Assembly: GCA_030295235.1 (NCBI GenBank)
Contig: AP026169.1
Coordinates: 62,001-126,000, forward strand
DNA: 64,000 nucleotides
From: Fistulifera solaris
Taxonomy: Eukaryota > Bacillariophyta > Bacillariophyceae > Naviculales > Stauroneidaceae
Direction: 5' to 3'
The translations under genes were made by a program, and so were the position numbers. Below are positions 1 through 64,000 of the stretch, piece by piece (the first letter of the stretch is position 1; each line of letters begins with the position of its first letter). The notes beneath the pieces are model-generated. The model saw nothing but the letters and a program-made list of their open reading frames with translations, had not been told where the DNA came from and did not search any database.

Positions 1-1363
1 GCACACGATGAATCTTTTGAACCGATCGAATTCATTGTTGACGAGAACCAGTTGACACCGGAACAGGAAGAATTGTTGGAACAGTCACCTTTACAAAAAC
101 AGATTCAAGCCATGATGAAAAATATGGAATTAACTGAACAAGATGTCGAAGCGATAGGCGATTTAGAGGAAGCCGTGGCGGCGACGCCCGATCTCATGCG
201 CGATGATCCGTATCCGGCCGCAGCGTCTCCCGACTATGTCCGCCCACCCGGTGTCACGGACGACCTGTTGCGAGACTACGACGCCACATACAAGCGAATG
301 GAACAAGTCATCGACGAAGAACCATGGGATAAGGTGGTGTTACGGGAATGGCAAGGCTACGAAGGTCTATCGAATGAAACGTTGTCGGAAATGGAAGATT
401 GTTTGGAAGAAATGGGTGGTAGTGCGTACAATGTCACTCGATGGTTGTTGTACGACCTCAATTTCAATGTCTCCAACTTGATTTTGGCGGCCGTCAAACA
501 CAATCGCGAAGCCCCGGTATTGTTTCAACACTGGTACCCGCAATTGGTCACCTACAAACGGTATCAACACGCCCGCGACCGCAATTTCGATTTCAATTGG
601 CACGATGTGGAACAAGCGGATCTGGGAGAATTAGAGCGCTATTACCAGGGATTCGGATACGACGAAATTCCCACCAAGGCGCCCGCCGAGACGGGTATTA
701 TCCGTCTCGAAGACTTGGACGAAGAAGAGATCAAAATGGCCGCCTTTGAGAGTTGGATGACGGATGTCTACAATCCCGAATGGGATCGCAAAGATTTTGA
801 TGATGATGACTTTCAAGACGAGGACAATGTGTTTTCCGAGTTTTATGAACCCCCAGCATCCCGATTTGCCCACGTTCGAGGAAGCCATGGAAGATTTGGA
901 AGTGTGGAAAGAGCAATTGGGTGAACACGCAGACGATCCAGCCATGGCGGCGTACCGCGACCGCATGGGTCAAAGTTTCAATTACAAGGTCGTCCGCGAT
1001 GAAGAATTCGAACGCGAATTCCGTGGACACATGATAATAGCCTGTACCGCTGCGGAATACGACCTCGACGTGGCCGAGCAGATTACGCTCCGATTCGACA
1101 AAGAATTCGGCAAACAAGTCTTTGTGGAGACCCGCGTGTTGGCCTTGGCTCGTGAAGAAGACAATGTGTACGAGATTTGGTTGGAAAGTTACGATATTGA
1201 ATTATTACACTCAAAGAAGCGGGCTCTTTCGAATTTCAAAGATTGGACGGGCCCTGCCGAAGTGGATGCCGCCCAAATTGACTATTTGGTGGACCGAGTA
1301 CGTTATCTGATCAGTGACGATTCACGGTATAGTTACCGGATGGAAATGGAATATGCGGAATAA
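1..1363 (+). CDS. Conserved-looking hypothetical protein, 5' end outside the window
   Basis: The reading frame is open from base 1, so the start lies upstream. About 453 residues are visible. The frame changes once, at a C5 run (850-854). Removing one C joins an acidic stretch ending SEFYEP to QHPDLPTFEEAMEDLE and keeps one continuous charged protein to the stop at 1361-1363. The protein is very rich in Asp and Glu, with Trp/Tyr-rich patches such as VTRWLLYDLN and LFQHWYPQL. I see no signal peptide, membrane segment or catalytic motif in the visible part, and I do not recognise the family. Seen: the ORF and the frame change. Inferred: that the break is a homopolymer error and not a real truncation. 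A soluble structural or regulatory role is possible, but nothing in the sequence decides it. Confidence 0.7.
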
Positions 1364-1912
1364 CATGATTATAATTTAAGTTGAATGGACGAAATGTGCC
1401 TTTTTGTAGACTATGAACTGCACTTCGTAACGAGTCACCTTAGCGACGAGCAACGACAGCTCTTTCTCTGTACCGGTCCGACTTCTATTACTTAGTACAC
1501 GTATTTTTTCGTCATTGGCCTGGCCTTATTACCCAGGACCCAGGCCCGAGGCTCCAGGCCCTTTGCGGATTTGTAGTGTGGCAAAGAAAGAACATGCGTA
1601 GCACCCCATCAAAACGCCGTGTGTTCCCTCTCGTGTTTTGTTCGAAAATAAGAAAGGAACAATAAACGTTGAGCGCGTTCTTGCTGTCACAATGGCGGAA
1701 GCCTATTATTGCGGCGACGCAAAAAAAAGAATAAGAGGACTGAAAACTGATTTTTGATTTACAGTTTTGTTTTAGCACGAGTAATCGATTGATAGCAGGA
1801 GAAAGAAGAAGTCAAGTCAGCGAAACGCAGCAAATAGATTCCTGTAAAGAAAAGAAACTATTTTTTCTCGGGAGAGCGCGCGCTACATTCCCCGAAAACT
1901 TGTTCTTCTGTC
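1364..1912. other. Intergenic, 549 bp
   Basis: Lies between two genes on the same strand. It holds a short CCAGG/CCTGG-rich patch near 1518-1560 and A/T-rich DNA before the next start. I see no gene, RNA or clear element. Confidence 0.5.
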
Positions 1913-3354
1913 ATGCGTGTCCTTCTTCGTTATCCAAGAAATAATAGTGACGAAGAAGTAAAAATCGATAGTGTTTTAGTCAGCGAAGCAGAGCAACCGC
2001 AGCAACAAGAAGAAGACAAAGTCAAGTCGACACGACCCGCCAGTCCTTTCTCAAAAGAGCCTTCTTCACCGAAAGACCTCCCCGTTGAATCCAAGAAACG
2101 CCCACGATCACCTTTTGACTCGAAACCCGCAGCTATCATGGTCGATGGTGGTCGTCGTCGACGATGGGACGACGAAGAACTCGTTGAAAATCAACCTCCT
2201 CCGCCTCTCTTTCCTCGCGTATGGGTGCTAGAAGAGGAAGAAGAAGAAGAACCCACCGGCAGTCCTACGAATCATCGTGCGACAACACCTTCCGAACGAG
2301 CCTTTCAGGAAAAACTCAAAAAGGAACGGGGCTTGGAAATTGTTGAACAAGCTGGAGACGGGAATTGTCTCTTTCGTGCCGTGAGTTTGCAAGTCTACGG
2401 GGATGCTTCTATGCACGCCGAAATTCGGGAACGTTGTATGGATTTCATGGCCCGGGATCCCGAACATTTTGCGCCGTTTGTCGACGGAGATTTTGCTGCA
2501 TACATCAAGCGTAAACGTCGTTTGGGGGTGCATGGTAACAATCCCGAAATACAAGCCATGAGTGAATTGTTCAATCGACCCTTTGAGGTTTTTACGCCCG
2601 ATCGCGGTACCGAGCCTCTCAATATCTTCCAATCCACCTACAAGACGAAGGATGTACCGATTCGTTTGTCGTATCATGATGGGAATCATTACAATGCGGT
2701 GATTGATCCGTTACTGCCGACGGCCGGTTTGGGATTGGGTTTGCCCGGTTTACAACCCGGTTTGGCGGATCAACTTCAGTTGGCCAAGGCCGTCGTCGAA
2801 TCGGATCAGTTGGCAGATGAAATTGAATTGCAAAAGGTGCTGGAAGTGTCTCGAGATGATGAGTTGCAACGTGCTCTCAAAGAAAGTAATGCATTGGTCG
2901 TAGAAAAGGTTCGTTACTATGCGATGTTTTTCTACAAGCTCATCATCAGGGAGTCCCTTACATACATACACTATTCCTCTTTTTTTCTTAGATGTACGAT
3001 CCAGCGGATTATGTAACAGAGGGAATGGGCGACGACGAATTTGATCTAGAGCAAAAAGTTTTACTGCAGTCTCTCGAAGAGTATCGTCGTCAAGAAGAAG
3101 GGCAAAAACAACGAGCGAAATCGTCGAGCCCCGTTGCCGCAGCGCGGTTGCCGGAAATCGCCACCACGGCTTCGTTTGCTGCCTCTGCCGCAGGAGTGGC
3201 ATCCCTTCCCACAACCCGGCCCATGGACGAATATCCTGCGACAGTACAAGAGCTCGTCATGAATGGATTTGAGTTACGGAAAGTGGTGCATGCCTACGAA
3301 CTGATTGGTGATGATTTTAATGACTTGTTGGCCTTCTTGATGTCCAATTGTTAG
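1913..3354 (+). CDS. OTU-family deubiquitinase (OTUD5-like) with C-terminal ubiquitin-binding region
   Basis: Two exons (1913-2908, 2992-3354) separated by an 83-bp GT-AG intron give 452 aa. Residues ~135-270 form an OTU cysteine protease domain. The motif DGNCLFRA supplies the catalytic Asp and Cys, and YHDGNHYNAV supplies the His, so the triad appears intact. The N-terminal ~130 residues are Ser/Pro/Glu-rich and probably disordered. After the OTU domain, two acidic helices (DDELQRALKES, then DLEQKVLLQSLEEY across the intron) resemble ubiquitin-interacting motifs. The C-terminus (YPATVQELVMNGFELRKVV...) resembles a UBA-type helix bundle. Known for the family: OTUD5 enzymes cleave ubiquitin chains and act in signalling or protein quality control. 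The substrate here is unknown. A later ATG at 2138 is a possible alternative start. Without splicing, the first exon reads into a short intron-coded tail. Confidence 0.87.
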
Positions 3355-3421
3355 CTACGAACTGAGTGATGGCTTAGCTGAATAATGATTAGTAGAGTTG
3401 CATAAAGGTAGTCTAGATAGT

Positions 3422-4861
3422 CTATATTTTCTCTGTTTTCTTCTTTCGGGCACAATTGGAATGCGGTTCGGGCAAGCCTTCCACTTTTTCGATGTGATCT
3501 GTTTTGGTGTAACGATAGTTGTGATAGCCCTTGCCCATATAATGGCGTGATGTGAGGACATCGGTCGAATAGGAGCTACTCCGGACACCAATAAAGACAT
3601 CGGCATTCAAAGCTAGATCAAAATTGACCACGGAATGGAGCAACGATCCGTGATCGACTACTTCCGGATGAGATACGTAATGTTCTTGCACCAGACGCTC
3701 CCCGCATTCTAGGACCTGTACCTGCCGCGAACCGACACTCCATCCCTCACGAACAAGACGATTCAATGTTTCCAAATTGTGTTGCGAATGCGCTTGACGT
3801 TCGGCGGACTCGGTGGGTGCCATCATTCCTGCCCGCGAGACGGCAATAACCAAACCAGTCACATGCGGATAGTTTGTTTCAAACACCGTCGCGACTTGCT
3901 GTAAGATACGAGTCAGATTGCGTTCCATATCAATACCACAAACATGTGCCATCATATCCATTTCCAAACGGGCATGTAAGACGGCATAATGGGGTGTATG
4001 GGTTACAACACATTGCTGTGCAACCGCACGCCATTGCGGTGCCGGACGGAGGGCTCGATAAACCCATTCATCGACCTGCAATATTTCCTTCCTATGCGTG
4101 ATCTTCTTTTTTGTAAAATATTCTAAATAATCATTCCACAATCGTCCTGCTTGGGTGCCACCGCCGTACACAACAGGATGTTGACAATGCTGAACCAGTG
4201 GTAAGAAGTCTTGTTTGCGTGGATTGAATTCTTTGAGTTGAAGAGTGATATTTCTGAGGGGATGCAAATACCCCCGATCGAGTGTGGCTTGTTGCAACGG
4301 GTGCAAGGTTGTGTTGGCTGTCGTTCGAGGAAATTCCCAGCAATCGGAATTATGCAAAGGTTCCCATATCAAGAGAGGCAACTGCGGGTGAAACTGATTC
4401 CAGTATGGAACATCGAAGATCCATTCCATCGGTATCGGATACCATTTGGATTCATTTGTTAGAGTGACGATTTGCGTCGACCAGAGAATCGAAGGTAAAT
4501 AGATTTGTTCCAGATGATGCTGTTTTGCGTACAAAACAAAGGCTATCCATCGTAAAACTTGATTCCGATAGCCACCCAATAAGCCAGGTGGAGACAAGAG
4601 AGCTAATGTGGAATTGGGAGATTGCTGAATCGGGCGTTTCGCATCGCGAAGGAAATAAGAAAGCACGTGATTGCTGCTCGAAGATAATGTAACATTCAGA
4701 CGGTGCATCGCAAGAAGAAGGCAAAGTATATAACCCACAAAGAGGAGAAAAAAGACAACGTATCGTCTCCGAAAACGACAGCTAAAGAAGCGTCTCTGCT
4801 GCAACAAGCGATGGTGCGCATTTTGAAGGTGCTGCTCGCGTCGTTTCCGCACAGGACTCAT
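3422..4861 (-). CDS. Type II membrane glycosyltransferase, O-fucosyltransferase-like
   Basis: One intact 479-aa ORF. A basic N-terminus (RKRREQ, RRFRRRY region) precedes one hydrophobic segment at ~33-52, the usual Golgi type II anchor. The lumenal part starts with GGYRNQVLRWIAFVLYAK near residue 100, resembling the GG(x)NNQ donor-binding entry of GT-B O-fucosyltransferase-like enzymes. Later, HARLEMDMMAH resembles the conserved H-R-(F/L)-E-x-DM motif of that superfamily. Near the C-terminus, ALNADVFIGVRSSSYSTDV resembles the final nucleotide-sugar-binding segment. Several N-glycosylation sequons fit a secretory protein. Family assignment rests on these motifs only, and donor and acceptor are unknown. 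It faces away from a run of sulfotransferase-like genes and could build the glycan they modify. Palindromic elements lie ~150 and ~370 bp upstream of the start. Confidence 0.6.
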   Translation of the reverse strand: MSPVRKRREQHLQNAHHRLLQQRRFFSCRFRRRYVVFFLLFVGYILCLLLAMHRLNVTLSSSSNHVLSYFLRDAKRPIQQSPNSTLALLSPPGLLGGYRNQVLRWIAFVLYAKQHHLEQIYLPSILWSTQIVTLTNESKWYPIPMEWIFDVPYWNQFHPQLPLLIWEPLHNSDCWEFPRTTANTTLHPLQQATLDRGYLHPLRNITLQLKEFNPRKQDFLPLVQHCQHPVVYGGGTQAGRLWNDYLEYFTKKKITHRKEILQVDEWVYRALRPAPQWRAVAQQCVVTHTPHYAVLHARLEMDMMAHVCGIDMERNLTRILQQVATVFETNYPHVTGLVIAVSRAGMMAPTESAERQAHSQHNLETLNRLVREGWSVGSRQVQVLECGERLVQEHYVSHPEVVDHGSLLHSVVNFDLALNADVFIGVRSSSYSTDVLTSRHYMGKGYHNYRYTKTDHIEKVEGLPEPHSNCARKKKTEKI

Positions 4862-5011
4862 TCGTGCATTGCTTAGAGTATGAATACGAACGGATACGAG
4901 GGGAAAATTGCATTTGTTGATCGATTAGCAAGGCATCATCATTGTTATTTTTTGTGTCAAAGGATCAACGCTGCAGCGATACAAGTACATAGAAGTGTAG
5001 GATACCTTTTG

Positions 5012-5034
5012 TCGCGACTGACTTTCAGTCATGA
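5012..5034 (-). repeat. Dispersed palindromic element, copy 1
   Basis: Reads as half-sites CGCGACTG and CAGTCATGA around a 5-base spacer. Flanking sequence (GAAGTGTAGGATACC upstream) aligns with copy 2, so homology extends beyond the palindrome. About 150 bp upstream of the 4861 start codon. Confidence 0.55.
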
Positions 5035-5230
5035 GTCATGAAACATCAGTCGTCGTCAGGAAGGATGATGCTCTTACTCGTGCAACTTTCGCGTTTAGGT
5101 TCTCCCATTCTTTTCGTGAGTTGACGTTGCTAGTAACCGAAAACTAGTTTCGATTAGTATCTGCGTCGAGAATTCATCCTATCTTGAAAAGCTAAATTGT
5201 GCTATACTTCAAAGTGTAAGCGGCACTTCG

Positions 5231-5253
5231 TCACGACTGGATTTTTAGTCATG
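5231..5253 (-). repeat. Dispersed palindromic element, copy 2
   Basis: TCACGACTGG, then a T-rich spacer and TAGTCATGAG. Same orientation as copy 1, 219 bp away, with shared AAGTGTA and ACTTCGTC flanks. Confidence 0.55.
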
Positions 5254-5508
5254 AGGAATGGCGAATCTTGCTGTTATTATTCCGCTAACATTGTTTTCTT
5301 TGCTAGATCCTTGCGTTTGATTCAAAAGCAAGCAATCGTTTGTACAATAGATTTAGCGATTTATTTTATTACAAGTACATTAAGGAAACGTATGACTCGC
5401 GCGTCATCGATTCACAACAAAAGATAGATGATAGATGCGTGAGAAAATTTGATGAGAAAGTAGGAGAACAATCTCATGAACTTCCAGCCGCTCGTACGCA
5501 GCCACCCT

Positions 5509-8500
5509 TCACGCGAACACGTCCGGCCATTCCTCGGAGAATTCGCTGTAGCCCCAAGACTCGACATCGTCCCAATTGAGAATTTGCTTTGATAGCGGCA
5601 CGACAGCCTGCTTCGCCAGGCCTGGTGGATTCAAAACACTGCGAAGTAACTTCTTGTTGTACGGTTGTTGAAGAAGATTGGTCTGAATTTTCTGCACGAC
5701 GTCGAAATGATTCTTTTCATCGCTCAAATCACGGTCGTACTCGAACTCTTCGTACGGAATGGAGTTCAGGGCAAAATAGTTTCGAGCTTGTTTGTAGTAG
5801 CGGGTCGTCTTTTCAATGAACTCTTCTAGTTCCGACCGATCAATCTTGATGGCATCCTCTTCTGTGGTTCCTACGTTCGTCCACTTCTTCCTTGCCTTGG
5901 CAATCTGGAATGAGACAAAGATTTCTAGCATGTTCCGCCTCCAAAGAACCACATACTCTGTCTCCATATCGGAAAACAACGACATGAATCGCTGTAAACT
6001 GGTTTTCATCAAACGTGTAATCTGATCGGGGAATACTTTGAGGACAAAGAACGCTTGTGGAAGATGTGACGGAATGCGATGAATGAAATCAAGCACAGCC
6101 GCCGAATTTTCAAGTCGCTGTGATATCACGTTTTGAAGCTCTTCGATCACTTGGCGTTGCGAAGAGCTCTGGCCAAGCTTCGGAGAGAGCCGTCGCAAAG
6201 ACTTCATCAGGCGACGTGAATTTCCTTTCAGAGAGAGGGTGGCCCGCATCCCAACCACAGCCACGCTGGATCTGGTCGATAATGCGACCGAGGACACGTG
6301 CTATTAGCGACAAGTCGTCCCCGAAAAACTCGTACATGTTTAGCACATCGACCTTTGACTCTTGTCTTGTTGCAAGATTCTTGATGAAAGCAAAGAATAA
6401 GTTTGATCCTGTCCGGGCATTGGCGACAATCAGGATCGGTTGATGACGTCGTGCATTAGTGCTTGAAGCCTCGCAAATGAAGGTGGATCGGTCGTTTGTT
6501 TTGACGAAGGAACGTATCGCTTTTGAATTGTGTTCTCCAGCGTACTTCTTCAATACAAGTTCTTGCTGTGGCTGGCCTTTTGATGTATCACTGATAAGAA
6601 GCGACTCACCGCTTGTTGACGCCGCCAAAATATCTGGCCATTCCTCAGCAAGTTCGCTGTAGCCCCAGGATTCGACATCGTTCCAGTTAACAATCTGTTT
6701 TGAAAGTGGCACAGCAGCTTGCTTGACTAGACCGGGTGGATCCAGAACGCCGCGAAGTAGATCCTCGTTGTAAGGCTGATCCAGAAGGCTCGTTTGAATT
6801 CGCTGCACGACGTCAAAATGATGAGTACTATCACTCAAATCTCGGTCGTACTCAAACTCTTCGTAAACTATCGACTTCGACGCGAAATAGTTACGAGCTC
6901 GCACATAGAAAAGCGCGGTCTTTTGGATGAATCCTTCCAGCTCCGAGCGGTCCACTTCAATGGCATCATCTTCTGTTGTTCCTACGTTGGTCCACTTTTT
7001 CATTTGTTTGGCGATCTGGAACGACACGAAAACCTCCAACATGTTGCGACGCCACAGGATGACGTATTTGGTCTTCATCTCGGAGAACAAAGCAATGAAT
7101 TGTTCTATGGTAGTGTTCATGAGCCGGTTGACTTGATCGGGGAATACCTTCAACACAAAATACGCTTGTGAAAGATGTGACGGAATGCGATGAATGAACT
7201 CGAGTACAGCCTCCGGATTTTCAAGTCGCTGCGATATCACTTCTTGAAGCTCCTTAATCACTTGAAGATGCGAAGGGATACTGCCAAAGTCCGAAAGTGC
7301 AGTGGCAAAGACTTCGTCGGGCGAAGAGAATTTGCGGTCTGCATAGAGTTCATGTTTATTCCAACCGCAGCCACGTTGTATCTGGTCGATGATGCGACAT
7401 AAAACGCGCGATACCAGAGCCAAGTCGTCGCCAAAGAACTCATAAAGGTTGAGGACGTTGACCGAGTCTTCCTGTTTGGATGATAGATTCTTGATGAAAG
7501 CAAAGAAAAGGTTCGATCCTGTGCGAGCGTTCGCGACGATCAAAATGGGCTGATGAACCTTTGCGCCTTCGAGAGAGGTCTCACAAATGAAATCAAAACT
7601 GCTGTCTTGGAAGTTTGCCTTGCCGATGGGGCGAATTTCGTTCATAGCAGCAGCATTTGTCTCGCTCGTTGCTCCGGCAGACACCATCGTCGCACTGATC
7701 TCTGCTTCTGGAAGTTCCTTGTGAGCAGGGAGTGCTAGAATGTCTGGCCAGTCATCTGAAACGTCACTGTAGCCCCAGGATTGAACATCCTCCCAATTGA
7801 CGATCTGTCGTGCTAGTGGTACAACAGCCTGCTTGGCAAGTCCGGGTGCGTCTAGAACGCTTCGTAACAGTTGTTCTTCGTACGGCTGGTGGAGTAGTTC
7901 TGTTTGGATCCGCTGCACGACATCGGGATGACGGGAGCTGTCGCTCAAGTCGCGATCATATTCGAATTCTTCATATGTAATCGAGTTACAATCAAAAAAG
8001 TCTCGCGCTTCAACGTAGAACTGGGTGGTCCTTTGAATGAACTCTTCGAGCGTCGAGCGATCAACTTCAATGGCATCGTTTTCTGTTGTTCCGACATGAG
8101 TCCACTTATTCATTTGCTTGGCTATCTGGAACGACACAAAAATCTCCAGCATGTTGCGGCGCCACAGGATGACGTATTGGGTCTTCATGTTTGAAAATAG
8201 AGCGGCGAATTTTTGAATAGTAGTGTTCATGAGCCGGTTCACTTGATCGGGGAATACTTTCAAAACAAAGTACGCTTGCGACAGATGGGAAGGAATACGA
8301 TGAATGAAATCGAGAACGGCTGCTGGATTTTCCAGTCGCTGTGAGATTGCACGCTGCAACTCGTCGATCACTTGTCGTCGGGAAGGATTGGCACCAAACT
8401 CCGAGAGAGCGGCTCTGAACACTTCATCGGGTGATGAAAACTTTCGATCATAGTAAGCATTTTGCATCTCCCAACCGCATCCTTTTTGAATCTGGTCGAT

Positions 8501-11103
8501 GATGCGAGAGAGAACACGTGCAATGAGACTCTTATCATCCCCGAAAAATTCGTACAGCTCGAGGATGTCCACTGCGGAATCTTGTTTGGAAGCGAGACCT
8601 TTGATAAAGCCAAAAAATAAATTGGATCCTGTTCTAGCGTTGGCAACGATCAGGATCGGTTGATGTGGAGCCAGGTCGTTGCGAGTTGCTTGGCAGATAA
8701 AGTTCACGCCGTCGTTGTTGTGGACGTCCCCCATACGGACGGGAAGAAGCTGGTCCAAAGTACCTTGCGAAGCTTTCTTCGCCACAACGAGATCGGTCAT
8801 TATCTCTGTCGTTTCAAAAGATTCTTGGGAAGGAAGCGCCAAAACATCGGGCCATTCTTCAGCGAACTCACTATAGCCCCAGGATTCCACATCGTACCAA
8901 TTCATGACTTGCATCGAGAGGGGGCACCAGCGCTTGTTTGGTCGTTCGGGGACCATCCAGTACGGCGCGAAGCAGCTGTTCATTATAGGGTTGTTGCAGA
9001 AGGTTATTCTGTATCCGCCGCACGACATCCAAGTGCTGCTGTTCTTCACTCAAATCTCGATTGTATTCGAACTCTTCGAACGGAATGGAGTTGGACACCA
9101 GGTAGTCTCGCGCTTGCCAATAATAGCGCGTCGTCTTTCGGATAAACTGCTCGAGCTCCGGACGTTGGACTTGGATGGCATCTTCTTGCGTTGTACCGAT
9201 ATTCGTCCACTTCTTCATTTGCTTGGCTATTTGGAAGGAAACAAAAGATTCCAGCATGTTACGGCGCCAGAGAATGACGTACTGGGTCTCCATGTGGGCG
9301 AACAGTGATACGAACTCGTCTATGGTCGTTTTCATGAGGCGGTCGACTTGATCGGGGAAAACCTTCAACACAAAGTACGCTTGTGGTAGATGAGACGGAA
9401 TGCGATGTACGAAATCGAGCACACCCGCTGGATGTTCCAGACGATTGACGATCACTCGTTGCAGTTCCTCAATCACGTGTCGTCGGGACGACAGTGTGCC
9501 GAGTTCCGCAAGTGCGGTTTCCAGAACGGTGGCCGGCGAAGAGAATTTACGAGTGGCATACCGCTTGTGTGTCCCATCCACAACCAAGCTGGATGCGGTC
9601 CAAGATTTGACAAAGGACTCGTGCCAATAGCGCCGTATCATCGCCAAAGAATTCGTAAAGGTTGAGGACATCGACTTGCGATTCTTGTTGAAATGCCAAG
9701 TTCTTGAAGAACGCAAAGAGCAGATTCGATCCAGTTCGCGTGTTGGCGACAATCAATATAGGTTGATGAGGCTTGGCTCCCATTCGCGTCGTTGGGCAGA
9801 TGGAATCGAAAGCACCGTCTTGGAACTCCTCCACGGGCGGAATATCTTGTATCATCGGTTCCTTCTTGGTAGTCATTACTGTTGCAACATAGGACGGAGC
9901 GAATAGATCCGGCCATTCCTCGGTCGATTCCTTGTATCCCCACGACTCGACATCCGGCCAATTGATAATTTGTTTCGACAAGGGCACGAGTGCTTGCTTC
10001 GCCGTCCCTGGTTGCTCCAATACTTTCTTGACTAATACTTCATCGTGTGTTTGATTCAATATTTGCGTATGAATCCGTTCAATGACGGCTGCATGCCGTT
10101 CCGTATTCGACAAATCTCGATCGTATTCAAATTCCTGGTAAGGAATGGCGTGTTTCGTCAAATAGTTCCGCGCTTGTAAGTAAAAAGTCGGCCGTGTGTT
10201 GGACAAACCAGTCGAGTTCGGATTTCGTAATGTTTACGGCATCATCTTCTCGGGTACCGACATTGGTCCATTTCTTGCGTTGTTTCGCAATTTGAAAGAT
10301 ACAAAGGTTTCGAGCATGTTGCGTCTCCACAAAATGACATGTTGAGTCTTTAGATCAGCCAAGGAATCGATGAAATCCGCGACGGAAAGTTGCAGCTTGT
10401 CTGACAAGTGATAGGGAAAGACTTTGAGTACAAAAAATGGGTGCAAGGACCGTGAAGGTACACGATGTAAGAATTGTAGTAACGCGGCTGGATGCAGAAA
10501 GCGTTCCTGGAAAACGCTTTCAAGTTCACGCAAGACGTGTTGTTGCGACGGCGTCGCATTGAATTCGGCACGTGCCGTTTGAAAGACTTCATTTGGCGTC
10601 GCAAATTGCCGCAAGGTATATTTCTTGCGCGTATTCCATCCGCAACCGTTACGAATTTGATCGATAATGCGACAGAGAACTTGTACCAACAGCGCATCGT
10701 CTTCTCCAAAGACTTCGTACAATTGCAAGACATGCACTTGCGATGATGTTGATGATGATGACGACGAAGCTAAATTCTTGATGAAACTAAAAAACAAATT
10801 CGATCCCGTTCGTGCATTCGCGAGAATCAAAATAGGGCGATGGGGAAGGGTTCCCGCTGCCGCCGTGTGACACACAAATGTGTGTGGTTCGTCGGTCCCC
10901 ATAGAAAGCGTCAATGGCGCTTGTGCGAGCAGTGGATCGAATTGACTCGCGGGGAGAGGACTTTTTCGCCGCGTTATTTGCTGTTGAGCGAGCAAATGCT
11001 CCATGGCTTCTTGATAACTCCATTCGGTAGCAACCGAAATCAGCCACAAGACGATGACGAGAGAGACGAAACGACACGAGATGGATTTACGTCGGGGTGC
11101 CAT
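5509..11103 (-). CDS. Giant five-module Stf0-like sulfotransferase, membrane anchored
   Basis: Reconstructed as ~1863 aa in one locus. It starts with a single signal anchor (~12-28) and carries five tandem modules of ~365 aa. Each module has a 5' phosphosulfate loop, PILIVANARTGSNLFF or a close variant, at about 10840, 9765, 8665, 7550 and 6440 (spacing 1.08-1.11 kb). Each also has a second motif, VILWRRNMLEIFVSFQIAKQ...W, matching the 3'-phosphate-binding RR(N/D)..(Q/V)A.S...A...W pattern of Stf0-type sulfotransferases, then YEEFEYDRDLS and a closing NW.DVESWGYSE..EEWPD linker. Known: such enzymes move sulfate from PAPS to sugars. The acceptor here is unknown. Five frame breaks were found (10295-10297, 10182-10186, 9573-9575, 8920-8924, and one inserted base at 6178). 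Correcting each restores module sequence present in its siblings, and the summed length is divisible by three. Real decay remains possible. Confidence 0.72.
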
Positions 11104-12502
11104 TGTTGTTGTTTCGAGCGTCTATGTTTTCTTTTATCAAGCAAAACGAAGTCTGCTTTTCGAATCAAATAATTATAAATACGGGCTTGGAAATAGAAAT
11201 AATCAAAATCAAAATAAGAGTGTCAGAGAGAGTGTCAAGCCCCGGCAGGCCAACCAAGTGGGCGGTAATACAAATGCCGAGAATGCATCCTCACTCCTCA
11301 CGCTCGGTTTGCTGTGAGATTTTTCAAACCGTTTGGCACCATGCTTCTGATTTGGCTCACCCACTTCGTACTGACGGTTGTGGGGCTGTAAATCAGGGCA
11401 TAGTTGTAACGAATAATTTCCGTTACCTTCCGCAGTTCAAAATTCGAAACATTTACAAGGATAGGGACTGCCAGTACAATCCGCACAGTCGACAATGATT
11501 CAGTTCTCTATAAGGATACTGTACAAGAATGCCGATCATTTCCACAGTTAACGCTTTTGGGATTTTCAAAATTTGAATGGGTTTCCAGTTTCCATTCAAT
11601 CTTCTTAAGAGATATAAGTAGATCATTTCGTGAACGAAGTGGGCAAGCTCAAAACTGGAACATTCGACATTCACGCATTGTACTTTTATTTGGTATAGTA
11701 AAACAGGAGGGCATAGCTGCAAGTGAGCTGCCATCTGGCTGACACTTCGGAAACTGTGTAAGCTGCTACGGAAAATGGAAAATATACACACAAAACCGTG
11801 GCGCATTTCTCTTCAATGAGATCCTACGTACTACGTAGTAATAATATTTCTTCTAAATTTCCTAAACATGCGAGGGAACATGGAAAGGCACAATACTTAT
11901 CACTTATCAGGAGCAAGGGGAAAGCTTGTGACTTCCGCTTCCGCATCCCCGCATCCCTATTACTGGTACTGTAAACGCGAAAAGCGAAAAGCATAAACGC
12001 GCACCCGTCGAACTTCCGAAAAACGCTGCATGGGAAGAAAACGAATAATTCAAATTATTTTTTTAATGGATACCTGGTACCCTGGTTCGGAACACGGAAC
12101 AAGTAACCTTAATAACGAAGATCGACTATATAAAAGTTGTTGGGAATTATGAATTATTGACTTGAAATGTTATCGTCTACTGGTACCGCTACCGGATCCA
12201 GATCAGACTTCGAAAATTGGATTCCGAAACAACAAACAGACTGTCCTGTGCCGGCTCTGATCTCGCTCCAAAACTAAAAGAGATCATAACCGTCGCGTCC
12301 CAAACTGCCCAAAAGTGAATACTCCGTAATACTCTTGGTCTGGTCGACTGTTGCACCCGGTAGTCTCGAACCAGGGAGTCTCCAGTTACGAAAGCGGTAC
12401 AGAGTGCTTTGGTTGTCATTTAGCTAGGTATAGCTTGCTCGAACTTTTTCCTCTAGATCTAGTTCTATCGAGGTTAGTGTTTGATTGACTCCACAACTTT
12501 CA
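11104..12502. other. Intergenic, 1.4 kb
   Basis: Divides the five-module gene's promoter side from the 3' end of the acyltransferase. It includes a TACCTGGTACC-type patch at ~12070-12090. An antisense ORF near 11453-11806 shows no motif, so I do not call a gene here. Confidence 0.45.
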
Positions 12503-13709
12503 TCATTCCTGTTCAATGCGATGATATAGCATTTGACTCCACAATTGATGCGGTCCGGGCAAACAAAAGTGGGTCCCATCAAAACTCGCATCCGCCCGCG
12601 CCAACATGAGGGGCGCCGTATCCAAGATTTGGAAATTCCGTCGACGTTTTTCACTGGCAAGAATGCGCAACAACAATTTGTTTTGCATGGGTTGTTCGGG
12701 AGAATTGCCTCCGTACAAACTCCATTTGGCGTGCATGTTGGGTTGTGAACCGCCGGCTTGCGAGGAATTTGTATTCCAATCACCCGCGCCGCGGAGAAAA
12801 TGCCGCGGTTCGGTCGTTCGGACAAAGATGTGTGTGTCGGGTAAGAGACCGTAACTGATATCTTGCAAATGCGACATGAGTTTGGTGTAGTTGGTGCTCC
12901 ATTCCGGTCCTTTCACGCCTCTTCCACAATGATGTCCGTAATTGATGATGAGATAATCTTGCGGCTGCGCGTTTTGTAAAAAAGTCGTTGGCACTTCTCG
13001 CAATTCTTCACCACAAAAATCCGCCATGCGTTGAATGGTGCGTTCTGCTTGTTCCTGGGTAAAGTCCAAGATATGCAGTAGTTCACAGCGCAATACTTGC
13101 GCCCATTGTCGTGTGACACTATCACCGACCAAATAGATGGTCCGATTGTGCAGTAAACGTCGTACGCGCTGTTTGTATTCTTCGACGTGGTACGGCAAGA
13201 CTTGATACGGGAAAGAATCAGATTCCCATACCCACGGATCACTCGCATTCAAAATGCCCGGACTGTTTGCGACGGCCTGTTTCAAAATAGCGCGATGACG
13301 GGATTGCTTGGCTTTGTCGTTACTGTATTTCCACGCATCGGGATCGTGACAATTGCCTTGTCGTTCTAAATCGAGACATTGCAAATGTTCGGCCGAATAT
13401 TGTAACGCTTGATTCGGTCGATTCACCCACCGTCCGGCGACGGCTGCGGCTTCCGGCGTACTATGCACACGCCATAATAAATCGTATTCCGGGAGAGCTG
13501 TTGTTGTTGATGTTGCTAGATGATTCGTTTCCGTTGCTAGATCCGAGGAATCTTTTATTATTAGAGTAGTCGGAGATTGGGAAACGGGCACGATGATGGT
13601 TTGTAGAAAGGAAAAAAAGACACGAATAGTACATCGTCAACATTGTCAAGACGGCAAAGACGCGAACGATCCACGTCGTGGTGTTGTTGCGCAGTAAAAG
13701 AGACCGCAA
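12503..13709 (-). CDS. TBL/PC-esterase-type glycan O-acyltransferase, type II membrane
   Basis: About 401 aa after correcting one A7 run (13612-13618). Without correction the catalytic ORF would begin at a GTG, and the natural ATG with its membrane anchor (WIVRVFAVLTMLTMYYSCLFF) would sit in another frame. Catalytic features: GDSVTRQ at ~210, the GDS block I of SGNH/PC-esterases, and DGTHFCLPGP near the C-terminus, matching the DxxH(W/F)CLPG block of TBL (trichome birefringence-like) proteins. Both Ser and Asp-His are present. Known: plant TBL proteins transfer acetyl groups to cell-wall polysaccharides in the Golgi. Inferred: an acyl, probably acetyl, transferase on a secreted glycan. It sits between sulfotransferase-like genes on the same strand, which supports a shared glycan-decoration role. 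An esterase activity cannot be excluded. Confidence 0.75.
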
Positions 13710-14736
13710 GAAAAGAAAAAGATGTCATGGGCGATGAAGTATGGAAACGAGAAGAAAAAAGAGGTCTATTACAGTAGAGTAGAAGAAGCAAAGGAGTGAG
13801 GATGAAGGCTCGATCAAGGCAGTGCAGAGTGCAGAGTGCAGACTGAATAAGAATTTTGGGATGTAAAATTGTACAAGTATGAATTTTGTGGTCGTCTCCG
13901 TCTCCGTCTTTGTCTCCGTTTTCCCTCCAAGAGCATGCGGTTCTCGAAACGAGAGCAGACAGCACACTGGCTCCGGGTGTACCTGGTACTAAGTGTTTAA
14001 ATTCGCATTCACGAACGATAAGGTCACACTTTATCACTGGCACTTTTCTATAGTAAATGAGGCGTGGGGCTTATCGTTTCAACGAACGGTGAAGCATGCC
14101 TTTGTAAACCGTCCAGAAACGTCCAAGTCCCTGTCTCAGCAACTACTCTTTATCCCAGTGTACTAAAATTTCGTCAAGACTGGATATCATGAGTCATGAG
14201 AAAAAAACAGGATCTAAGCTTTAAAATTTGTTATTACATTGCGATTTTCACATTTGTGCGAGCACACGACATAACGAAAATGAGAAAATCGACGGCCGAC
14301 GAGCCGCTTTCTAAGCTAGAATAATGGCTAACGTTTGCTACCGTGAAGAACGCCATCCGAACTCTGAGTCGAAATAGTGATTCGAGAGTCGAGCTACAGT
14401 AGCAGAAGCTGATTGATAGCAGAGCTGTCCGTTTTTATGGGCTTTTTTCATGAAAGAAATAATGACAATCAACGTTTACAAATAATAGACAAGCCGCAAT
14501 CCGCAATCCATAGCGGCAGTCGTAATAGTGATAGGCTCAATGATCATTCCCGATATGGCTGACGCCCTTTCAGCATGGCCTTCTAAGCCGATACCTGGTA
14601 CAAGCACAATGGATAAATATTTTCGGGTTAACTTCTGTACAAGATTTAGCTGATTCTTGCAATTCGAATCAGAAAGACTTGTTGTTTCGCTGTTACCAGT
14701 AAATGTGCAATGGCGTCGTTGATATCAAACGAAGAT
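13710..14736. other. Intergenic, 1.0 kb, with one palindromic element
   Basis: Contains the acyltransferase promoter and one degenerate palindromic element at 14171-14200. I see no credible gene. Confidence 0.45.
14171..14200 (-). repeat. Dispersed palindromic element, copy 3 (degenerate)
   Basis: TCGTCAAGACTGGATATCAT followed by GAGTCATGAG. In reverse complement, the flank CAGTCTTGACGAA...TACACT matches the flanks of copies 1, 2 and 5. About 460 bp upstream of the acyltransferase start. Confidence 0.4.
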
Positions 14737-17426
14737 TCAATGACCCGGGAACAGATTCTCCCATTCTTCAATAGGACGATTATAACCCCATTCGACAATG
14801 TCATCCCAGTTCAAAACTTGTTCTTTCAGTGGCATAGTAGCTTGCTTTGTCGTCCATAATCCCTGCATGACATCGTTGGTGACCTTCGAATCAGGCCTAT
14901 GTTGCAAGAGGTGCTGCAAGTGACGCACTGTTTCTTCTTGACGCCACGCCTCGGACAAGTCTGTTTGATACTCAAACGCGCTATAGGTCACATTGTTTTT
15001 CACGAAAGCTGTCTTGATCTGGTGATAAAATTGTGTCGTCGACGCCACATAGTTTTCAAAGGCGGTCTTGTCGACCCGAATAGCGTCCTCAGCTGTAATT
15101 TCTACGTTCATCCAGTGATTTGTGGAAAGCGCAATTTGCAAAGATACATAAGCCTCCAACAAATTTCGTCGCCACAAGACGATCACCACCGCATCACGAG
15201 GAATTTGCGCGATGAATGGCTCTATCGAATCTTCCACATGCTCTGGAAATACTTTGAGCGCAAAGTACGACTGCTTGGGCGATGGGATCCCTTGCAAGAA
15301 TCGTATGAACGCCATGGGATCGTCATGCCTTTTTGAAATTGGTCCTGGAGTTTATGAAATAATTCCGTTCCACTGTGTTCGGTCATTAACGATACAAACA
15401 TATCATCCGGCGCTAGGAACTCTTGATACTTTGGAAAATATTTCATGGCGCGGTCACCCATCTGGCATTTGTCCTTTATATGATCGATAATCTGGGACAA
15501 AGCAAACAGCTTCAAAGAATCACTGGCTTGCGGACTGAGTAATTCCACTAGGTTCAGCATATCGGCATCTGGCCAAACTATACCGAGCATTGCCAAAAAG
15601 TTAAATAGCAAGTTCGACCCCGTCCGTGGAGTCCCAAAAACAAAGATAGGGCGATGAGAATGTTCTTCCGCAGTAGGGCAGATGAACCTTTGACTCTCCA
15701 TCTCGTTTGCCACTGGACTTTCAATTATTATGGTTGTATCGTTTACTGGTATATCGACAGGAACGTCCGGATTGGATTCAATGCCAAACAAATCTTCCGA
15801 CCACGTTTCTTTGTATCCCCAATCGTCTCGTAACTGATTCCAGTTCAATATTTGCTCCGGCAATGGAGAGTCCTTCGAAAAGTCGGGCAATTGTAAATGC
15901 TGTTGTGTCGCTGGCAGTTGCAACAACGATTGTAGCTTACTCCACGTCGATAATAGCTCACTGGCACTCGCAAGATCGCGATGGTATTCCAGTACCAAGG
16001 ATTGTTGTGGTGCCTTGGTTTGCAAAAAGAATCGAATTTTTCCAAAATATTCCTTGGTTTGTCCCACATACCGCTGCAGTGGTTCTTGTTCCACCACCAG
16101 TTTGCTTGCGATGGACCCAGAAGAATCACTGGAATAATAATGCTCTTCCAACATGACACGCTGATGTGCCGCGTACGATTGCAGCAAATTCTGTCGATAA
16201 ATGACCACAAAGACACTGTCGTGTTGTTGCAATTCGAGTAAGAATGCCTCCAGCGGCATATGAAAATGTTGCCATTCTTCTCGTTGCAACAAAAAGACAA
16301 AATGCGTATGAACCGACGGAATCCGACGTAGGAACGATAGCCATTGCCACGGTCGCAAAAAGCGATTTTGGAATTTTCGCATCAATTCCAAATACAAGTC
16401 GCGGCCATGATGATGATTATTATTATTAGTACTGTTTTCGGTCTCGTTCATGAGTTGAGCAAAGAGGGCGTGAATGTCTTGACCAAAGGTTTCTTGTTGT
16501 GGTGTGTACCATATGTTTGGATCACCAATTTGACAATTTTGTTTCAATTGATCAATGAGACGTACCAACATGGGTACTTGTTGTCGATCGTCGGCAAACA
16601 AATCCGATAATACCCAAAGATGAGGATCTTGGGCCATGATATGCAACAACGTCTCGGCACCGGAATGGGCTTGTGTGAATAGGACAATCGGTTGATGTAA
16701 ATGAAATTCTGCCAACGACGACGACGACGACGACGACGACTCGGGCACTGGACAAAGAAAGGGAGTTTGATATTTCTGGTTGTGCGTCTCGTCAGAATGG
16801 TTGCGTTGTTGTAGAATGGACTTCTTTGGTGGTTGCGTATGTATTTTTCTTTTTCTTGGGCAGGTTCCGTTGGTGGAACCTTGGGCTTGGGCTTGGGCTT
16901 ATCCTTATCTTGACCAAGCCGTTTTACTCGTTGGTCTTCTTTTTTCTTTTTCTTTTTCTTGTTCTTGAATATTATTCTGTCGTTTTTTGACACGTTGTTC
17001 ACGATACACAACTTGTGGTTGATGATGATGATTGAGTTCAGGAGAAGGCACGTACGGATGTCGTAACAGCGTCGTAATACTCCAAAAACTAAAGAGTAAA
17101 CTGGCGACACCCAACCAAACAAAGGCTGGATTTTTGACCATTTTGCTATCTTCGTGCGGTGGTGATTTTCGTCGTCGATACGGAGTATTATTAATACTAC
17201 TACTATTGCTGTGATTCGAATTGCTGTTAAGAGAAAGCTTTTGACGTGAGGAATTGGAACGAAATAATAAGAGATTTTTACTGCGATCATTGATGTTGGA
17301 AGGAGGCGGTCGTTGTGAAGTGGAAGAGATGGAGGACGACGACTCCGTGACATCTTGTTGTTGCAACGGCAGCATAAAGTAATCCGCCGATTTGCTGCGT
17401 CCGACCGTTCGTTTCCGTGTACTCAT
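14737..17426 (-). CDS. Two-module Stf0-like sulfotransferase, type II membrane, first module degenerate
   Basis: Reconstructed as ~896 aa. A Ser/Asn-rich cytosolic tail of ~95 residues precedes a membrane segment (NPAFVWLGVASLLFSFW, ~100-120). A Lys/Glu/Pro-rich stalk, a poly-Ser tract and two modules follow. Module 2 keeps the phosphosulfate loop (FVFGTPRTGSNLLFNFL), VIVLWRRNLLEAYVSLQIA and the NWDDIVEWGY end. In module 1 the loop reads LFTQAHSGAETLLH and the second motif VIYRQNLLQSYAAH, so PAPS binding is doubtful. Three one-base breaks are needed: T4 at 16922-16925, T5 near 16844-16848 (between them two in-frame stops would otherwise interrupt the stalk) and T5 at 15330-15334. The last restores QDQFQKRHDDPMAFIRFLQG, matching sibling modules. 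An intron in the stalk is an alternative for the first two, but I see no good acceptor site. Likely Golgi; acceptor unknown. Confidence 0.68.
16715..16740. repeat. GAC/GTC trinucleotide repeat (poly-Ser codons)
   Basis: Nine or so CGA/GAC units coding poly-Ser on the minus strand, between the stalk and module 1 of the two-module sulfotransferase. Probably length-variable. Confidence 0.7.
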
Positions 17427-17991
17427 ACTGTTTTGTTTATGCCTTAAGGTAAAAATAAATGAAGAAACGATGTTGTATGATGAAAGGAGACCTTATTATT
17501 ATTATTCTTTGGGTCGCAATTTTTCTCAATCAGAGAAGCGGAATGAAGAATCATACTCCGCCGCATCGATCCATGAGAAACGAAAAAAAAAATAGGTTGA
17601 ACACAGCGCGCGCCATACAAAGTAAGAAATCAACGTTGCCCCCTACACCAAAATGTAGAGAAACCGGGACTCAGGTTCTGCAGGGCTATCCAGAAAGCAG
17701 TAGGAACGTCTCCATACTTTCTGGCTGTCTTCGATGACTGCATACTGCATGTGCTGTGGGTTGTGACCGAACCAAGATCGAATGCAGTCCGGGACTTGAC
17801 TGACGGAGTCACCTCGGCAGCGGATGATGACGAATGACAAAACAACGCCAACACAAGATCTTCTGTTTTTCGTCTCTCGCTCGCCCTACCAGAGTCTATA
17901 TATATATTATATAAATATATATCTATTATTATTCATTATCCTTGCTATTTTTTTATCGTTTATATTTCACACACACACAATCAATCAAATA
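17427..17991. other. Divergent promoter region, 565 bp
   Basis: Lies between two head-to-head sulfotransferase genes. An AT-rich stretch (TATATATATATTATATAAAT-like, 17898-17930) sits 60-95 bp before the 17992 start and could hold core promoter elements. Confidence 0.4.
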
Positions 17992-19539
17992 ATGACTCCT
18001 CCTCGACACCAAGCGCTGACCTGTGTATTAACTTCGTTGGTCGTGTCGGTCTTACTTGGTTTGCATTCGTTCCAAACACAACAATGGGTGATGGAAGAAG
18101 AAACACGACTGATTTCACCACCGACGGTTGAGCAACTCATGATACAGGACGACGCTACGGTACTTGGAACCAATAGTTTGACGGTATCTCCGGCGGTAAG
18201 ACCACAATCACAGCCAGAAGAACAACAGGAGAAAGAGGTTGAAGAAGAATACGAAAAAGAGGAAGAACAAGGAGAAGAACACGAACACGAACAGGATATA
18301 GCTATGGAGGAAGAGGAGGAGGAGGAAGACGAACACGATAATAATATAGAAGATGAGGAAGACAAGGAAGAGGAGACATCAATAATTCAAACAATTTCTG
18401 AACAAGAAGAAACAACAAGAGATGATTCCGGAAATTCAAATGTTGAAAGTTTTTCCCCGTCATCGGAGATGAAAACGAGTTCGGAATACGACGGAATGGA
18501 GGATAACGAAACTCCAGCTCTTGAAACGACTGTCGAAACGAATTTGTCACCACCCACGATCGTTCCTGCTTCCCCTTATACGTTCCTTTGTGACACGGCC
18601 CCGCCTCACGCACAACCCTTTGAGCCCATCATCATGATAGCCAATGCACGGACGGGTTCCAATCTGTTTTTCAGTTTTCTCGGACGTTTGGCCCTCTTTC
18701 ATATGGATTTACTGCCACTCTATGAAATCTTTGGGAATGATTCACGATTGTTGGCACAATTGTTGAATCATATTTTGCAACAAATCGCGACAGGTTGTCA
18801 ATGGGAACAGGACGTTTCCTACAATCAAACTTGGACGGAACCCGAACAAGTCTTTGCAGCAGTCACCACCAGTAGTAGTATTGATTCGTCGCAACAAAGG
18901 ATATTGGAAGAATTGCAACACGTATTTACACACCGTTTAGAAGATCCGGCTCCCTTTTTAGAATTCTTACATCGCATCCCATCGACCATGCCACGGGCCT
19001 ACTATGCCTTGAAAGTGTTTCCGTTTCATGTTTTGGATTTGATGAAGATGAGTGTCACAGATTTCTTGGCCTTGTTCGAGAGTATGCCCAAGACGCAATA
19101 CATACTCTTGTGGCGACGCAACATGCTGGAAATCTTTGTTTCCTTTCAGATTGCTCTCACACGCAAAGGATGGGTCAACGTCGCTTCGACACAAGACAAT
19201 GCCGTGCAAGTGGATCGTAACGAATTGGAATGGTTCGTGCAACGTCTGGCGGACTTTTATCACCAAGCGGGAAACTATTTGTCCACCAAGTCCTGTCATA
19301 TCTTTGAATACGATCAGGATTTGAGTAATACGACCCAACAACTCAATACTGTCCAACGCATCCAAACGGAAATCTTGCAATTGCCGTCCAACGAAGAACA
19401 AGTGCAAATGGTTGTTGAGAAAGCTGGAACCACCAAACAAGCGATTGTGCCATTGTCACAACAGATTGTGAATTGGGAAGAAGTGCAACAGTGGGGATAC
19501 AGTGAATCGTCCTTGGATTGGCCGAATCTGTTTCCGTGA
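17992..19539 (+). CDS. Single-module Stf0-like sulfotransferase with acidic stalk
   Basis: 515 aa, intact. I chose the ATG at 17992 over the longer frame because it directly precedes a clean anchor (ALTCVLTSLVVSVLLGLHSF). The upstream extension is AT-rich 5' sequence. Residues ~60-190 are a highly acidic Glu/Asp/Gln stalk. The catalytic module begins at ~200 with PIIMIANARTGSNLFFSFL (PAPS 5' loop). It continues with YILLWRRNMLEIFVSFQIAL, a Stf0-type 3'-phosphate motif with downstream Trp, then FEYDQDLSNTTQ and NWEEVQQWGYSESS at the end. It is the only one of the three sulfotransferase genes with no frame break, and it confirms the module boundaries in the larger two. It is transcribed away from the two-module gene. 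Expected location is the Golgi lumen, with sulfate transferred from PAPS to an unknown secreted glycan or protein. Confidence 0.82.
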   Translation: MTPPRHQALTCVLTSLVVSVLLGLHSFQTQQWVMEEETRLISPPTVEQLMIQDDATVLGTNSLTVSPAVRPQSQPEEQQEKEVEEEYEKEEEQGEEHEHEQDIAMEEEEEEEDEHDNNIEDEEDKEEETSIIQTISEQEETTRDDSGNSNVESFSPSSEMKTSSEYDGMEDNETPALETTVETNLSPPTIVPASPYTFLCDTAPPHAQPFEPIIMIANARTGSNLFFSFLGRLALFHMDLLPLYEIFGNDSRLLAQLLNHILQQIATGCQWEQDVSYNQTWTEPEQVFAAVTTSSSIDSSQQRILEELQHVFTHRLEDPAPFLEFLHRIPSTMPRAYYALKVFPFHVLDLMKMSVTDFLALFESMPKTQYILLWRRNMLEIFVSFQIALTRKGWVNVASTQDNAVQVDRNELEWFVQRLADFYHQAGNYLSTKSCHIFEYDQDLSNTTQQLNTVQRIQTEILQLPSNEEQVQMVVEKAGTTKQAIVPLSQQIVNWEEVQQWGYSESSLDWPNLFP

Positions 19540-19911
19540 AAAAGTGCTCTCCGGCTGGTTTGGGAGCGCTTGTAATGGCTCATTTGTTGGATATCCACTC
19601 GAAAGGTGTTTTCTTTTCATGCAACGATACCTTGTTCGAAAATGAGTGAGAAAAGCGACTTTTGTGATCTTATGTAAGGAAAGGTGATCTCGTTTCTAAA
19701 GAATAATCGTGTTTCGTCGAACACGGTCTGGTGAATCACGGACGAAGAGGGATCACGGCGAGCATAAGATTTGAGGGAGATCCACAAATGCGAAGAATGG
19801 GTTTTTGAGAACGCACTGGATGCAATGCTTGATTCGCATGTTCATTTCGTTGGGAAGGAACGCGATTGTGCCTACATTGAATCGACAATACCCAAAAACA
19901 ACTGAATCATC
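19540..19911. other. Intergenic, 372 bp
   Basis: Short spacer between two + strand genes. No element recognised. Confidence 0.4.
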
Positions 19912-20667
19912 ATGGCCAAAGTTTCTAAGGATTACGCGTCGATTCCATCCATTGCGGCCGATGTCGAACATCGTGCAGACCATCAACGCTCCGCAACGTC
20001 GATCTACCACAGTTCCTTGCGTACACTCATCTGGGCTACGGCAGCGGTGGTTGGACTCACACTTCTGATCTGTTCTATGGCTCATGATTGCGGTATTTGG
20101 CAGTCGAGTCAAACGAACATGCCCATGAATGAGACGCATTCGTACGTTATGGAAGGACGAGCCAAATACGATGATGATTCGGACATGATGTCGAACGATG
20201 AATCCAGCCCCGTTCCTGTTCCGGGTGGCCCTGGAGGACCTCCGCCGCCTCTCCCACCCAAACGATTTTCGGAAGCCAGACACGGTCACAAGAATCACAA
20301 TCATGTCAAATCACATCACCATGACAAGCCTCATCATCACCATCATCGTCCTCCTCCTCATCATCATCATCATTCCAAGCAAGCTCATAGTGAAGACGAA
20401 CATAGTGAAAGCGACGATGAGAAGGGATGGATGTCTTCACTTCATGCGTGGTGGAACAATATGGCGGATAAAGTCGATGAGGAGGTTCACGAGAAAGAAG
20501 ATGAGAGCAAGGATAAACAAGACGAACAAAACGAAAATAGTAGCGATGAAATGAAAATAGGAAACATGACGGAGGGAGAGGAATCCGTCGTTGTCGTAAA
20601 ACATGCAGCGAACGCGGATATGAATGGACCAAATAATATGACGACTGATGAAAATGACGACAATTGA
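19912..20667 (+). CDS. His-rich, Pro-rich single-pass membrane protein
   Basis: 251 aa. One membrane segment (~38-57, LIWATAAVVGLTLLICSM) follows a short N-terminal tail. After it come a Pro/Gly run (VPGGPGGPPPPLPP, ~105-120), a dense His region (~125-160, with HHHHH runs separated by Pro and Lys), a WMSSLHAWWNN patch and an acidic Asp/Glu/Lys tail. No domain is recognisable. His clusters can bind Zn, Ni or Cu, so metal binding is a reasonable guess. The PPPPLPP stretch could bind an SH3 or EVH1 domain. Topology is unclear: the short N-terminus favours an N-in type II arrangement, putting the His-rich part outside or in the lumen. It follows the sulfotransferase run but there is no evidence of a shared role. 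Confidence 0.65.
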   Translation: MAKVSKDYASIPSIAADVEHRADHQRSATSIYHSSLRTLIWATAAVVGLTLLICSMAHDCGIWQSSQTNMPMNETHSYVMEGRAKYDDDSDMMSNDESSPVPVPGGPGGPPPPLPPKRFSEARHGHKNHNHVKSHHHDKPHHHHHRPPPHHHHHSKQAHSEDEHSESDDEKGWMSSLHAWWNNMADKVDEEVHEKEDESKDKQDEQNENSSDEMKIGNMTEGEESVVVVKHAANADMNGPNNMTTDENDDN

Positions 20668-20962
20668 TGAGCAAAAAAATATGACGACTGATAATAATGA
20701 CGAAAATGGATGAACACGAAGGGATTGCTTTCAAAGGGAGGAAGATCCATTTTCGTTAACATTTTCAGGTAATGCATGTATAAAGCAAGATGATTTAGGT
20801 TTTCACGATGTTTTGTTGTAACATCAGAATCAGGTTTTGTCATCAACAAATTTAGTTCGTTCACTTTCTTCCTCTTTTACCATAAGCTAGACGTATAATC
20901 CAAATTATGGGATGACGATGTTCTTAAAAAAATCACGTTCTTGGTTTCTTTACTACTTATTC
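20668..20962. other. Convergent intergenic, 295 bp
   Basis: Spacer between convergent genes. An imperfect repeat of ATGACGACTGATxAAAATGACGA occurs at the end of the upstream gene (20638-20708). Nothing else seen. Confidence 0.4.
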
Positions 20963-21650
20963 TTATTTGGTCAACTTGGATAAAATCGCCGCTCCGGCCA
21001 AAGACGCACCGGCCACCGGCACCATCACCCCGACCGCCAACGTTTGGAAAGCAACATTCGTGACGGAATCATCGGGAATGAGGAGCACGGCAGCCGCGGC
21101 TGCCAATAATGCCCCAATACCGGCTCCTTGAATGACGGCCGGCGGTGTCGCAATGGCCGTGGCCAAGAGTGGCAACGCACCCGGTGCCAAATCCACCACC
21201 GTTGGCAAGATTTTCAACAAATCCGGTCCACTGGCTTCGACCAGAATGAGAATATCCGGATATTCGGCGGCTAACGCGAGGAGTGGTTCAATTTTGGAAA
21301 GCGAGATCCCGGCCGCTTGGGCTTTACTCAACAAGCCACTGGCGGCGACTTTGGACAAGAGACGTTGTTCTTGAACTTTGGTCAATAAGGATTTGACAGC
21401 GACATTGTTACCGACGGTATCGACTTCATCGGCAAGTTGTGCGGCCGATGATAACGAAGAATACGATCGGGTAGGACTAGTCACGACAAATGCCGAAGAA
21501 ACGGTGCACAAAAGTGCTGACAAGAAAAAGAACGAAAACCATTAGGGTGAGAAAGACATAGAAAAAAAGACAGGCAGTCGGGTTGCCTCCGCTTCGTTTT
21601 CATCTTGACATACCGGTAATGAGAAATGTCAACTTGACCATGATGATCAT
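20963..21650 (-). CDS. Plastid-targeted DUF1118-like thylakoid protein
   Basis: Spliced from 21614-21650 and 20963-21516 over a 97-bp intron (GTATGT...TTGTCAG), 196 aa. Exon 1 supplies MIIMVKLTFLIT, and exon 2 continues ALLCTVSSAFVV. Together these make a signal peptide followed by an Ala-Phe plastid motif, typical of diatom bipartite targeting. The mature part has repeated LLSK.. units (QRLLSKVAASGLLSKAQAAG) and an Ala-rich hydrophobic C-terminal half with about two membrane segments (~115-190), resembling the DUF1118 family. Known: the plant DUF1118 proteins RIQ1 and RIQ2 sit in thylakoid grana and affect antenna organisation and non-photochemical quenching. The assignment is by pattern, and the function here is inference. 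An unspliced reading would have no ATG in frame, which supports the intron. Confidence 0.62.
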
Positions 21651-22424
21651 AGAAGAAAACAGGAAGGAAAAAAACAGAGAGGTGAAGTACAACAGTAGCA
21701 GCAACAGCAGCAGCTACAACAACAACAACAGCAACAACCGTTCCGGAAGCGCAGAAATATTGAAGACGTACAGTAAAGGATCGGCAGGGCCAAAACGATG
21801 ATTAGCGCCACAAACGTATGCGTGTTCACATCCGGCACTCACTTAAATGCCGACGTCATAGCCACGAAACGGGTGATGTACGGACAGACGATCGTGAGCA
21901 GTTCGTGTAAAGAGTACCGCACCGGTACCGGAGTGCATCTCCGGGTTGGGACCCGAACGGCAATCCAGTCGCAGTCGCAGGTGCGTTCCACCGTAGGAAA
22001 ATGGAGAGTTATTTTTATTGATTAACAATGGTGACAATCCGGATCCTATTTGACGCGAGAAACTAATCATTTTCAAATTGTTACTCCGTAGTATGTTTCA
22101 CTTGACAATGAATTCATCAATGAAGGACGGCCACTGGATGACTTATGTACCAGTAGCGACTCGTATGCATGGTTTTCTCATATCTTGTCTGCCTGGCTTG
22201 CCTGTCCGTCTGACAACTGTCTGTATGCCGTCCGCAAAAAACAAAGGAAGAAATCCTCGCTATGTCTCCCCTTGGCAATTGAACAATAGCTCTTACATCT
22301 TTACAATTCACCTTCCTTCCTTTCTACCGTACCTTTGTACTTGTGTATATATATACTTTGTAATCAATCTCCTCTCTCCTTCTACACAGCAATCACAAAT
22401 CATCATTAAAGAAGAAGAAGAAGA
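21651..22424. other. Divergent promoter region, 774 bp
   Basis: Separates the DUF1118 gene and LUC7. It holds a CAG/CAA-rich stretch (21692-21738) and a GAA repeat just before the LUC7 start. No gene seen. Confidence 0.4.
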
Positions 22425-23667
22425 ATGGCGAACGAAGAAGCCCGCAATTTGTTGGATCAATTAATGGGCAGCGATCGGAATGCTCCGTTGCCGCCCGGTG
22501 CGGCCATTCCTCGGAAACGCGCCGCTGGAGAAACGTCTTTGGCGGCAACCGCACTATTGTTACCCGGCAAACGACAAAAGAGTTGTTTTGATCGTGATAT
22601 TGATCCATTGTATACGGCATGGGGGATTGATGTGTACGAATTGTTCAAAAATACAAAGTCCGATTTGGGCAGCACCAATCCGAATGTCGTCGACGAACAC
22701 GCACATCAAGAATTCTTGTCACTCACCCAAGAACAACAAGAACAAACGGGCTACTGGTATTTCTTGTTTCCAAAAATTACAAGAATTGGTCCGACAATGC
22801 GATCGGATTGTTAGTCGCAATCACGAAAAATTAAAACAAGAATTGTCCAAAAAACTATCCCAACGGGGTGGACAAGACTTTGTCGAAGATGTCGAAGATG
22901 CGGCCGTCGAAGCGTTGGTGGTCGATATGTGGCGATTGGAAGACATGACGGAGGAATGGCAAAAGCTGGTGCAACAACTGGAGGTCGTGTTACTGGAAGA
23001 AGAACAGGCCAAGAAACAATTGGAACCCATTTGGGAGGCGAGGAAATTGGCACAAGTTGAAACGAACAAAGAACAAGAAGAACAACAAGAACAAGAAGGT
23101 GTTGAAAACAAAACATCATCGGATGAACATGATATTCAAACGAATCATGAGGATGACACGGACCTTAAAACATTGCAGATGGAATTGGGCAAGGTTGCTT
23201 TGAAGAAGCAGCGTCTATTATTTGAAATCAGTCACATCATGTCCTTGTTGGCACCATTGCAAGAGAGTGTACAGAGTCAACGGCGCAATTTGGACTATGT
23301 CAAATCGGACATTTCTACCGACAAGACGGTGTGCGAGATATCGGGTAATTTCATGTCGAGCCGTGATGCCGATGAGCGCATTGCGGCACACTATGCAGGA
23401 AAGCAATATGTGGGATGGAAATTGGTACGGGACAAGTACAAGGAAATGGTGCAAACGTACGGACGGTACGGGCCTCCGCCACCGGCGCAACCACAAAATG
23501 TGCCGCCGCCGTCATCGTCGGCGTCGTATCAGCGAGGACGTCCTCCGCCACCACGTGATGCTGGTTATGGTAGTGGTGGTGGTGGTGGTCATTGGCATCG
23601 ACGTGGTGGCGGTGGATACGATCGCCGCGCACCGCCCGCTCGAGCGGGTGGGGGATGGCGGCGATGA
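22425..23667 (+). CDS. LUC7-like U1 snRNP splicing factor with degenerate zinc fingers
   Basis: About 413 aa after removing one C at 22771-22772, which joins YWYFLFQ to KLQELVRQCDRIV. The N-terminus (LLDQLMGSDRN) and YELFKNTKSDLG match the first LUC7 homology region. The C-terminal region VCEISGNFMSSRDADERI..HYAGKQYVGW matches the second. A coiled coil of ~120 residues lies between. The tail is Pro-rich then RGG/Gly-rich (~335-413), as in many splicing factors. Known: LUC7 proteins stabilise U1 snRNP at weak 5' splice sites through two zinc fingers. Here the first finger lacks most expected Cys (only SCFDRD is left where C...C is expected), and the second reads C-x-I-S instead of C-x-x-C, so metal binding looks lost. 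The closest match by eye is the LUC7L3 type. Confidence 0.72.
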
Positions 23668-24038
23668 TAATCGTGTCATATAAGAGTTGAAACTAGAATG
23701 TCTCTTTTGAGCTATCTTTTTGGCTATTGGATGTAATGCGTTTTCCTTGTTGTTAAGACGTAGCTGCTATATAGGCACTGTAGTGCTGGAAGAATGTGAT
23801 GCAGCTAGAAAATTATCGTTATAATTAGCTCTTCATCCTTTCTGTTGCAAGCAAGAGCATCCGAACGGTAAATTCCGATAGTTTAGCACGAAAGATGTTG
23901 AGCATAGAATTCGAGGAATCACTCACTCGTCGTAGAATCATTTGAACTAATTCTGTCCATGAAAGGGAAAGCTTTAATACTAGTCTACTGGTAATAAATG
24001 CTAGCTTAGGATGCTATGCTGATGTCCTTATGCCGCAT

Positions 24039-24060
24039 CTCTCTCTCTCTCTCTCTCTCT
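24039..24060. repeat. (CT)n microsatellite
   Basis: Eleven uninterrupted CT units in the LUC7-Myb spacer. Confidence 0.8.
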
Positions 24061-24412
24061 AGCTATCTAGCGAGTTCTCTATCTAAAGCGTCTGGTCGCC
24101 CGTCGCCCGGGTAGGTTTAGATGGAAGTCCAAAGTCCACGCGGCACTCGAACGGGGCTCAAAGCGGTATTCAAAAGAGGAAACTCCGCCTCTATGGCTAA
24201 CGGTCGCCGGGTCGCTAAATCCAGAACCACTGTGGTTATGATGTACGTTGGCGGTCTAAACAACCATCGCTTGATACTCGCCACTATCAATCTTGAGTGG
24301 TACCGCTTTCCATACACGATAGTACGAATAGATTTCAAAACAGTGCTTTCACGTTTCTTCATTTATGAAGAAATTATATACATCGGTAACGGTTGGCGGA
24401 ACTTTATTTCGG

Positions 24413-24634
24413 CTATTTAGAAGATGCAGTCCCAACAATTAGGAGAGCGAGATTGAATTTCTGCCTAAATGTGGAACCGTTGAGGACGCCTTCCTCCACG
24501 ATACGCAGTCCATCACAAAATCGGTTGAACGTCTCTTTGTTGTCGTTGAACGCATCCCGGTCCGCCCATTCAACGAGTCCAACGTTCGGTTGGTAGAGGT
24601 ACGTTGCTGTGAAGTGAATCGTAAACACGACCAT
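24413..24634 (-). CDS. Possible small protein, 73 aa
   Basis: An ATG-started ORF with coding-like composition (VEWADRDAFNDNKETFNRFC, then GLRIVEEGVLNGSTF) in an otherwise empty spacer. No homology is recognisable. It may be the last exon or remnant of a larger gene. Low confidence. Confidence 0.22.
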   Translation of the reverse strand: MVVFTIHFTATYLYQPNVGLVEWADRDAFNDNKETFNRFCDGLRIVEEGVLNGSTFRQKFNLALLIVGTASSK

Positions 24635-24921
24635 GGAAGTTTTCTTCCACGCTGCTGAACGCAGCGTAGGCGACGCTTTCCGCGAGTGGCTATCATGTGG
24701 TTGCTCTATTTAATCGGCGTCTTTTTTTCCTAGGACTCGACGTTTTGTCGTCTCTCTCTTCTACAACTCAACGTTTTCTCACAGAACGTACTTTTGATTT
24801 TGTTTTTGATTCATCAAACGCATAGAAACTGGCAGGTATCCTCCTTTTTAGACATTATTAACTCCCTCGACATCGCCCGCCCGCTTGACAATAATAATAG
24901 CTGTGTTTGAAATTTTGCATT

Positions 24922-27513
24922 ATGGAAGCCGTGACCAGTAAAAGTGAAGCAAAGACCCCGCCGTCGATCATTACGGTCGATCCCAACAGCAACACAAAAG
25001 AAGACGAACGACAAAGTACGAGCAGTAGTAAAGATGGATCGACCGCTCGGACACCCAAGCACGCCAACAAACACTCTACGGAAGGAAAGGAGCCACCGCG
25101 GAAAAAGAATCTATTTCCAGGCTACGAAGATGGGAGAATGAACAATCGCCATTCGTATCCACCCGTCCACGGAAACCCAGCAATTCATATTTCGCCGACC
25201 GACAGCAACCGCCGATATTACGGAGTCGCTTATCACAACAATGGCGGACAGTATCCTCCGACGTACGATCAGCGATTTTACAGTGATTACAACGGCCCCA
25301 ATTATCATCCGCAAGGTCCATCTCACTACGGACCGCCACGCATGCCCATGTATCCTCCTCGCAATTATCCGGTCGGTAACGCGTGGGGGCCACCACCGGC
25401 ATCCTTTCCTCCCGGTCGCCATCCGCCGTCGCATCCAGTCAGTCGTGCGGTGTCGAGCTCCTTTGATCGGAGCATCAAAAGTCGAGAAGGCCGTGCACCG
25501 ATGGAGGCCCCAATGAGACACGATGATCGAAGCAACATTCCGGATGACGGTTCGTGGAAGCTTTTGAATCAAGTGCATTCGGTGGACGAAGACGACATTC
25601 AAAAGCGATCGCAAAGTATGGCGGCCAATGCCAATCTACAGCCGACTGGTTCGAATCACAGCAGCTTGACGAATTCTCCCACGGAAGGGTTGGAAAGCGG
25701 GAAGAAAGATGGACCAGACACCGACAAACTCAAGGCTTCGTTAGAATCACTCACGGGAGCCATGGAGATGGAAAAGAAGCCGCTCAGTCCAGGAGGTTCT
25801 ACGGGGTCGTTGGATTTGATGAAATGCCCCAGTGGGAGTAGTCAATTGTTACTACCGTCACATCAACGAAGTCTTTCTCAATTATCGTTGCCGCACTCGG
25901 ATTCTCTTATGGATACGGGGAAGCGAACACGCAGTGAAGAAAACGATCACGAATGTCGGGCCGACGTGGATACGAAAGAGGAAGACGATACGGGTAGAGA
26001 ATCCGCAACAGAACCGGACACCAAGCGAAGTCGTAGAGAGTTGCCGATGAAGAAGAAGGGAAGTCCGCTTTCAATTGTTTGCAGTCCACCGGCATCCCCT
26101 CGAGTGGAGAAGAAAAAGGGTGGAACCAAACTGCTTCAGCCGCAACCAATATACCCGACCAAAGGTCGTCATTCGCCCGGTTTTTACGACGCTCCCGGGT
26201 ACACGTATTCTATGGATTTGGGTCAATCGTCGGACCGTGCAGGTCAAAACATGACACCAACTCCAATGATTGTTGATTCGGACCCGAGAGGCCCTCCTGG
26301 GTTGGCACAAGTTTCGTCGTGGGATTTGCAACAGCAAGACAGTTTTGGAGCGGGTGGAAGTGTCACGGGTGGTACTGGGGGACTCATGTCGTCCTTCAGT
26401 TTCCGTGACGATTATCCGATGCTATCCGCAAGTACGAGCATCGACAATGATGTTCACTATTCGCAGAGGGAACGGGAGCATCACCAACATATTGAAACCC
26501 GCAATCAGTCGTTTGACAGCCACTACCGCGGTAACTTTGGACGATCCGACAGCATGATGAGTTACGAACGCCATGGTCCGTATGATGGTGCCCACCCAGG
26601 TTACCCACCCCACCAACAGTTTCCTCCACACGCGCCGTCGTGGGGATCACAAGCCAGCTACCATTCGGGTCAGATGTATCCTCCTCATTACCGCGGAGGA
26701 TATCCAATGATGCGTAGTTTCTCTGAGGACAATAACAACAATGGTAGGTCCACTCCGCCGCCTGGAGGCATGCGTATGCTACCTCCTGGATTTCAGCCAC
26801 CGCCAGAGTTCTTAGCACCGCCGAGCCGTGTGAAGCAAAACGTTCAAGAGAATACTATCCTGACGTCTCCGTACAATGCCAATCCAAAGGCCGGCCCTTT
26901 CGGTTGGACAAAAGAAGAAGATGCCCGGCTGACGGAACTGATGAAGAAGTATAAAAATCCTCACGACTGGGAACCCATTGCCAAGGACCACAACCGGGGT
27001 CGCACCGCAAAAGAGTGTCACGAACGATGGATCCGTTACTTGAAGCCTGGTGTTCGCAAAGGTCAATGGACCGATCAAGAAGATGCAATTGTGATGGAAG
27101 CGGTAGCAACCTGCTCCGAACAACCTTTCACGAGATGGTCTGATTTGGCGCAGCGTCTTCCGGGTCGTGTCGGCAAACAGATTCGTGACCGATGGGTGAA
27201 TCACTTGAATCCAAATATCAACCACCTGCCCTTTTCTCGCGAAGACGACTTGTTGTTGTGGGAAGGACACAAGCGACTAGGGAAACGTTGGGTTGAAATT
27301 GCAACCAAATTCTTTCATTCGTCTCGTTCGGAAAATCACATCAAGAATCGGTGGTACAGTGCTTCGTTTAAGAAGTTTATAACAAATGAGTTCGGCCCAG
27401 ATGCCTACTCTGGTGGGAAGAAGAAGGACGATGCGTCGCCATCCGTAGTTAAGAAGAAAAAGCCTTCGTCTTCTTCTCCTCGTAAAGCGATGGAAGCTGA
27501 ACAAGAAGTATAG
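24922..27513 (+). CDS. Three-repeat (R1R2R3) Myb transcription factor
   Basis: 863 aa from the ATG at 24922. The frame extends 15 bases upstream only with a non-ATG start. The first ~640 residues are disordered, rich in Ser, Pro, His, Tyr and Gly, with short basic patches (KRSRRELPMKKK, ~385). The DNA-binding domain is near the C-terminus, ~aa 655-815. R1 is FGWTKEEDARLTELMKKY...W, R2 is KGQWTDQEDAIVMEAV...W, and R3 is LPFSREDDLLLWEGHKRLGKRWVEIA. Each has the spaced Trp or aromatic core and recognition helices such as RTAKECHERWIRYL, GKQIRDRWVNHL and SENHIKNRWYS. Known: animal-type three-repeat Mybs control cell-cycle genes; stramenopile members are little studied. A Lys/Ser tail (KKKKPSSSSPRK) may be nuclear targeting. 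Target genes cannot be deduced from the sequence. Confidence 0.88.
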   Translation: MEAVTSKSEAKTPPSIITVDPNSNTKEDERQSTSSSKDGSTARTPKHANKHSTEGKEPPRKKNLFPGYEDGRMNNRHSYPPVHGNPAIHISPTDSNRRYYGVAYHNNGGQYPPTYDQRFYSDYNGPNYHPQGPSHYGPPRMPMYPPRNYPVGNAWGPPPASFPPGRHPPSHPVSRAVSSSFDRSIKSREGRAPMEAPMRHDDRSNIPDDGSWKLLNQVHSVDEDDIQKRSQSMAANANLQPTGSNHSSLTNSPTEGLESGKKDGPDTDKLKASLESLTGAMEMEKKPLSPGGSTGSLDLMKCPSGSSQLLLPSHQRSLSQLSLPHSDSLMDTGKRTRSEENDHECRADVDTKEEDDTGRESATEPDTKRSRRELPMKKKGSPLSIVCSPPASPRVEKKKGGTKLLQPQPIYPTKGRHSPGFYDAPGYTYSMDLGQSSDRAGQNMTPTPMIVDSDPRGPPGLAQVSSWDLQQQDSFGAGGSVTGGTGGLMSSFSFRDDYPMLSASTSIDNDVHYSQREREHHQHIETRNQSFDSHYRGNFGRSDSMMSYERHGPYDGAHPGYPPHQQFPPHAPSWGSQASYHSGQMYPPHYRGGYPMMRSFSEDNNNNGRSTPPPGGMRMLPPGFQPPPEFLAPPSRVKQNVQENTILTSPYNANPKAGPFGWTKEEDARLTELMKKYKNPHDWEPIAKDHNRGRTAKECHERWIRYLKPGVRKGQWTDQEDAIVMEAVATCSEQPFTRWSDLAQRLPGRVGKQIRDRWVNHLNPNINHLPFSREDDLLLWEGHKRLGKRWVEIATKFFHSSRSENHIKNRWYSASFKKFITNEFGPDAYSGGKKKDDASPSVVKKKKPSSSSPRKAMEAEQEV

Positions 27514-27810
27514 ATATTAGCAAAAACGAGAGGGATGGGATCTAAGGGGCTACTGCTTTGAAATGATGATGTATCATACTGACTACTTAAAAAGCTTTAA
27601 ATGGTAGTTATCATTATGAAAAGAAAGGCGTGGTACTTTCTTGGCTGCATACGACAATGCTTTTCAAGATCTCAGTCGTCCTAATAGCACTCTTTAGCTT
27701 CTTTACCGTCTGCTCGGAGGGTTGCTCTTGTGGTGGATCACCTGAGTATTGCCAATCTTCAATGGTTTCATGAATTTTGTTCGTGTCGATCAAAACGTCC
27801 AACAACAACA

Positions 27811-28329
27811 ATGCGTAAGGTGACTTTGATCTTCCTTGTCTTCAAAGTGAGTATTTTCGCTCTCTGATCATGCAAGGCTCCTCGTTTGATATCATCCCAA
27901 ACAGATGACTTACTTTTGAACTTTTCTAGGATGGGCATCCATGCCTTGTTTGACCGCGGTTTTCAGCTTTGTGGCCACAGACGAGTCGTCGTCAGCTGCA
28001 ACTGCCGAGATCCTGTTGGAAGGGGCAAGTATGCTGACTCGGTGCTGCTCGGTTACAACCACTGTATCAAGAACGATACGGAACTCACGCCGGAAGTGTG
28101 CCAAGGAGTGGCCGAGGGCTCCGAGAACGTTCACGGCGTGGAATTCGTCGAGCTCTTAGGCCTTGAAACCTGCCGCATCCTTTGCGACGCTGGCCTTGAC
28201 CTGAAAGGCTTGTGTCCTGCCGGTTTCCTTCCAACTCTTGGATTTCTTAAAAGTTGTGAAATTAACGGTGTCTTGCCTGCTCTTGGCACTACATGCTGCC
28301 GTTGCAAGCTTCAATTGCCCCTTCTTTAA
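27811..28329 (+). CDS. Small Cys-rich secreted protein, copy 1
   Basis: Exon 1 (27811-27846) codes MRKVTLIFLVFK, a signal-peptide start. An 83-bp intron (27847-27929, GTGAGT...TTCTAG) precedes exon 2 (27930-28329). The join is out of phase by one base at an A3 run (27844-27846). With A2 the protein is 144 aa and continues K-MGIHALFDRGFQLC. It is homologous to the 31130-31698 gene, which has the same exon layout. Shared pattern: C-x-C-x-DPVG-x-G, YN-x-C, a mid Cys pair with C-x-I, CPAGF, then CCRC near the end. I do not recognise the family. It looks like a disulfide-bonded extracellular protein. The frame break could be an assembly error or could mark a dying copy. Confidence 0.52.
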
Positions 28330-28518
28330 TTGATCAACCTAAGAGTGTTTGAATACAAACCTTTCGCCTCCTTTAGCGTCCAGTTCATTGAACTGTTTTG
28401 TTTATTGTTGTCGCAATCGCTAGGATGCAACCGTCACGAAGCCCGGTCGTGAATTGGAAAAAATAAGTGCGGTCTCACAAAAAGATGCAAGATCGCACCG
28501 CAAAGCGGCAGATCAAAC

Positions 28519-28860
28519 ATGGGAAAGAAGAATCCAATCACATTGCTATTCATTTGCATCAGTAAGTTAGTTAAAAACATTCAAAATGCACAATCGAAGC
28601 CGTGCGGTTGAAAGAATTTTCTTGCGATAGGAAACTGCCGAGACGCCAACCGCCATTGCTGGAATGGTGTCAGCTCGCAGATTGGGACTCTTCGATCCCA
28701 AACGGTCGTCTGTTGCGAGCGGATATTGGTTTGTAGAAAGTCTGTTCGATGCCGAATTTCAACGTTTTATGCTTTTCCAATGACTTCAGCCATTGTGATT
28801 TTGTCATTGAAAGCTTCTAGTTGGATTCGATGTAACTCATGCATTTTGCGTAACAAATGA
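28519..28860 (+). CDS. Possible two-exon Cys-rich secreted peptide
   Basis: A signal-like exon (28519-28561: MGKKNPITLLFICI) ends at a strong GTAAGT donor. A 69-bp intron would end at GATAG (28630). The spliced frame gives 90 aa with NCRDANRHCWNG, VVCCERILVC and RCNSC, stopping at 28858-28860. The exon layout copies its two Cys-rich neighbours, but the Cys pattern does not match them. Another frame of exon 2 also looks protein-like. Weak support. Confidence 0.25.
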
Positions 28861-28994
28861 ACAGTTGTTAGTTTATGCGACACTTTTCAATGATTGATTC
28901 GTATTTGTTTGACGCAGCATTACAAACGTCACTCTATCATTTCCGACTCATAATTTCCGAACGATGATGATTCTCGTTCTTTCCGTTGTATCTT

Positions 28995-29557
28995 CTACAG
29001 GAGCTTCAAATGATCCGTGACACCGGTAAATACCGAAGTCGGTCCAAAGACTCCCAACACGGTCCGTGACCCTGCCGCAATTTGTGTCCGCCCGGCATCT
29101 TCTACCAGGTAATAAGGAATGCCTCGATTACGCACCAACGCCCGGATACGTTCCAATTCCTCTTGGGTCGGACATTGAACGGCAATTTTCGCACATCCCG
29201 TTTGTTGCCATGCCTGCAGAGCAATCGGACATTGTCGCGCCATGCGTTGATAACAACCCACGGCCGCGTGTCCGCATTGTGCCGCAATCTTGCCTTGCCC
29301 ATTTTAAGTTCTGTGTTGACGACTAAAACCATTTTGTACGGTGCGTGTCGTATCGTCCAGTTGGTGGCCGACAGTGTGTTCGTCTCGGTAGGTTGCGGAT
29401 CGTCGTCCGAATAGTCGTCTTCATTTTCATCATCGTCTTCTTCGTTGTTATCGTTGTTATTGACGACTAAGACAGTTGGCTTCAAATACCACGCCAAAGT
29501 AGGTAACAACGCACCCGCTAAAAAGTACATCCAGGGTGCTGCTTCGTTCGAATTCAT
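28995..29557 (-). CDS. PTH2: Peptidyl-tRNA hydrolase 2 (Bit1/PTH2 family), membrane anchored
   Basis: About 187 aa after adding one base at 29294-29295, which restores KMGKGKIAAQCGHAAVG, the conserved PTH2 active-site segment. The second half (CAKIAVQCPTQEELERI, GIPYYLVEDAGRTQIAAGS, VLGVFGP) is complete. Known: PTH2 hydrolyses peptidyl-tRNA that drops off ribosomes. The N-terminus carries a membrane segment (APWMYFLAGALLPTLAWYL, ~8-26) and an acidic linker, as in animal Bit1, which is anchored to the mitochondrial outer membrane. That location is inferred. I used the ATG at 29557. A longer frame upstream lacks a better start. The break falls in the middle of an otherwise perfect catalytic core, so an assembly error is more likely than a pseudogene. 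Confidence 0.85.
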
Positions 29558-31129
29558 TTTGTCAACGATATACACTGCTGAAAGTACTTTGTATCGATGC
29601 AACACAAGTTACTGCTTATTAATATTATTGTTGCTTAATTCATATATATGAATGCCTTCGTTCGGCAAAGAAATACAAGAATAATGACACACAATAATGA
29701 GGAACCGCGTTTCTTCTCATCGTCTCATCGTCGTTCGTCGCGTTGGTTGGTCGAAGAAGAAGAAAGCAAGCAGAAGGAGCGGCGGATGACAGAAGGACGC
29801 GGGTGGTACCCACGAAACGCCCATTTCTGTCACGAATACGATCTTTCTTTTTTTTGTTTTATGGCTCGAGCAAGGGTCATTTTGTTCCGTGGACAAGATT
29901 GCAACCGCAACCAGCCTTTGATTGTTTATCAACCAAAGCCTGGTCCTGAGTTTGGAGAGCGCGTCATTTTGTTGTCAAAGGTCTAGTAGAAAGAAAATAT
30001 TCTCCACGTTACCAGGTAGCAATAACTACAGTGCAAATGTAGAGACGAATAAGTGCTACGAATGCACATCCGTCCTGAGTCCCGAATGTTGACTTGCGTG
30101 TTGCGTGTTACATTGTGACTTTTTAAAAAAAGTCTGTAGGGCATCTTGAACTTATTGTTTAAGAATCTGCACATACGTTTTGAGAATCCAGCCTTGCTTC
30201 TTTTTTGATTCTCGATGGACAAGCGAATTAGTAGGTCATCGATGGAAGATCAAAGCACTTTTAAGCAGTCTTTTGCCGTTGATTTCTGGTTGTTTTTCGC
30301 CTTTTGTCATCATCTGTCAACTGTCAGTCATCGCAAACTACGCCGGTTATCGTGTCATCACTATTTTAAGTTGGTGTCAACTAAGCTACAACGGGCGATA
30401 CCAGAATACAAAACCTCCGAAGAGAATCTGGCACCATACCTGGTACCAGGTAGACCCACCTCGCCGCTACTCTACTAACCAACATTATATACTTTCGTTC
30501 TTCGTTATTGTCATCACTCATCACCGCCGCCCACACTCTTTTAAGTCCTATGTCGAAAGTCGTTGCTGTCATTGTCGTTTTTCGTTAGCCTTCTGCCTTC
30601 TCAGCCCTCAGCCCTGGCAAATAGTGTAGAAGACGAAAGAGAAATGACAGGTGACAATTGACACACACATACTGGTACCAAATCCAACACGAGACAGGAG
30701 ACACGAGACCGCCTGCAATCCCATCTAGCGACGTGCGGAGAATAACTATTTTACGTTTTACGTGTTCAAACGCCCACTGCCCACTACTATAGTCTTTGAG
30801 GAAAAAGACAGGTAATGACAAATGACCAATGACGCACGCTCAACTTCAATCTAACATTTCATCACCGATGGCTCACGCGAATAACGAATCAGGCGAAACA
30901 GTAAATAGCTTGACATCATCACTCAAAAAGCCAAAGCGAATAAAAAGAGACGTCTTGACGCAATTCAACCCCACGGAATAGATCGTCGGTCATGCTGACA
31001 TGCTAAAGTCCTGTGGGACATTAGGCATTAGGCCCAAGGTTTCAAACGACGTCCAAAGTTTGAGATGATCCTGCTCCTTTCGGATCTCTCACAAAAAAAA
31101 CAAATTGTTACTTCTCTCGCTGGTTCAAA
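29558..31129. other. Intergenic, 1.57 kb
   Basis: The largest gene-poor stretch in the window. It holds a perfect palindromic patch ACCTGGTACCAGGT (30438-30451) and several weak ORFs with no motif. The last 300 bp form the promoter of the second Cys-rich gene. I see no gene. Confidence 0.45.
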
Positions 31130-31698
31130 ATGACGACGCTTAAGCTGTTTGTGATGTATGCCTTGATGGGTAAGTAAAAGACTGCTCAATTGAAACCTTC
31201 TCGTTGCAAGACGTCGACGACTCATACCTCTTGTTTTGTTTTGGTCGGTCCATAGGTTTCACCTCGGCCTTGTTTGATCGCAGTCTGCAGATCTGCAACC
31301 GTGGTGGAGGCGGCGGTGGTGGTGGCGGTGGTGGTGATGTTGAGCCCACCCTCATCTGCGACTGTAACGATCCGGTGGGGCAAGGCTATTGTCGTAATGA
31401 GAATAATCAGCCTTACAACAGTTGCCTCAAAGAGGATACAACGAATACCATTACACTCGAGACGTGTAAGCAATTCACGGAGGGCATCCCTCAGGCTCGT
31501 GGACTGGGCTTTTATATTGATTATTCGTTCGATTCTAAAATTTGCGAGATTTACTTTGATTCGAGTGTTACATTGAACTCCCAAATCTGTCCCGCTGGTT
31601 TCAACACGAGATCGGTGGTCAATGCAGGAAGCGGCCCTGTCACCACGGTCTCGGCGAACCAAAACGTAAAGTGCTGCCGATGCGAGTTGTCCCCGTAG
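31130..31698 (+). CDS. Small Cys-rich secreted protein, copy 2
   Basis: Two exons (31130-31169, 31256-31698) over an 86-bp GTAAGT...CATAG intron give 160 aa in frame. Exon 1 plus the first codons of exon 2 make a signal peptide (MTTLKLFVMYALMGFTSA). Then LFDRSLQIC, an 11-residue poly-Gly tract, and the Cys framework C-x-C-N-DPVG-QG, YNSC, C, C-x-I, CPAGF and CCRCEL. The framework matches the 27811 gene, but copy 1 lacks the Gly tract. No known domain fits. A secreted, disulfide-stabilised wall or extracellular protein is the natural guess. The poly-Gly tract sits in a GGT repeat and may vary in length. Confidence 0.7.
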
Positions 31699-32348
31699 AT
31701 GATGATTCATTCTTCTGTGTAGTACGTTCGATATAACATATAAGACACGATGAATATCTTCCGATTGTTTTTTTTGAAACTTGTTCGTCAAGTTAAATAT
31801 TGAATCTGCACGGACTGCGGTCGTGTAGACGTTTTTTTCATCAATATCTATACCAGTATCTATTCCAGTACCAGTACGTGGTATTCGATTTGACATGAAA
31901 GGCGCTATTTTCGAAAACGAATGAACAATAAGGTGGCGCGTGGGTGGCCGAAACGAAAGATGGTTCCAGCCAAAAAATAGTAGTAATTGCAATGGTGGGG
32001 TTGGTAGGTTGGTATTAGGAAAGATACTTGTAGTAGTAGCTCCACCTCCACCGTGGGTCCGTGGGTGGTTAGTACACTGAAAGTGTTTTTTAGACGTATT
32101 TTGTCTAACGAAAAAACGCGTATCGGTATCTAATCTTCTATGTATGATGGATGATGACTCCTTTTCTTTCGGTCACGCGTGATACGTAGTAGGTTGACTG
32201 ACCGTCGCACGCACCCGTTCAATCAACGTTCAACGGCATTTTATTTTTTTTTCTTCGCGACGACGACGACAAGAGGAAACAACGCTGTCTTTGGTTCACT
32301 ACTGCTGTAATTTTGTTTGGTTGGTCAAATACATATAACTATTTTCCG

Positions 32349-32379
<31 letters not shown>
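31699..32379. other. Intergenic, 681 bp
   Basis: Promoter side of the aspartic protease gene. It includes GTA/CCAGTACC-type patches at ~31850-31880 and ends in a CAT repeat. No gene. Confidence 0.4.

Positions 32380-32380
<1 letters not shown>
32350..32380. repeat. (ATC)n trinucleotide repeat abutting a start codon
   Basis: About ten ATC/CAT units run directly into the ATG at 32380 of the aspartic protease gene, so they lie in its 5' leader. Confidence 0.8.
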
Positions 32381-32381
<1 letters not shown>

Positions 32382-32418
32382 GAAAGCCGTTGTTGCTGTA
32401 CTCTTTTGTGCGGTCGCT

Positions 32419-32451
<33 letters not shown>

Positions 32452-34365
32452 GCTGCCCATGTGATTATCCCGTTAGTGCCGCATCATGTGCAACAACAAA
32501 GACGACGACAATTAATATCCGTTCCTTCGTCCCATTTTATTTCCGAACGACCGCAGCGTTATCCCCGTTGGTTAAAAGAACGCGAATTACAAGATGACGC
32601 TCCTGTTGCACAACAGGTAGCTGGACTCTATCAAGGATATGGAGTACGTACAACAACAGTAAATTGAGAAATAATCATCTCGATGCTGTCGTTCGTTCTT
32701 TTGTGTTGTACAACCAACGAACTCACACTGTGCTATCTATCTATCCATCTATTATAAAAATAATAATAGACACATTACGCCGATTTGTGGTGCGGAACAC
32801 CTCCTCAACGTCAAACGGTCATTGTTGATACGGGTTCCGGAATTACCGCCTTTCCGTGTTCGCAATGTCAAAAATGTGGTGTCCCCGATTATCACTTGGA
32901 TGCCTTGTTTGATGAATCGGCCAGTAGTACCTTTTCCACGTTGTCCTGTGGCAGTTGTTTGCACGGTAGTTGTGATGTAACGAAACAACAATGTCAAATG
33001 GGACAATCGTATCAAGAAGGGAGTAGTTGGCGGGCACAAGAAGTCGTGGATCTCTGTTATGTCGGTGGCTTGCACACGGAACCTTTGACCGCTTCTACTA
33101 CCACGGCACACTTTTCCCAAAGTCTCGATCCGATGCACGCCCCCGATTTGGCATTCATGATGAAATTCGGTTGTCAAACATCCATTACCGGACTCTTTGT
33201 CACACAATTGGCCGATGGTATCATGGGTATGGATAAGGCCGAAAGCAGTTATTGGAAACAATTGGTCGACGCGCAGCGCGTCGATCAAGCCGCCTTTTCA
33301 CTGTGTTACAGTCGGAGTCCGACGGCCGCTCGTGAAGGAACGGCCGCGGGCGGTATGAGTTTGGGTGGTACGGATGCACGATGGCACGAAACACCCATGG
33401 TGTATACAGATCAATCGGGATCGTCGAGTGGATTCTATCAAGTCTATTTGCGCAAAGCGTATTTGCGCAATAATGCCGATCACAAAATTCACTATATCGA
33501 GGGATTATCGGAAAAAGATTTGAATCAAGGCAATGTCATTGTAGATTCGGGGACAACGGATACGTATTTTCATCAAAATTTTGGTCGCAAGTTTTATCCA
33601 CTCTTTCAAGAAATGACGGGGGAAAAATTCGGTCACAAGGGCATGTCTTTAACACAAGAACAAATTGATGCTTATCCGACCATATTGTTGCAATTGTCCG
33701 GTGATGTCGTTCGGAATCGACAAGTAGCCGAACAGCACGGTGGTACCGTTCAGGGACTGGTGGGTGAGTTGGATCCGGATCATCCCTACGATGTCTTGTT
33801 GGCAATTCCACCTTCGCATTATTTTGAATATGATGCGGAAGATAAGAAATATTATGCACGTTTTTATGCGGATGAGAAACGGGGCAGTGTGCTGGGTGCC
33901 AATGCTATGATGGGACACGATGTCTTGTTTGATATTGACAACAAAATACTGGGATGGGCGGAAAGTAACTGCGATTATAATCAATTGGTCGAACGCTATT
34001 CCAACGGCAAAGTGATTCCGGATGATCCGATTCCCAAACGCGAAGATCAGAAAAAGAATTCGGAGGAACCATCGAACAACGATGAAGAACGGTTCAAGCC
34101 GGAAGACGAGGATATGTACAGTCGAAGTGAACCGCCGTCCACACTGCAATTGTGCACCAGTAGCACGTGCCAAATCGGTGTTACGGTGTTTGTGGTCGGC
34201 GCCGTGATTGCCGTCGGTTACGTGCTGGCACAACGAACCACTGCTGGTTATAGTGGTGTTGGCGAAGAATTGACCGACGCGGAATTGGAAATGCAGTCTC
34301 CGCCCAGTATGCACTATCGTGACGACTATAATGATGATGACAAGGAAATACCTTCCATGACATAG
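32380..34365 (+). CDS. Membrane-anchored pepsin-type aspartic protease, plasmepsin V-like
   Basis: Exons 32380-32643 and 32770-34365 with a 126-bp intron give 619 aa. The N-terminus is a signal peptide (MKAVVAVLFCAVA) followed by eleven or so Thr from an ACA repeat. The catalytic Asp motifs are both present: VIVDTGSGITAFPC and VIVDSGTTDTYF. After the first lies a Cys-rich insert (CSQCQKCG, LSCGSC, CQMGQSYQEGSSW) like that of plasmepsin V and nepenthesin-type A1 proteases. The C-terminus has an acidic spacer and one membrane segment (IGVTVFVVGAVIAVGYVLA, ~570-590), then a short cytosolic tail. Known: plasmepsin V is an ER-resident processing protease in apicomplexans; oomycetes carry related enzymes. 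Here a secretory-pathway processing role is inferred and substrates are unknown. It ends 142 bp from the convergent CDC73 gene. Confidence 0.87.
32418..32451 (+). repeat. (ACA)n coding microsatellite (poly-Thr)
   Basis: About eleven ACA units inside the first exon of the aspartic protease, coding Thr just after the signal peptide. Confidence 0.85.
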
Positions 34366-34506
34366 ACTCTATAAACGCAACGGAGTAATATTAAGCAGCT
34401 CAAGGGTATCCGCAATCATTACCGCTGCCTATCTATAATCCCCGTGCTCCTCTTATGTATGCTTTACTTTAAAAATAGAATTGTTCCTTACGTCGTTTTG
34501 TTACTC

Positions 34507-35884
34507 TCACATGAACAACTCGGGTTTGCGTACCCGAATGAATTCTTCCAATCCATTCCAAAAGGTCGCGTACGCCACTTGATCCAATCCCCGCTTGTCG
34601 CGATTCAATGTGGCGACGTGGACCGCCCACGTCGCGACTTCTGGCGGCAACTGATCTCCTTCCATCGACACAAAGAATCCGTACACCTGATCAAACAGCG
34701 TCGCCGGTGTTTGATATCCTTCTCAACCAATCCTTGAATTGCCAACTCTGTCCCAAAACAATCACGGCCACGACCCGGTCCCACGCCGCCTGGCTGGTAC
34801 CCAATTTGCGCGGATTGTCCATAATTTCGTATTCAATGTAACGACCCGCTTCCTGGGGACGCGTAAAGGTCGTTAAGGGATTGCGGTGTTGATTTTGTTG
34901 CACCATTTTTTCTCGGGGCACGTATTTGGCATTCGCCAAGAATTCGTGCGCATTCACCAACGTCAGTGGTGCCGTCATGCCCTTTGGCACCAAAATGACG
35001 GGTTTTTGTCCCACTAAATGCGTCCGCAAGGGTTTGGCCGTAGGACTCGTAAAGACTTTGGAAGATGATTTCCTATTGTGGCTGTGATGCTGCGACGAAC
35101 CTTTGGTGGCTTCTTGAAACAATTCCACGACGCGTGACAAATCCTTCTGGGGATTGACGGCCCGCAAAATGGAAGCCGAATTTCCCACCGGGATTTCTTG
35201 TTGTAGAATAAGTTCGGTGCGGGGAGCGTGTTCTTGTAACAATTCCGGTGTTACGGCAAAGCCGTCCGCATTGAGTGCCTTGGTAATACGTTGCGCGAGT
35301 CGTTGCTCTTCATCGTCGGCTTGTTGCTGTAGCTGTAAAGGCTGTCGTTTGTCGACAACAACATTCAAGCGATCAAACAGTTGTTCATTGGTTACTAGCG
35401 GTTTGGGTAGTTTGCTCTGGGGTTGTGATGATGATGATAATGATTTGGAGGTATGATGCGATTTCTCTTTGCGTGGTTTTTTCGGAGGCGGTTCGGTCGT
35501 CGTGATAGTCGTCGGAACACCGATCGCTGCAACGGGTACTTCCGCAGCTGCAGCTTTTGCCGAAAAGAAAGCGACGACGAATGCTTTATCGGTGGCTTTG
35601 ACTGGATCAATGACATTGTATTTCTTACATTCGTTACGATATTGAATCAACCCTGGATGCAAAAGTTGCAAAAACAAGGACGCGGCCGAATAGGTACACG
35701 ATTTTGATGATGAATCAGCTATTGCTAGAGGCGTGTTGGCTGTTATTTTGTGACCAGAGTACTGCAATGTATCATTCTCAAAGACAACTTGCGGAAGCAT
35801 GTTTTGTTGCGTCCATTCTTGCAACAGTCGAACGGCTTCGCTTGCGGCGGAGGGATTGTTTGTGCTTGCGGCGGCTTCTGTCAT
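34507..35884 (-). CDS. CDC73: CDC73/parafibromin, Paf1 complex subunit
   Basis: About 458 aa. The C-terminal Ras-like domain is clear: KPVILVPKGMTAPLTLVNAH, EFLANAKYVP, YEIMDNPRKL and WDRVVAVIVLGQSWQFKDW. The frame breaks at ~34723. Removing one base gives WLEGYQTPATLFDQVYGFF and runs to KPELFM and a stop at 34507-34509, the usual CDC73 end. The N-terminal ~110 residues (LLQEWTQQNMLP, LFLQLLHPGLIQYRNEC) match the family start, and the middle is disordered and basic. Known: CDC73 in the Paf1 complex couples RNA polymerase II elongation to histone modification. As a single-copy, conserved nuclear gene it is a good test that the frame breaks here are technical. It is divergent from the HECT ligase gene, with two palindromic elements in the shared 811-bp promoter. 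Confidence 0.87.
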
Positions 35885-36040
35885 TCTCTCAAGTTATTTA
35901 TAGGCAAACGAATCGAAGCCAAAGATTGAATGAATAAGCAAAGGGATGACTATTGATTGCGTTGAGAAGAAGAAGAAGGGCAACACGAAAAAAATAACGC
36001 AAGCCGCAAACGCTCGACGGAGACGGCAGGCGACAGACGT

Positions 36041-36063
36041 TTCGTGACTGGAAGGCAGTCGTG
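36041..36063 (+). repeat. Dispersed palindromic element, copy 4
   Basis: TTCGTGACTG, GAAGG spacer, CAGTCGTGA. It is followed by the GAAAAACAG...TTTGGGTCTATAG flank shared with copy 5, 220 bp away in the same orientation. Confidence 0.6.
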
Positions 36064-36260
36064 AAGAAAAACAGACAACATTTTGGGTCTATAGTCAATA
36101 CAAAAGGCAAAGATCCGCAAAGCTTTTCGACTCGTAGAATCGAAATAGGCCGTCTTAGTGCTGCTGACGCTGATACATTAGAAGTAAAGTGTAATGTAGC
36201 TTATTCATTTGGTAGGGCGAACGTAGTTTTGGTGTCCGTCTGACATGCTAGTAAACTGAC

Positions 36261-36283
36261 TCATGACCGAAATGCAGTCGTGA
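36261..36283 (+). repeat. Dispersed palindromic element, copy 5
   Basis: TCATGACCG, AAATG spacer, CAGTCGTGA, followed by GAAAAACAG and TTTGGGTTTATAG. Lies 413 bp before the HECT start and 377 bp before the CDC73 start on the other strand. Confidence 0.6.
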
Positions 36284-36695
36284 TGAAAAACAGGTCGCCT
36301 TCACTTTGGGTTTATAGTAAATAAAGAAGTCGAACGATCAACGTCAATCTGTATTTATCACGCACTTTCTCTGCTTTTCTAGGTCCGCTCGGTCCTCATA
36401 CTACCTTTTACCTGTTACTAAGTGCAATTCAACATCAAAGCATAAGAAGAAATAAGGCAACTTGCTATTTTAAAGCCACGGAACTCGAAAGCTTGATAAC
36501 TCCAACCTTAGTAGATGCAGTCGACGCCGCTGCAAGCAAAACACGCAGCGAGTGAATCACACATAAAAATAATTAGAAACACAAAGATCATTTTGTTTTC
36601 ATTATTTCCTTTCTTTCGCTGTCCCTTTTTAATCTTTGATCTTCCTTCGTTTCCTTTCTTCTTTTGCATTGTTTTCTGCATACACTACGTCAAAG

Positions 36696-39229
36696 ATGTA
36701 CATTCCGCCGGCATTTCATCGCTACAAACCCAACGCCGATGAAGAATTTGATGCAACTGACACGGTCAAGTTGTTGGAGACTCCCATGACACCGGAGGAG
36801 GAGCAATTGTTGTTTCCAGCAGCCGATAACAAATATTACTGGAATGATATTCCGACCTTACAAAGCGAGATGTTGAAGTATTTGCCTGAACATCATCATG
36901 ATGATACGCGAAAGATCTTTCAAGATGACGAATTGATGCGTCAACGTGTCAGTTTTATGGAGTTTCGGCAACCGAAAACGCGGTTGTGTCGAGCTTACCG
37001 GGCTGTTACAGCCTATTTGCAACAACAAAATTGGTCTAATTCAACAATTCACGTCAATTTTGTGCGGGGATTGATTGATTGCGCGCCGATGCACTTGGGA
37101 TTTCACACGCTGGCGATTCCTGAATGGTGTTACTGCCCGCTTGCCTTGCCGGCGTGGTGTCACAAATATCAGATTGAGATTCATATGAATATATCCCCTG
37201 ACAACAATCATCATCGCAATCGCAATCGGCGACCACATCATCGCCATCGAGGACCCCAACGATTCTATTGCAAATGTCACCCAAAAGCCCCGAGGGCATT
37301 TTTGGATCACGTCCGTGACACGAAACGGCCTCGAAAAGAGAAAGAACCACCACGTCCTGTAGTGATAGAACAGTTGCACTTTCTACTATATGCCTTTCTG
37401 CACGCGTATTATGAGCATTATTTAGTGCACTGGAAGCAGCATGATGCCTTTTATCCGAAGGACTCGGATAACTACAAGCGTGTCGTGGGACGGAAGTTTG
37501 CGCGTGTGCAGCGCTACCGTGAGCTCGGGATTCAACGGCAAGAGAAGTTGAAACAAGAGACACTGGAGCACCAGACGAAATTGGAAGAGGTACAGAAAGT
37601 GCGAGAGAAGTTGCGTGAAATCTTGTCACGGGAAGAGCTCGCCGTGAGGGACAAGCGAGACGCTATCTTCGATCGCGCACAGGAGGTCTTGGGAATTCGC
37701 ACCGACAAGAACACAGCCAAGGAACGCCAGCCGTACACCAGAATCACGCATGGGTTATGTAAAATGGAGTATGGGAGTTACGTACAGGAAATTCTGGTTG
37801 ACCACTATGTCTTTAGGTGTGAATCGAAGAAAGATTACAAGAAAGTGTGCTTTGCAGATTCGTCGTTTGAACAGATGGAATTGCTATGGAAGGATCGCAC
37901 ACACCCTGTTCTCTTTGGGCAGTCCATCAATCAACTGACGGAAACCTTCTTTCTGGGAATGGATGCTTCATCCAGCAAGGGTAAGGAATTCGAGTTGTTT
38001 GTTTCGAGTGAGTTACAAGTGGACGTCTCACGCTTTCTATCATCCTGTTAAAGAGAATGATATTGTCGAAAAGGCCAAGGATGAAGGAGGGCCGACCCGG
38101 CAATTTCTCTCTGAGTTCTGGCGCTATTTGCCCCGCGTTGTAATCCAGTCAGAGCCTGCCAACAGAAAGGACGTCCACTTGTTTGAGGAAAAGGAGTATT
38201 TGGAGCCTAAGAGTGATTATCACATCGATCGATTAGAGGAAAACACGAAACGTGAGGTCAGGCGCTGTTATCGTGCATTGGGTCGAGTTCTCGGATTCTG
38301 TATTATTCATGAATATCATATCAGCCACGTTGTTTTATCAAGGATTCATCGAAACTATTTGCTCCGTGGTATCACGCCAAAGGAGGGATATGACAAGACC
38401 GAGTTGTTTTATGATTTGAAAGAGCTTATGGGTAAAGGAAATGGCGACAATAATCTTGTTTTTGAAGCGTTGCAGGCAATGAAAAGCGATGATGACATGG
38501 ATCTCGAAACACAGTTGTCTGAGCAAAAAGTTTTGAAACGCAGTTGCGAAAACATGTTCATGAATATTACATTGATCAGTACAAATTCTTTTTAGATGCA
38601 ATTCAAGAAGGAATGAGATTAGGTAGGTTTTGATGATCAGTTTGAAACATCTCCTCCGGCACTCACGACATCACTGTTTTACCAACCTTTTACAGATTTC
38701 CTAGAAGGCCATCAGATTCCAGAGATTTTCAAAAGATTCATTCTTGGCGAGTTGATGAGTTGGTCTTCGGGAAAGCTGAACTTACTGTTGAAGACGTCAT
38801 CAGCGCGTTGGATCCGTATTATGCCGACTTGCAGATGGAACCCATCACCCAAGAAATACTGGATCGAGAGAAGACACAGAGAAGAGTGTTGCAAAAGAAT
38901 CCCGTGAACGACAAGGCGGAGGGCGTTTTTGTCGATGTTGTTCGTTCAATGGCAAAAGATGATCCAGACTTTTTGGCTACTCTTGTTTTGTACGTGCTAG
39001 GATATGATTATTTGCCCGTTGGAGTCCCAATCATTGTCGAATTCAATTACAGCGAATTTATGAAAAAGTAATTGACCAAAATAATTCTTTGCCCATGGCC
39101 CACACCTGCGTCCACGTTTTGAAATTGCCGGGCACAGCCTACAATGCCGATGCGGGTCTTCTCCGATCGAAACTGAAAATGTCATTGGACTATTTTAAAC
39201 AAACCAAGTCAGGATTCAATATGGAATAA
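36696..39229 (+). CDS. HECT-type E3 ubiquitin ligase
   Basis: Reconstructed as ~820 aa, with one 73-bp intron (38623-38695) and four one-base breaks (38000-38030, 38557-38558, 38726-38729, 39063-39067). Residues 1-~420 are not recognised: a Cys/His-containing stretch (IPEWCYCPLALPAWCHKYQ) and a long Lys/Glu helix that suggests a coiled coil. The HECT domain occupies the C-terminal ~390 residues. KDEGGPTRQFLSEFW and YRALGRVLGFCIIHEYHISH mark the N-lobe, VDELVFGKAELTVEDV the middle, and LPMAHTCVHVLKLPG the C-lobe with catalytic Cys at 39107-39109 (HTC). Known: HECT ligases take ubiquitin on that Cys before passing it to substrate. After corrections the HECT motifs line up without gaps, so I treat the gene as functional. 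Read literally it would be four fragments. Substrate unknown. Confidence 0.8.
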
Positions 39230-39816
39230 ATCATTTATTAAATAGAATAAGTCCCGTAAAACAGAAATTTCTAGTTCGTCAACAGTATCAACTTTGTGTT
39301 CGATTCGAAGCAGAAGTTTTCTAAACTCTAGTTCGTCGTCTTGCGATGTTCACTTGAATTCTTTGTGAAAGAAATTTATCATCCTCGCGTTTCCTCTAGC
39401 CGTGCGATTTGAACGAGATCAAACAAAGCATCGACATGATCCCAAAGCAAAGAGCGGAGCGCTGGAATGATGTCGAGGCACAAATCCTTGACGTCTGCAT
39501 CGACTATATCCCAACTCTTTTTCTTTTGGCTTAATCGGGATATGTTGCAATTTTTCGTCCATGCTTGGGCTTAGCTGCCCTGTGTCTAATGAACTTATGT
39601 CACGATATGCCCTATAATCGAAACAAGCACTCTAGGCCCGACAACTTCGTAAACAAAATCTCAAGATTCTATTGAAAACACTAATACACCTAAACTTTAT
39701 TTGAAATCAATAAAATAATAACTAGTCAAGCGGCACCAGGAAGATCCCATGAGCCATAAGTGCGACGATAGCCTGGCAATGATACTTCCGTCACTTTTTA
39801 TATTATTTATATACTT
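39230..39816. other. Convergent intergenic, 587 bp
   Basis: AT-rich spacer between the 3' ends of the HECT and GSA genes. No gene or element seen. Confidence 0.45.
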
Positions 39817-41384
39817 TTACTTCAGCTGCGCGAGCACTTCATCCGCAATGGCAATGGTCTTTTCGATATCAGCATCCGTGTGTGCCATGGACATGAAACC
39901 GGCTTCGTACATACTAGGAGCCAAGTACACACCCCGCTCCAACATCATGCGGTGCCACTTGCTGAATTTCTCGCCGTCGGCCTTGTTCTTAGCATCAGCA
40001 AAGTTTTTGACCGGGCCTTCGCAAAGAACCATCCGAACATACCACCGGCTACTCCGGCAGTAATGGCGTGGCCGTGCTTCTCGGCGGCGGCCGTGATACC
40101 GTCAATCAATTTCTGTGCCTTGCGCTCCAATTCTTCGTACACACCGGGTTGTGACAACTTGTTCAATGTCTCAATACCCGCACGCATGGCCAATGGGTTA
40201 CCGGAAAGGGTACCGGCTTGGTACATGGGACCGGCGGGGGCGACCCATTCCATAATGTCCCGACGTCCACCGTAGGCGCCGACTGGAAGACCACCTCCAA
40301 TGACCTTACCCATGGTCGTAACATCGGGAGTGACTCCGAAATATTGCTGAGCACCACCGTAGGCGACACGGAAACCAGTCATGACTTCATCGAACACCAA
40401 AAGAGCCCCGTTGGCCTTGGTGATTTCTCGCAAACCTTCCAAAAAGGCCTGATCGGGCTTGATGAAACCCGAGTTACCGACGACGGGCTCGAGAATGACC
40501 GCCGCAATCTCGTCCTTGTTTTCTTCGAAAATTTGTTTGACGGACTCCAAGTTATTGTATTCGGCGCAGTACGTTGCTTGGGTCGCCGATTTGGGGACAC
40601 CAGGCGAGTCGGGCAAGCCCAAGGTGGCGACACCGGAACCAGCCTGTACCAAAAATGAGTCGGCGTGACCGTGGTAGCAACCTTCAAACTTGATCACCTT
40701 CTCGCGGCCCGTGTAGGCACGCACCAAACGAATCATTCCCATGCAAGCTTCCGTTCCCGAGTTGGTGAAACGGACCATTTCGACAGACGGCACCGCGGCG
40801 ATGACTTTTTTGGCCAATTCGTTTTCGAGAGGACAGGGGGCACCAAAGGAAGTTCCCTTCTGCATCGTTTCCGTAATGGCCGCCAAGACATCATCGTCGG
40901 CGTGTCCCAAAATGGCCGGTCCCCAAGTACCGACGTAATCAATGTATTGATTGCCATCAACGTCGTAGGCGTAAGCACCCTTGACACGGTCAAAGACGAC
41001 GGGGTTTCCCCCGACGGATTTGAAAGCGCGGACGGGAGATGAGACACCCCCGGGCATAAGCTATAGTAGATGTAATTGTGTGTGATGAGTGAGACGACGG
41101 AACGGATGAATCAGAATGATGGGTCGGTCGACAGTTGCAACATGAACGTTACATGAAATGAAACGGCGAAAATTCGTGTCAGACCACAATTTTTAATCCA
41201 ATGTGAGTGAAATCTATAACCTTACCTCCTTAGCTTCCTGGAAGATTTCTTCACTTTTGGTGAACGAGTACGTTTTGGTGGCCGTATCGGCATGCAAAGC
41301 CGAGTTTCGGGCCCACGTTTGTTGCGGCGCAAACGCCGCCGAACAAGAGAGAGTTAAAGCACAGCAAGCAGCAGCGAATTTCAT
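39817..41384 (-). CDS. hemL: Glutamate-1-semialdehyde 2,1-aminomutase, plastid targeted
   Basis: Exon 1 (41226-41384, 53 codons) carries the signal peptide and plastid motif ([20 protein letters not shown]). A 165-bp intron (GTAAGG...CTATAG) joins KE to [13 protein letters not shown] in exon 2 (39817-41060). About 467 aa. Class III aminotransferase features are intact: [53 protein letters not shown] and the PLP-binding Lys in [18 protein letters not shown]. One frame break at A3 (40023-40025) is fixed by one base, giving [18 protein letters not shown]. Known: it converts glutamate-1-semialdehyde to 5-aminolevulinate, the first committed tetrapyrrole precursor for chlorophyll and haem in plastids. 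A palindromic element lies ~270 bp upstream. Confidence 0.95.
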
Positions 41385-41994
41385 GATTGTAATAGTGATG
41401 AATGAATGATTGAATAAATAAAGAAATAAATGAATTGAAAAGATTCCCAATAAGAAAACGACACACAAGGATGCTCTTTTTGGTTTGAATGAAATCGCCA
41501 CCCAAAAACGAGCGAAAGGTTGAACCTTTTTCAAAAACGCGCGCTTGCTTGTTTTTCGTCAAAATAAAGGCTTCCACGGGGTGGTACGTACGTGTAGTGG
41601 ATCTTCCCAAGTTGAAGTTTGGTGAATTCCAAATTCCCTCTCTGACAAATCTATGACTGAAAGTGCAGTCGTGGGTCGTCCGTCGTGGATGCGTCTTTTC
41701 CATTATGGTTACCAGGTATACAAAAGTAAAAGATACCGAGTAGATATTAGACTTTAATGAATTTTTACTCCGTATTCAAGTTTAAAAAACTTGTGTTTTT
41801 TTAAACTTAAACAAACTCATAGTAGTATTCAGGAGTCAGGAATATTCGACTGTTTACTTTTCGCCTTGCAATGACGATCCGGATGTGATTTACCGTGCTC
41901 ACGAAAACACAAAAGAAGGCGACTAGATCTCGGGGCCAGTAGAAACAAATGGCCGCTACTTGGATCTCTTTGAAAAAATATTCTACAAAAAAGT
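41385..41994. other. Intergenic, 610 bp, with one palindromic element
   Basis: Promoter of the GSA gene and 3' side of the next gene. Contains palindromic element copy 6 and a TTACCAGGTATAC patch at 41707-41719. No gene. Confidence 0.45.
41651..41673 (+). repeat. Dispersed palindromic element, copy 6
   Basis: CTATGACTG, AAAGT spacer, GCAGTCGTGG. The palindrome is good, but the longer flank of the other copies is not obvious here. Confidence 0.45.
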
Positions 41995-43777
41995 TTAATA
42001 TTGGTTTCCCATCAAACTCAGTAGAACATCTAGATTGCTAGCGAGTAAGAAGGAGACAAAACGAAATTCGCGTCGATGCAAAAGAGCCCGGCCGAACAAT
42101 GCATCTCGTTTTAGAATGGATTCCACGGATTGCAATTGTATGACACCAAAGTACCATCGATTGAATTCCAACAAGGGACGCACTTCCCACTCCCATTGGG
42201 ATGCTGTAGTAGGGACCAGAGGCCAATCGTCGATCGGAAAAACGACATTCATGTCACGCCGATCTTCCAAAAGTTGTTTCAGCGAAAAAAGCATCTCGGC
42301 GTCTGGTGGCGAACTCCGCACATGCAATCGTAGCTTACCAATCGTGTGGCTCTTCCGTAAGACGGCCATCAAACCATCCCAATGGTCTTTCAAACACAAA
42401 ATGTCGTGTCCGAGTTCAAGTACCTTCAACAGCTGAATGTTTTCAAGCGCAGATAACAGTGTCTGGACTTGTTCCGCAGTGGGTGTTCTATGAAAATGAA
42501 TGCCTAACTTTTTCAAGCCATGAATGGCATCCAGTAGATGATGATAATGAATCGAATTCCGTATCAAGTCGAATCCCAACACAAACGCCTTGGGACGTAT
42601 CATCAACACACTCTCGGTCAAATCGTCGTCACCTTCCTCCACAATACAATTCGTCATTTCCACATGACTCGCACGGGCACGAAAGGGCAGCCTTGCGCGC
42701 CGCAATGTCAGATTCACCAAACACAATTTTGACAATGGAGCAAGGAGCACCAGCTGCGTGAATATTTGTTCTTGGAAAGGATGCACGGACTCGAGTGTCA
42801 AGGAGCCAAAGGGTGTCTTGCGTTGTTGGATACATTTCAGGAAGGTAGCACCACCACCCGCCAACCAACAATGCGCCAACACAATATTCACAGAGTGCTC
42901 TTGTGTCGCCAAAATGGCCGAATGCTCTTCTGAGAAATCAATTCCACCAAAACGAACTTGTCGGAATGAATTGTGGGCCAACAACGTCGATAAGAGTCCC
43001 GAAAAGAAATATTCAAAGGAAAAGACGGAATTGCTGTACGCTACCATCGATACAATGTGTCGTTTTGAATCCGGCAACGCCAACAACCACGACGTGGTTT
43101 CCGCGACAGCTTCGTGACAAGTGCCCCATACTTCGATATTTTCTTCCTGACGATGGTCGTCCTGTAACCAAATCAATCGAAAGACCAATTTGGAGGAAAA
43201 ATGCGATTGCAGCCATGTTCTCTGTTCCGGTTGGTAATTAGTATTGCCCTTGAGAAACAAAGCTCGATCATCGGTGCCACACACAAGCATTCCCGAAGAT
43301 AGGTGTGCAACCAGTGTGGTCAAAGCAGAGGGTGTTCGGAGGAAGCGATGTAACTGCCAATCTTTGTTGGTGGAAAATGGATGACGCGTTACTTTTTGCA
43401 GAACGATTGAAGAGGTCGACGACGACGACGACGACGAGCATACATCTTCTGCGGCCTGAATCCATTCCTGTGCCGCACTCAATACCGCAAAGACGGCTTC
43501 TTCTCCGGGCAAAGCAGCGGCGGTTTGACGACAGATCTCTATAAGTTGTTGTGTGATCGAAGAATCGTTAATGAGCGGCGTTTTCTCACAAGTAATATCC
43601 AACAATTGTCGTTCCGGATATCCGTTCGGCATCGAGAGGCACAACACACAATGTTGTCTTTTGATTCGATAATAAATGTGAGGAACATCCCCACGCGTAA
43701 CCCAAGCTTCTTCGAGTGTATGCCGCCTCAACAAAGTCGAGTTCGGCTTGACGGCGTTCCTCGTTGGAGTCTGCCAT
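41995..43777 (-). CDS. Uncharacterised protein with leucine-rich-repeat-like pattern
   Basis: About 593 aa. The natural ATG at 43777 starts MADSNEERRQAELD. One base removed at A3 (43733-43735) joins it to LLRRHTLEEAWVTRGDVPHIYYRIK. The C-terminal half shows irregular LRR-like spacing (FTQLVLLAPLSKLCLVNLTL, ALENIQLLKVLELG, GLKKLGIHF). The N-terminal half (HIYYRIKRQHCVLCL, a poly-Ser tract from a GAC repeat at ~43416-43436) has no known domain. No signal peptide or membrane segment. LRR-like proteins are abundant and often lineage-specific in diatoms. A protein-interaction role is likely but unproven. It starts divergently from the next gene across 882 bp. Confidence 0.6.
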
Positions 43778-44659
43778 TTAGTTACACACTCCCATCAAAC
43801 GAGTAAGTTTTGTAGAATAATCATAGGTACTGGTAACTTAAATATATCAGCAACGATGGACAATGGTAACATTATGCATGCATTCATCCATTCATTCACA
43901 ACAACAGATGCCTGACACTGACTGCTGACTGTTGACAGCATCGCAACTACAATCGCTGATACCACTACGACAAAAACACCTATCATTACTTATGTTTCAT
44001 GCTTTCCATTCTTCCTTGATCCGTGAATGGATTTTACGCAGCCACAATTCCGTTCCCACGGCTAAAGCTCTACAGTTACATACGCCCTACTATCACAAAG
44101 CCTCAGTCCGTAGTCCATTGGGGTTCGATCCACCAGTACCGCATTAAGTTCGTTCCAACTGATTAGGCCTCACTCTGTCCTAAACCAGTAGATCTCACCA
44201 GTCTTCGCTTCAATGCAACTGTCATCCACGGATAAGTAGATTATAAATGTGAAGGTCTTGGTCTGGGACAACTTGTACTGTAGTTGAGAACCGTTTGCTT
44301 CTATGACAGTCATTACGATCACGTTTGGTCGTGGCTTTGATACATTTTAGCACAGGGGGCCATTTTCGTTCGGAACAATTAACAACCAGTCTATTCGTGG
44401 GAAACGGTAGTGCGGTAGGCCTGCAGGATGATGCGAAGGGCACACGCCGCCGCCGTCTTTGCCGCAGGAAGCGAGAGTGAGAGAGAGCATTGCCCACATA
44501 CGGAACGGTACGCCAGCGACGAAAACCCAGAAAAAAAGGGCAAAAACACTACCAGGTCTATTCTTCTCCAACATCACTCGCAAAACGAAACTATTTCCTG
44601 TGGATAAGAACAACTTCATTCCGCAAACAACTATTAGCAATTACAAAACCTACAGAAAC
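43778..44659. other. Intergenic, 882 bp
   Basis: Divergent promoter region. The + strand reading frame of the next gene is open back to 44459, but the first ATG in it with family-like sequence is at 44660. Nothing else recognised. Confidence 0.4.
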
Positions 44660-45346
44660 ATGCCACCGAGATCCTTATCTGATCGGAGTCCAGTTTGTGT
44701 CACGCACTTTGATGAAACGTTCCTGGAATCGTCCAGTCAATCGTCGTTCGAAGTCAAAGGAAGCAGCAAATCAACATCACGCAAAGCGTACAAGTCCCTC
44801 GCCTTTGCTCAAGAGAACGAAGTATTCGAAATCCCACACATCAATGACTTTACCGACGAAGATGTCGCCGCGACGTGGTACGATGCGGAAGAGTACGCCG
44901 AAATCAAGGCGGACTATCAATGTGTCATCTTCATGATGGAGAGCGGGGAACGAATAGACGATGATGAAGAACACACAACACGGGGATTGGAGTATCGAAC
45001 ACAACAGGGGGCGTGGAGTCGGTACGAGAACAAGCGGGATGCTTACAATGCGGTATTGGATGAACAGGACCGACATTGGAAGAAGGATATTGATGATCCC
45101 GAGGCGTTGCGACGGGTCTATGTCGAGCAAGTCGCCAAGTGTCAAAAAGCGGCCGAACAGCGAGCCGCACAAGATGAAATGGATATGCGAGAGATAATGA
45201 GAGCCGATGCCTTTCGTGAAGAGCAACAGGTAAGGAGAAAAGCGTCTAAAATCAAACCAAAATTGGTGAAGATGAAGGACGGATCAGATAGTAGTGCGGT
45301 GCGCAAATCGTCACTCTCCAAAAAGTCAAAACGAGATAGCGTATGA
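44660..45346 (+). CDS. Uncharacterised protein of the ATWYD/TTRGLEYRT family, member 1
   Basis: 228 aa from the ATG at 44660. The frame is open further upstream, but only with Arg/Lys-rich non-conserved sequence. Core at ~75-175: VAATWYDAEEYAEIK, TTRGLEYRTQQGAWSR, ENKRDAYNAVLDEQ, DPEALRRVYVEQVAKCQKAA. The same core occurs in the 49558-50196 gene. The rest is basic, with a Lys/Ser-rich tail (KLVKMKDGS, KKSKRDSV). It is all-helical in appearance and I see no catalytic motif. I do not recognise a named domain. The two family members flank the eIF2B-epsilon gene in opposite orientation, as expected from a local duplication. Function unknown. Confidence 0.7.
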   Translation: MPPRSLSDRSPVCVTHFDETFLESSSQSSFEVKGSSKSTSRKAYKSLAFAQENEVFEIPHINDFTDEDVAATWYDAEEYAEIKADYQCVIFMMESGERIDDDEEHTTRGLEYRTQQGAWSRYENKRDAYNAVLDEQDRHWKKDIDDPEALRRVYVEQVAKCQKAAEQRAAQDEMDMREIMRADAFREEQQVRRKASKIKPKLVKMKDGSDSSAVRKSSLSKKSKRDSV

Positions 45347-45933
45347 TCACTATTTTGCAAAACAAAAACGATTCACAAAACCTCCGTAAGGAACAAACTA
45401 CCATTCATAACAATACAATATGATTTCAATAATATCCTATTGACACGCAATAGCCAACACACAGCTATTGTTAACGCTGCGTTTATGATTAGACAACCTA
45501 TAATTCCCGATCTAGTTGCTAGTTGCTCGTCCTAGTCATCGCTATTCATTGTCATTGTCCCTGATCAGAGTGAGTTGGCTTTGGGTCGTCAATAGATAGG
45601 CCTTTTTCTTGGTCCGATCCGGAGGAATCCTAAAATCGAATGCAACCGGTACTAAAAGAATTCTTCCGCCCGTTACTTGTACACTACTTGGTATACCAGG
45701 TACCGGTACCGGTACGGTACCTGGACAGACGATCACAAAAGATCGCCGCATGCAGAACCAGCAGCAGACTGCAGATCTCGCTCCCTCCGTCGCCCGCTTG
45801 TCGGCCGGTATCCAGTATGAATGTGCTTTAAAAGAACTTTGATTCTTCTTGGATGGACGACAGCGAACGAAATAAGGCAACCAAATGCAAAAACAGAGTA
45901 ATGCTACTGTGTTCAAAACATTGAAAGAAGAGA
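45347..45933. other. Intergenic, 587 bp, with GGTACC array
   Basis: Contains an alternating run of ACCGGT/GGTACC units (45691-45724, TATACCAGGTACCGGTACCG and onward). No gene. Confidence 0.5.
45691..45724. repeat. GGTACC/ACCGGT palindromic array
   Basis: Overlapping self-complementary units (CAGGTACC, GGTACCGGTACCGG, GGTACCTGG). The whole is nearly palindromic and could fold back on itself. Confidence 0.7.
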
Positions 45934-46443
45934 ATGCCGGCATTGACCTACGCACAGGAATCCGCTGCCGTCGAAGAAGCGGCCAGTGAAGCCTTCCAGT
46001 TGATTGACGCGTTTGCGGAACAGGAAACGAACGATCCGAACGGTCCGTGGCGACAACCCGAACAAATTTTATCGTCGTTGAATGAGGCACGCGCCAAATT
46101 AATGAATGCCTGGAACGAATTGAGTGCGAAAATGGCGGAGGATGAACAACAAGAAAAAACTTCTACGGTAGTGAACGAGGAAGACTTTCGTGTGGCCTAT
46201 GTCAACATGATTACCGATGCGTTTGCGGATATTTTAGAGGACCTACGGAACCACGATCCTGATTTCGATGTGGATGTTTTAGTTGATTGCTTGCAATCGG
46301 GTATGGAATTAATACCAGAAGAAGATCGAGCTTTATGGATGAAAGAATTCCAAGAGGCTAATCAAGAAGACATCGATGAACTCTTTCCTCACGCTCGTCG
46401 TCGTCGTGATTTGGGTTATGATGTCGAGTCGGCGTCGAAGTGA
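45934..46443 (+). CDS. Small acidic protein, unknown
   Basis: 169 aa, starting MPALTYAQESAAVEEAASEA. Helical and acidic throughout, with ADILEDLRNHDPDFDVDVLV and MELIPEEDRALWMKEFQE in the second half and a basic ARRRRDLGYD near the end. No Cys, no signal, no membrane segment. The ORF is compact, with an ATG and good codon use, so I believe it is real. I do not recognise the family. It ends 186 bp from the convergent eIF2B-epsilon gene. Confidence 0.6.
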   Translation: MPALTYAQESAAVEEAASEAFQLIDAFAEQETNDPNGPWRQPEQILSSLNEARAKLMNAWNELSAKMAEDEQQEKTSTVVNEEDFRVAYVNMITDAFADILEDLRNHDPDFDVDVLVDCLQSGMELIPEEDRALWMKEFQEANQEDIDELFPHARRRRDLGYDVESASK

Positions 46444-46629
46444 GCGTGTGTCTTTTTGCGCGCGTATGCTATACCGGAATCAGGGATTGTCATGGCAACA
46501 GATTCAAGCACAATGAAAGAGTTGAGCGAACGACTTTGCTGATCCTTCAAAGAATCATTTATAGAACATACATGAGAATGACTGAATATTATCTAGTAAA
46601 TACGACGATAAACACTCTGATCAATGCAT

Positions 46630-48823
46630 TTAATCACTGTCTTCTTCACTGTCTTCATCGTCATCGTCGTCACTCTCTTCTTCTCGTAGCCACTCCAAAA
46701 ATTCTTGGACTGCCTTGGACCGAAATAGTCTTCCACGGGGTGTATCTCCTTCCGTTTGCCGCTCGTCCGCCCAAGCAAAGATAGCTTCGTCACTGACAAC
46801 TTCTTCGTCTTCCAATACAGTTAGCAGAAAGCGGAAAGACATGCCGCTCGACAGAACAGTTCCTATTTCGGTTTCTTCGCACGCACATCGCTCCAAGGCA
46901 AGTACAATCGCTTTCTCTTCCTCCATCGTGATACTCATTTTTTGCAGCAATGGAGCCCAGTGTTGCAACGCCTTCTTGAATTCGGTTGCCATTTTGACGT
47001 CTTTCATATCTTGGGTGATATTCATTCGCTCTAAAATAGCCATCGTCGCTGCTGTTACGCAGTCACTGTAACTAGCATTTTGGCTGAACTTGAACGAATT
47101 GAGTTCAATCGCCAGGTTCTCAATAGGGCTAATCATTTCGTATTCCATACAAATGCTTTTCAGTTCGCGAATGACATCAACGCCTTTTTGACGACCTATG
47201 ATTTCATCATTGTTGTTAGCGGCGAAAGGTTCGGCATCCGCGCTAAATGTCACTGCTCCGCTATATTCATCGAGGTAATCCGGCATGCCTTCGTCGTCAC
47301 CCATGTCGCTAAAATTGTCCGAAGGTTCTTGCTGATATGAAGAGCGAAGAGCCTCTAGTGCGGTACGGTCGTAACCGATACTTTCTGATTTTAGCTTTTC
47401 TGCGACCGATAGGTATCCTTCATCATCTTCATTGTATTCTTCGTCATCTGGTTTGGTTTCCAAATGTGACCCTTTCCATCGGGTCCCACCAAATGAGTGT
47501 CCAGACACGGCTGATCTCGATCCTCCCCTTCGTCAAAGTCGTTGCTACTGTCATCATCCCAGCCATCACCAAAATCGTCTTCCTTTTCTTCTTTGAGTGA
47601 CAGACGAGTGTACGGTGGCAACACCACATTTTCACCCACGACGCACCCCGCACCTATCACGCATCCGGAGTGGACCACGGCGCCCGCCTGGATGACGGCG
47701 CCATCGGCCACAATCGATTGAATCACCTTCGCTCCCGGACCAATTTCTACGGCACTCCACAAATGCGTCTCTTCCAAGACAGCACCGGCAGCAATCACGC
47801 AATAGTTGCCCACCGTGCAACGCGTAAGCTTGGAATTTTCCCCAATCGTGCAGGTACCAATCATTCCAGGGCCCTCCACGGTGGCACTCCGTGCGATTCG
47901 AGCATTCGACTCCACGTACAAATAATGTCGCTGCATTTGATAAAACTCTCTTTCAAAGTAGTTTTCGGGTACCACTGGATAACACCATCGTTTCAATAAA
48001 TCACGTGAAGTTTGTGCGTACGAATACGGATCGGTCACACGACTGGAATACCCCTCCGTGACGACGTGCCCGTAAATGATGTTCTGCAGTCCCTCTTCTT
48101 CTTCCGCGACGGAGTTGGTGACAAACTCACGTCGGATATCTCCATAATCAAAATTATCCGAGAACCGCGCCAACAAATCGGGGCTACAGATATCGATGCC
48201 GCCATCGACCAAATCGGAGCGTAGTTCCACCGGGGTACTGATGAACGAGCAAGGGACTCGCACTGATTTCGCGGACTGGTCGTAGTAATAAATTCGCTGC
48301 TTCGGATCCATTCCTACCACTAAATCATCGTCTTGCACACCTTTCTCTCGCATCAATATCGTCATAATGGCAGCACTGTCTTGTTCGTGCCGTTTCTTAT
48401 GCGCCAGCATGGCGGCGGAGATGTCGATATTCATGACAGCGTCCGCGTGCATGAGTAAAAGGGATCACTCTTGACAATGGAACGTTTGTCAAGTTCACGG
48501 AGCGCGTCGCCGGCATTTAAAAAGGATGGATCTTGAATGACGGTGACCGTGAGGCGACTCGTTCGTTGGTGCGACACGTATGCGGCGACCGCGTCGGCCA
48601 CGCACATGACCAAGACTTGCTCGACACCGACACTGGCAAGAAAATCGATCGCGTAATCGATTAGGGGGACATTGTTGAGGGGGCAAAGTACTTTGGGTTG
48701 ATCGAGGTTGAGCGGACGAAATTGATTCCGTGTGAACGCGTCGTCGGCGAGTAATACCGCTTGCAGCGGTTCTTTACGTTCCGTTAAATTGTCAGTGTGT
48801 TTGTCAATTCCTTTTTTCACCAT
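46630..48823 (-). CDS. EIF2B5: Translation initiation factor eIF2B, epsilon subunit
   Basis: About 731 aa from the ATG at 48823, within the family's usual ~700-720. Two homopolymer breaks: A4 (48457-48460), where one base restores DPFLLMHADAVMNIDIS, and T3 (47452-47454), where one base restores IWKPKPDDEEYNEDDEGYLS. Domains in order: nucleotidyltransferase-like (LQAVLLADDAF, VLCPLNNVPLIDYAIDFL; ~20-250), left-handed beta-helix of hexapeptide repeats (IGTCTIGENSKLTRCTVG, VIQAGAVVHSGCVIGAG; ~320-450), an acidic linker, and a C-terminal W2/eIF5C domain ending in an acidic tail (WLREEESDDDDDEDSEEDSD). Known: it is the catalytic subunit of the guanine nucleotide exchange factor that recharges eIF2 with GTP. 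It is an essential gene, so the frame breaks are very unlikely to be real. Confidence 0.92.
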
Positions 48824-49557
48824 TTTGGCAGCTGAATGTGTTGAATGTTTAAGTAGCTCAAGCACTTTTTCCTGTTGCAATGCTCTAGGATGCTTGCCGT
48901 TTTTTTGTTGCGTTTGAATTGAGGAGCGCGTTTGGAGCCGCTCAATCCATTTTTGTAATTTTCAGTAAGGTTCAGCATAACGATGACGACGTATGACGCA
49001 AGTACCGTACCGGGGTACCGGTACCGGTACGTTCGACTTCGTCATTCTAGCTGTCAATGATTCGGTGCCGAAAACTACTTTCATTTCACATTCATAAAGA
49101 TGCGATGATACCTTGGATCGGACTACGTTAAAGTGTAAAAGCAGAGCGATGATCAGCTGGAAACAAAGAATTATAATCGGAAAACCAACAATATCTTATT
49201 TTACGGGACTGAAGTATGGTTGAATCAAATGAATTTTCACCCTCACACGTTCGACCACCGCTGTTCTTGTTCTGTTCAAAAAGAAATACCAAGTTCGATT
49301 TCCTATGCCAACAACGATGAGTGATGAGGACTATTTATTCTGCTTTCATTGCCCAAAAAGCTTGAGAGTTCGAAGATTCAAACAGAGAATGTGGTGACTA
49401 TCGGTATATAATATCGAAAGAGTAACCTTAATTTCTGAGACTGAATTATGAATGAATAGTATCAAAGTTACTTATTATGTTCAGTTTTCAATTTGTAAAG
49501 AAAAGTAATGCACAAATGTTGGACAAGATTGTATGTATGCAGTATGAATAAATGTGC
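48824..49557. other. Intergenic, 734 bp, with GGTACC array
   Basis: Carries a second GGTACC/ACCGGT array at 49000-49032. Otherwise AT-rich, with no gene. Confidence 0.5.
49000..49032. repeat. GGTACC/ACCGGT palindromic array
   Basis: AGTACCGTACCGGGGTACCG continuing into GTACCGGTACG. Same unit type as the array at 45691-45724, 3.3 kb away across eIF2B-epsilon. Confidence 0.7.
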
Positions 49558-50196
49558 TCAGGCCGCTACGGCAGCCGATTTTCCGGGTGCCGCTAGGAAG
49601 GGGCTTCGTACACGAAAGTGTGTGAACTTTTTCACTTCCGCCCGGGCCTTGCTGAGCAACGACGACTTGATCTTTTGGCAGTATTCTCGAGCTTCCAAAG
49701 CATCAGCAATTGCCAGATTCTGGGCGGCTTCTTGGCATTGCGCGGCAGCGGCATCGAGATACGCTTGAGAAATCAGTTCTGGCTTTTTGATTCCGGCCAA
49801 TCGCTGTCTTCGTTGTTCGTCGAGAACAGCCTTGATTCCATTTAATTTGTTTTCTTGACGAAGATTGGCGCCCTTTCGAGTGCGATACTCGAGACCACGC
49901 GTCGTTTCCTTGTCGCTTTCTTCGACGATCTCATTCTTCATCATCTTCCGAAGAATGGGAATGATATTGCTCTTCATCGCGTTGTATTCAGTCTTGTCGT
50001 ACCATGTTGCCCGGAGATCTTCAATGCCCATGGAAGCACGGCTGGCTATGGGAAAACTTTCGTTGAAAGCTAGCGAAATCTTCACCCGAAGTCGGCGTTT
50101 CAAAGTCACGGGGAAGACACGTGGTGAACTGGCAGGAGAACTGGCTTCCGTCATGAGAGTTTGGCTATCGTCGTCGATCAATTTTTGGAACGTCAT
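49558..50196 (-). CDS. Uncharacterised protein of the ATWYD/TTRGLEYRT family, member 2
   Basis: 212 aa, intact. It shares with the 44660-45346 protein the core LRATWYDKTEYNAMKS, MMKNEI, KETTRGLEYRTRKGANLR, ENKLNGIKAVLDEQRRQ, GIKKPELISQAYLDAAAAQCQEAA. Its N-terminus is Ser/Pro-rich followed by basic VTLKRRLRVKISLAFNESFP. The C-terminus ends in a Lys/Arg stretch then an Ala-rich tail. It is helical, with no active-site motif I can name. Invariant ATWYD, TTRGLEYRT and AVLDEQ make a distinctive signature that could be searched for. Function unknown. Confidence 0.72.
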   Translation of the reverse strand: MTFQKLIDDDSQTLMTEASSPASSPRVFPVTLKRRLRVKISLAFNESFPIASRASMGIEDLRATWYDKTEYNAMKSNIIPILRKMMKNEIVEESDKETTRGLEYRTRKGANLRQENKLNGIKAVLDEQRRQRLAGIKKPELISQAYLDAAAAQCQEAAQNLAIADALEAREYCQKIKSSLLSKARAEVKKFTHFRVRSPFLAAPGKSAAVAA

Positions 50197-51477
50197 GTTA
50201 AATTCGATGTTTTTGATTCGAGAAGAGATGTATGTGCTTCACTTCCTTGGTGCAGATGGAATTATGGCACAAAAACGAAAAAGGGTGTAAGTCGAAACAC
50301 AAAGCCCGCTCCCGCTCAGTCTCAGTATGTAGTTTGTCTCATTGAAGGAGAGGAAAGAACAGAAAGGAAAATGACCTTTTGATTTCTGAACTTCATCGCT
50401 GATACAGGTTTGTAGTGGGCAATAATCTTCATCGCTCTTCTCTTTCGTTCTTTCCTTCGGGTTGTCTAAAATGCGAATCCAAAAATTCCCTTTTTGAAGT
50501 GACTTGAAGATCTAGCTAACTTCTCGCTTCTGCTAGTGCGTACGAAAGGCTCAATTAGAAATCTAATTTGTAATTAGTACACAAAAATACTAGTCGTGTA
50601 ACACGGGCATTCGTCTCTCTTATTGCCTTTGACTTCCTTCAGGCTTTAGGGATTCTTTGAGAACGACAGAAAGTTCATCGTAAAACGAAACATCAAGAAG
50701 GCACGAGCTATTTAATTATTGCCCTTCCGGCAAAATAGTCATTCCTTCAAAAAGTGCTTGGCGCAATTTCTGAGTCTTTTTTAGTGCCTTCTTCCAAAAC
50801 CAAGGTGAAAAACGTTTAGTGTATAGCGTTACAACATCAGGCTTCTGATGAAGTTGACAGTTGGTAATCCTAGAAACGAACCGTGAATAGTGTGAATAGT
50901 GAACGCAATTCGAAAAATTGGAAACGATTCAAGTTGCCCACTTCGTATTTCGTATTTCGTACGAATCACTAATCACTAATCAGTAATCATAAATCATCGA
51001 TGAATTCTATCATCTGGACGTGAAGCTTTAAAGAATATTCTTCAAGTCAAAGTGCGCAGTCAGGACATTGATGCATCAATGGCCCGGTCATCTTTTGGAT
51101 TCACACGGTTTTGACCGACGACGCGCTTCTGTTAATTGTTAATTGTCATGGGCCGAGGTATGTCACTGTCGGAATGTCGAGGCAAAAATGAAGCAATTTA
51201 AGGCAATCTATCCACTAACATCTTATACTTTATTATAAGCAATCAAGCTGATCATATCAGCTTGACCTTCTTCTCGGCAGAAACTGAACTCTAGGCAATT
51301 GGATTTTACGAGAGCTCCCGTTGCTCTAGAAATCCGGACGACCTGACAATGTCAAGTTTTGATCCACCACGGTTTATCTGTCTGCATGCCTTCATATTAT
51401 AAGCCCTTTAGTTTCCGAATCCCTTTTGTTGAGATGATTTTCTCTAGTTCTAGAGACTAGAAGACTACCAGTAGAGA
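50197..51477. other. Intergenic, 1.28 kb
   Basis: Gene-poor. Near 50948-50995 there are short direct repeats (CGTATTTCGTATTTCGTACG, then CACTAATCACTAATCAGTAA). No gene or RNA recognised. Confidence 0.45.
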
Positions 51478-51829
51478 CTAGTTGCATAATTTGTTCTGGC
51501 CAGCGTAGGGTAAACGGTAAACGCGAACGATAATCGATTTTTCTGTCGTCTGGCCGCAGCTACGTTCCACATCGTCTTTTACAATGACTCGGAGTGTACC
51601 GATGTGGTTCTTGCTTTTCCCTTTCGGCGCAACGACGAAAAGATTTGTTGTGGTGCTCCGCAAGTCGTCGGCTGTTTGTGTGTTTTTGAAGGATGAAATC
51701 GAGAGCAGCGTCACCCAAATCGGAGATGCTCTCTCCGCAAACCAAAACAGCGAATGCCTTGGGGCGAAACGCTGTTTGTTGGATCTTTTTAGTTGATCCC
51801 TTGCATTCATCTTCATTTTCTGGAAGCAT
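51478..51829 (-). CDS. Possible small protein, 116 aa
   Basis: ATG at 51829. Two overlapping frames join into a single sensible sequence if one A is removed from a T5/A5 run (51683-51687): ALDFILQNTQTADDLRSTTT, then NLFVVAPKGKSKNHIGTLRV and IVKDDVERSCG to a stop at 51478. The N-terminal half (FAVLVCGESISDLGDAALDF) is also protein-like. No family recognised. Its head-to-head position 110 bp from the ISWI start is compatible with a real gene. Moderate to low confidence. Confidence 0.38.
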
Positions 51830-51938
51830 TGATTCATTCCTATCATAGTTTTAAGTGTGTGCTGTCATTACGAAGCCTGAAACGTAGCATTTCTGAGACA
51901 CTTTTTGTTGCTGGCATTTTTCACGATATAACGGTATC

Positions 51939-54900
51939 ATGGAAGACACGACAGAGGATGCCCCCGTACCCGTGAGAAAGATCAAAACGGCTTTTCTCTA
52001 TTATCAAGGTGATCAGTTGAGCAAAATACGAGCCGAAATGGGTTTATCGATGGGTGATGCCATGACGCAGGTACGTTTCCACAAGAGAAGCATTTTGAGT
52101 CACAATCCTCTCTCTGTCTCTCTCTCAAACACGTAATGTTGCAGCTGGCCGCACGTTGGAGAAATTTATCGGCCGAAGAAAAACAACCCTACCTCGATCA
52201 AGAAGAAGCCGATCGAGAGCGCTTTCAGCGCGAATCGGCAGAAGCGGATGCCAAAGCCATGGCGATCCAGGAAGCACGCCGACAGGCCTTGTCGATCCAA
52301 GACGGAGAAGATCACACGAGTCGGGGTGCTCGTCGTCGCGTCGAGCAAATGCGTGAACTGAAGCAACAGAATCATCGGGAACCGACGTGGTCGGCGGAAG
52401 TACTCGAGCGACGGGCGCAGCAACAAGCAGAAACGGCGGCCCGACGGGAAGAACGAGCGAGGCAAGAAGAAGAGCTAAAGAAGAAGCACCGGAAACTTGA
52501 TAAGGAAGAATCGAAGAAGGCAGCTCAACGACTAGAATACCTGCTGGCGCAATCGTCCATTTTCTCCAGGCTCCAAGACGGGGGTAAAACGGAAGGAAAA
52601 AATAAGGAAAACGGAAAAGCTCGTCAGCGTGGAGCACATCATATTCATGATAAAGATAGCACGGCTTCTGATGAAGAAGAGGAAGACGAAGAAGAAAACG
52701 GCTCGAATACGGTTTTTCTCTCGCAACAGCCATCCTGTATTAAGTTTGGACAGTTGAAACCATACCAACTTGAATCGCTCAACTGGATGATTCATTTATC
52801 GGAGAAAGGTTTGAACGGAATCTTGGCAGATGGTAAGCATGAAAAGTTGCTGCGCATAATGTTTTACTTTCGAGTGAATTGTTCTGACGTGCTACCCTCT
52901 CGTCATAGAAATGGGTCTCGGGAAAACCTTGCAATCGATTTCCATCATGGCGTACCACTACGAATATAAACGCAGTCAGGGGCCTCATCTAGTTTGTGTT
53001 CCTAAATCGACTTTATCGAACTGGATGAAGGAAATTAATCGATGGTGCCCGGCACTTCGAGTTATCAAGTTTCACGGTAGTCGAGAAGATCGTGAGGAGA
53101 TGGTTGACAATTTTTTCACGAACGAAGCTGCCGCACACGACGGCCGTCGACCTGATAAGCAGATCATGAATGGGTCAGGGGAACTTATCGATGATAACAC
53201 GGATAACCCGCGTGCTTGGGACGTCTGTATTACCACGTATGAAATTGCGAATATGGAGAGAAAAACACTACAGAAGTTCACATGGAAGTATTTGGTTATT
53301 GATGAAGCACATCGTTTAAAGAATGATGCAAGTATGTTTAGCAAAACGGTCCGATCGTTCCGTACGTCAAATCGGCTGTTGCTGACGGGCACTCCGTTGC
53401 AAAACAACCTCCATGAACTGTGGGCATTGCTCAATTTTTTGCTGCCCGATATTTTTTCTTCTGCTGAGCAATTTGATGAGTGGTTTGACCTTGAAATTGA
53501 AGATGAAGAGGCAAAAAGAACATCATCTCTCAGTTGCACAAAATTCTAAGACCATTCATGCTGCGCCGTCTCAAGTCAGATGTGGCCAAGGGCCTCCCTC
53601 CAAAAACAGAAACAATCTTGTACGTCGGTATGTCGAAGATGCAAAAGCAGCTTTACAAACAGCTACTAATGCGAGACTTGGACAGTATTACCGGTAAAGC
53701 TTCCGGAAAGAATCGCACGACTATTCTCAACATTGTGATGCAGCTCAGAAAGTGTTGCGGTCACCCTTACCTGTTCGAAGGAGTCGAAGATCGGTCGTTG
53801 GACCCATTAGGCGAACATCTTGTCGAAAATTGTGGTAAATTGAGCATGGTCGACAAGCTTCTGAAACGTCTGAAAGAGCGAGGGGATCGGGTTCTTATTT
53901 TCACTCAGATGACCCGGGTACTCGATATTCTGGAGGATTTCATGTTCATGCGGGGATATCAATATTGTCGAATTGACGGAAATACAAATTATGATGACCG
54001 TGAAAGCCAAATTGATGAGTTCAATAGACCAGGAAGTGAAAAGTTTTGCTTCTTGTTGTCCACGCGCGCCGGTGGACTGGGCATTAATCTTCAAACAGCT
54101 AATATTTGCATCCTTTACGATTCCGACTGGTAGGTTATGAAGCTACGTTTGATTGACCTTCTACCAGATTTACTGACGCCGCCATCGCAGGAATCCACAG
54201 CAAGATTTACAGGCACAAGACAGATGCCATCGCCTTGGTCAGAAAAAACCAGTAACTGTCTTTCGTCTTGTCTCGGAAAATACCATCGAAGAAAAAATAG
54301 TGGAACGAGCGCAACAAAAACTTAAGCTTGACGCTATGGTAGTGCAACAAGGACGCCTCAAGGACAAAGATAAAGTCACTAAAGAGGAAATCTTGGCTGC
54401 GGTCCGTTTCGGAGCAGACACGATTTTTCGTTCGGAAGAGTCCACAATTACCGACGAAGATATCGATGTCATCCTTCAGCGAGGAGAGGCAAAGACAAAA
54501 GAATTAGCCGAGAGGCTTCAAAAGGCTGACAAAGGAGACCTTTTAGATTTCAGACTCGATGGAGGGATATCTGCTCAGACGTTCGAGGGAATTGACTACA
54601 GCGACAAGGATCTGCGTGATCATTTACGAATGCTGGCGGCTAACTCGGTCGGAAAACGTGAGCGAAGACCTCCTCCAAGCAGCTACAATCCTATTATTCA
54701 ATCCAAGAAGTCCATGATTGTGAACAATAAGCGTATCAAATTGCCAAAGCCACTTCGACTTCCTCAAATGGAGGACCACCACTTCTACAACCGAGAACGT
54801 TTGCTCGAACTAGGACACCTTGAGTTTGAAAACTATGCCGCACTGCGCGAGAAAGGCCAGCTTCCAGCTAAGGAGATCATAGAACGAAACCGATCCCTTT

Positions 54901-56735
54901 TACCTCCTGAGATGGCCCAGGAAAAACGTGAACTCATGGAAGAGGGTTTCGGGGATTGGAGCCGCAGTCAGTACTATCATTTCGTTAAGGCGTGTGCCAA
55001 ATACGGAAGACAAGACATTGCAAGCATTGCTGCTGACATGGATATGCCCGAGGAAGCTGTTGCCCCCTACAGTGAGGCATTCTGGAAGTACGGCCCTACT
55101 GAACTAAAAAATGAATGGGAACGCGTTCTCGGTAATATCGAACGCGGAGAGAAGAAGTTGGCAAAACAAAAGAAGCTCAGTGGTTTACTGACTGAGTTTG
55201 TTAAAACCTTTGATAATCCTCGTCATGAAATGGTGTTTGCCAACAAGGGCACAACTCATTTCGCACTTGAGCAAGATCGAGCACTTCTTTGCGCAGTCGA
55301 AAAGCATGGCTATGGGAACTGGGATTTAGTCCGTGAAGAGATTCGGACGGATAATGCTTTGAAATTCCAGCATTCGGTTCAAGGTATGTCAGTTCAGGCG
55401 ATCGCCAAGCGCTGCGACTACAGAATGCGTCAGATGGAAAAAGAACTCGAAGCTCGCGAGAAGATGATGAAGAGCAGAAAACCTGCCAATATTCTAGCAG
55501 CTCAACGTGCGGTCGAATCAATCAGAGAAATGGATTTGTGGGATATTCAAGCACGCGAAGCCGAACTGGAAGGAGAAGAACCGCCACCAATCAGTGGTCT
55601 TTCTGAGACGGCCCGGTCGGTTTTGGAGGAGCGATTGACCGACCGCGCAGCACACATAGCACGCTTGCGGGAAATAGAAGTACAAGTACAAAAATGTGCC
55701 CTTATTGCGGAAGAAACCCGACAGGCCATTCTGCGAGGGGACCAGTATGTCAACTATAGCAGTATCACATTGAAGTCCGCCACTGGACCTTCTGGAAAGG
55801 ATGATACCAAACCAGGCGGCCCCACACTCCAAGACGGTATTGAAATCGAGCGATTGATTAATCCATTGATCCTGAAGATTCCAGCCTGTCGACAGTGCGA
55901 AAACTGCAACACTAATACAAAGCTTTGCTGTAGACGGTTGGAGGAACGTGAGCGTCTTTTGTCCGAAGAGACCATGAAGAGATTAGGAAACGACGGTGTA
56001 AAGAAAACCAAGAAACGCAAGCATGGCGATTCGTTGGCTACCTCTTCACCGAAGAAGACTGCATCCTCCACATCGTATACCATCAAGCCTCTGGAGCCCC
56101 CGAAAAGAAGAAAAAAGCTGCTCATGCAAAAGGCTGACGGTCAACTGAAAGTCCGCGTCACTTCCCAAGGCAACAAGCGCATGACCATTCCAGACGAAGT
56201 ATTTCCCGAATTTGTTCGCCGTGTCGGCTTGGGTACGGGTGAACGTGTGACTGTCATCAATCAATTTGTGGAGGATTACCCCACGATTTCCGCGCGTCAA
56301 GTGACTCTCAAGTTTCAAGAAATTTGTACGAAAGATCGACCAAAGTGTGTGCCGCCAGAACTCACGCCCAAAAAGAAGAAGAAAATGGGACGGACGTTTA
56401 TGTTTTATTTGCGGCCTTGTTTTTACAAACACTTGGATCCGGATGTTCGTCCTCCCGATTGGGAAACGTATGCCGAAGCCGACGAGATTGAATGGCAGCG
56501 CGAGTTGACAGCCAATCCTCGTCCAGACAATGAGGAAGGAAGGTCACCGGACAAAATGAGCAGCTCCGGTTCAATCACATCAAATTTGAATGAGTCGCAA
56601 GTCATGGATGATGTGGATCATTCCGTTGATGATGCTTCCGGTACGGGTGAAGAGGCTTCTGGATTCGGAGAAGATGCTTCGGGAACCGGTGATGATCAAA
56701 TGGATACTGGGGACGAAACGGAAGACGAAGAGTAG
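51939..56735 (+). CDS. ISWI-type SNF2 chromatin remodeller with an N-terminal HMG box
   Basis: Four exons (51939-52070, 52145-52832, 52909-54129, 54191-56735) with introns of 74, 76 and 61 bp. One break at A5 (53513-53517) is fixed by one base, giving [20 protein letters not shown]. About 1528 aa. Domains: HMG box (~12-75: [20 protein letters not shown] ... [20 protein letters not shown]), split by intron 1; coiled basic region; SNF2 ATPase with ADEMGLGKT (Walker A) and IDEAHRLKN (box II), [10 protein letters not shown]; helicase C with [14 protein letters not shown] and [28 protein letters not shown] ([20 protein letters not shown]); SLIDE ([17 protein letters not shown]). A Cys cluster CRQCENC...CC (~1240) and a basic then acidic tail follow. 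Known: ISWI ATPases slide and space nucleosomes. The HMG box is not part of the standard ISWI layout and may add DNA-bending or linker binding. Confidence 0.92.
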
Positions 56736-56806
56736 CAATAGAATGGTCCTATAGATTTAGTTGCTTATACCACATTCTTTTCCTGTAGAAGCTTGGCAAA
56801 GGGTGA

Positions 56807-57537
56807 TCACGCCTCCCAATTCATGGAGTGATCGGTGGTACTCGTTGGACTCCACGTGCATCGTCGTTTGGCGGGTTGTTCGGTAACAACGGCATGCCAT
56901 GACTGCATTTTTTCCTGTTCCATACTACTGGTACGTTTCCCACTAGCAGTAGTAGTAGTAGTAGTTGTTGTTGTTGTTGTTGTTGTTGTTGTAGTAGTAG
57001 TTGTAGTTGGATTCTCGGGAGACCCTACCGCATCTTGAGGCCATTCGCATCTCCACGAATCATCATTCGATGCCGGTCCAATGGGCATTTTCCGTATCGT
57101 CCAATGAGGATCGTGCGCCGCATGCTGTTGCGCTACTTGAAGCGCCCCATCTCCGACAAAGACATACAGCGCAGTCGAAGAAGGATGTTCTTCTTGTTGC
57201 ACACGACGACGTGAATCACCGACCGTTTCGTTCCAACACAATGTGTAGGCATCGTACTGATTGTTAGGACTCGAATACGATCCCACCACCACCGCATCGA
57301 CTTTTCGTATCCAAAAAGTGCCCCGGCGACGGCAAAGCCGTACGTGATGGCGTGTGGCATGGGAACTGTCCGGACCGGTTGTTGTGTTTCTTCCGCTACG
57401 GCGTGTGCCGATTGGTAGGCGAGAATTTGGGCCGATTCTGGTGTCACCAAGAGACGGTGACAATCGATCGGATCGAATGGATGGGGACCGGAAAACCAAC
57501 ATTTTTGTACTAAATACAAAGAAATGATTCGCTGCAT
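56807..57537 (-). CDS. Unknown protein with poly-Thr tract
   Basis: About 243 aa from the ATG at 57537. One base added at T4 (57302-57305) joins ITYGFAVAGALFGYEK to VDAVVVGSYSSPNNQYDAYT. The N-terminus (MQRIISLYLVQKCWFSGPHP) is followed by FDPIDCHRLLVTPESAQILA. Later ALYVFVGDGALQVAQQHAAH and WTIRKMPIGPA look like a folded alpha/beta protein. Some 20 Thr residues coded by a GTT/AGT trinucleotide tract precede a basic C-terminus. No domain recognised. A small enzyme or binding protein is possible. It ends 71 bp from the convergent ISWI stop. Confidence 0.55.
56947..57005. repeat. (AGT)n(TTG)n(TAG)n compound microsatellite
   Basis: About twenty trinucleotide units in three blocks, coding poly-Thr in the minus-strand gene. 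Confidence 0.85.
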
Positions 57538-58107
57538 TGTTGCATACGAGAGAGATAGAGAGAGAGAGAAACGGAGAGTTGTTAGAGGATATTTGTGTAT
57601 CTATCTGTCTGATGAAGCGAAAATTCTCTGTGGTGAATTCGGTCGCATCAAGATCTATGATAGTCTTTGTCTGATGGGAAGGAACGAAGACAATCAATCA
57701 CTAATGTGTATGACTAAATGAATGAATGAACGAATGAATGCTGCAATATGAAAAGGAGAAGAAAGTTGTCCGTCCTGTAGACTATGTAATAAAGCCTTCT
57801 ATTTGAATGCAACTTAACTTGTTTGCCTACCAGCTACCGTACCAGTACCAGGTACTGCCTACCAGTATCTGGGGCAATTTCCATTCACGACGTACCGGTA
57901 CTCCAAAGTAAGTTTAGGACTATAGCATATCATGTAGGAGGCAGATAGAAAGTCCACGTCCGGCCGCTACCCGTTCATCGCCTTTTGTCACCACGCAAAT
58001 AATAATAGTTTCAGGTTTCGTTCGGCCTTTTTCTTTTACACTTTTTTCTCAACGACAATTTGTTTTTTGTCAAGAGGTATCCATTGCAAAACAAACAAAC
58101 AATTATC
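57538..58107. other. Divergent promoter region, 570 bp
   Basis: Contains an AGAGAGA tract (57548-57570), GAATGAAT repeats at 57716-57738 and a TACCGTACCAGTACCAGGTA patch (57836-57856). No gene. Confidence 0.45.
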
Positions 58108-59338
58108 ATGCCCAAAGTAGGAAGAAGAAGGAAAAAGAATCGAACGCACGTCGTAGAAAATGAAGCTCCGCAATCCGCCTTGACGGCCAAGAAGGAGGAA
58201 CTCAAAGTACCCAAATCACTCGTCATGCGTCGAGGGAAAACGGCACCCGAAGTAGGAGAGCTGGTTACCGATTTGCGGCATCTCATGTTGCCGTACACCG
58301 CATTGCATTTTCAGGAAGATCCGAAAAATCGTAAATTGACGTTATCGCAATACGCGACGAATCTCGCGCTGCCCATGGGCATTACTCACATGATGTCCTT
58401 CTCGCAGAACGACGAACGTCTCAATATGCGATTGGCACGAACTCCCGAAGGACCGACTCTGTCTTTTCGTATTCACCAATTCAGTCTCACCAAACACATC
58501 AAGAAATTGCAAAAACGACCCGTCGCGTACACGGCATCGTTGAGTTCCAATCCACCCATTGTCGTGACCAACAATTTCGGGGATGCTGCGGCTCCTCCCT
58601 CACGTCAAACTTATGCGCATTACCTTTCAAAACATGTTCCCCGCCACGAATGTGTCGACGGTGCGTTTGAGTGAATGTCGTCGTGTGGTATTGTTTCATT
58701 TATTGGAAGCCCAAGAAGTGGGTGTCGTCGATGGGGAAACCCGATCGGTGGTCCAAATGCGTCATTACGCGATCCGCGCGACGCCCGTCGGTGTGAATCG
58801 TCGCATTCGACGCATCGTAAAAGATAAATTGCCCAATTTGAGCAAATGTCAAGACATTGCGGATTATTTAGGTGCCGGTGCTATTTCCGATGGGGCCAGT
58901 GATTCCGAGCCGGAAGAAGATTTAGTAGTGCAATTGCCCGACAAGTACGTTGGCAAAGGAAATACCAAGGCACAAAAGTCGGCTTTAAAGTTGGTCGAAA
59001 TTGGTCCGCGGTTATCGATGGAACTGGTCAAAGTGGAAAAAGGATTGGGCGCGGGTGATGTGTTGTATCATGCGCACGTTCAGAAATCGCCCGAGGAGGC
59101 CGCGGCACTCAAGGCTCGCAAAGAGCGAGAAGCGGAGTTGAAAATGCAACGAAAGGCACTTCAACAAGCCAATGTAGAACGCAAACGCAAAGCGGCGGAA
59201 GAGAAGAAGGAAGCCAAGAAACAGCGCAAGGCGGAACGTGAAAAAGCTACCTTGGAAGCTTTGCGACAGGGAAGGGCTGTTCCGGAACATGATGATGACG
59301 ACGACGACGAAGAGGAGGAAGAAGAGGATAACCACTAG
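58108..59338 (+). CDS. Brix-domain ribosome biogenesis protein, SSF1/Peter Pan family
   Basis: About 409 aa from MPKVGRRRKKNR. One C removed from C3 (58597-58599) gives DAAAPPHVKLMRITFQNMFP, a family hallmark. Brix-type motifs: VPKSLVMRRGKTAPEVGELV and DLRHLMLPYTALHFQE at the start, LSFRIHQFSLTKHI in the middle, RRVVLFHLLEAQEVGVVDGE and IRATPVGVNRRIRRIV after. The C-terminal third is a Lys/Glu/Arg helix ending in a poly-Asp/Glu tract (DDDDDDEEEEEE). Known: SSF1/PPAN acts in the nucleolus in 27S pre-rRNA processing and 60S subunit assembly. Another single-copy essential gene with a homopolymer break. Confidence 0.9.
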
Positions 59339-59473
59339 TTTGCTATTTGAAAAATTGTAGGATTGCGTGCGTATTGTTCCTATTTCCACAACTGCGTTTG
59401 CATGCAATAGATGGTTAGTACACTTTTGTAAAGAAGTTATCTTAATGTTAAAGTTCCTTCGTAATTGTTAGGT

Positions 59474-59562
59474 GCTCCTATAGCTCAGTTGGCAGAGCGT
59501 ACGTCTCATAATCCGAACCATCAGCAAGCGTAAGGCCGGCAGTTCGATCCTGTCTGGGAGCA
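59474..59562 (+). tRNA. trnM-CAU: tRNA-Met (CAT), elongator type, with 16-nt intron
   Basis: Acceptor stem GCTCCTA pairs with TGGGAGC, followed by discriminator A. D arm is GCTC-AGTTGGCA-GAGC. Anticodon stem TACGT pairs with GCGTA (one G-T pair), and the loop is CT-CAT-A, then an intron at 59511-59526, then A. T arm is GGCAG-TTCGATC-CTGTC. Spliced length is 73 nt. The intron sits one base 3' of the anticodon, the canonical place for nuclear tRNA introns. Internal A box (TAGCTCAGTTGG) and B box (AGTTCGATCC) are intact. The stem composition does not match the initiator type. Confidence 0.93.
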
Positions 59563-59564
59563 AC

Positions 59565-59570
59565 TTTTTT
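59565..59570 (+). terminator. RNA polymerase III terminator
   Basis: Run of six T starting 3 bases after the tRNA discriminator base, with a second T run right after. Confidence 0.8.
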
Positions 59571-59985
59571 ATTTTTGACGGCATTTCTGAAGATTATTAT
59601 TAGATCGTGTTGATTATTCTTCGCATGGTTTAGATTACCGTGCCTCCTTGAAACTGTTTTGTGGATTGGCTGGCTGTTGTTGGGAGGTGCACGCATGTTC
59701 ATGTTTGTTTTCTTTTGTTTTCTGATTTGGGCAAACTACAAAGTATTGCTTTACGCCTTAACCGGTACTTGTACAACGTACAACTAACGACACTTCCCTC
59801 TACAGCCTGTACATCGCTCGCTCGAGCGTCCGATCGTTATTGCGTGGTAGTCGACCTGCTACTGTACAAATCCGCATCCCTCTTCCACACCACAAACGAA
59901 AAAGACACGCGTATCGGCATCCTGACATTGCTACATTAAATAATACATCAAACAAGTACAACACAACAACAGTCCGCAACCAAGA

Positions 59986-61316
59986 ATGGTTTCGTATCGA
60001 TTTCTAGCATTTTTAACGGCGAGTCTGCTAGCCAGCCCCGGCGCTGCCTTTGTTCCTTCTGTGCAACGCTCTTCGTCGGCTTCCTCATTATTAGGAGCCG
60101 TCGCCAAGAAGGATTCGTATGCGGTGACACTTCTTCCCGGTGACGGCATCGGTCCCGAAATTACGGCCGCCACCAAGCAAGTCCTGCAAGCACTCGCGAC
60201 GCGCTGCAACTTTCGTATTGAATGGAAGGAAGCCTTGATTGGCGGAGCCGCCATTGATGCGAAAAATGATCCCTTTCCACAAGAATCGTTAGAACAGTGC
60301 TTGGCTTCGGATTCGGTCTTATTGGCTTGTATTGGTGGCTACAAATGGGACAAGAATCCTCGGGAATTGCGTCCCGAAACCGGTCTATTGAAAATGCGCA
60401 AAGAAATGGGTCTCTTTGCCAATTTGCGCCCGGCCAAAGTGTTGCCGCAATTGATTGACGCTTCGACTCTCAAAAGAGAAGTCGTTGAAGGTGTCGATGT
60501 CATGGTGGTACGAGAATTGACGGGAGATGTGTATTTTGGTACCCCGAAAGGTATCGATATGGTCAATGGTACGTGCGCAAAAAAGGAATTGTAGGCGTGT
60601 GTGGGTTTTGCATATTATGATTGATAATTGCTAAACGAATTCGCTTCACTTTCTTTGTTTCGACAGGACAACGGGTCGGCTACAACAACATGATCTATTC
60701 CGAATCCGAAATTGATCGCATTGCTCGTGTCGCGGGAGATGTCGCCAGCAAACGGGGCGGGAAGCTCTGCAGTGTCGACAAGGCCAATGTCTTGGATGTC
60801 AGTCAGTTGTGGCGGGATGTGGTGACCGATGTCATTACGAAAGATTTTCCCGAAGTCGAATTGAGTCACATGTACGTAGACAACGCCGCCATGCAATTGA
60901 TTCGCTGGCCCAAACAGTTTGATACCATTGTGTGTGGTAATATTTTTGGGGATATCTTGTCGGACGAAGCTTCCATGTTGGTCGGTAGTTTGGGCATGTT
61001 GCCGTCGGCGTCGATTGGTGAGTCGGGACCGGGAGTCTTTGAACCCTGTCACGGATCGGCACCCGATATTGCGGGTCAAGACAAGGCCAACCCGTTGGCT
61101 ATGATCTTGTCGGCGGCCATGATGTTGCAATACGATTTGGATCGTCCGGAGGAAGCAGCCTTGCTCGAAAAGGCCGTCGAAGCCGCTTTGGATGCCGGAG
61201 TTCGTACTCCTGATTTGAAACAAGACAACGATGGTTGTAAGTTAGTGGGATGTGCCGAAATGGGCCAGGTGGTGGCGAAACTGGTGGCGGAAATTGAAGT
61301 TGACATTAAGGTTTAA
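59986..61316 (+). CDS. leuB: 3-isopropylmalate dehydrogenase, plastid targeted
   Basis: Exons 59986-60568 and 60667-61316 over a 98-bp intron (GTACGT...CGACAG) give 410 aa with no frame break. The N-terminus is a signal peptide ending in the AAFVP plastid motif ([13 protein letters not shown]). Enzyme features: [11 protein letters not shown], the Arg cluster ([26 protein letters not shown]), [34 protein letters not shown] with the catalytic Asp, and [20 protein letters not shown] with the NAD-binding loop (Asp then Ile, typical of NAD use). Known: it catalyses the NAD-dependent oxidative decarboxylation of 3-isopropylmalate in leucine synthesis. Plastid location is inferred from the presequence. 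Confidence 0.96.
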
Positions 61317-61646
61317 GGGTAGCTGTCTGTCATTCGTAGGATTGATTAGTTTTTGACCAACTACGTAGTAATGATGATTCATTCGTGTTTCCTTTCTCAG
61401 TCCCGACCGTTGGGTTTGTACTTTAGGACCGATATTGTTTTGGGGGTGAAAATAAAGACGAACGAACAATCAAGGAAAGAGAATGGTCGCCGTCTTTTTG
61501 TGAGAATAGAAGGACTGCGTTGGGAAAGAGGATGTCAAAAATTTTGTAATAACAACATCATGTCTCCTAGAATAGATCGACTATTACAATTCAGATTCTA
61601 GAGAGAGCGCAAGGAGGAGAAGAGAAAGCAACCTCTTAATTCTCGC
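61317..61646. other. Intergenic, 330 bp
   Basis: Spacer between two + strand genes. A CTACGTAG palindrome lies at 61360-61367. No element recognised. Confidence 0.4.
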
Positions 61647-64000
61647 ATGGCAGGACCGGGCACGAAACGCCCACGGGGCGAAAGTAGTGCGTTTGCCCGT
61701 CGTCTTCTTTCGGTAGTGGGCTTCGATTCCTTGCTTCGTCAGGATCAGCTTTCCAGGCTATCGGAAAAGTTCCAGTCGCCCGACACAACAATACTGGATT
61801 CGTCTTGGGATCATTCGTTCGAGACACGTCGATCGGCTTCTCGAACAAGAAGACATCAACATCAAAATCAACAACAACAACGCACTACTTTACAAATGGA
61901 TGATAATGTCATTATACCCAAAATTCAGAGACGTCCTATGCGATTCTTTCCGAATACTACGCCGGCATTGAGTAGGCACCAAGGAGAGCATCTGTTGATT
62001 CATGCAACACGGAAAGGTGGCCCGACGATATCCAGCAAAAATGCTTCGAAGAACGATGAATTGAGTGATACTCTGGATCTTGTGCATTTACTTCCACACA
62101 AAAAAGAATCAATCCTGCACCAAATTAATGATGCTCATTCCGATTTTACTGGAGCACCCACCGAAATCATCCACAATAAGAACAATATTTTCCGTGATCT
62201 CATTCAGCCAACGAGTCTCCCTGACGATACCAAAATGGGAGTTTCCGCGCATTCGGCTTCCACAATACCTGCCACGAAAGCCATTTTTCGTCCCCGCTCC
62301 GACGGCGTGCTTTTACCCTCTTGGCAACGAAAGGAACTACTTACGTCATCGAGTTCATCGATACAGAAAAAATGTAGCACCGAGACACCCGATCCCGTCT
62401 TTTGTTCCCATCCCGAATCATCACCATCGACAAAGGGAGGTTCGTTTGGGTCCGATTATGTTTCGACGGTTGCGTATCAGCAGAGTAAGGAGGACGAGTC
62501 GGCTAGTAATCATTCCGTACTGACTGTGAACCGAAATGGGTCCGACGATGCTGTTGTAGTGAATTCCCTTGACAAGACAAAGAGAAATCTGACCGGAGAA
62601 AGTGTTTTGGTGCCTATCAACGGCGCACGGGCAGGCTGGAAATGGCCATCGACTCGAGCGGATGATGACCGTGTTGAAGAGTTACCGAAAAAGGAGATAT
62701 CGAGTGTATCATCATCGTATGACGGTCGGAGTCCATCGCTTATGATTCATAATAAACAGATGTATAATAGTAACAATCTCCAAGCGACAAAAAAGAAGGC
62801 GGCAATAAGGACATGGAATGTGGATCGTGGCAGTGATATTCCGACTACGAACACGCTGTCATCTTTTTGAAGAAAGACTCTTCAGAAATACCCTTAGGGG
62901 TCAAAAGTGTGCGAGCCAAGTTTGAAAATTGGACTAAAGCATTGCAGCATGAGATTGAAAACGACGATGGAGGTAGTGTCAAAAGCTTGAGAGAATTGTT
63001 CGAGAAGGGTATTGGTGCTCAGGAAGAAGACGATGACGACGACGACGATAGTGGAAGTGTTCGAAGTCTCAAAGAGAAATTTGAAAAGCCTCTCGGTCAG
63101 AGAGAAGTCAAAAGCGACGTGAAGAAGTTGGCTGCAATGTTTGAATCGAAACAGAAAAGCCGTGTGAATAAACGATTTGATTGTGAAAACGGTGCCGTCA
63201 AAAGGCGTATTCCAAGTTTGAAGAGCTGCACGCGAAAGCGAAGCGGGCCACGGCCCGGTCTTTCGAGAAAACAATGAAAACGTGCACGGAACAGTCTGTA
63301 GAAAACAACACTGATTTTGAGGATTGCCATCCGAAAGCGGAAATGAACGATCTTGAGGTGGAGATGCGTATTTGCCTCGTGTGTCGGTGGCAGATCGAGT
63401 CAAGGCATTTAGCAATTCAAATAGTGGAAAAGCCGTCATAAGTCGCGTTCCGGTAAACCGATTTGCTGCGACAAATTCATGCAATATAGAGAAGCCGAGA
63501 ACTACGCAGCAGGAACACAATAACCGCACTATTCACGAAAGGTTGGACCGCCAGCCACCGGCGGTGGATGATTCGAAAATTTTACACATATTGACAGATG
63601 TCCAATCCGGAGAGCACACTTTATTGATTCCGAAGGATAGCTTCGGTAAAACAAGTAGTCCGCGATCTCAGGAGCTTCCAGCTACCAGTTTCCCTATGCA
63701 GCAATCAGTAGCTCAATCGCGATCTTTCTGTGCCAATAGGGGCACTGGCGACATTTACTCACAAACCTTGGGCGCTTACACCAGCCCGTTGAAATTGGAA
63801 CCTAGCTTCAATTCTGCAACCTCTCCTTTGAAATCTACAGTTTTGATAACTCAACACGAACGCTCAAAGGCGCCTGTTTCTCAACACATTATTGTAAACG
63901 ACGAAATGAATGGAAACGAGGGTTCCGGTGGTTCTCAATTCGCGGGAAATCCCGCCAAAGAAACACCTACCACCAAATCTGATGCCAAACCTACGAACCG
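61647..64000 (+). CDS. Large disordered protein, 3' end outside the window
   Basis: Starts MAGPGTKRPRGESSAFARRL and stays open to base 64000 after three one-base corrections: T5 (62864-62868), A2 (63214-63215) and one base near 63366. At least 780 residues. Low-complexity, Ser/Lys/Asp-rich, and without a known domain. From ~430 there are repeats of one short unit: SVKSLRELFEKG, SVRSLKEKFEKP, DVKKLAAMFESK, then RIPKFEELHAKAKR. This pattern resembles short helical or coiled-coil modules found in some cytoskeletal or membrane-linked proteins. The first 400 residues have two conserved-looking patches (LLSVVGFDSLLRQDQLSRLS, RPMRFFPNTTPALSRHQG). Function unknown. The unit repeat is the only handle. 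Confidence 0.6.

Follow-up and report, generated by a model that had tools for sequence, protein, structure and literature searches.

The model we favour for a five-gene cluster of Fistulifera solaris, which lies in the 64,000-nucleotide stretch of DNA analysed here (the window), is that its products are secretory-pathway enzymes decorating a secreted diatom polysaccharide with sulfate, acyl and perhaps fucosyl groups, a reading we hold with moderate confidence. Three type II membrane proteins with one, two and five PAPS-dependent modules would act in the Golgi lumen, where they would esterify the polymer's hydroxyls with sulfate. The PC-esterase protein would add (or trim) O-acyl groups, the O-FucT-like protein may add fucose, and the backbone would probably be supplied by GT2 synthases to which, elsewhere in the genome, modules of this family are apparently fused.

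The open reading frames and their motifs confirm the five genes where the initial annotation had placed them (Table 1), as well as its count of eight sulfotransferase modules in three genes (5 + 2 + 1). That all eight would be active is doubtful: the RTGSN PAPS loop is present in seven of them, the RTGSN motifs of M3, M4 and M5 being 370 aa apart, and the exception, T1, reads HSGAET and is likely inactive from its sequence, though conserved (dN/dS 0.119 over 296 codons). N-terminal anchors had been claimed throughout and are found in the O-FucT-like, five-module, S and T genes; the N-terminus of the window PC-esterase is frame-broken, and its hydrophobic segment is clear only in the homeologous copy. 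For gene S we take the ATG at 17992 as the start rather than that at 17824, because the protein from 17992 resembles the homeologous copy.

Table 1. Features of the cluster, in window coordinates.
Feature	Position	Strand	Remarks
O-FucT-like gene	3422..4861	-	479 aa; hydrophobic N-terminal anchor, residues about 34-52
Five-module gene (M1 to M5)	5509..11103	-	N-terminal anchor ISCRFVSLVIVLWLISVAT; five ORFs, one-base frame shifts
Frame breaks of the five-module gene	near 10298, 10182-10186, 9569, 8920, 6185	-	
Module M4	6644..7603	-	intact; 73% identity to M3
Module M3	7754..8713	-	intact; AlphaFold2 model, pLDDT 88.7, pTM 0.88; Foldseek, VIA-align
Module M1, first part to frame break	10288..10890	-	later part at 9898-10191
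PC-esterase (TBL/NXPE-like) gene	12503..13730 (end about)	-	GDS and DGTHFCLPG motifs; breaks near 13612, 13716
Site of gene U in the homeologous contig	14357..14446		homeologous contig longer by about 4.2 kb
Two-module gene T	14737..17426	-	homeologous copy a single open frame, 833 aa
Module T2	14740..15704	-	RTGSN; one frame break near 15328
Module T1 (likely inactive)	15783..16769	-	PAPS loop lost; YRQN for WRRN, Asp for Glu
One-module gene S	17992..19539	+	anchor LTCVLTSLVVSVLLGLHSF, acidic low-complexity stem, module 18571-19536

The genome contains silicon transporters and paired contigs, which together point to an allodiploid diatom genome. The contig homeologous to that of the window (C23 and C24, respectively) carries the same five-gene cluster and, within its additional ~4.2 kb, a further two-module gene, U, which is missing from C24 and of which a search of C24 found no remnant. 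The order of the cluster genes is the same on C23, but this adds little because the flanking genes are also collinear there. Seventeen pieces of the cluster, cut to end at frame breaks, contain no stop codons and give dN/dS values of 0.05-0.26 against C23, so that the cluster represents more than chance coding.

The proposal that this module family sulfates secreted polysaccharides draws support from two further locus pairs, the only places outside the cluster where two whole-genome searches located such modules. Indeed, every module found by these searches lies in the cluster, in its C23 copy or directly behind a polysaccharide synthase, and at both locus pairs the modules follow a processive GT2 enzyme. 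In our gene models of all four copies (C34, C35, C36 and C37), removal of a short phase-0 intron (62-72 bp) would bring the GT2 and sulfotransferase parts into one frame; splicing at these sites would yield GT2-sulfotransferase fusions with 1, 1, 2 and 4 modules. Sulfation of a polysaccharide is thereby supported independently of the cluster. The partner loci show the D, TED and QxxRW residues and the membrane spans of processive GT2 enzymes: the C35 protein contains DADH, TED and QKQRW, and six of its segments reach a hydrophobicity of at least 1.3; C36 and C37 show these motifs too, and PF13632 scores above its cut-off. The GT2 exons resemble BcsA-type cellulose synthases in motifs and in their several membrane spans, and cellulose synthases are the best solved relatives (E 1.1e-21). 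They differ from the NCBIfam CelA family, for which they score 121 bits against a cut-off of 699, and in the sulfotransferase modules that follow in frame.

The most serious competitor of our model, which we regard as unlikely, is that the sulfotransferases are real secretory enzymes acting on glycoproteins or glycolipids, that the three genes are tandem duplicates and that the PC-esterase and O-FucT genes are neighbours by chance. An unrooted tree separates M1-M5, U and S from the other modules with support 96/94, a pattern that local duplication produces, and the collinearity of the flanking genes on C23 is equally in keeping with this explanation. Non-homologous genes of glycan type do stand side by side, and they may belong to one shared pathway; by our own arithmetic, a subgenome of 26 Mb with 200 glycan genes, a number that we assume, would have two or more of them less than 20 kb from any one locus in about 4% of cases, so the adjacency could be fortuitous. 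No 6-8 base words are shared by the 300 bp upstream of the five genes, and no GT2 gene was found in the window cluster. Against chance neighbourhood, modules of this type are linked to a processive polysaccharide synthase at the two further locus pairs, and the PC-esterase gene sits within the run of sulfotransferase genes in a genome where few PC-esterases were found.

The two non-sulfotransferase genes fared differently. The PC-esterase assignment is upheld by Pfam (PF13839, E 7.3e-14, 52.8 bits against a cut-off of 27), and the translation contains, as the initial annotation had noted, the GDS and DGTHFCLPG motifs, in the form VGDSVTRQW and FDGTHFCLPG; we take the GDS and D..H motifs to be catalytic in PC-esterase/TBL proteins. 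NCBIfam and a PDB sequence search gave no match for this protein. It is like PC-esterase/TBL O-acetyltransferases in score, in motifs and in the N-terminal anchor of its C23 copy, and unlike them in lying inside a sulfotransferase cluster. The O-FucT assignment is weak: the Pfam O-FucT profile (PF10250) does match (E 3.4e-6), but with 27.3 bits, below the cut-off of 31.5, and neither profile-profile comparison nor a single-sequence fold adds to it. The hhalign comparison with unambiguous O-FucT genes from this genome, made with thin profiles, aligned 20 columns with a probability of 0.7%, and the single-sequence fold is a poor model (pLDDT 42); the PDB sequence search and NCBIfam returned no match for this protein either. 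The gene is conserved on C23 in two pieces (87% and 83% identity; dN/dS 0.14 and 0.26). O-FucT matches are numerous in this genome (22 pieces), which suits a chance neighbour.

The frame breaks of the five-module gene raise the question of its decay. That it would be a pseudogene, the shorter genes alone being at work, is suggested by five one-base breaks that the window copy carries; one of these, an extra T, is common to both homeologs. The C23 copy (C23:70026-75731) lacks the remaining four and has its own breaks elsewhere, and nine pieces of the gene are free of stops with dN/dS of 0.05-0.18. Furthermore, such indels also affect other window reading frames: 37 indels not divisible by three occur in 14,341 aligned bases of the 12 of 15 window ORFs that match C23, a count in which one indel belongs to two overlapping ORFs and part of the indels may be intronic or untranslated. 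We consider decay very improbable and reject it on the grounds of this selection and of the indels in other ORFs.

The family of the modules could be defined more closely. The initial annotation had called them Stf0-like and named a placement outside the sulfotransferase fold as what would speak against it; the comparison with the M3 model gave the P-loop sulfotransferase fold, and membership of Stf0 proper is not borne out by the curated cut-offs. Ranked by E-value, the Foldseek matches of M3 are headed by a GTPase, with P-loop kinases scoring close to Stf0, and the Foldseek alignment to Stf0 trehalose 2-sulfotransferase (PF09037, PDB 1tex; 17% identity) is loose (TM 0.37/0.48, rmsd 15 A). 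After realignment, all 50 matches listed are sulfotransferases. Of 26 modules, 24 retain the Arg loop (RTGS), the Glu and the RR...S motif, the exceptions being T1 and its homeolog, and the RTGS of the PAPS loop and the Ser of the 3'-phosphate helix are invariant in a six-row alignment. These results, including the modelled structure, support a PAPS-dependent sulfotransferase fold, with sulfate transfer from PAPS as a prediction.

Profile scores are in general weak. The curated Pfam sulfotransferase cut-offs are passed by none of the window ORFs: Stf0 gives E 0.013 and 15.4 bits (cut-off 22), Sulfotransfer_3 (PF13469) reaches E 0.0037 and 18 bits on T2 (cut-off 27), and S and several frame-broken pieces have no sulfotransferase match in the Pfam scan. 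Sulfotransfer_3 nevertheless matches four of six modules scanned singly (best E 1.1e-5), and its cut-off is passed by the multi-module proteins of C36 (53.3 bits) and C37 (29.3 bits). Among eight proteins scanned with NCBIfam, M3 scored 12 bits against the 400 of the trehalose 2-sulfotransferase equivalog NF047724, and S, T and the C35 module protein had no match; PDB sequence searches with the modules returned no sulfotransferase. In the F. solaris genome, PF09037 gave zero matches, an uninformative result as 14 controls were equally silent, and PF13469 gave 17, of which two are T2 of C24 and its C23 counterpart and the other 15 are more distant sulfotransferases with no GT2 tie in any test. 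Scans of prokaryote genomes, viral contigs and plasmids confirmed no relatives, each contig scan relying on two short peptide patterns that may miss distant ones. That the fold would serve another, nucleotide-binding or kinase-like reaction is the least probable explanation, the proximity of GTPase and kinases in Foldseek and the weak Pfam scores being countered by the realigned matches, the conserved motifs and the Sulfotransfer_3 scores.

In conclusion, the initial reading is partly supported, and it can be extended tentatively, at rather less than even odds: the synthase would bear its own sulfotransferase modules (GT2 plus one, two or four) and sulfate the chain, a wall or exuded glycan, at its exit from the membrane, and the window cluster would add further sulfate through arrays of up to five modules, aided by a conserved dead module, together with acyl and perhaps fucosyl groups. 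Such modules, apparently joined to a GT2, hint at how F. solaris may make a sulfated glycan. Diatoms are reported to secrete sulfated polysaccharides, a fucose-containing one being proposed to aid ocean carbon sinking (PMC7896085); according to another report, such polymers are still questioned outside brown algae, and hence their diatom genes too (PMC11468063). The cluster and its partner loci name a small candidate set, so that genes for a sulfated diatom polymer become testable by knock-out in a species for which genome editing has been reported (PMC13276009) and an RNA-seq time course described (PMC5935921).

How does this locus compare with known systems? Our searches of the literature on diatom Stf0 proteins, GT2-sulfotransferase fusions, multi-domain sulfotransferases and F. 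solaris sulfotransferases, with subscription papers mostly outside their reach, returned nothing on this locus; judged by that literature, both the fusion of a synthase with sulfotransferase modules and the sulfotransferase of five modules would count as new enzyme architectures. With respect to Stf0, the modules differ in their membrane anchors, in their number of up to five per gene and in scores below the Pfam and NCBIfam cut-offs. A parallel in organization is the brown-algal cluster of FK-GFPP, sulfotransferase and hydrolase genes described for sulfated-fucan metabolism (PMC6418280, PMC11468063). There, a stramenopile sulfotransferase is accompanied by partners in sulfated-fucan metabolism, and gene fusions also occur; the brown-algal set comprises fucokinase, GDP-fucose pyrophosphorylase and a hydrolase, whereas that of the diatom comprises an O-FucT-like protein, a PC-esterase and, elsewhere in the genome, the putative GT2 fusions.

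The stronger argument for a pathway of glycan sulfation comes from outside the window, from loci at which exons of GT2, a family of processive polysaccharide synthases, precede modules, each module being one PAPS-dependent sulfotransferase-fold unit. At all four places (the homeologous contig pairs C34/C35 and C36/C37), the module frame sits behind a GT2 glycosyltransferase on the same strand. The glycosyltransferase is recognized by Pfam PF13632 (E 6.5e-24 on C35, 1.6e-23 on C34), carries the motifs DADH, TED and QKQRW, and has a bacterial cellulose synthase as its closest solved structure (E 1.1e-21). The gap between GT2 and module (62, 62, 71 and 72 bp) begins with GTAAGT and ends with an AG picked by eye on the homeolog alignment; its removal joins the two frames in phase 0 with no stop over 600 aa in 4/4 copies, and its retention leads to a stop 4-28 codons from the donor. 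From these frames we infer synthase-sulfotransferase fusions through a phase-0 intron of 62-72 bp. For GT2 the dN/dS values are 0.11 and 0.03, and the modules give 0.31 and 0.07; the single stop counted in the C34 comparison is the natural gene end. The C35 protein has six hydrophobic segments, five of them placed after the GT domain and before the module, so that the module would face the far membrane side, where the polymer exits; counting one further weak hydrophobic segment would reverse this topology. The genome search with GT2 returned 11 pieces, which amount to a single gene on each of C34 and C35, a pair of genes on each of C36 and C37, and one weak match on C15 (E 2e-5). The second copies on C36 and C37 lie upstream of the GT2-sulfotransferase gene, and no module was found directly behind them in the searches with M4 (a module of the five-module gene) and with a C36 module.

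Within the window, the five neighbouring genes described by the initial annotation are confirmed, as are their eight modules; the O-FucT and Stf0 labels are softened, and the active form of the PAPS loop is present in 7/8 modules. The O-FucT-like protein scores 27.3 bits against a cut-off of 31.5, a weak family call to which hhalign and folding brought no support. Pfam at E 0.001 detected no glycan enzyme among 20 other window ORFs, a subset of the total, and the glycan genes thus form a compact group. In T1, one of the modules of gene T, HSGAET replaces RTGSN, YRQN replaces WRRN and Asp replaces Glu (HSGAET, YRQH and Asp in the copy on C23, the homeolog of C24), and T1 is probably inactive. 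Its dN/dS of 0.119 over 296 codons indicates that it is kept as a protein, and its role would be structural or regulatory.

Features of the cluster and of related loci (bare coordinates are window positions; L015-L018 are stretches of partner-locus contigs)
Feature	Location	Strand	Remark
OTU protease gene	1913-3016		adjoins the cluster on one side
O-FucT-like gene	3422-4861	-	
Five-module sulfotransferase gene	5509-11103	-	
PC-esterase gene	12503 to about 13730	-	
Two-module sulfotransferase gene T	14737-17426	-	
One-module sulfotransferase gene S	17992-19539	+	
Gene without family call	19912-20667		other side of the cluster; then DUF1118 and LUC7 genes
One-base shifts, five-module gene	near 10298, 10182-10186, 9569, 8920, 6185		
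Frame breaks, gene T	near 15328; within 16833-16975		second placed only to a range, omitted from block alignments
Frame breaks, PC-esterase gene	near 13612, 13716		
Frame breaks, C23 (examples)	68962, 70644, 72993, 77028, 87061		
Extra T, run in module M1	10182-10186; C23:74710-74715		common to both homeologs
Two-module gene U	about C23:79414-81932		between PC-esterase gene and gene T
Other PC-esterase matches	C34:359772-365004; C35:389912-395122		
Modules, C34/C35			one on each contig
Modules, C36/C37			four on C36, two on C37
Module array, C36	C36:653951-657862		period 1005 bp
Second GT2 copies	C36:648725-650358; C37:595100-596721		
Putative GT2-sulfotransferase fusions	L015 4674-7645; L016 4789-7667; L017 1977-7922; L018 1855-5915		
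Other Sulfotransfer_3 proteins	C23:453547-454005; C24:455603-456064		also C11, C12, C26, C32, C33

Could the grouping be fortuitous? The genome search gave 22 matched pieces for O-FucT and five matches for PC-esterase, a search that missed the C23 copy. Besides the cluster gene, the PC-esterase matches number two per subgenome and share their contigs with a GT2-sulfotransferase locus more than 160 kb away. An exact pairing of these families by chance is unlikely, but the families were picked after being seen; if each 26 Mb subgenome is assumed to hold 200 glycan genes, an arithmetic estimate puts at about 4% the chance that at least two of them fall within 20 kb of one given locus. Being independent of the window, the GT2 loci are better support than clustering.

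The genome searched comprises 51.7 Mb in 61 contigs, the window being bases 62001-126000 of C24; figures of 49.7 Mb (PMC8329260) and 42 chromosome pairs (PMC5935921) are given for Fistulifera solaris. The silicon transporter family gave 23 matched pieces (best E 3.5e-222), and a match, below the cut-off, in 1 of 14 control genomes; the genome is therefore very likely that of a diatom. Second gene copies are common on partner contigs (C23/C24, C15/C16, C34/C35, C36/C37), which fits an allopolyploid. The cluster blocks of C23 and C24 share 84-86% DNA identity in four cases out of five and 74% in the remaining one. C23 keeps the gene order of C24, which is weak functional evidence because the flanking genes are also collinear, and holds 10 modules, including those of gene U. 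No remnant of U was found in C24, where the flanking sequence closes up within 14357-14446; module content therefore differs between the subgenomes.

Whole-genome searches yielded 36 matched pieces with M4 and 33 with the C36 module, both lower bounds, and placed this family at three locus pairs only. The Sulfotransfer_3 search gave 17 matches at E 0.1, two being T2 modules; proteins outside the M4/C36-module family were also seen. In the four-module C36 array, identity is 100% between modules 2 and 3 (897 bases) and 94-99% for the remaining pairs, a pattern that points either to a recent expansion of the array or to an artefact of assembly.

We read the frame breaks as assembly errors, which are apparently numerous in this assembly. 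Of the five breaks in the five-module gene, C23 lacks four; it carries others of its own, and its copy of gene T is a single open frame of 833 aa. Between window and C23, 17 pieces, trimmed so that their ends coincide with frame breaks, contain no stops and give dN/dS of 0.05-0.26. The other window ORFs show 37 indels not divisible by three per 14,341 aligned bases against C23 (12 of 15 ORFs matched in the fetched stretch, two of them overlapping and sharing one indel), some of which may fall in introns or untranslated parts. Further genes appear split by one-base indels at 1-1363 and 46633-48452, as exemplified by an eIF2B-epsilon gene spread over two ORFs. In the case of the M1 run, which is T5 in the window and T6 in C23, the coding sequence past the shared extra T is still under selection (dN/dS 0.18 over 96 codons), and the extra T is either an assembly error common to both contigs or a genuine frameshift that is bypassed in some way.

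The initial annotation proposed a Golgi set decorating one secreted glycan, and this direction holds, with weaker O-FucT and Stf0 labels. In the model we consider most likely, the GT2 enzymes would build a backbone on which the fused modules would put sulfate. The window cluster would add more sulfate in the Golgi by means of anchored proteins with one, two and five modules, the PC-esterase protein would add or edit acyl esters, and the O-FucT-like protein, given its weak family call, might add fucose. Diatom glucuronomannan is sulfated. Its structure, as reported (PMC11468063), or the fucose-containing sulfated polysaccharide described in diatoms (PMC7896085) could fit as the polymer. Our literature search found no paper on diatom GT2-sulfotransferase fusions or on multi-module sulfotransferases like these. 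Diatom sulfotransferases are mentioned as enzymes that may produce sulfated exudates (PMC8329260), and a conserved small cluster is reported in brown algae, where a fused fucokinase/GDP-fucose pyrophosphorylase lies with a sulfotransferase and a hydrolase (PMC6418280, PMC11468063).
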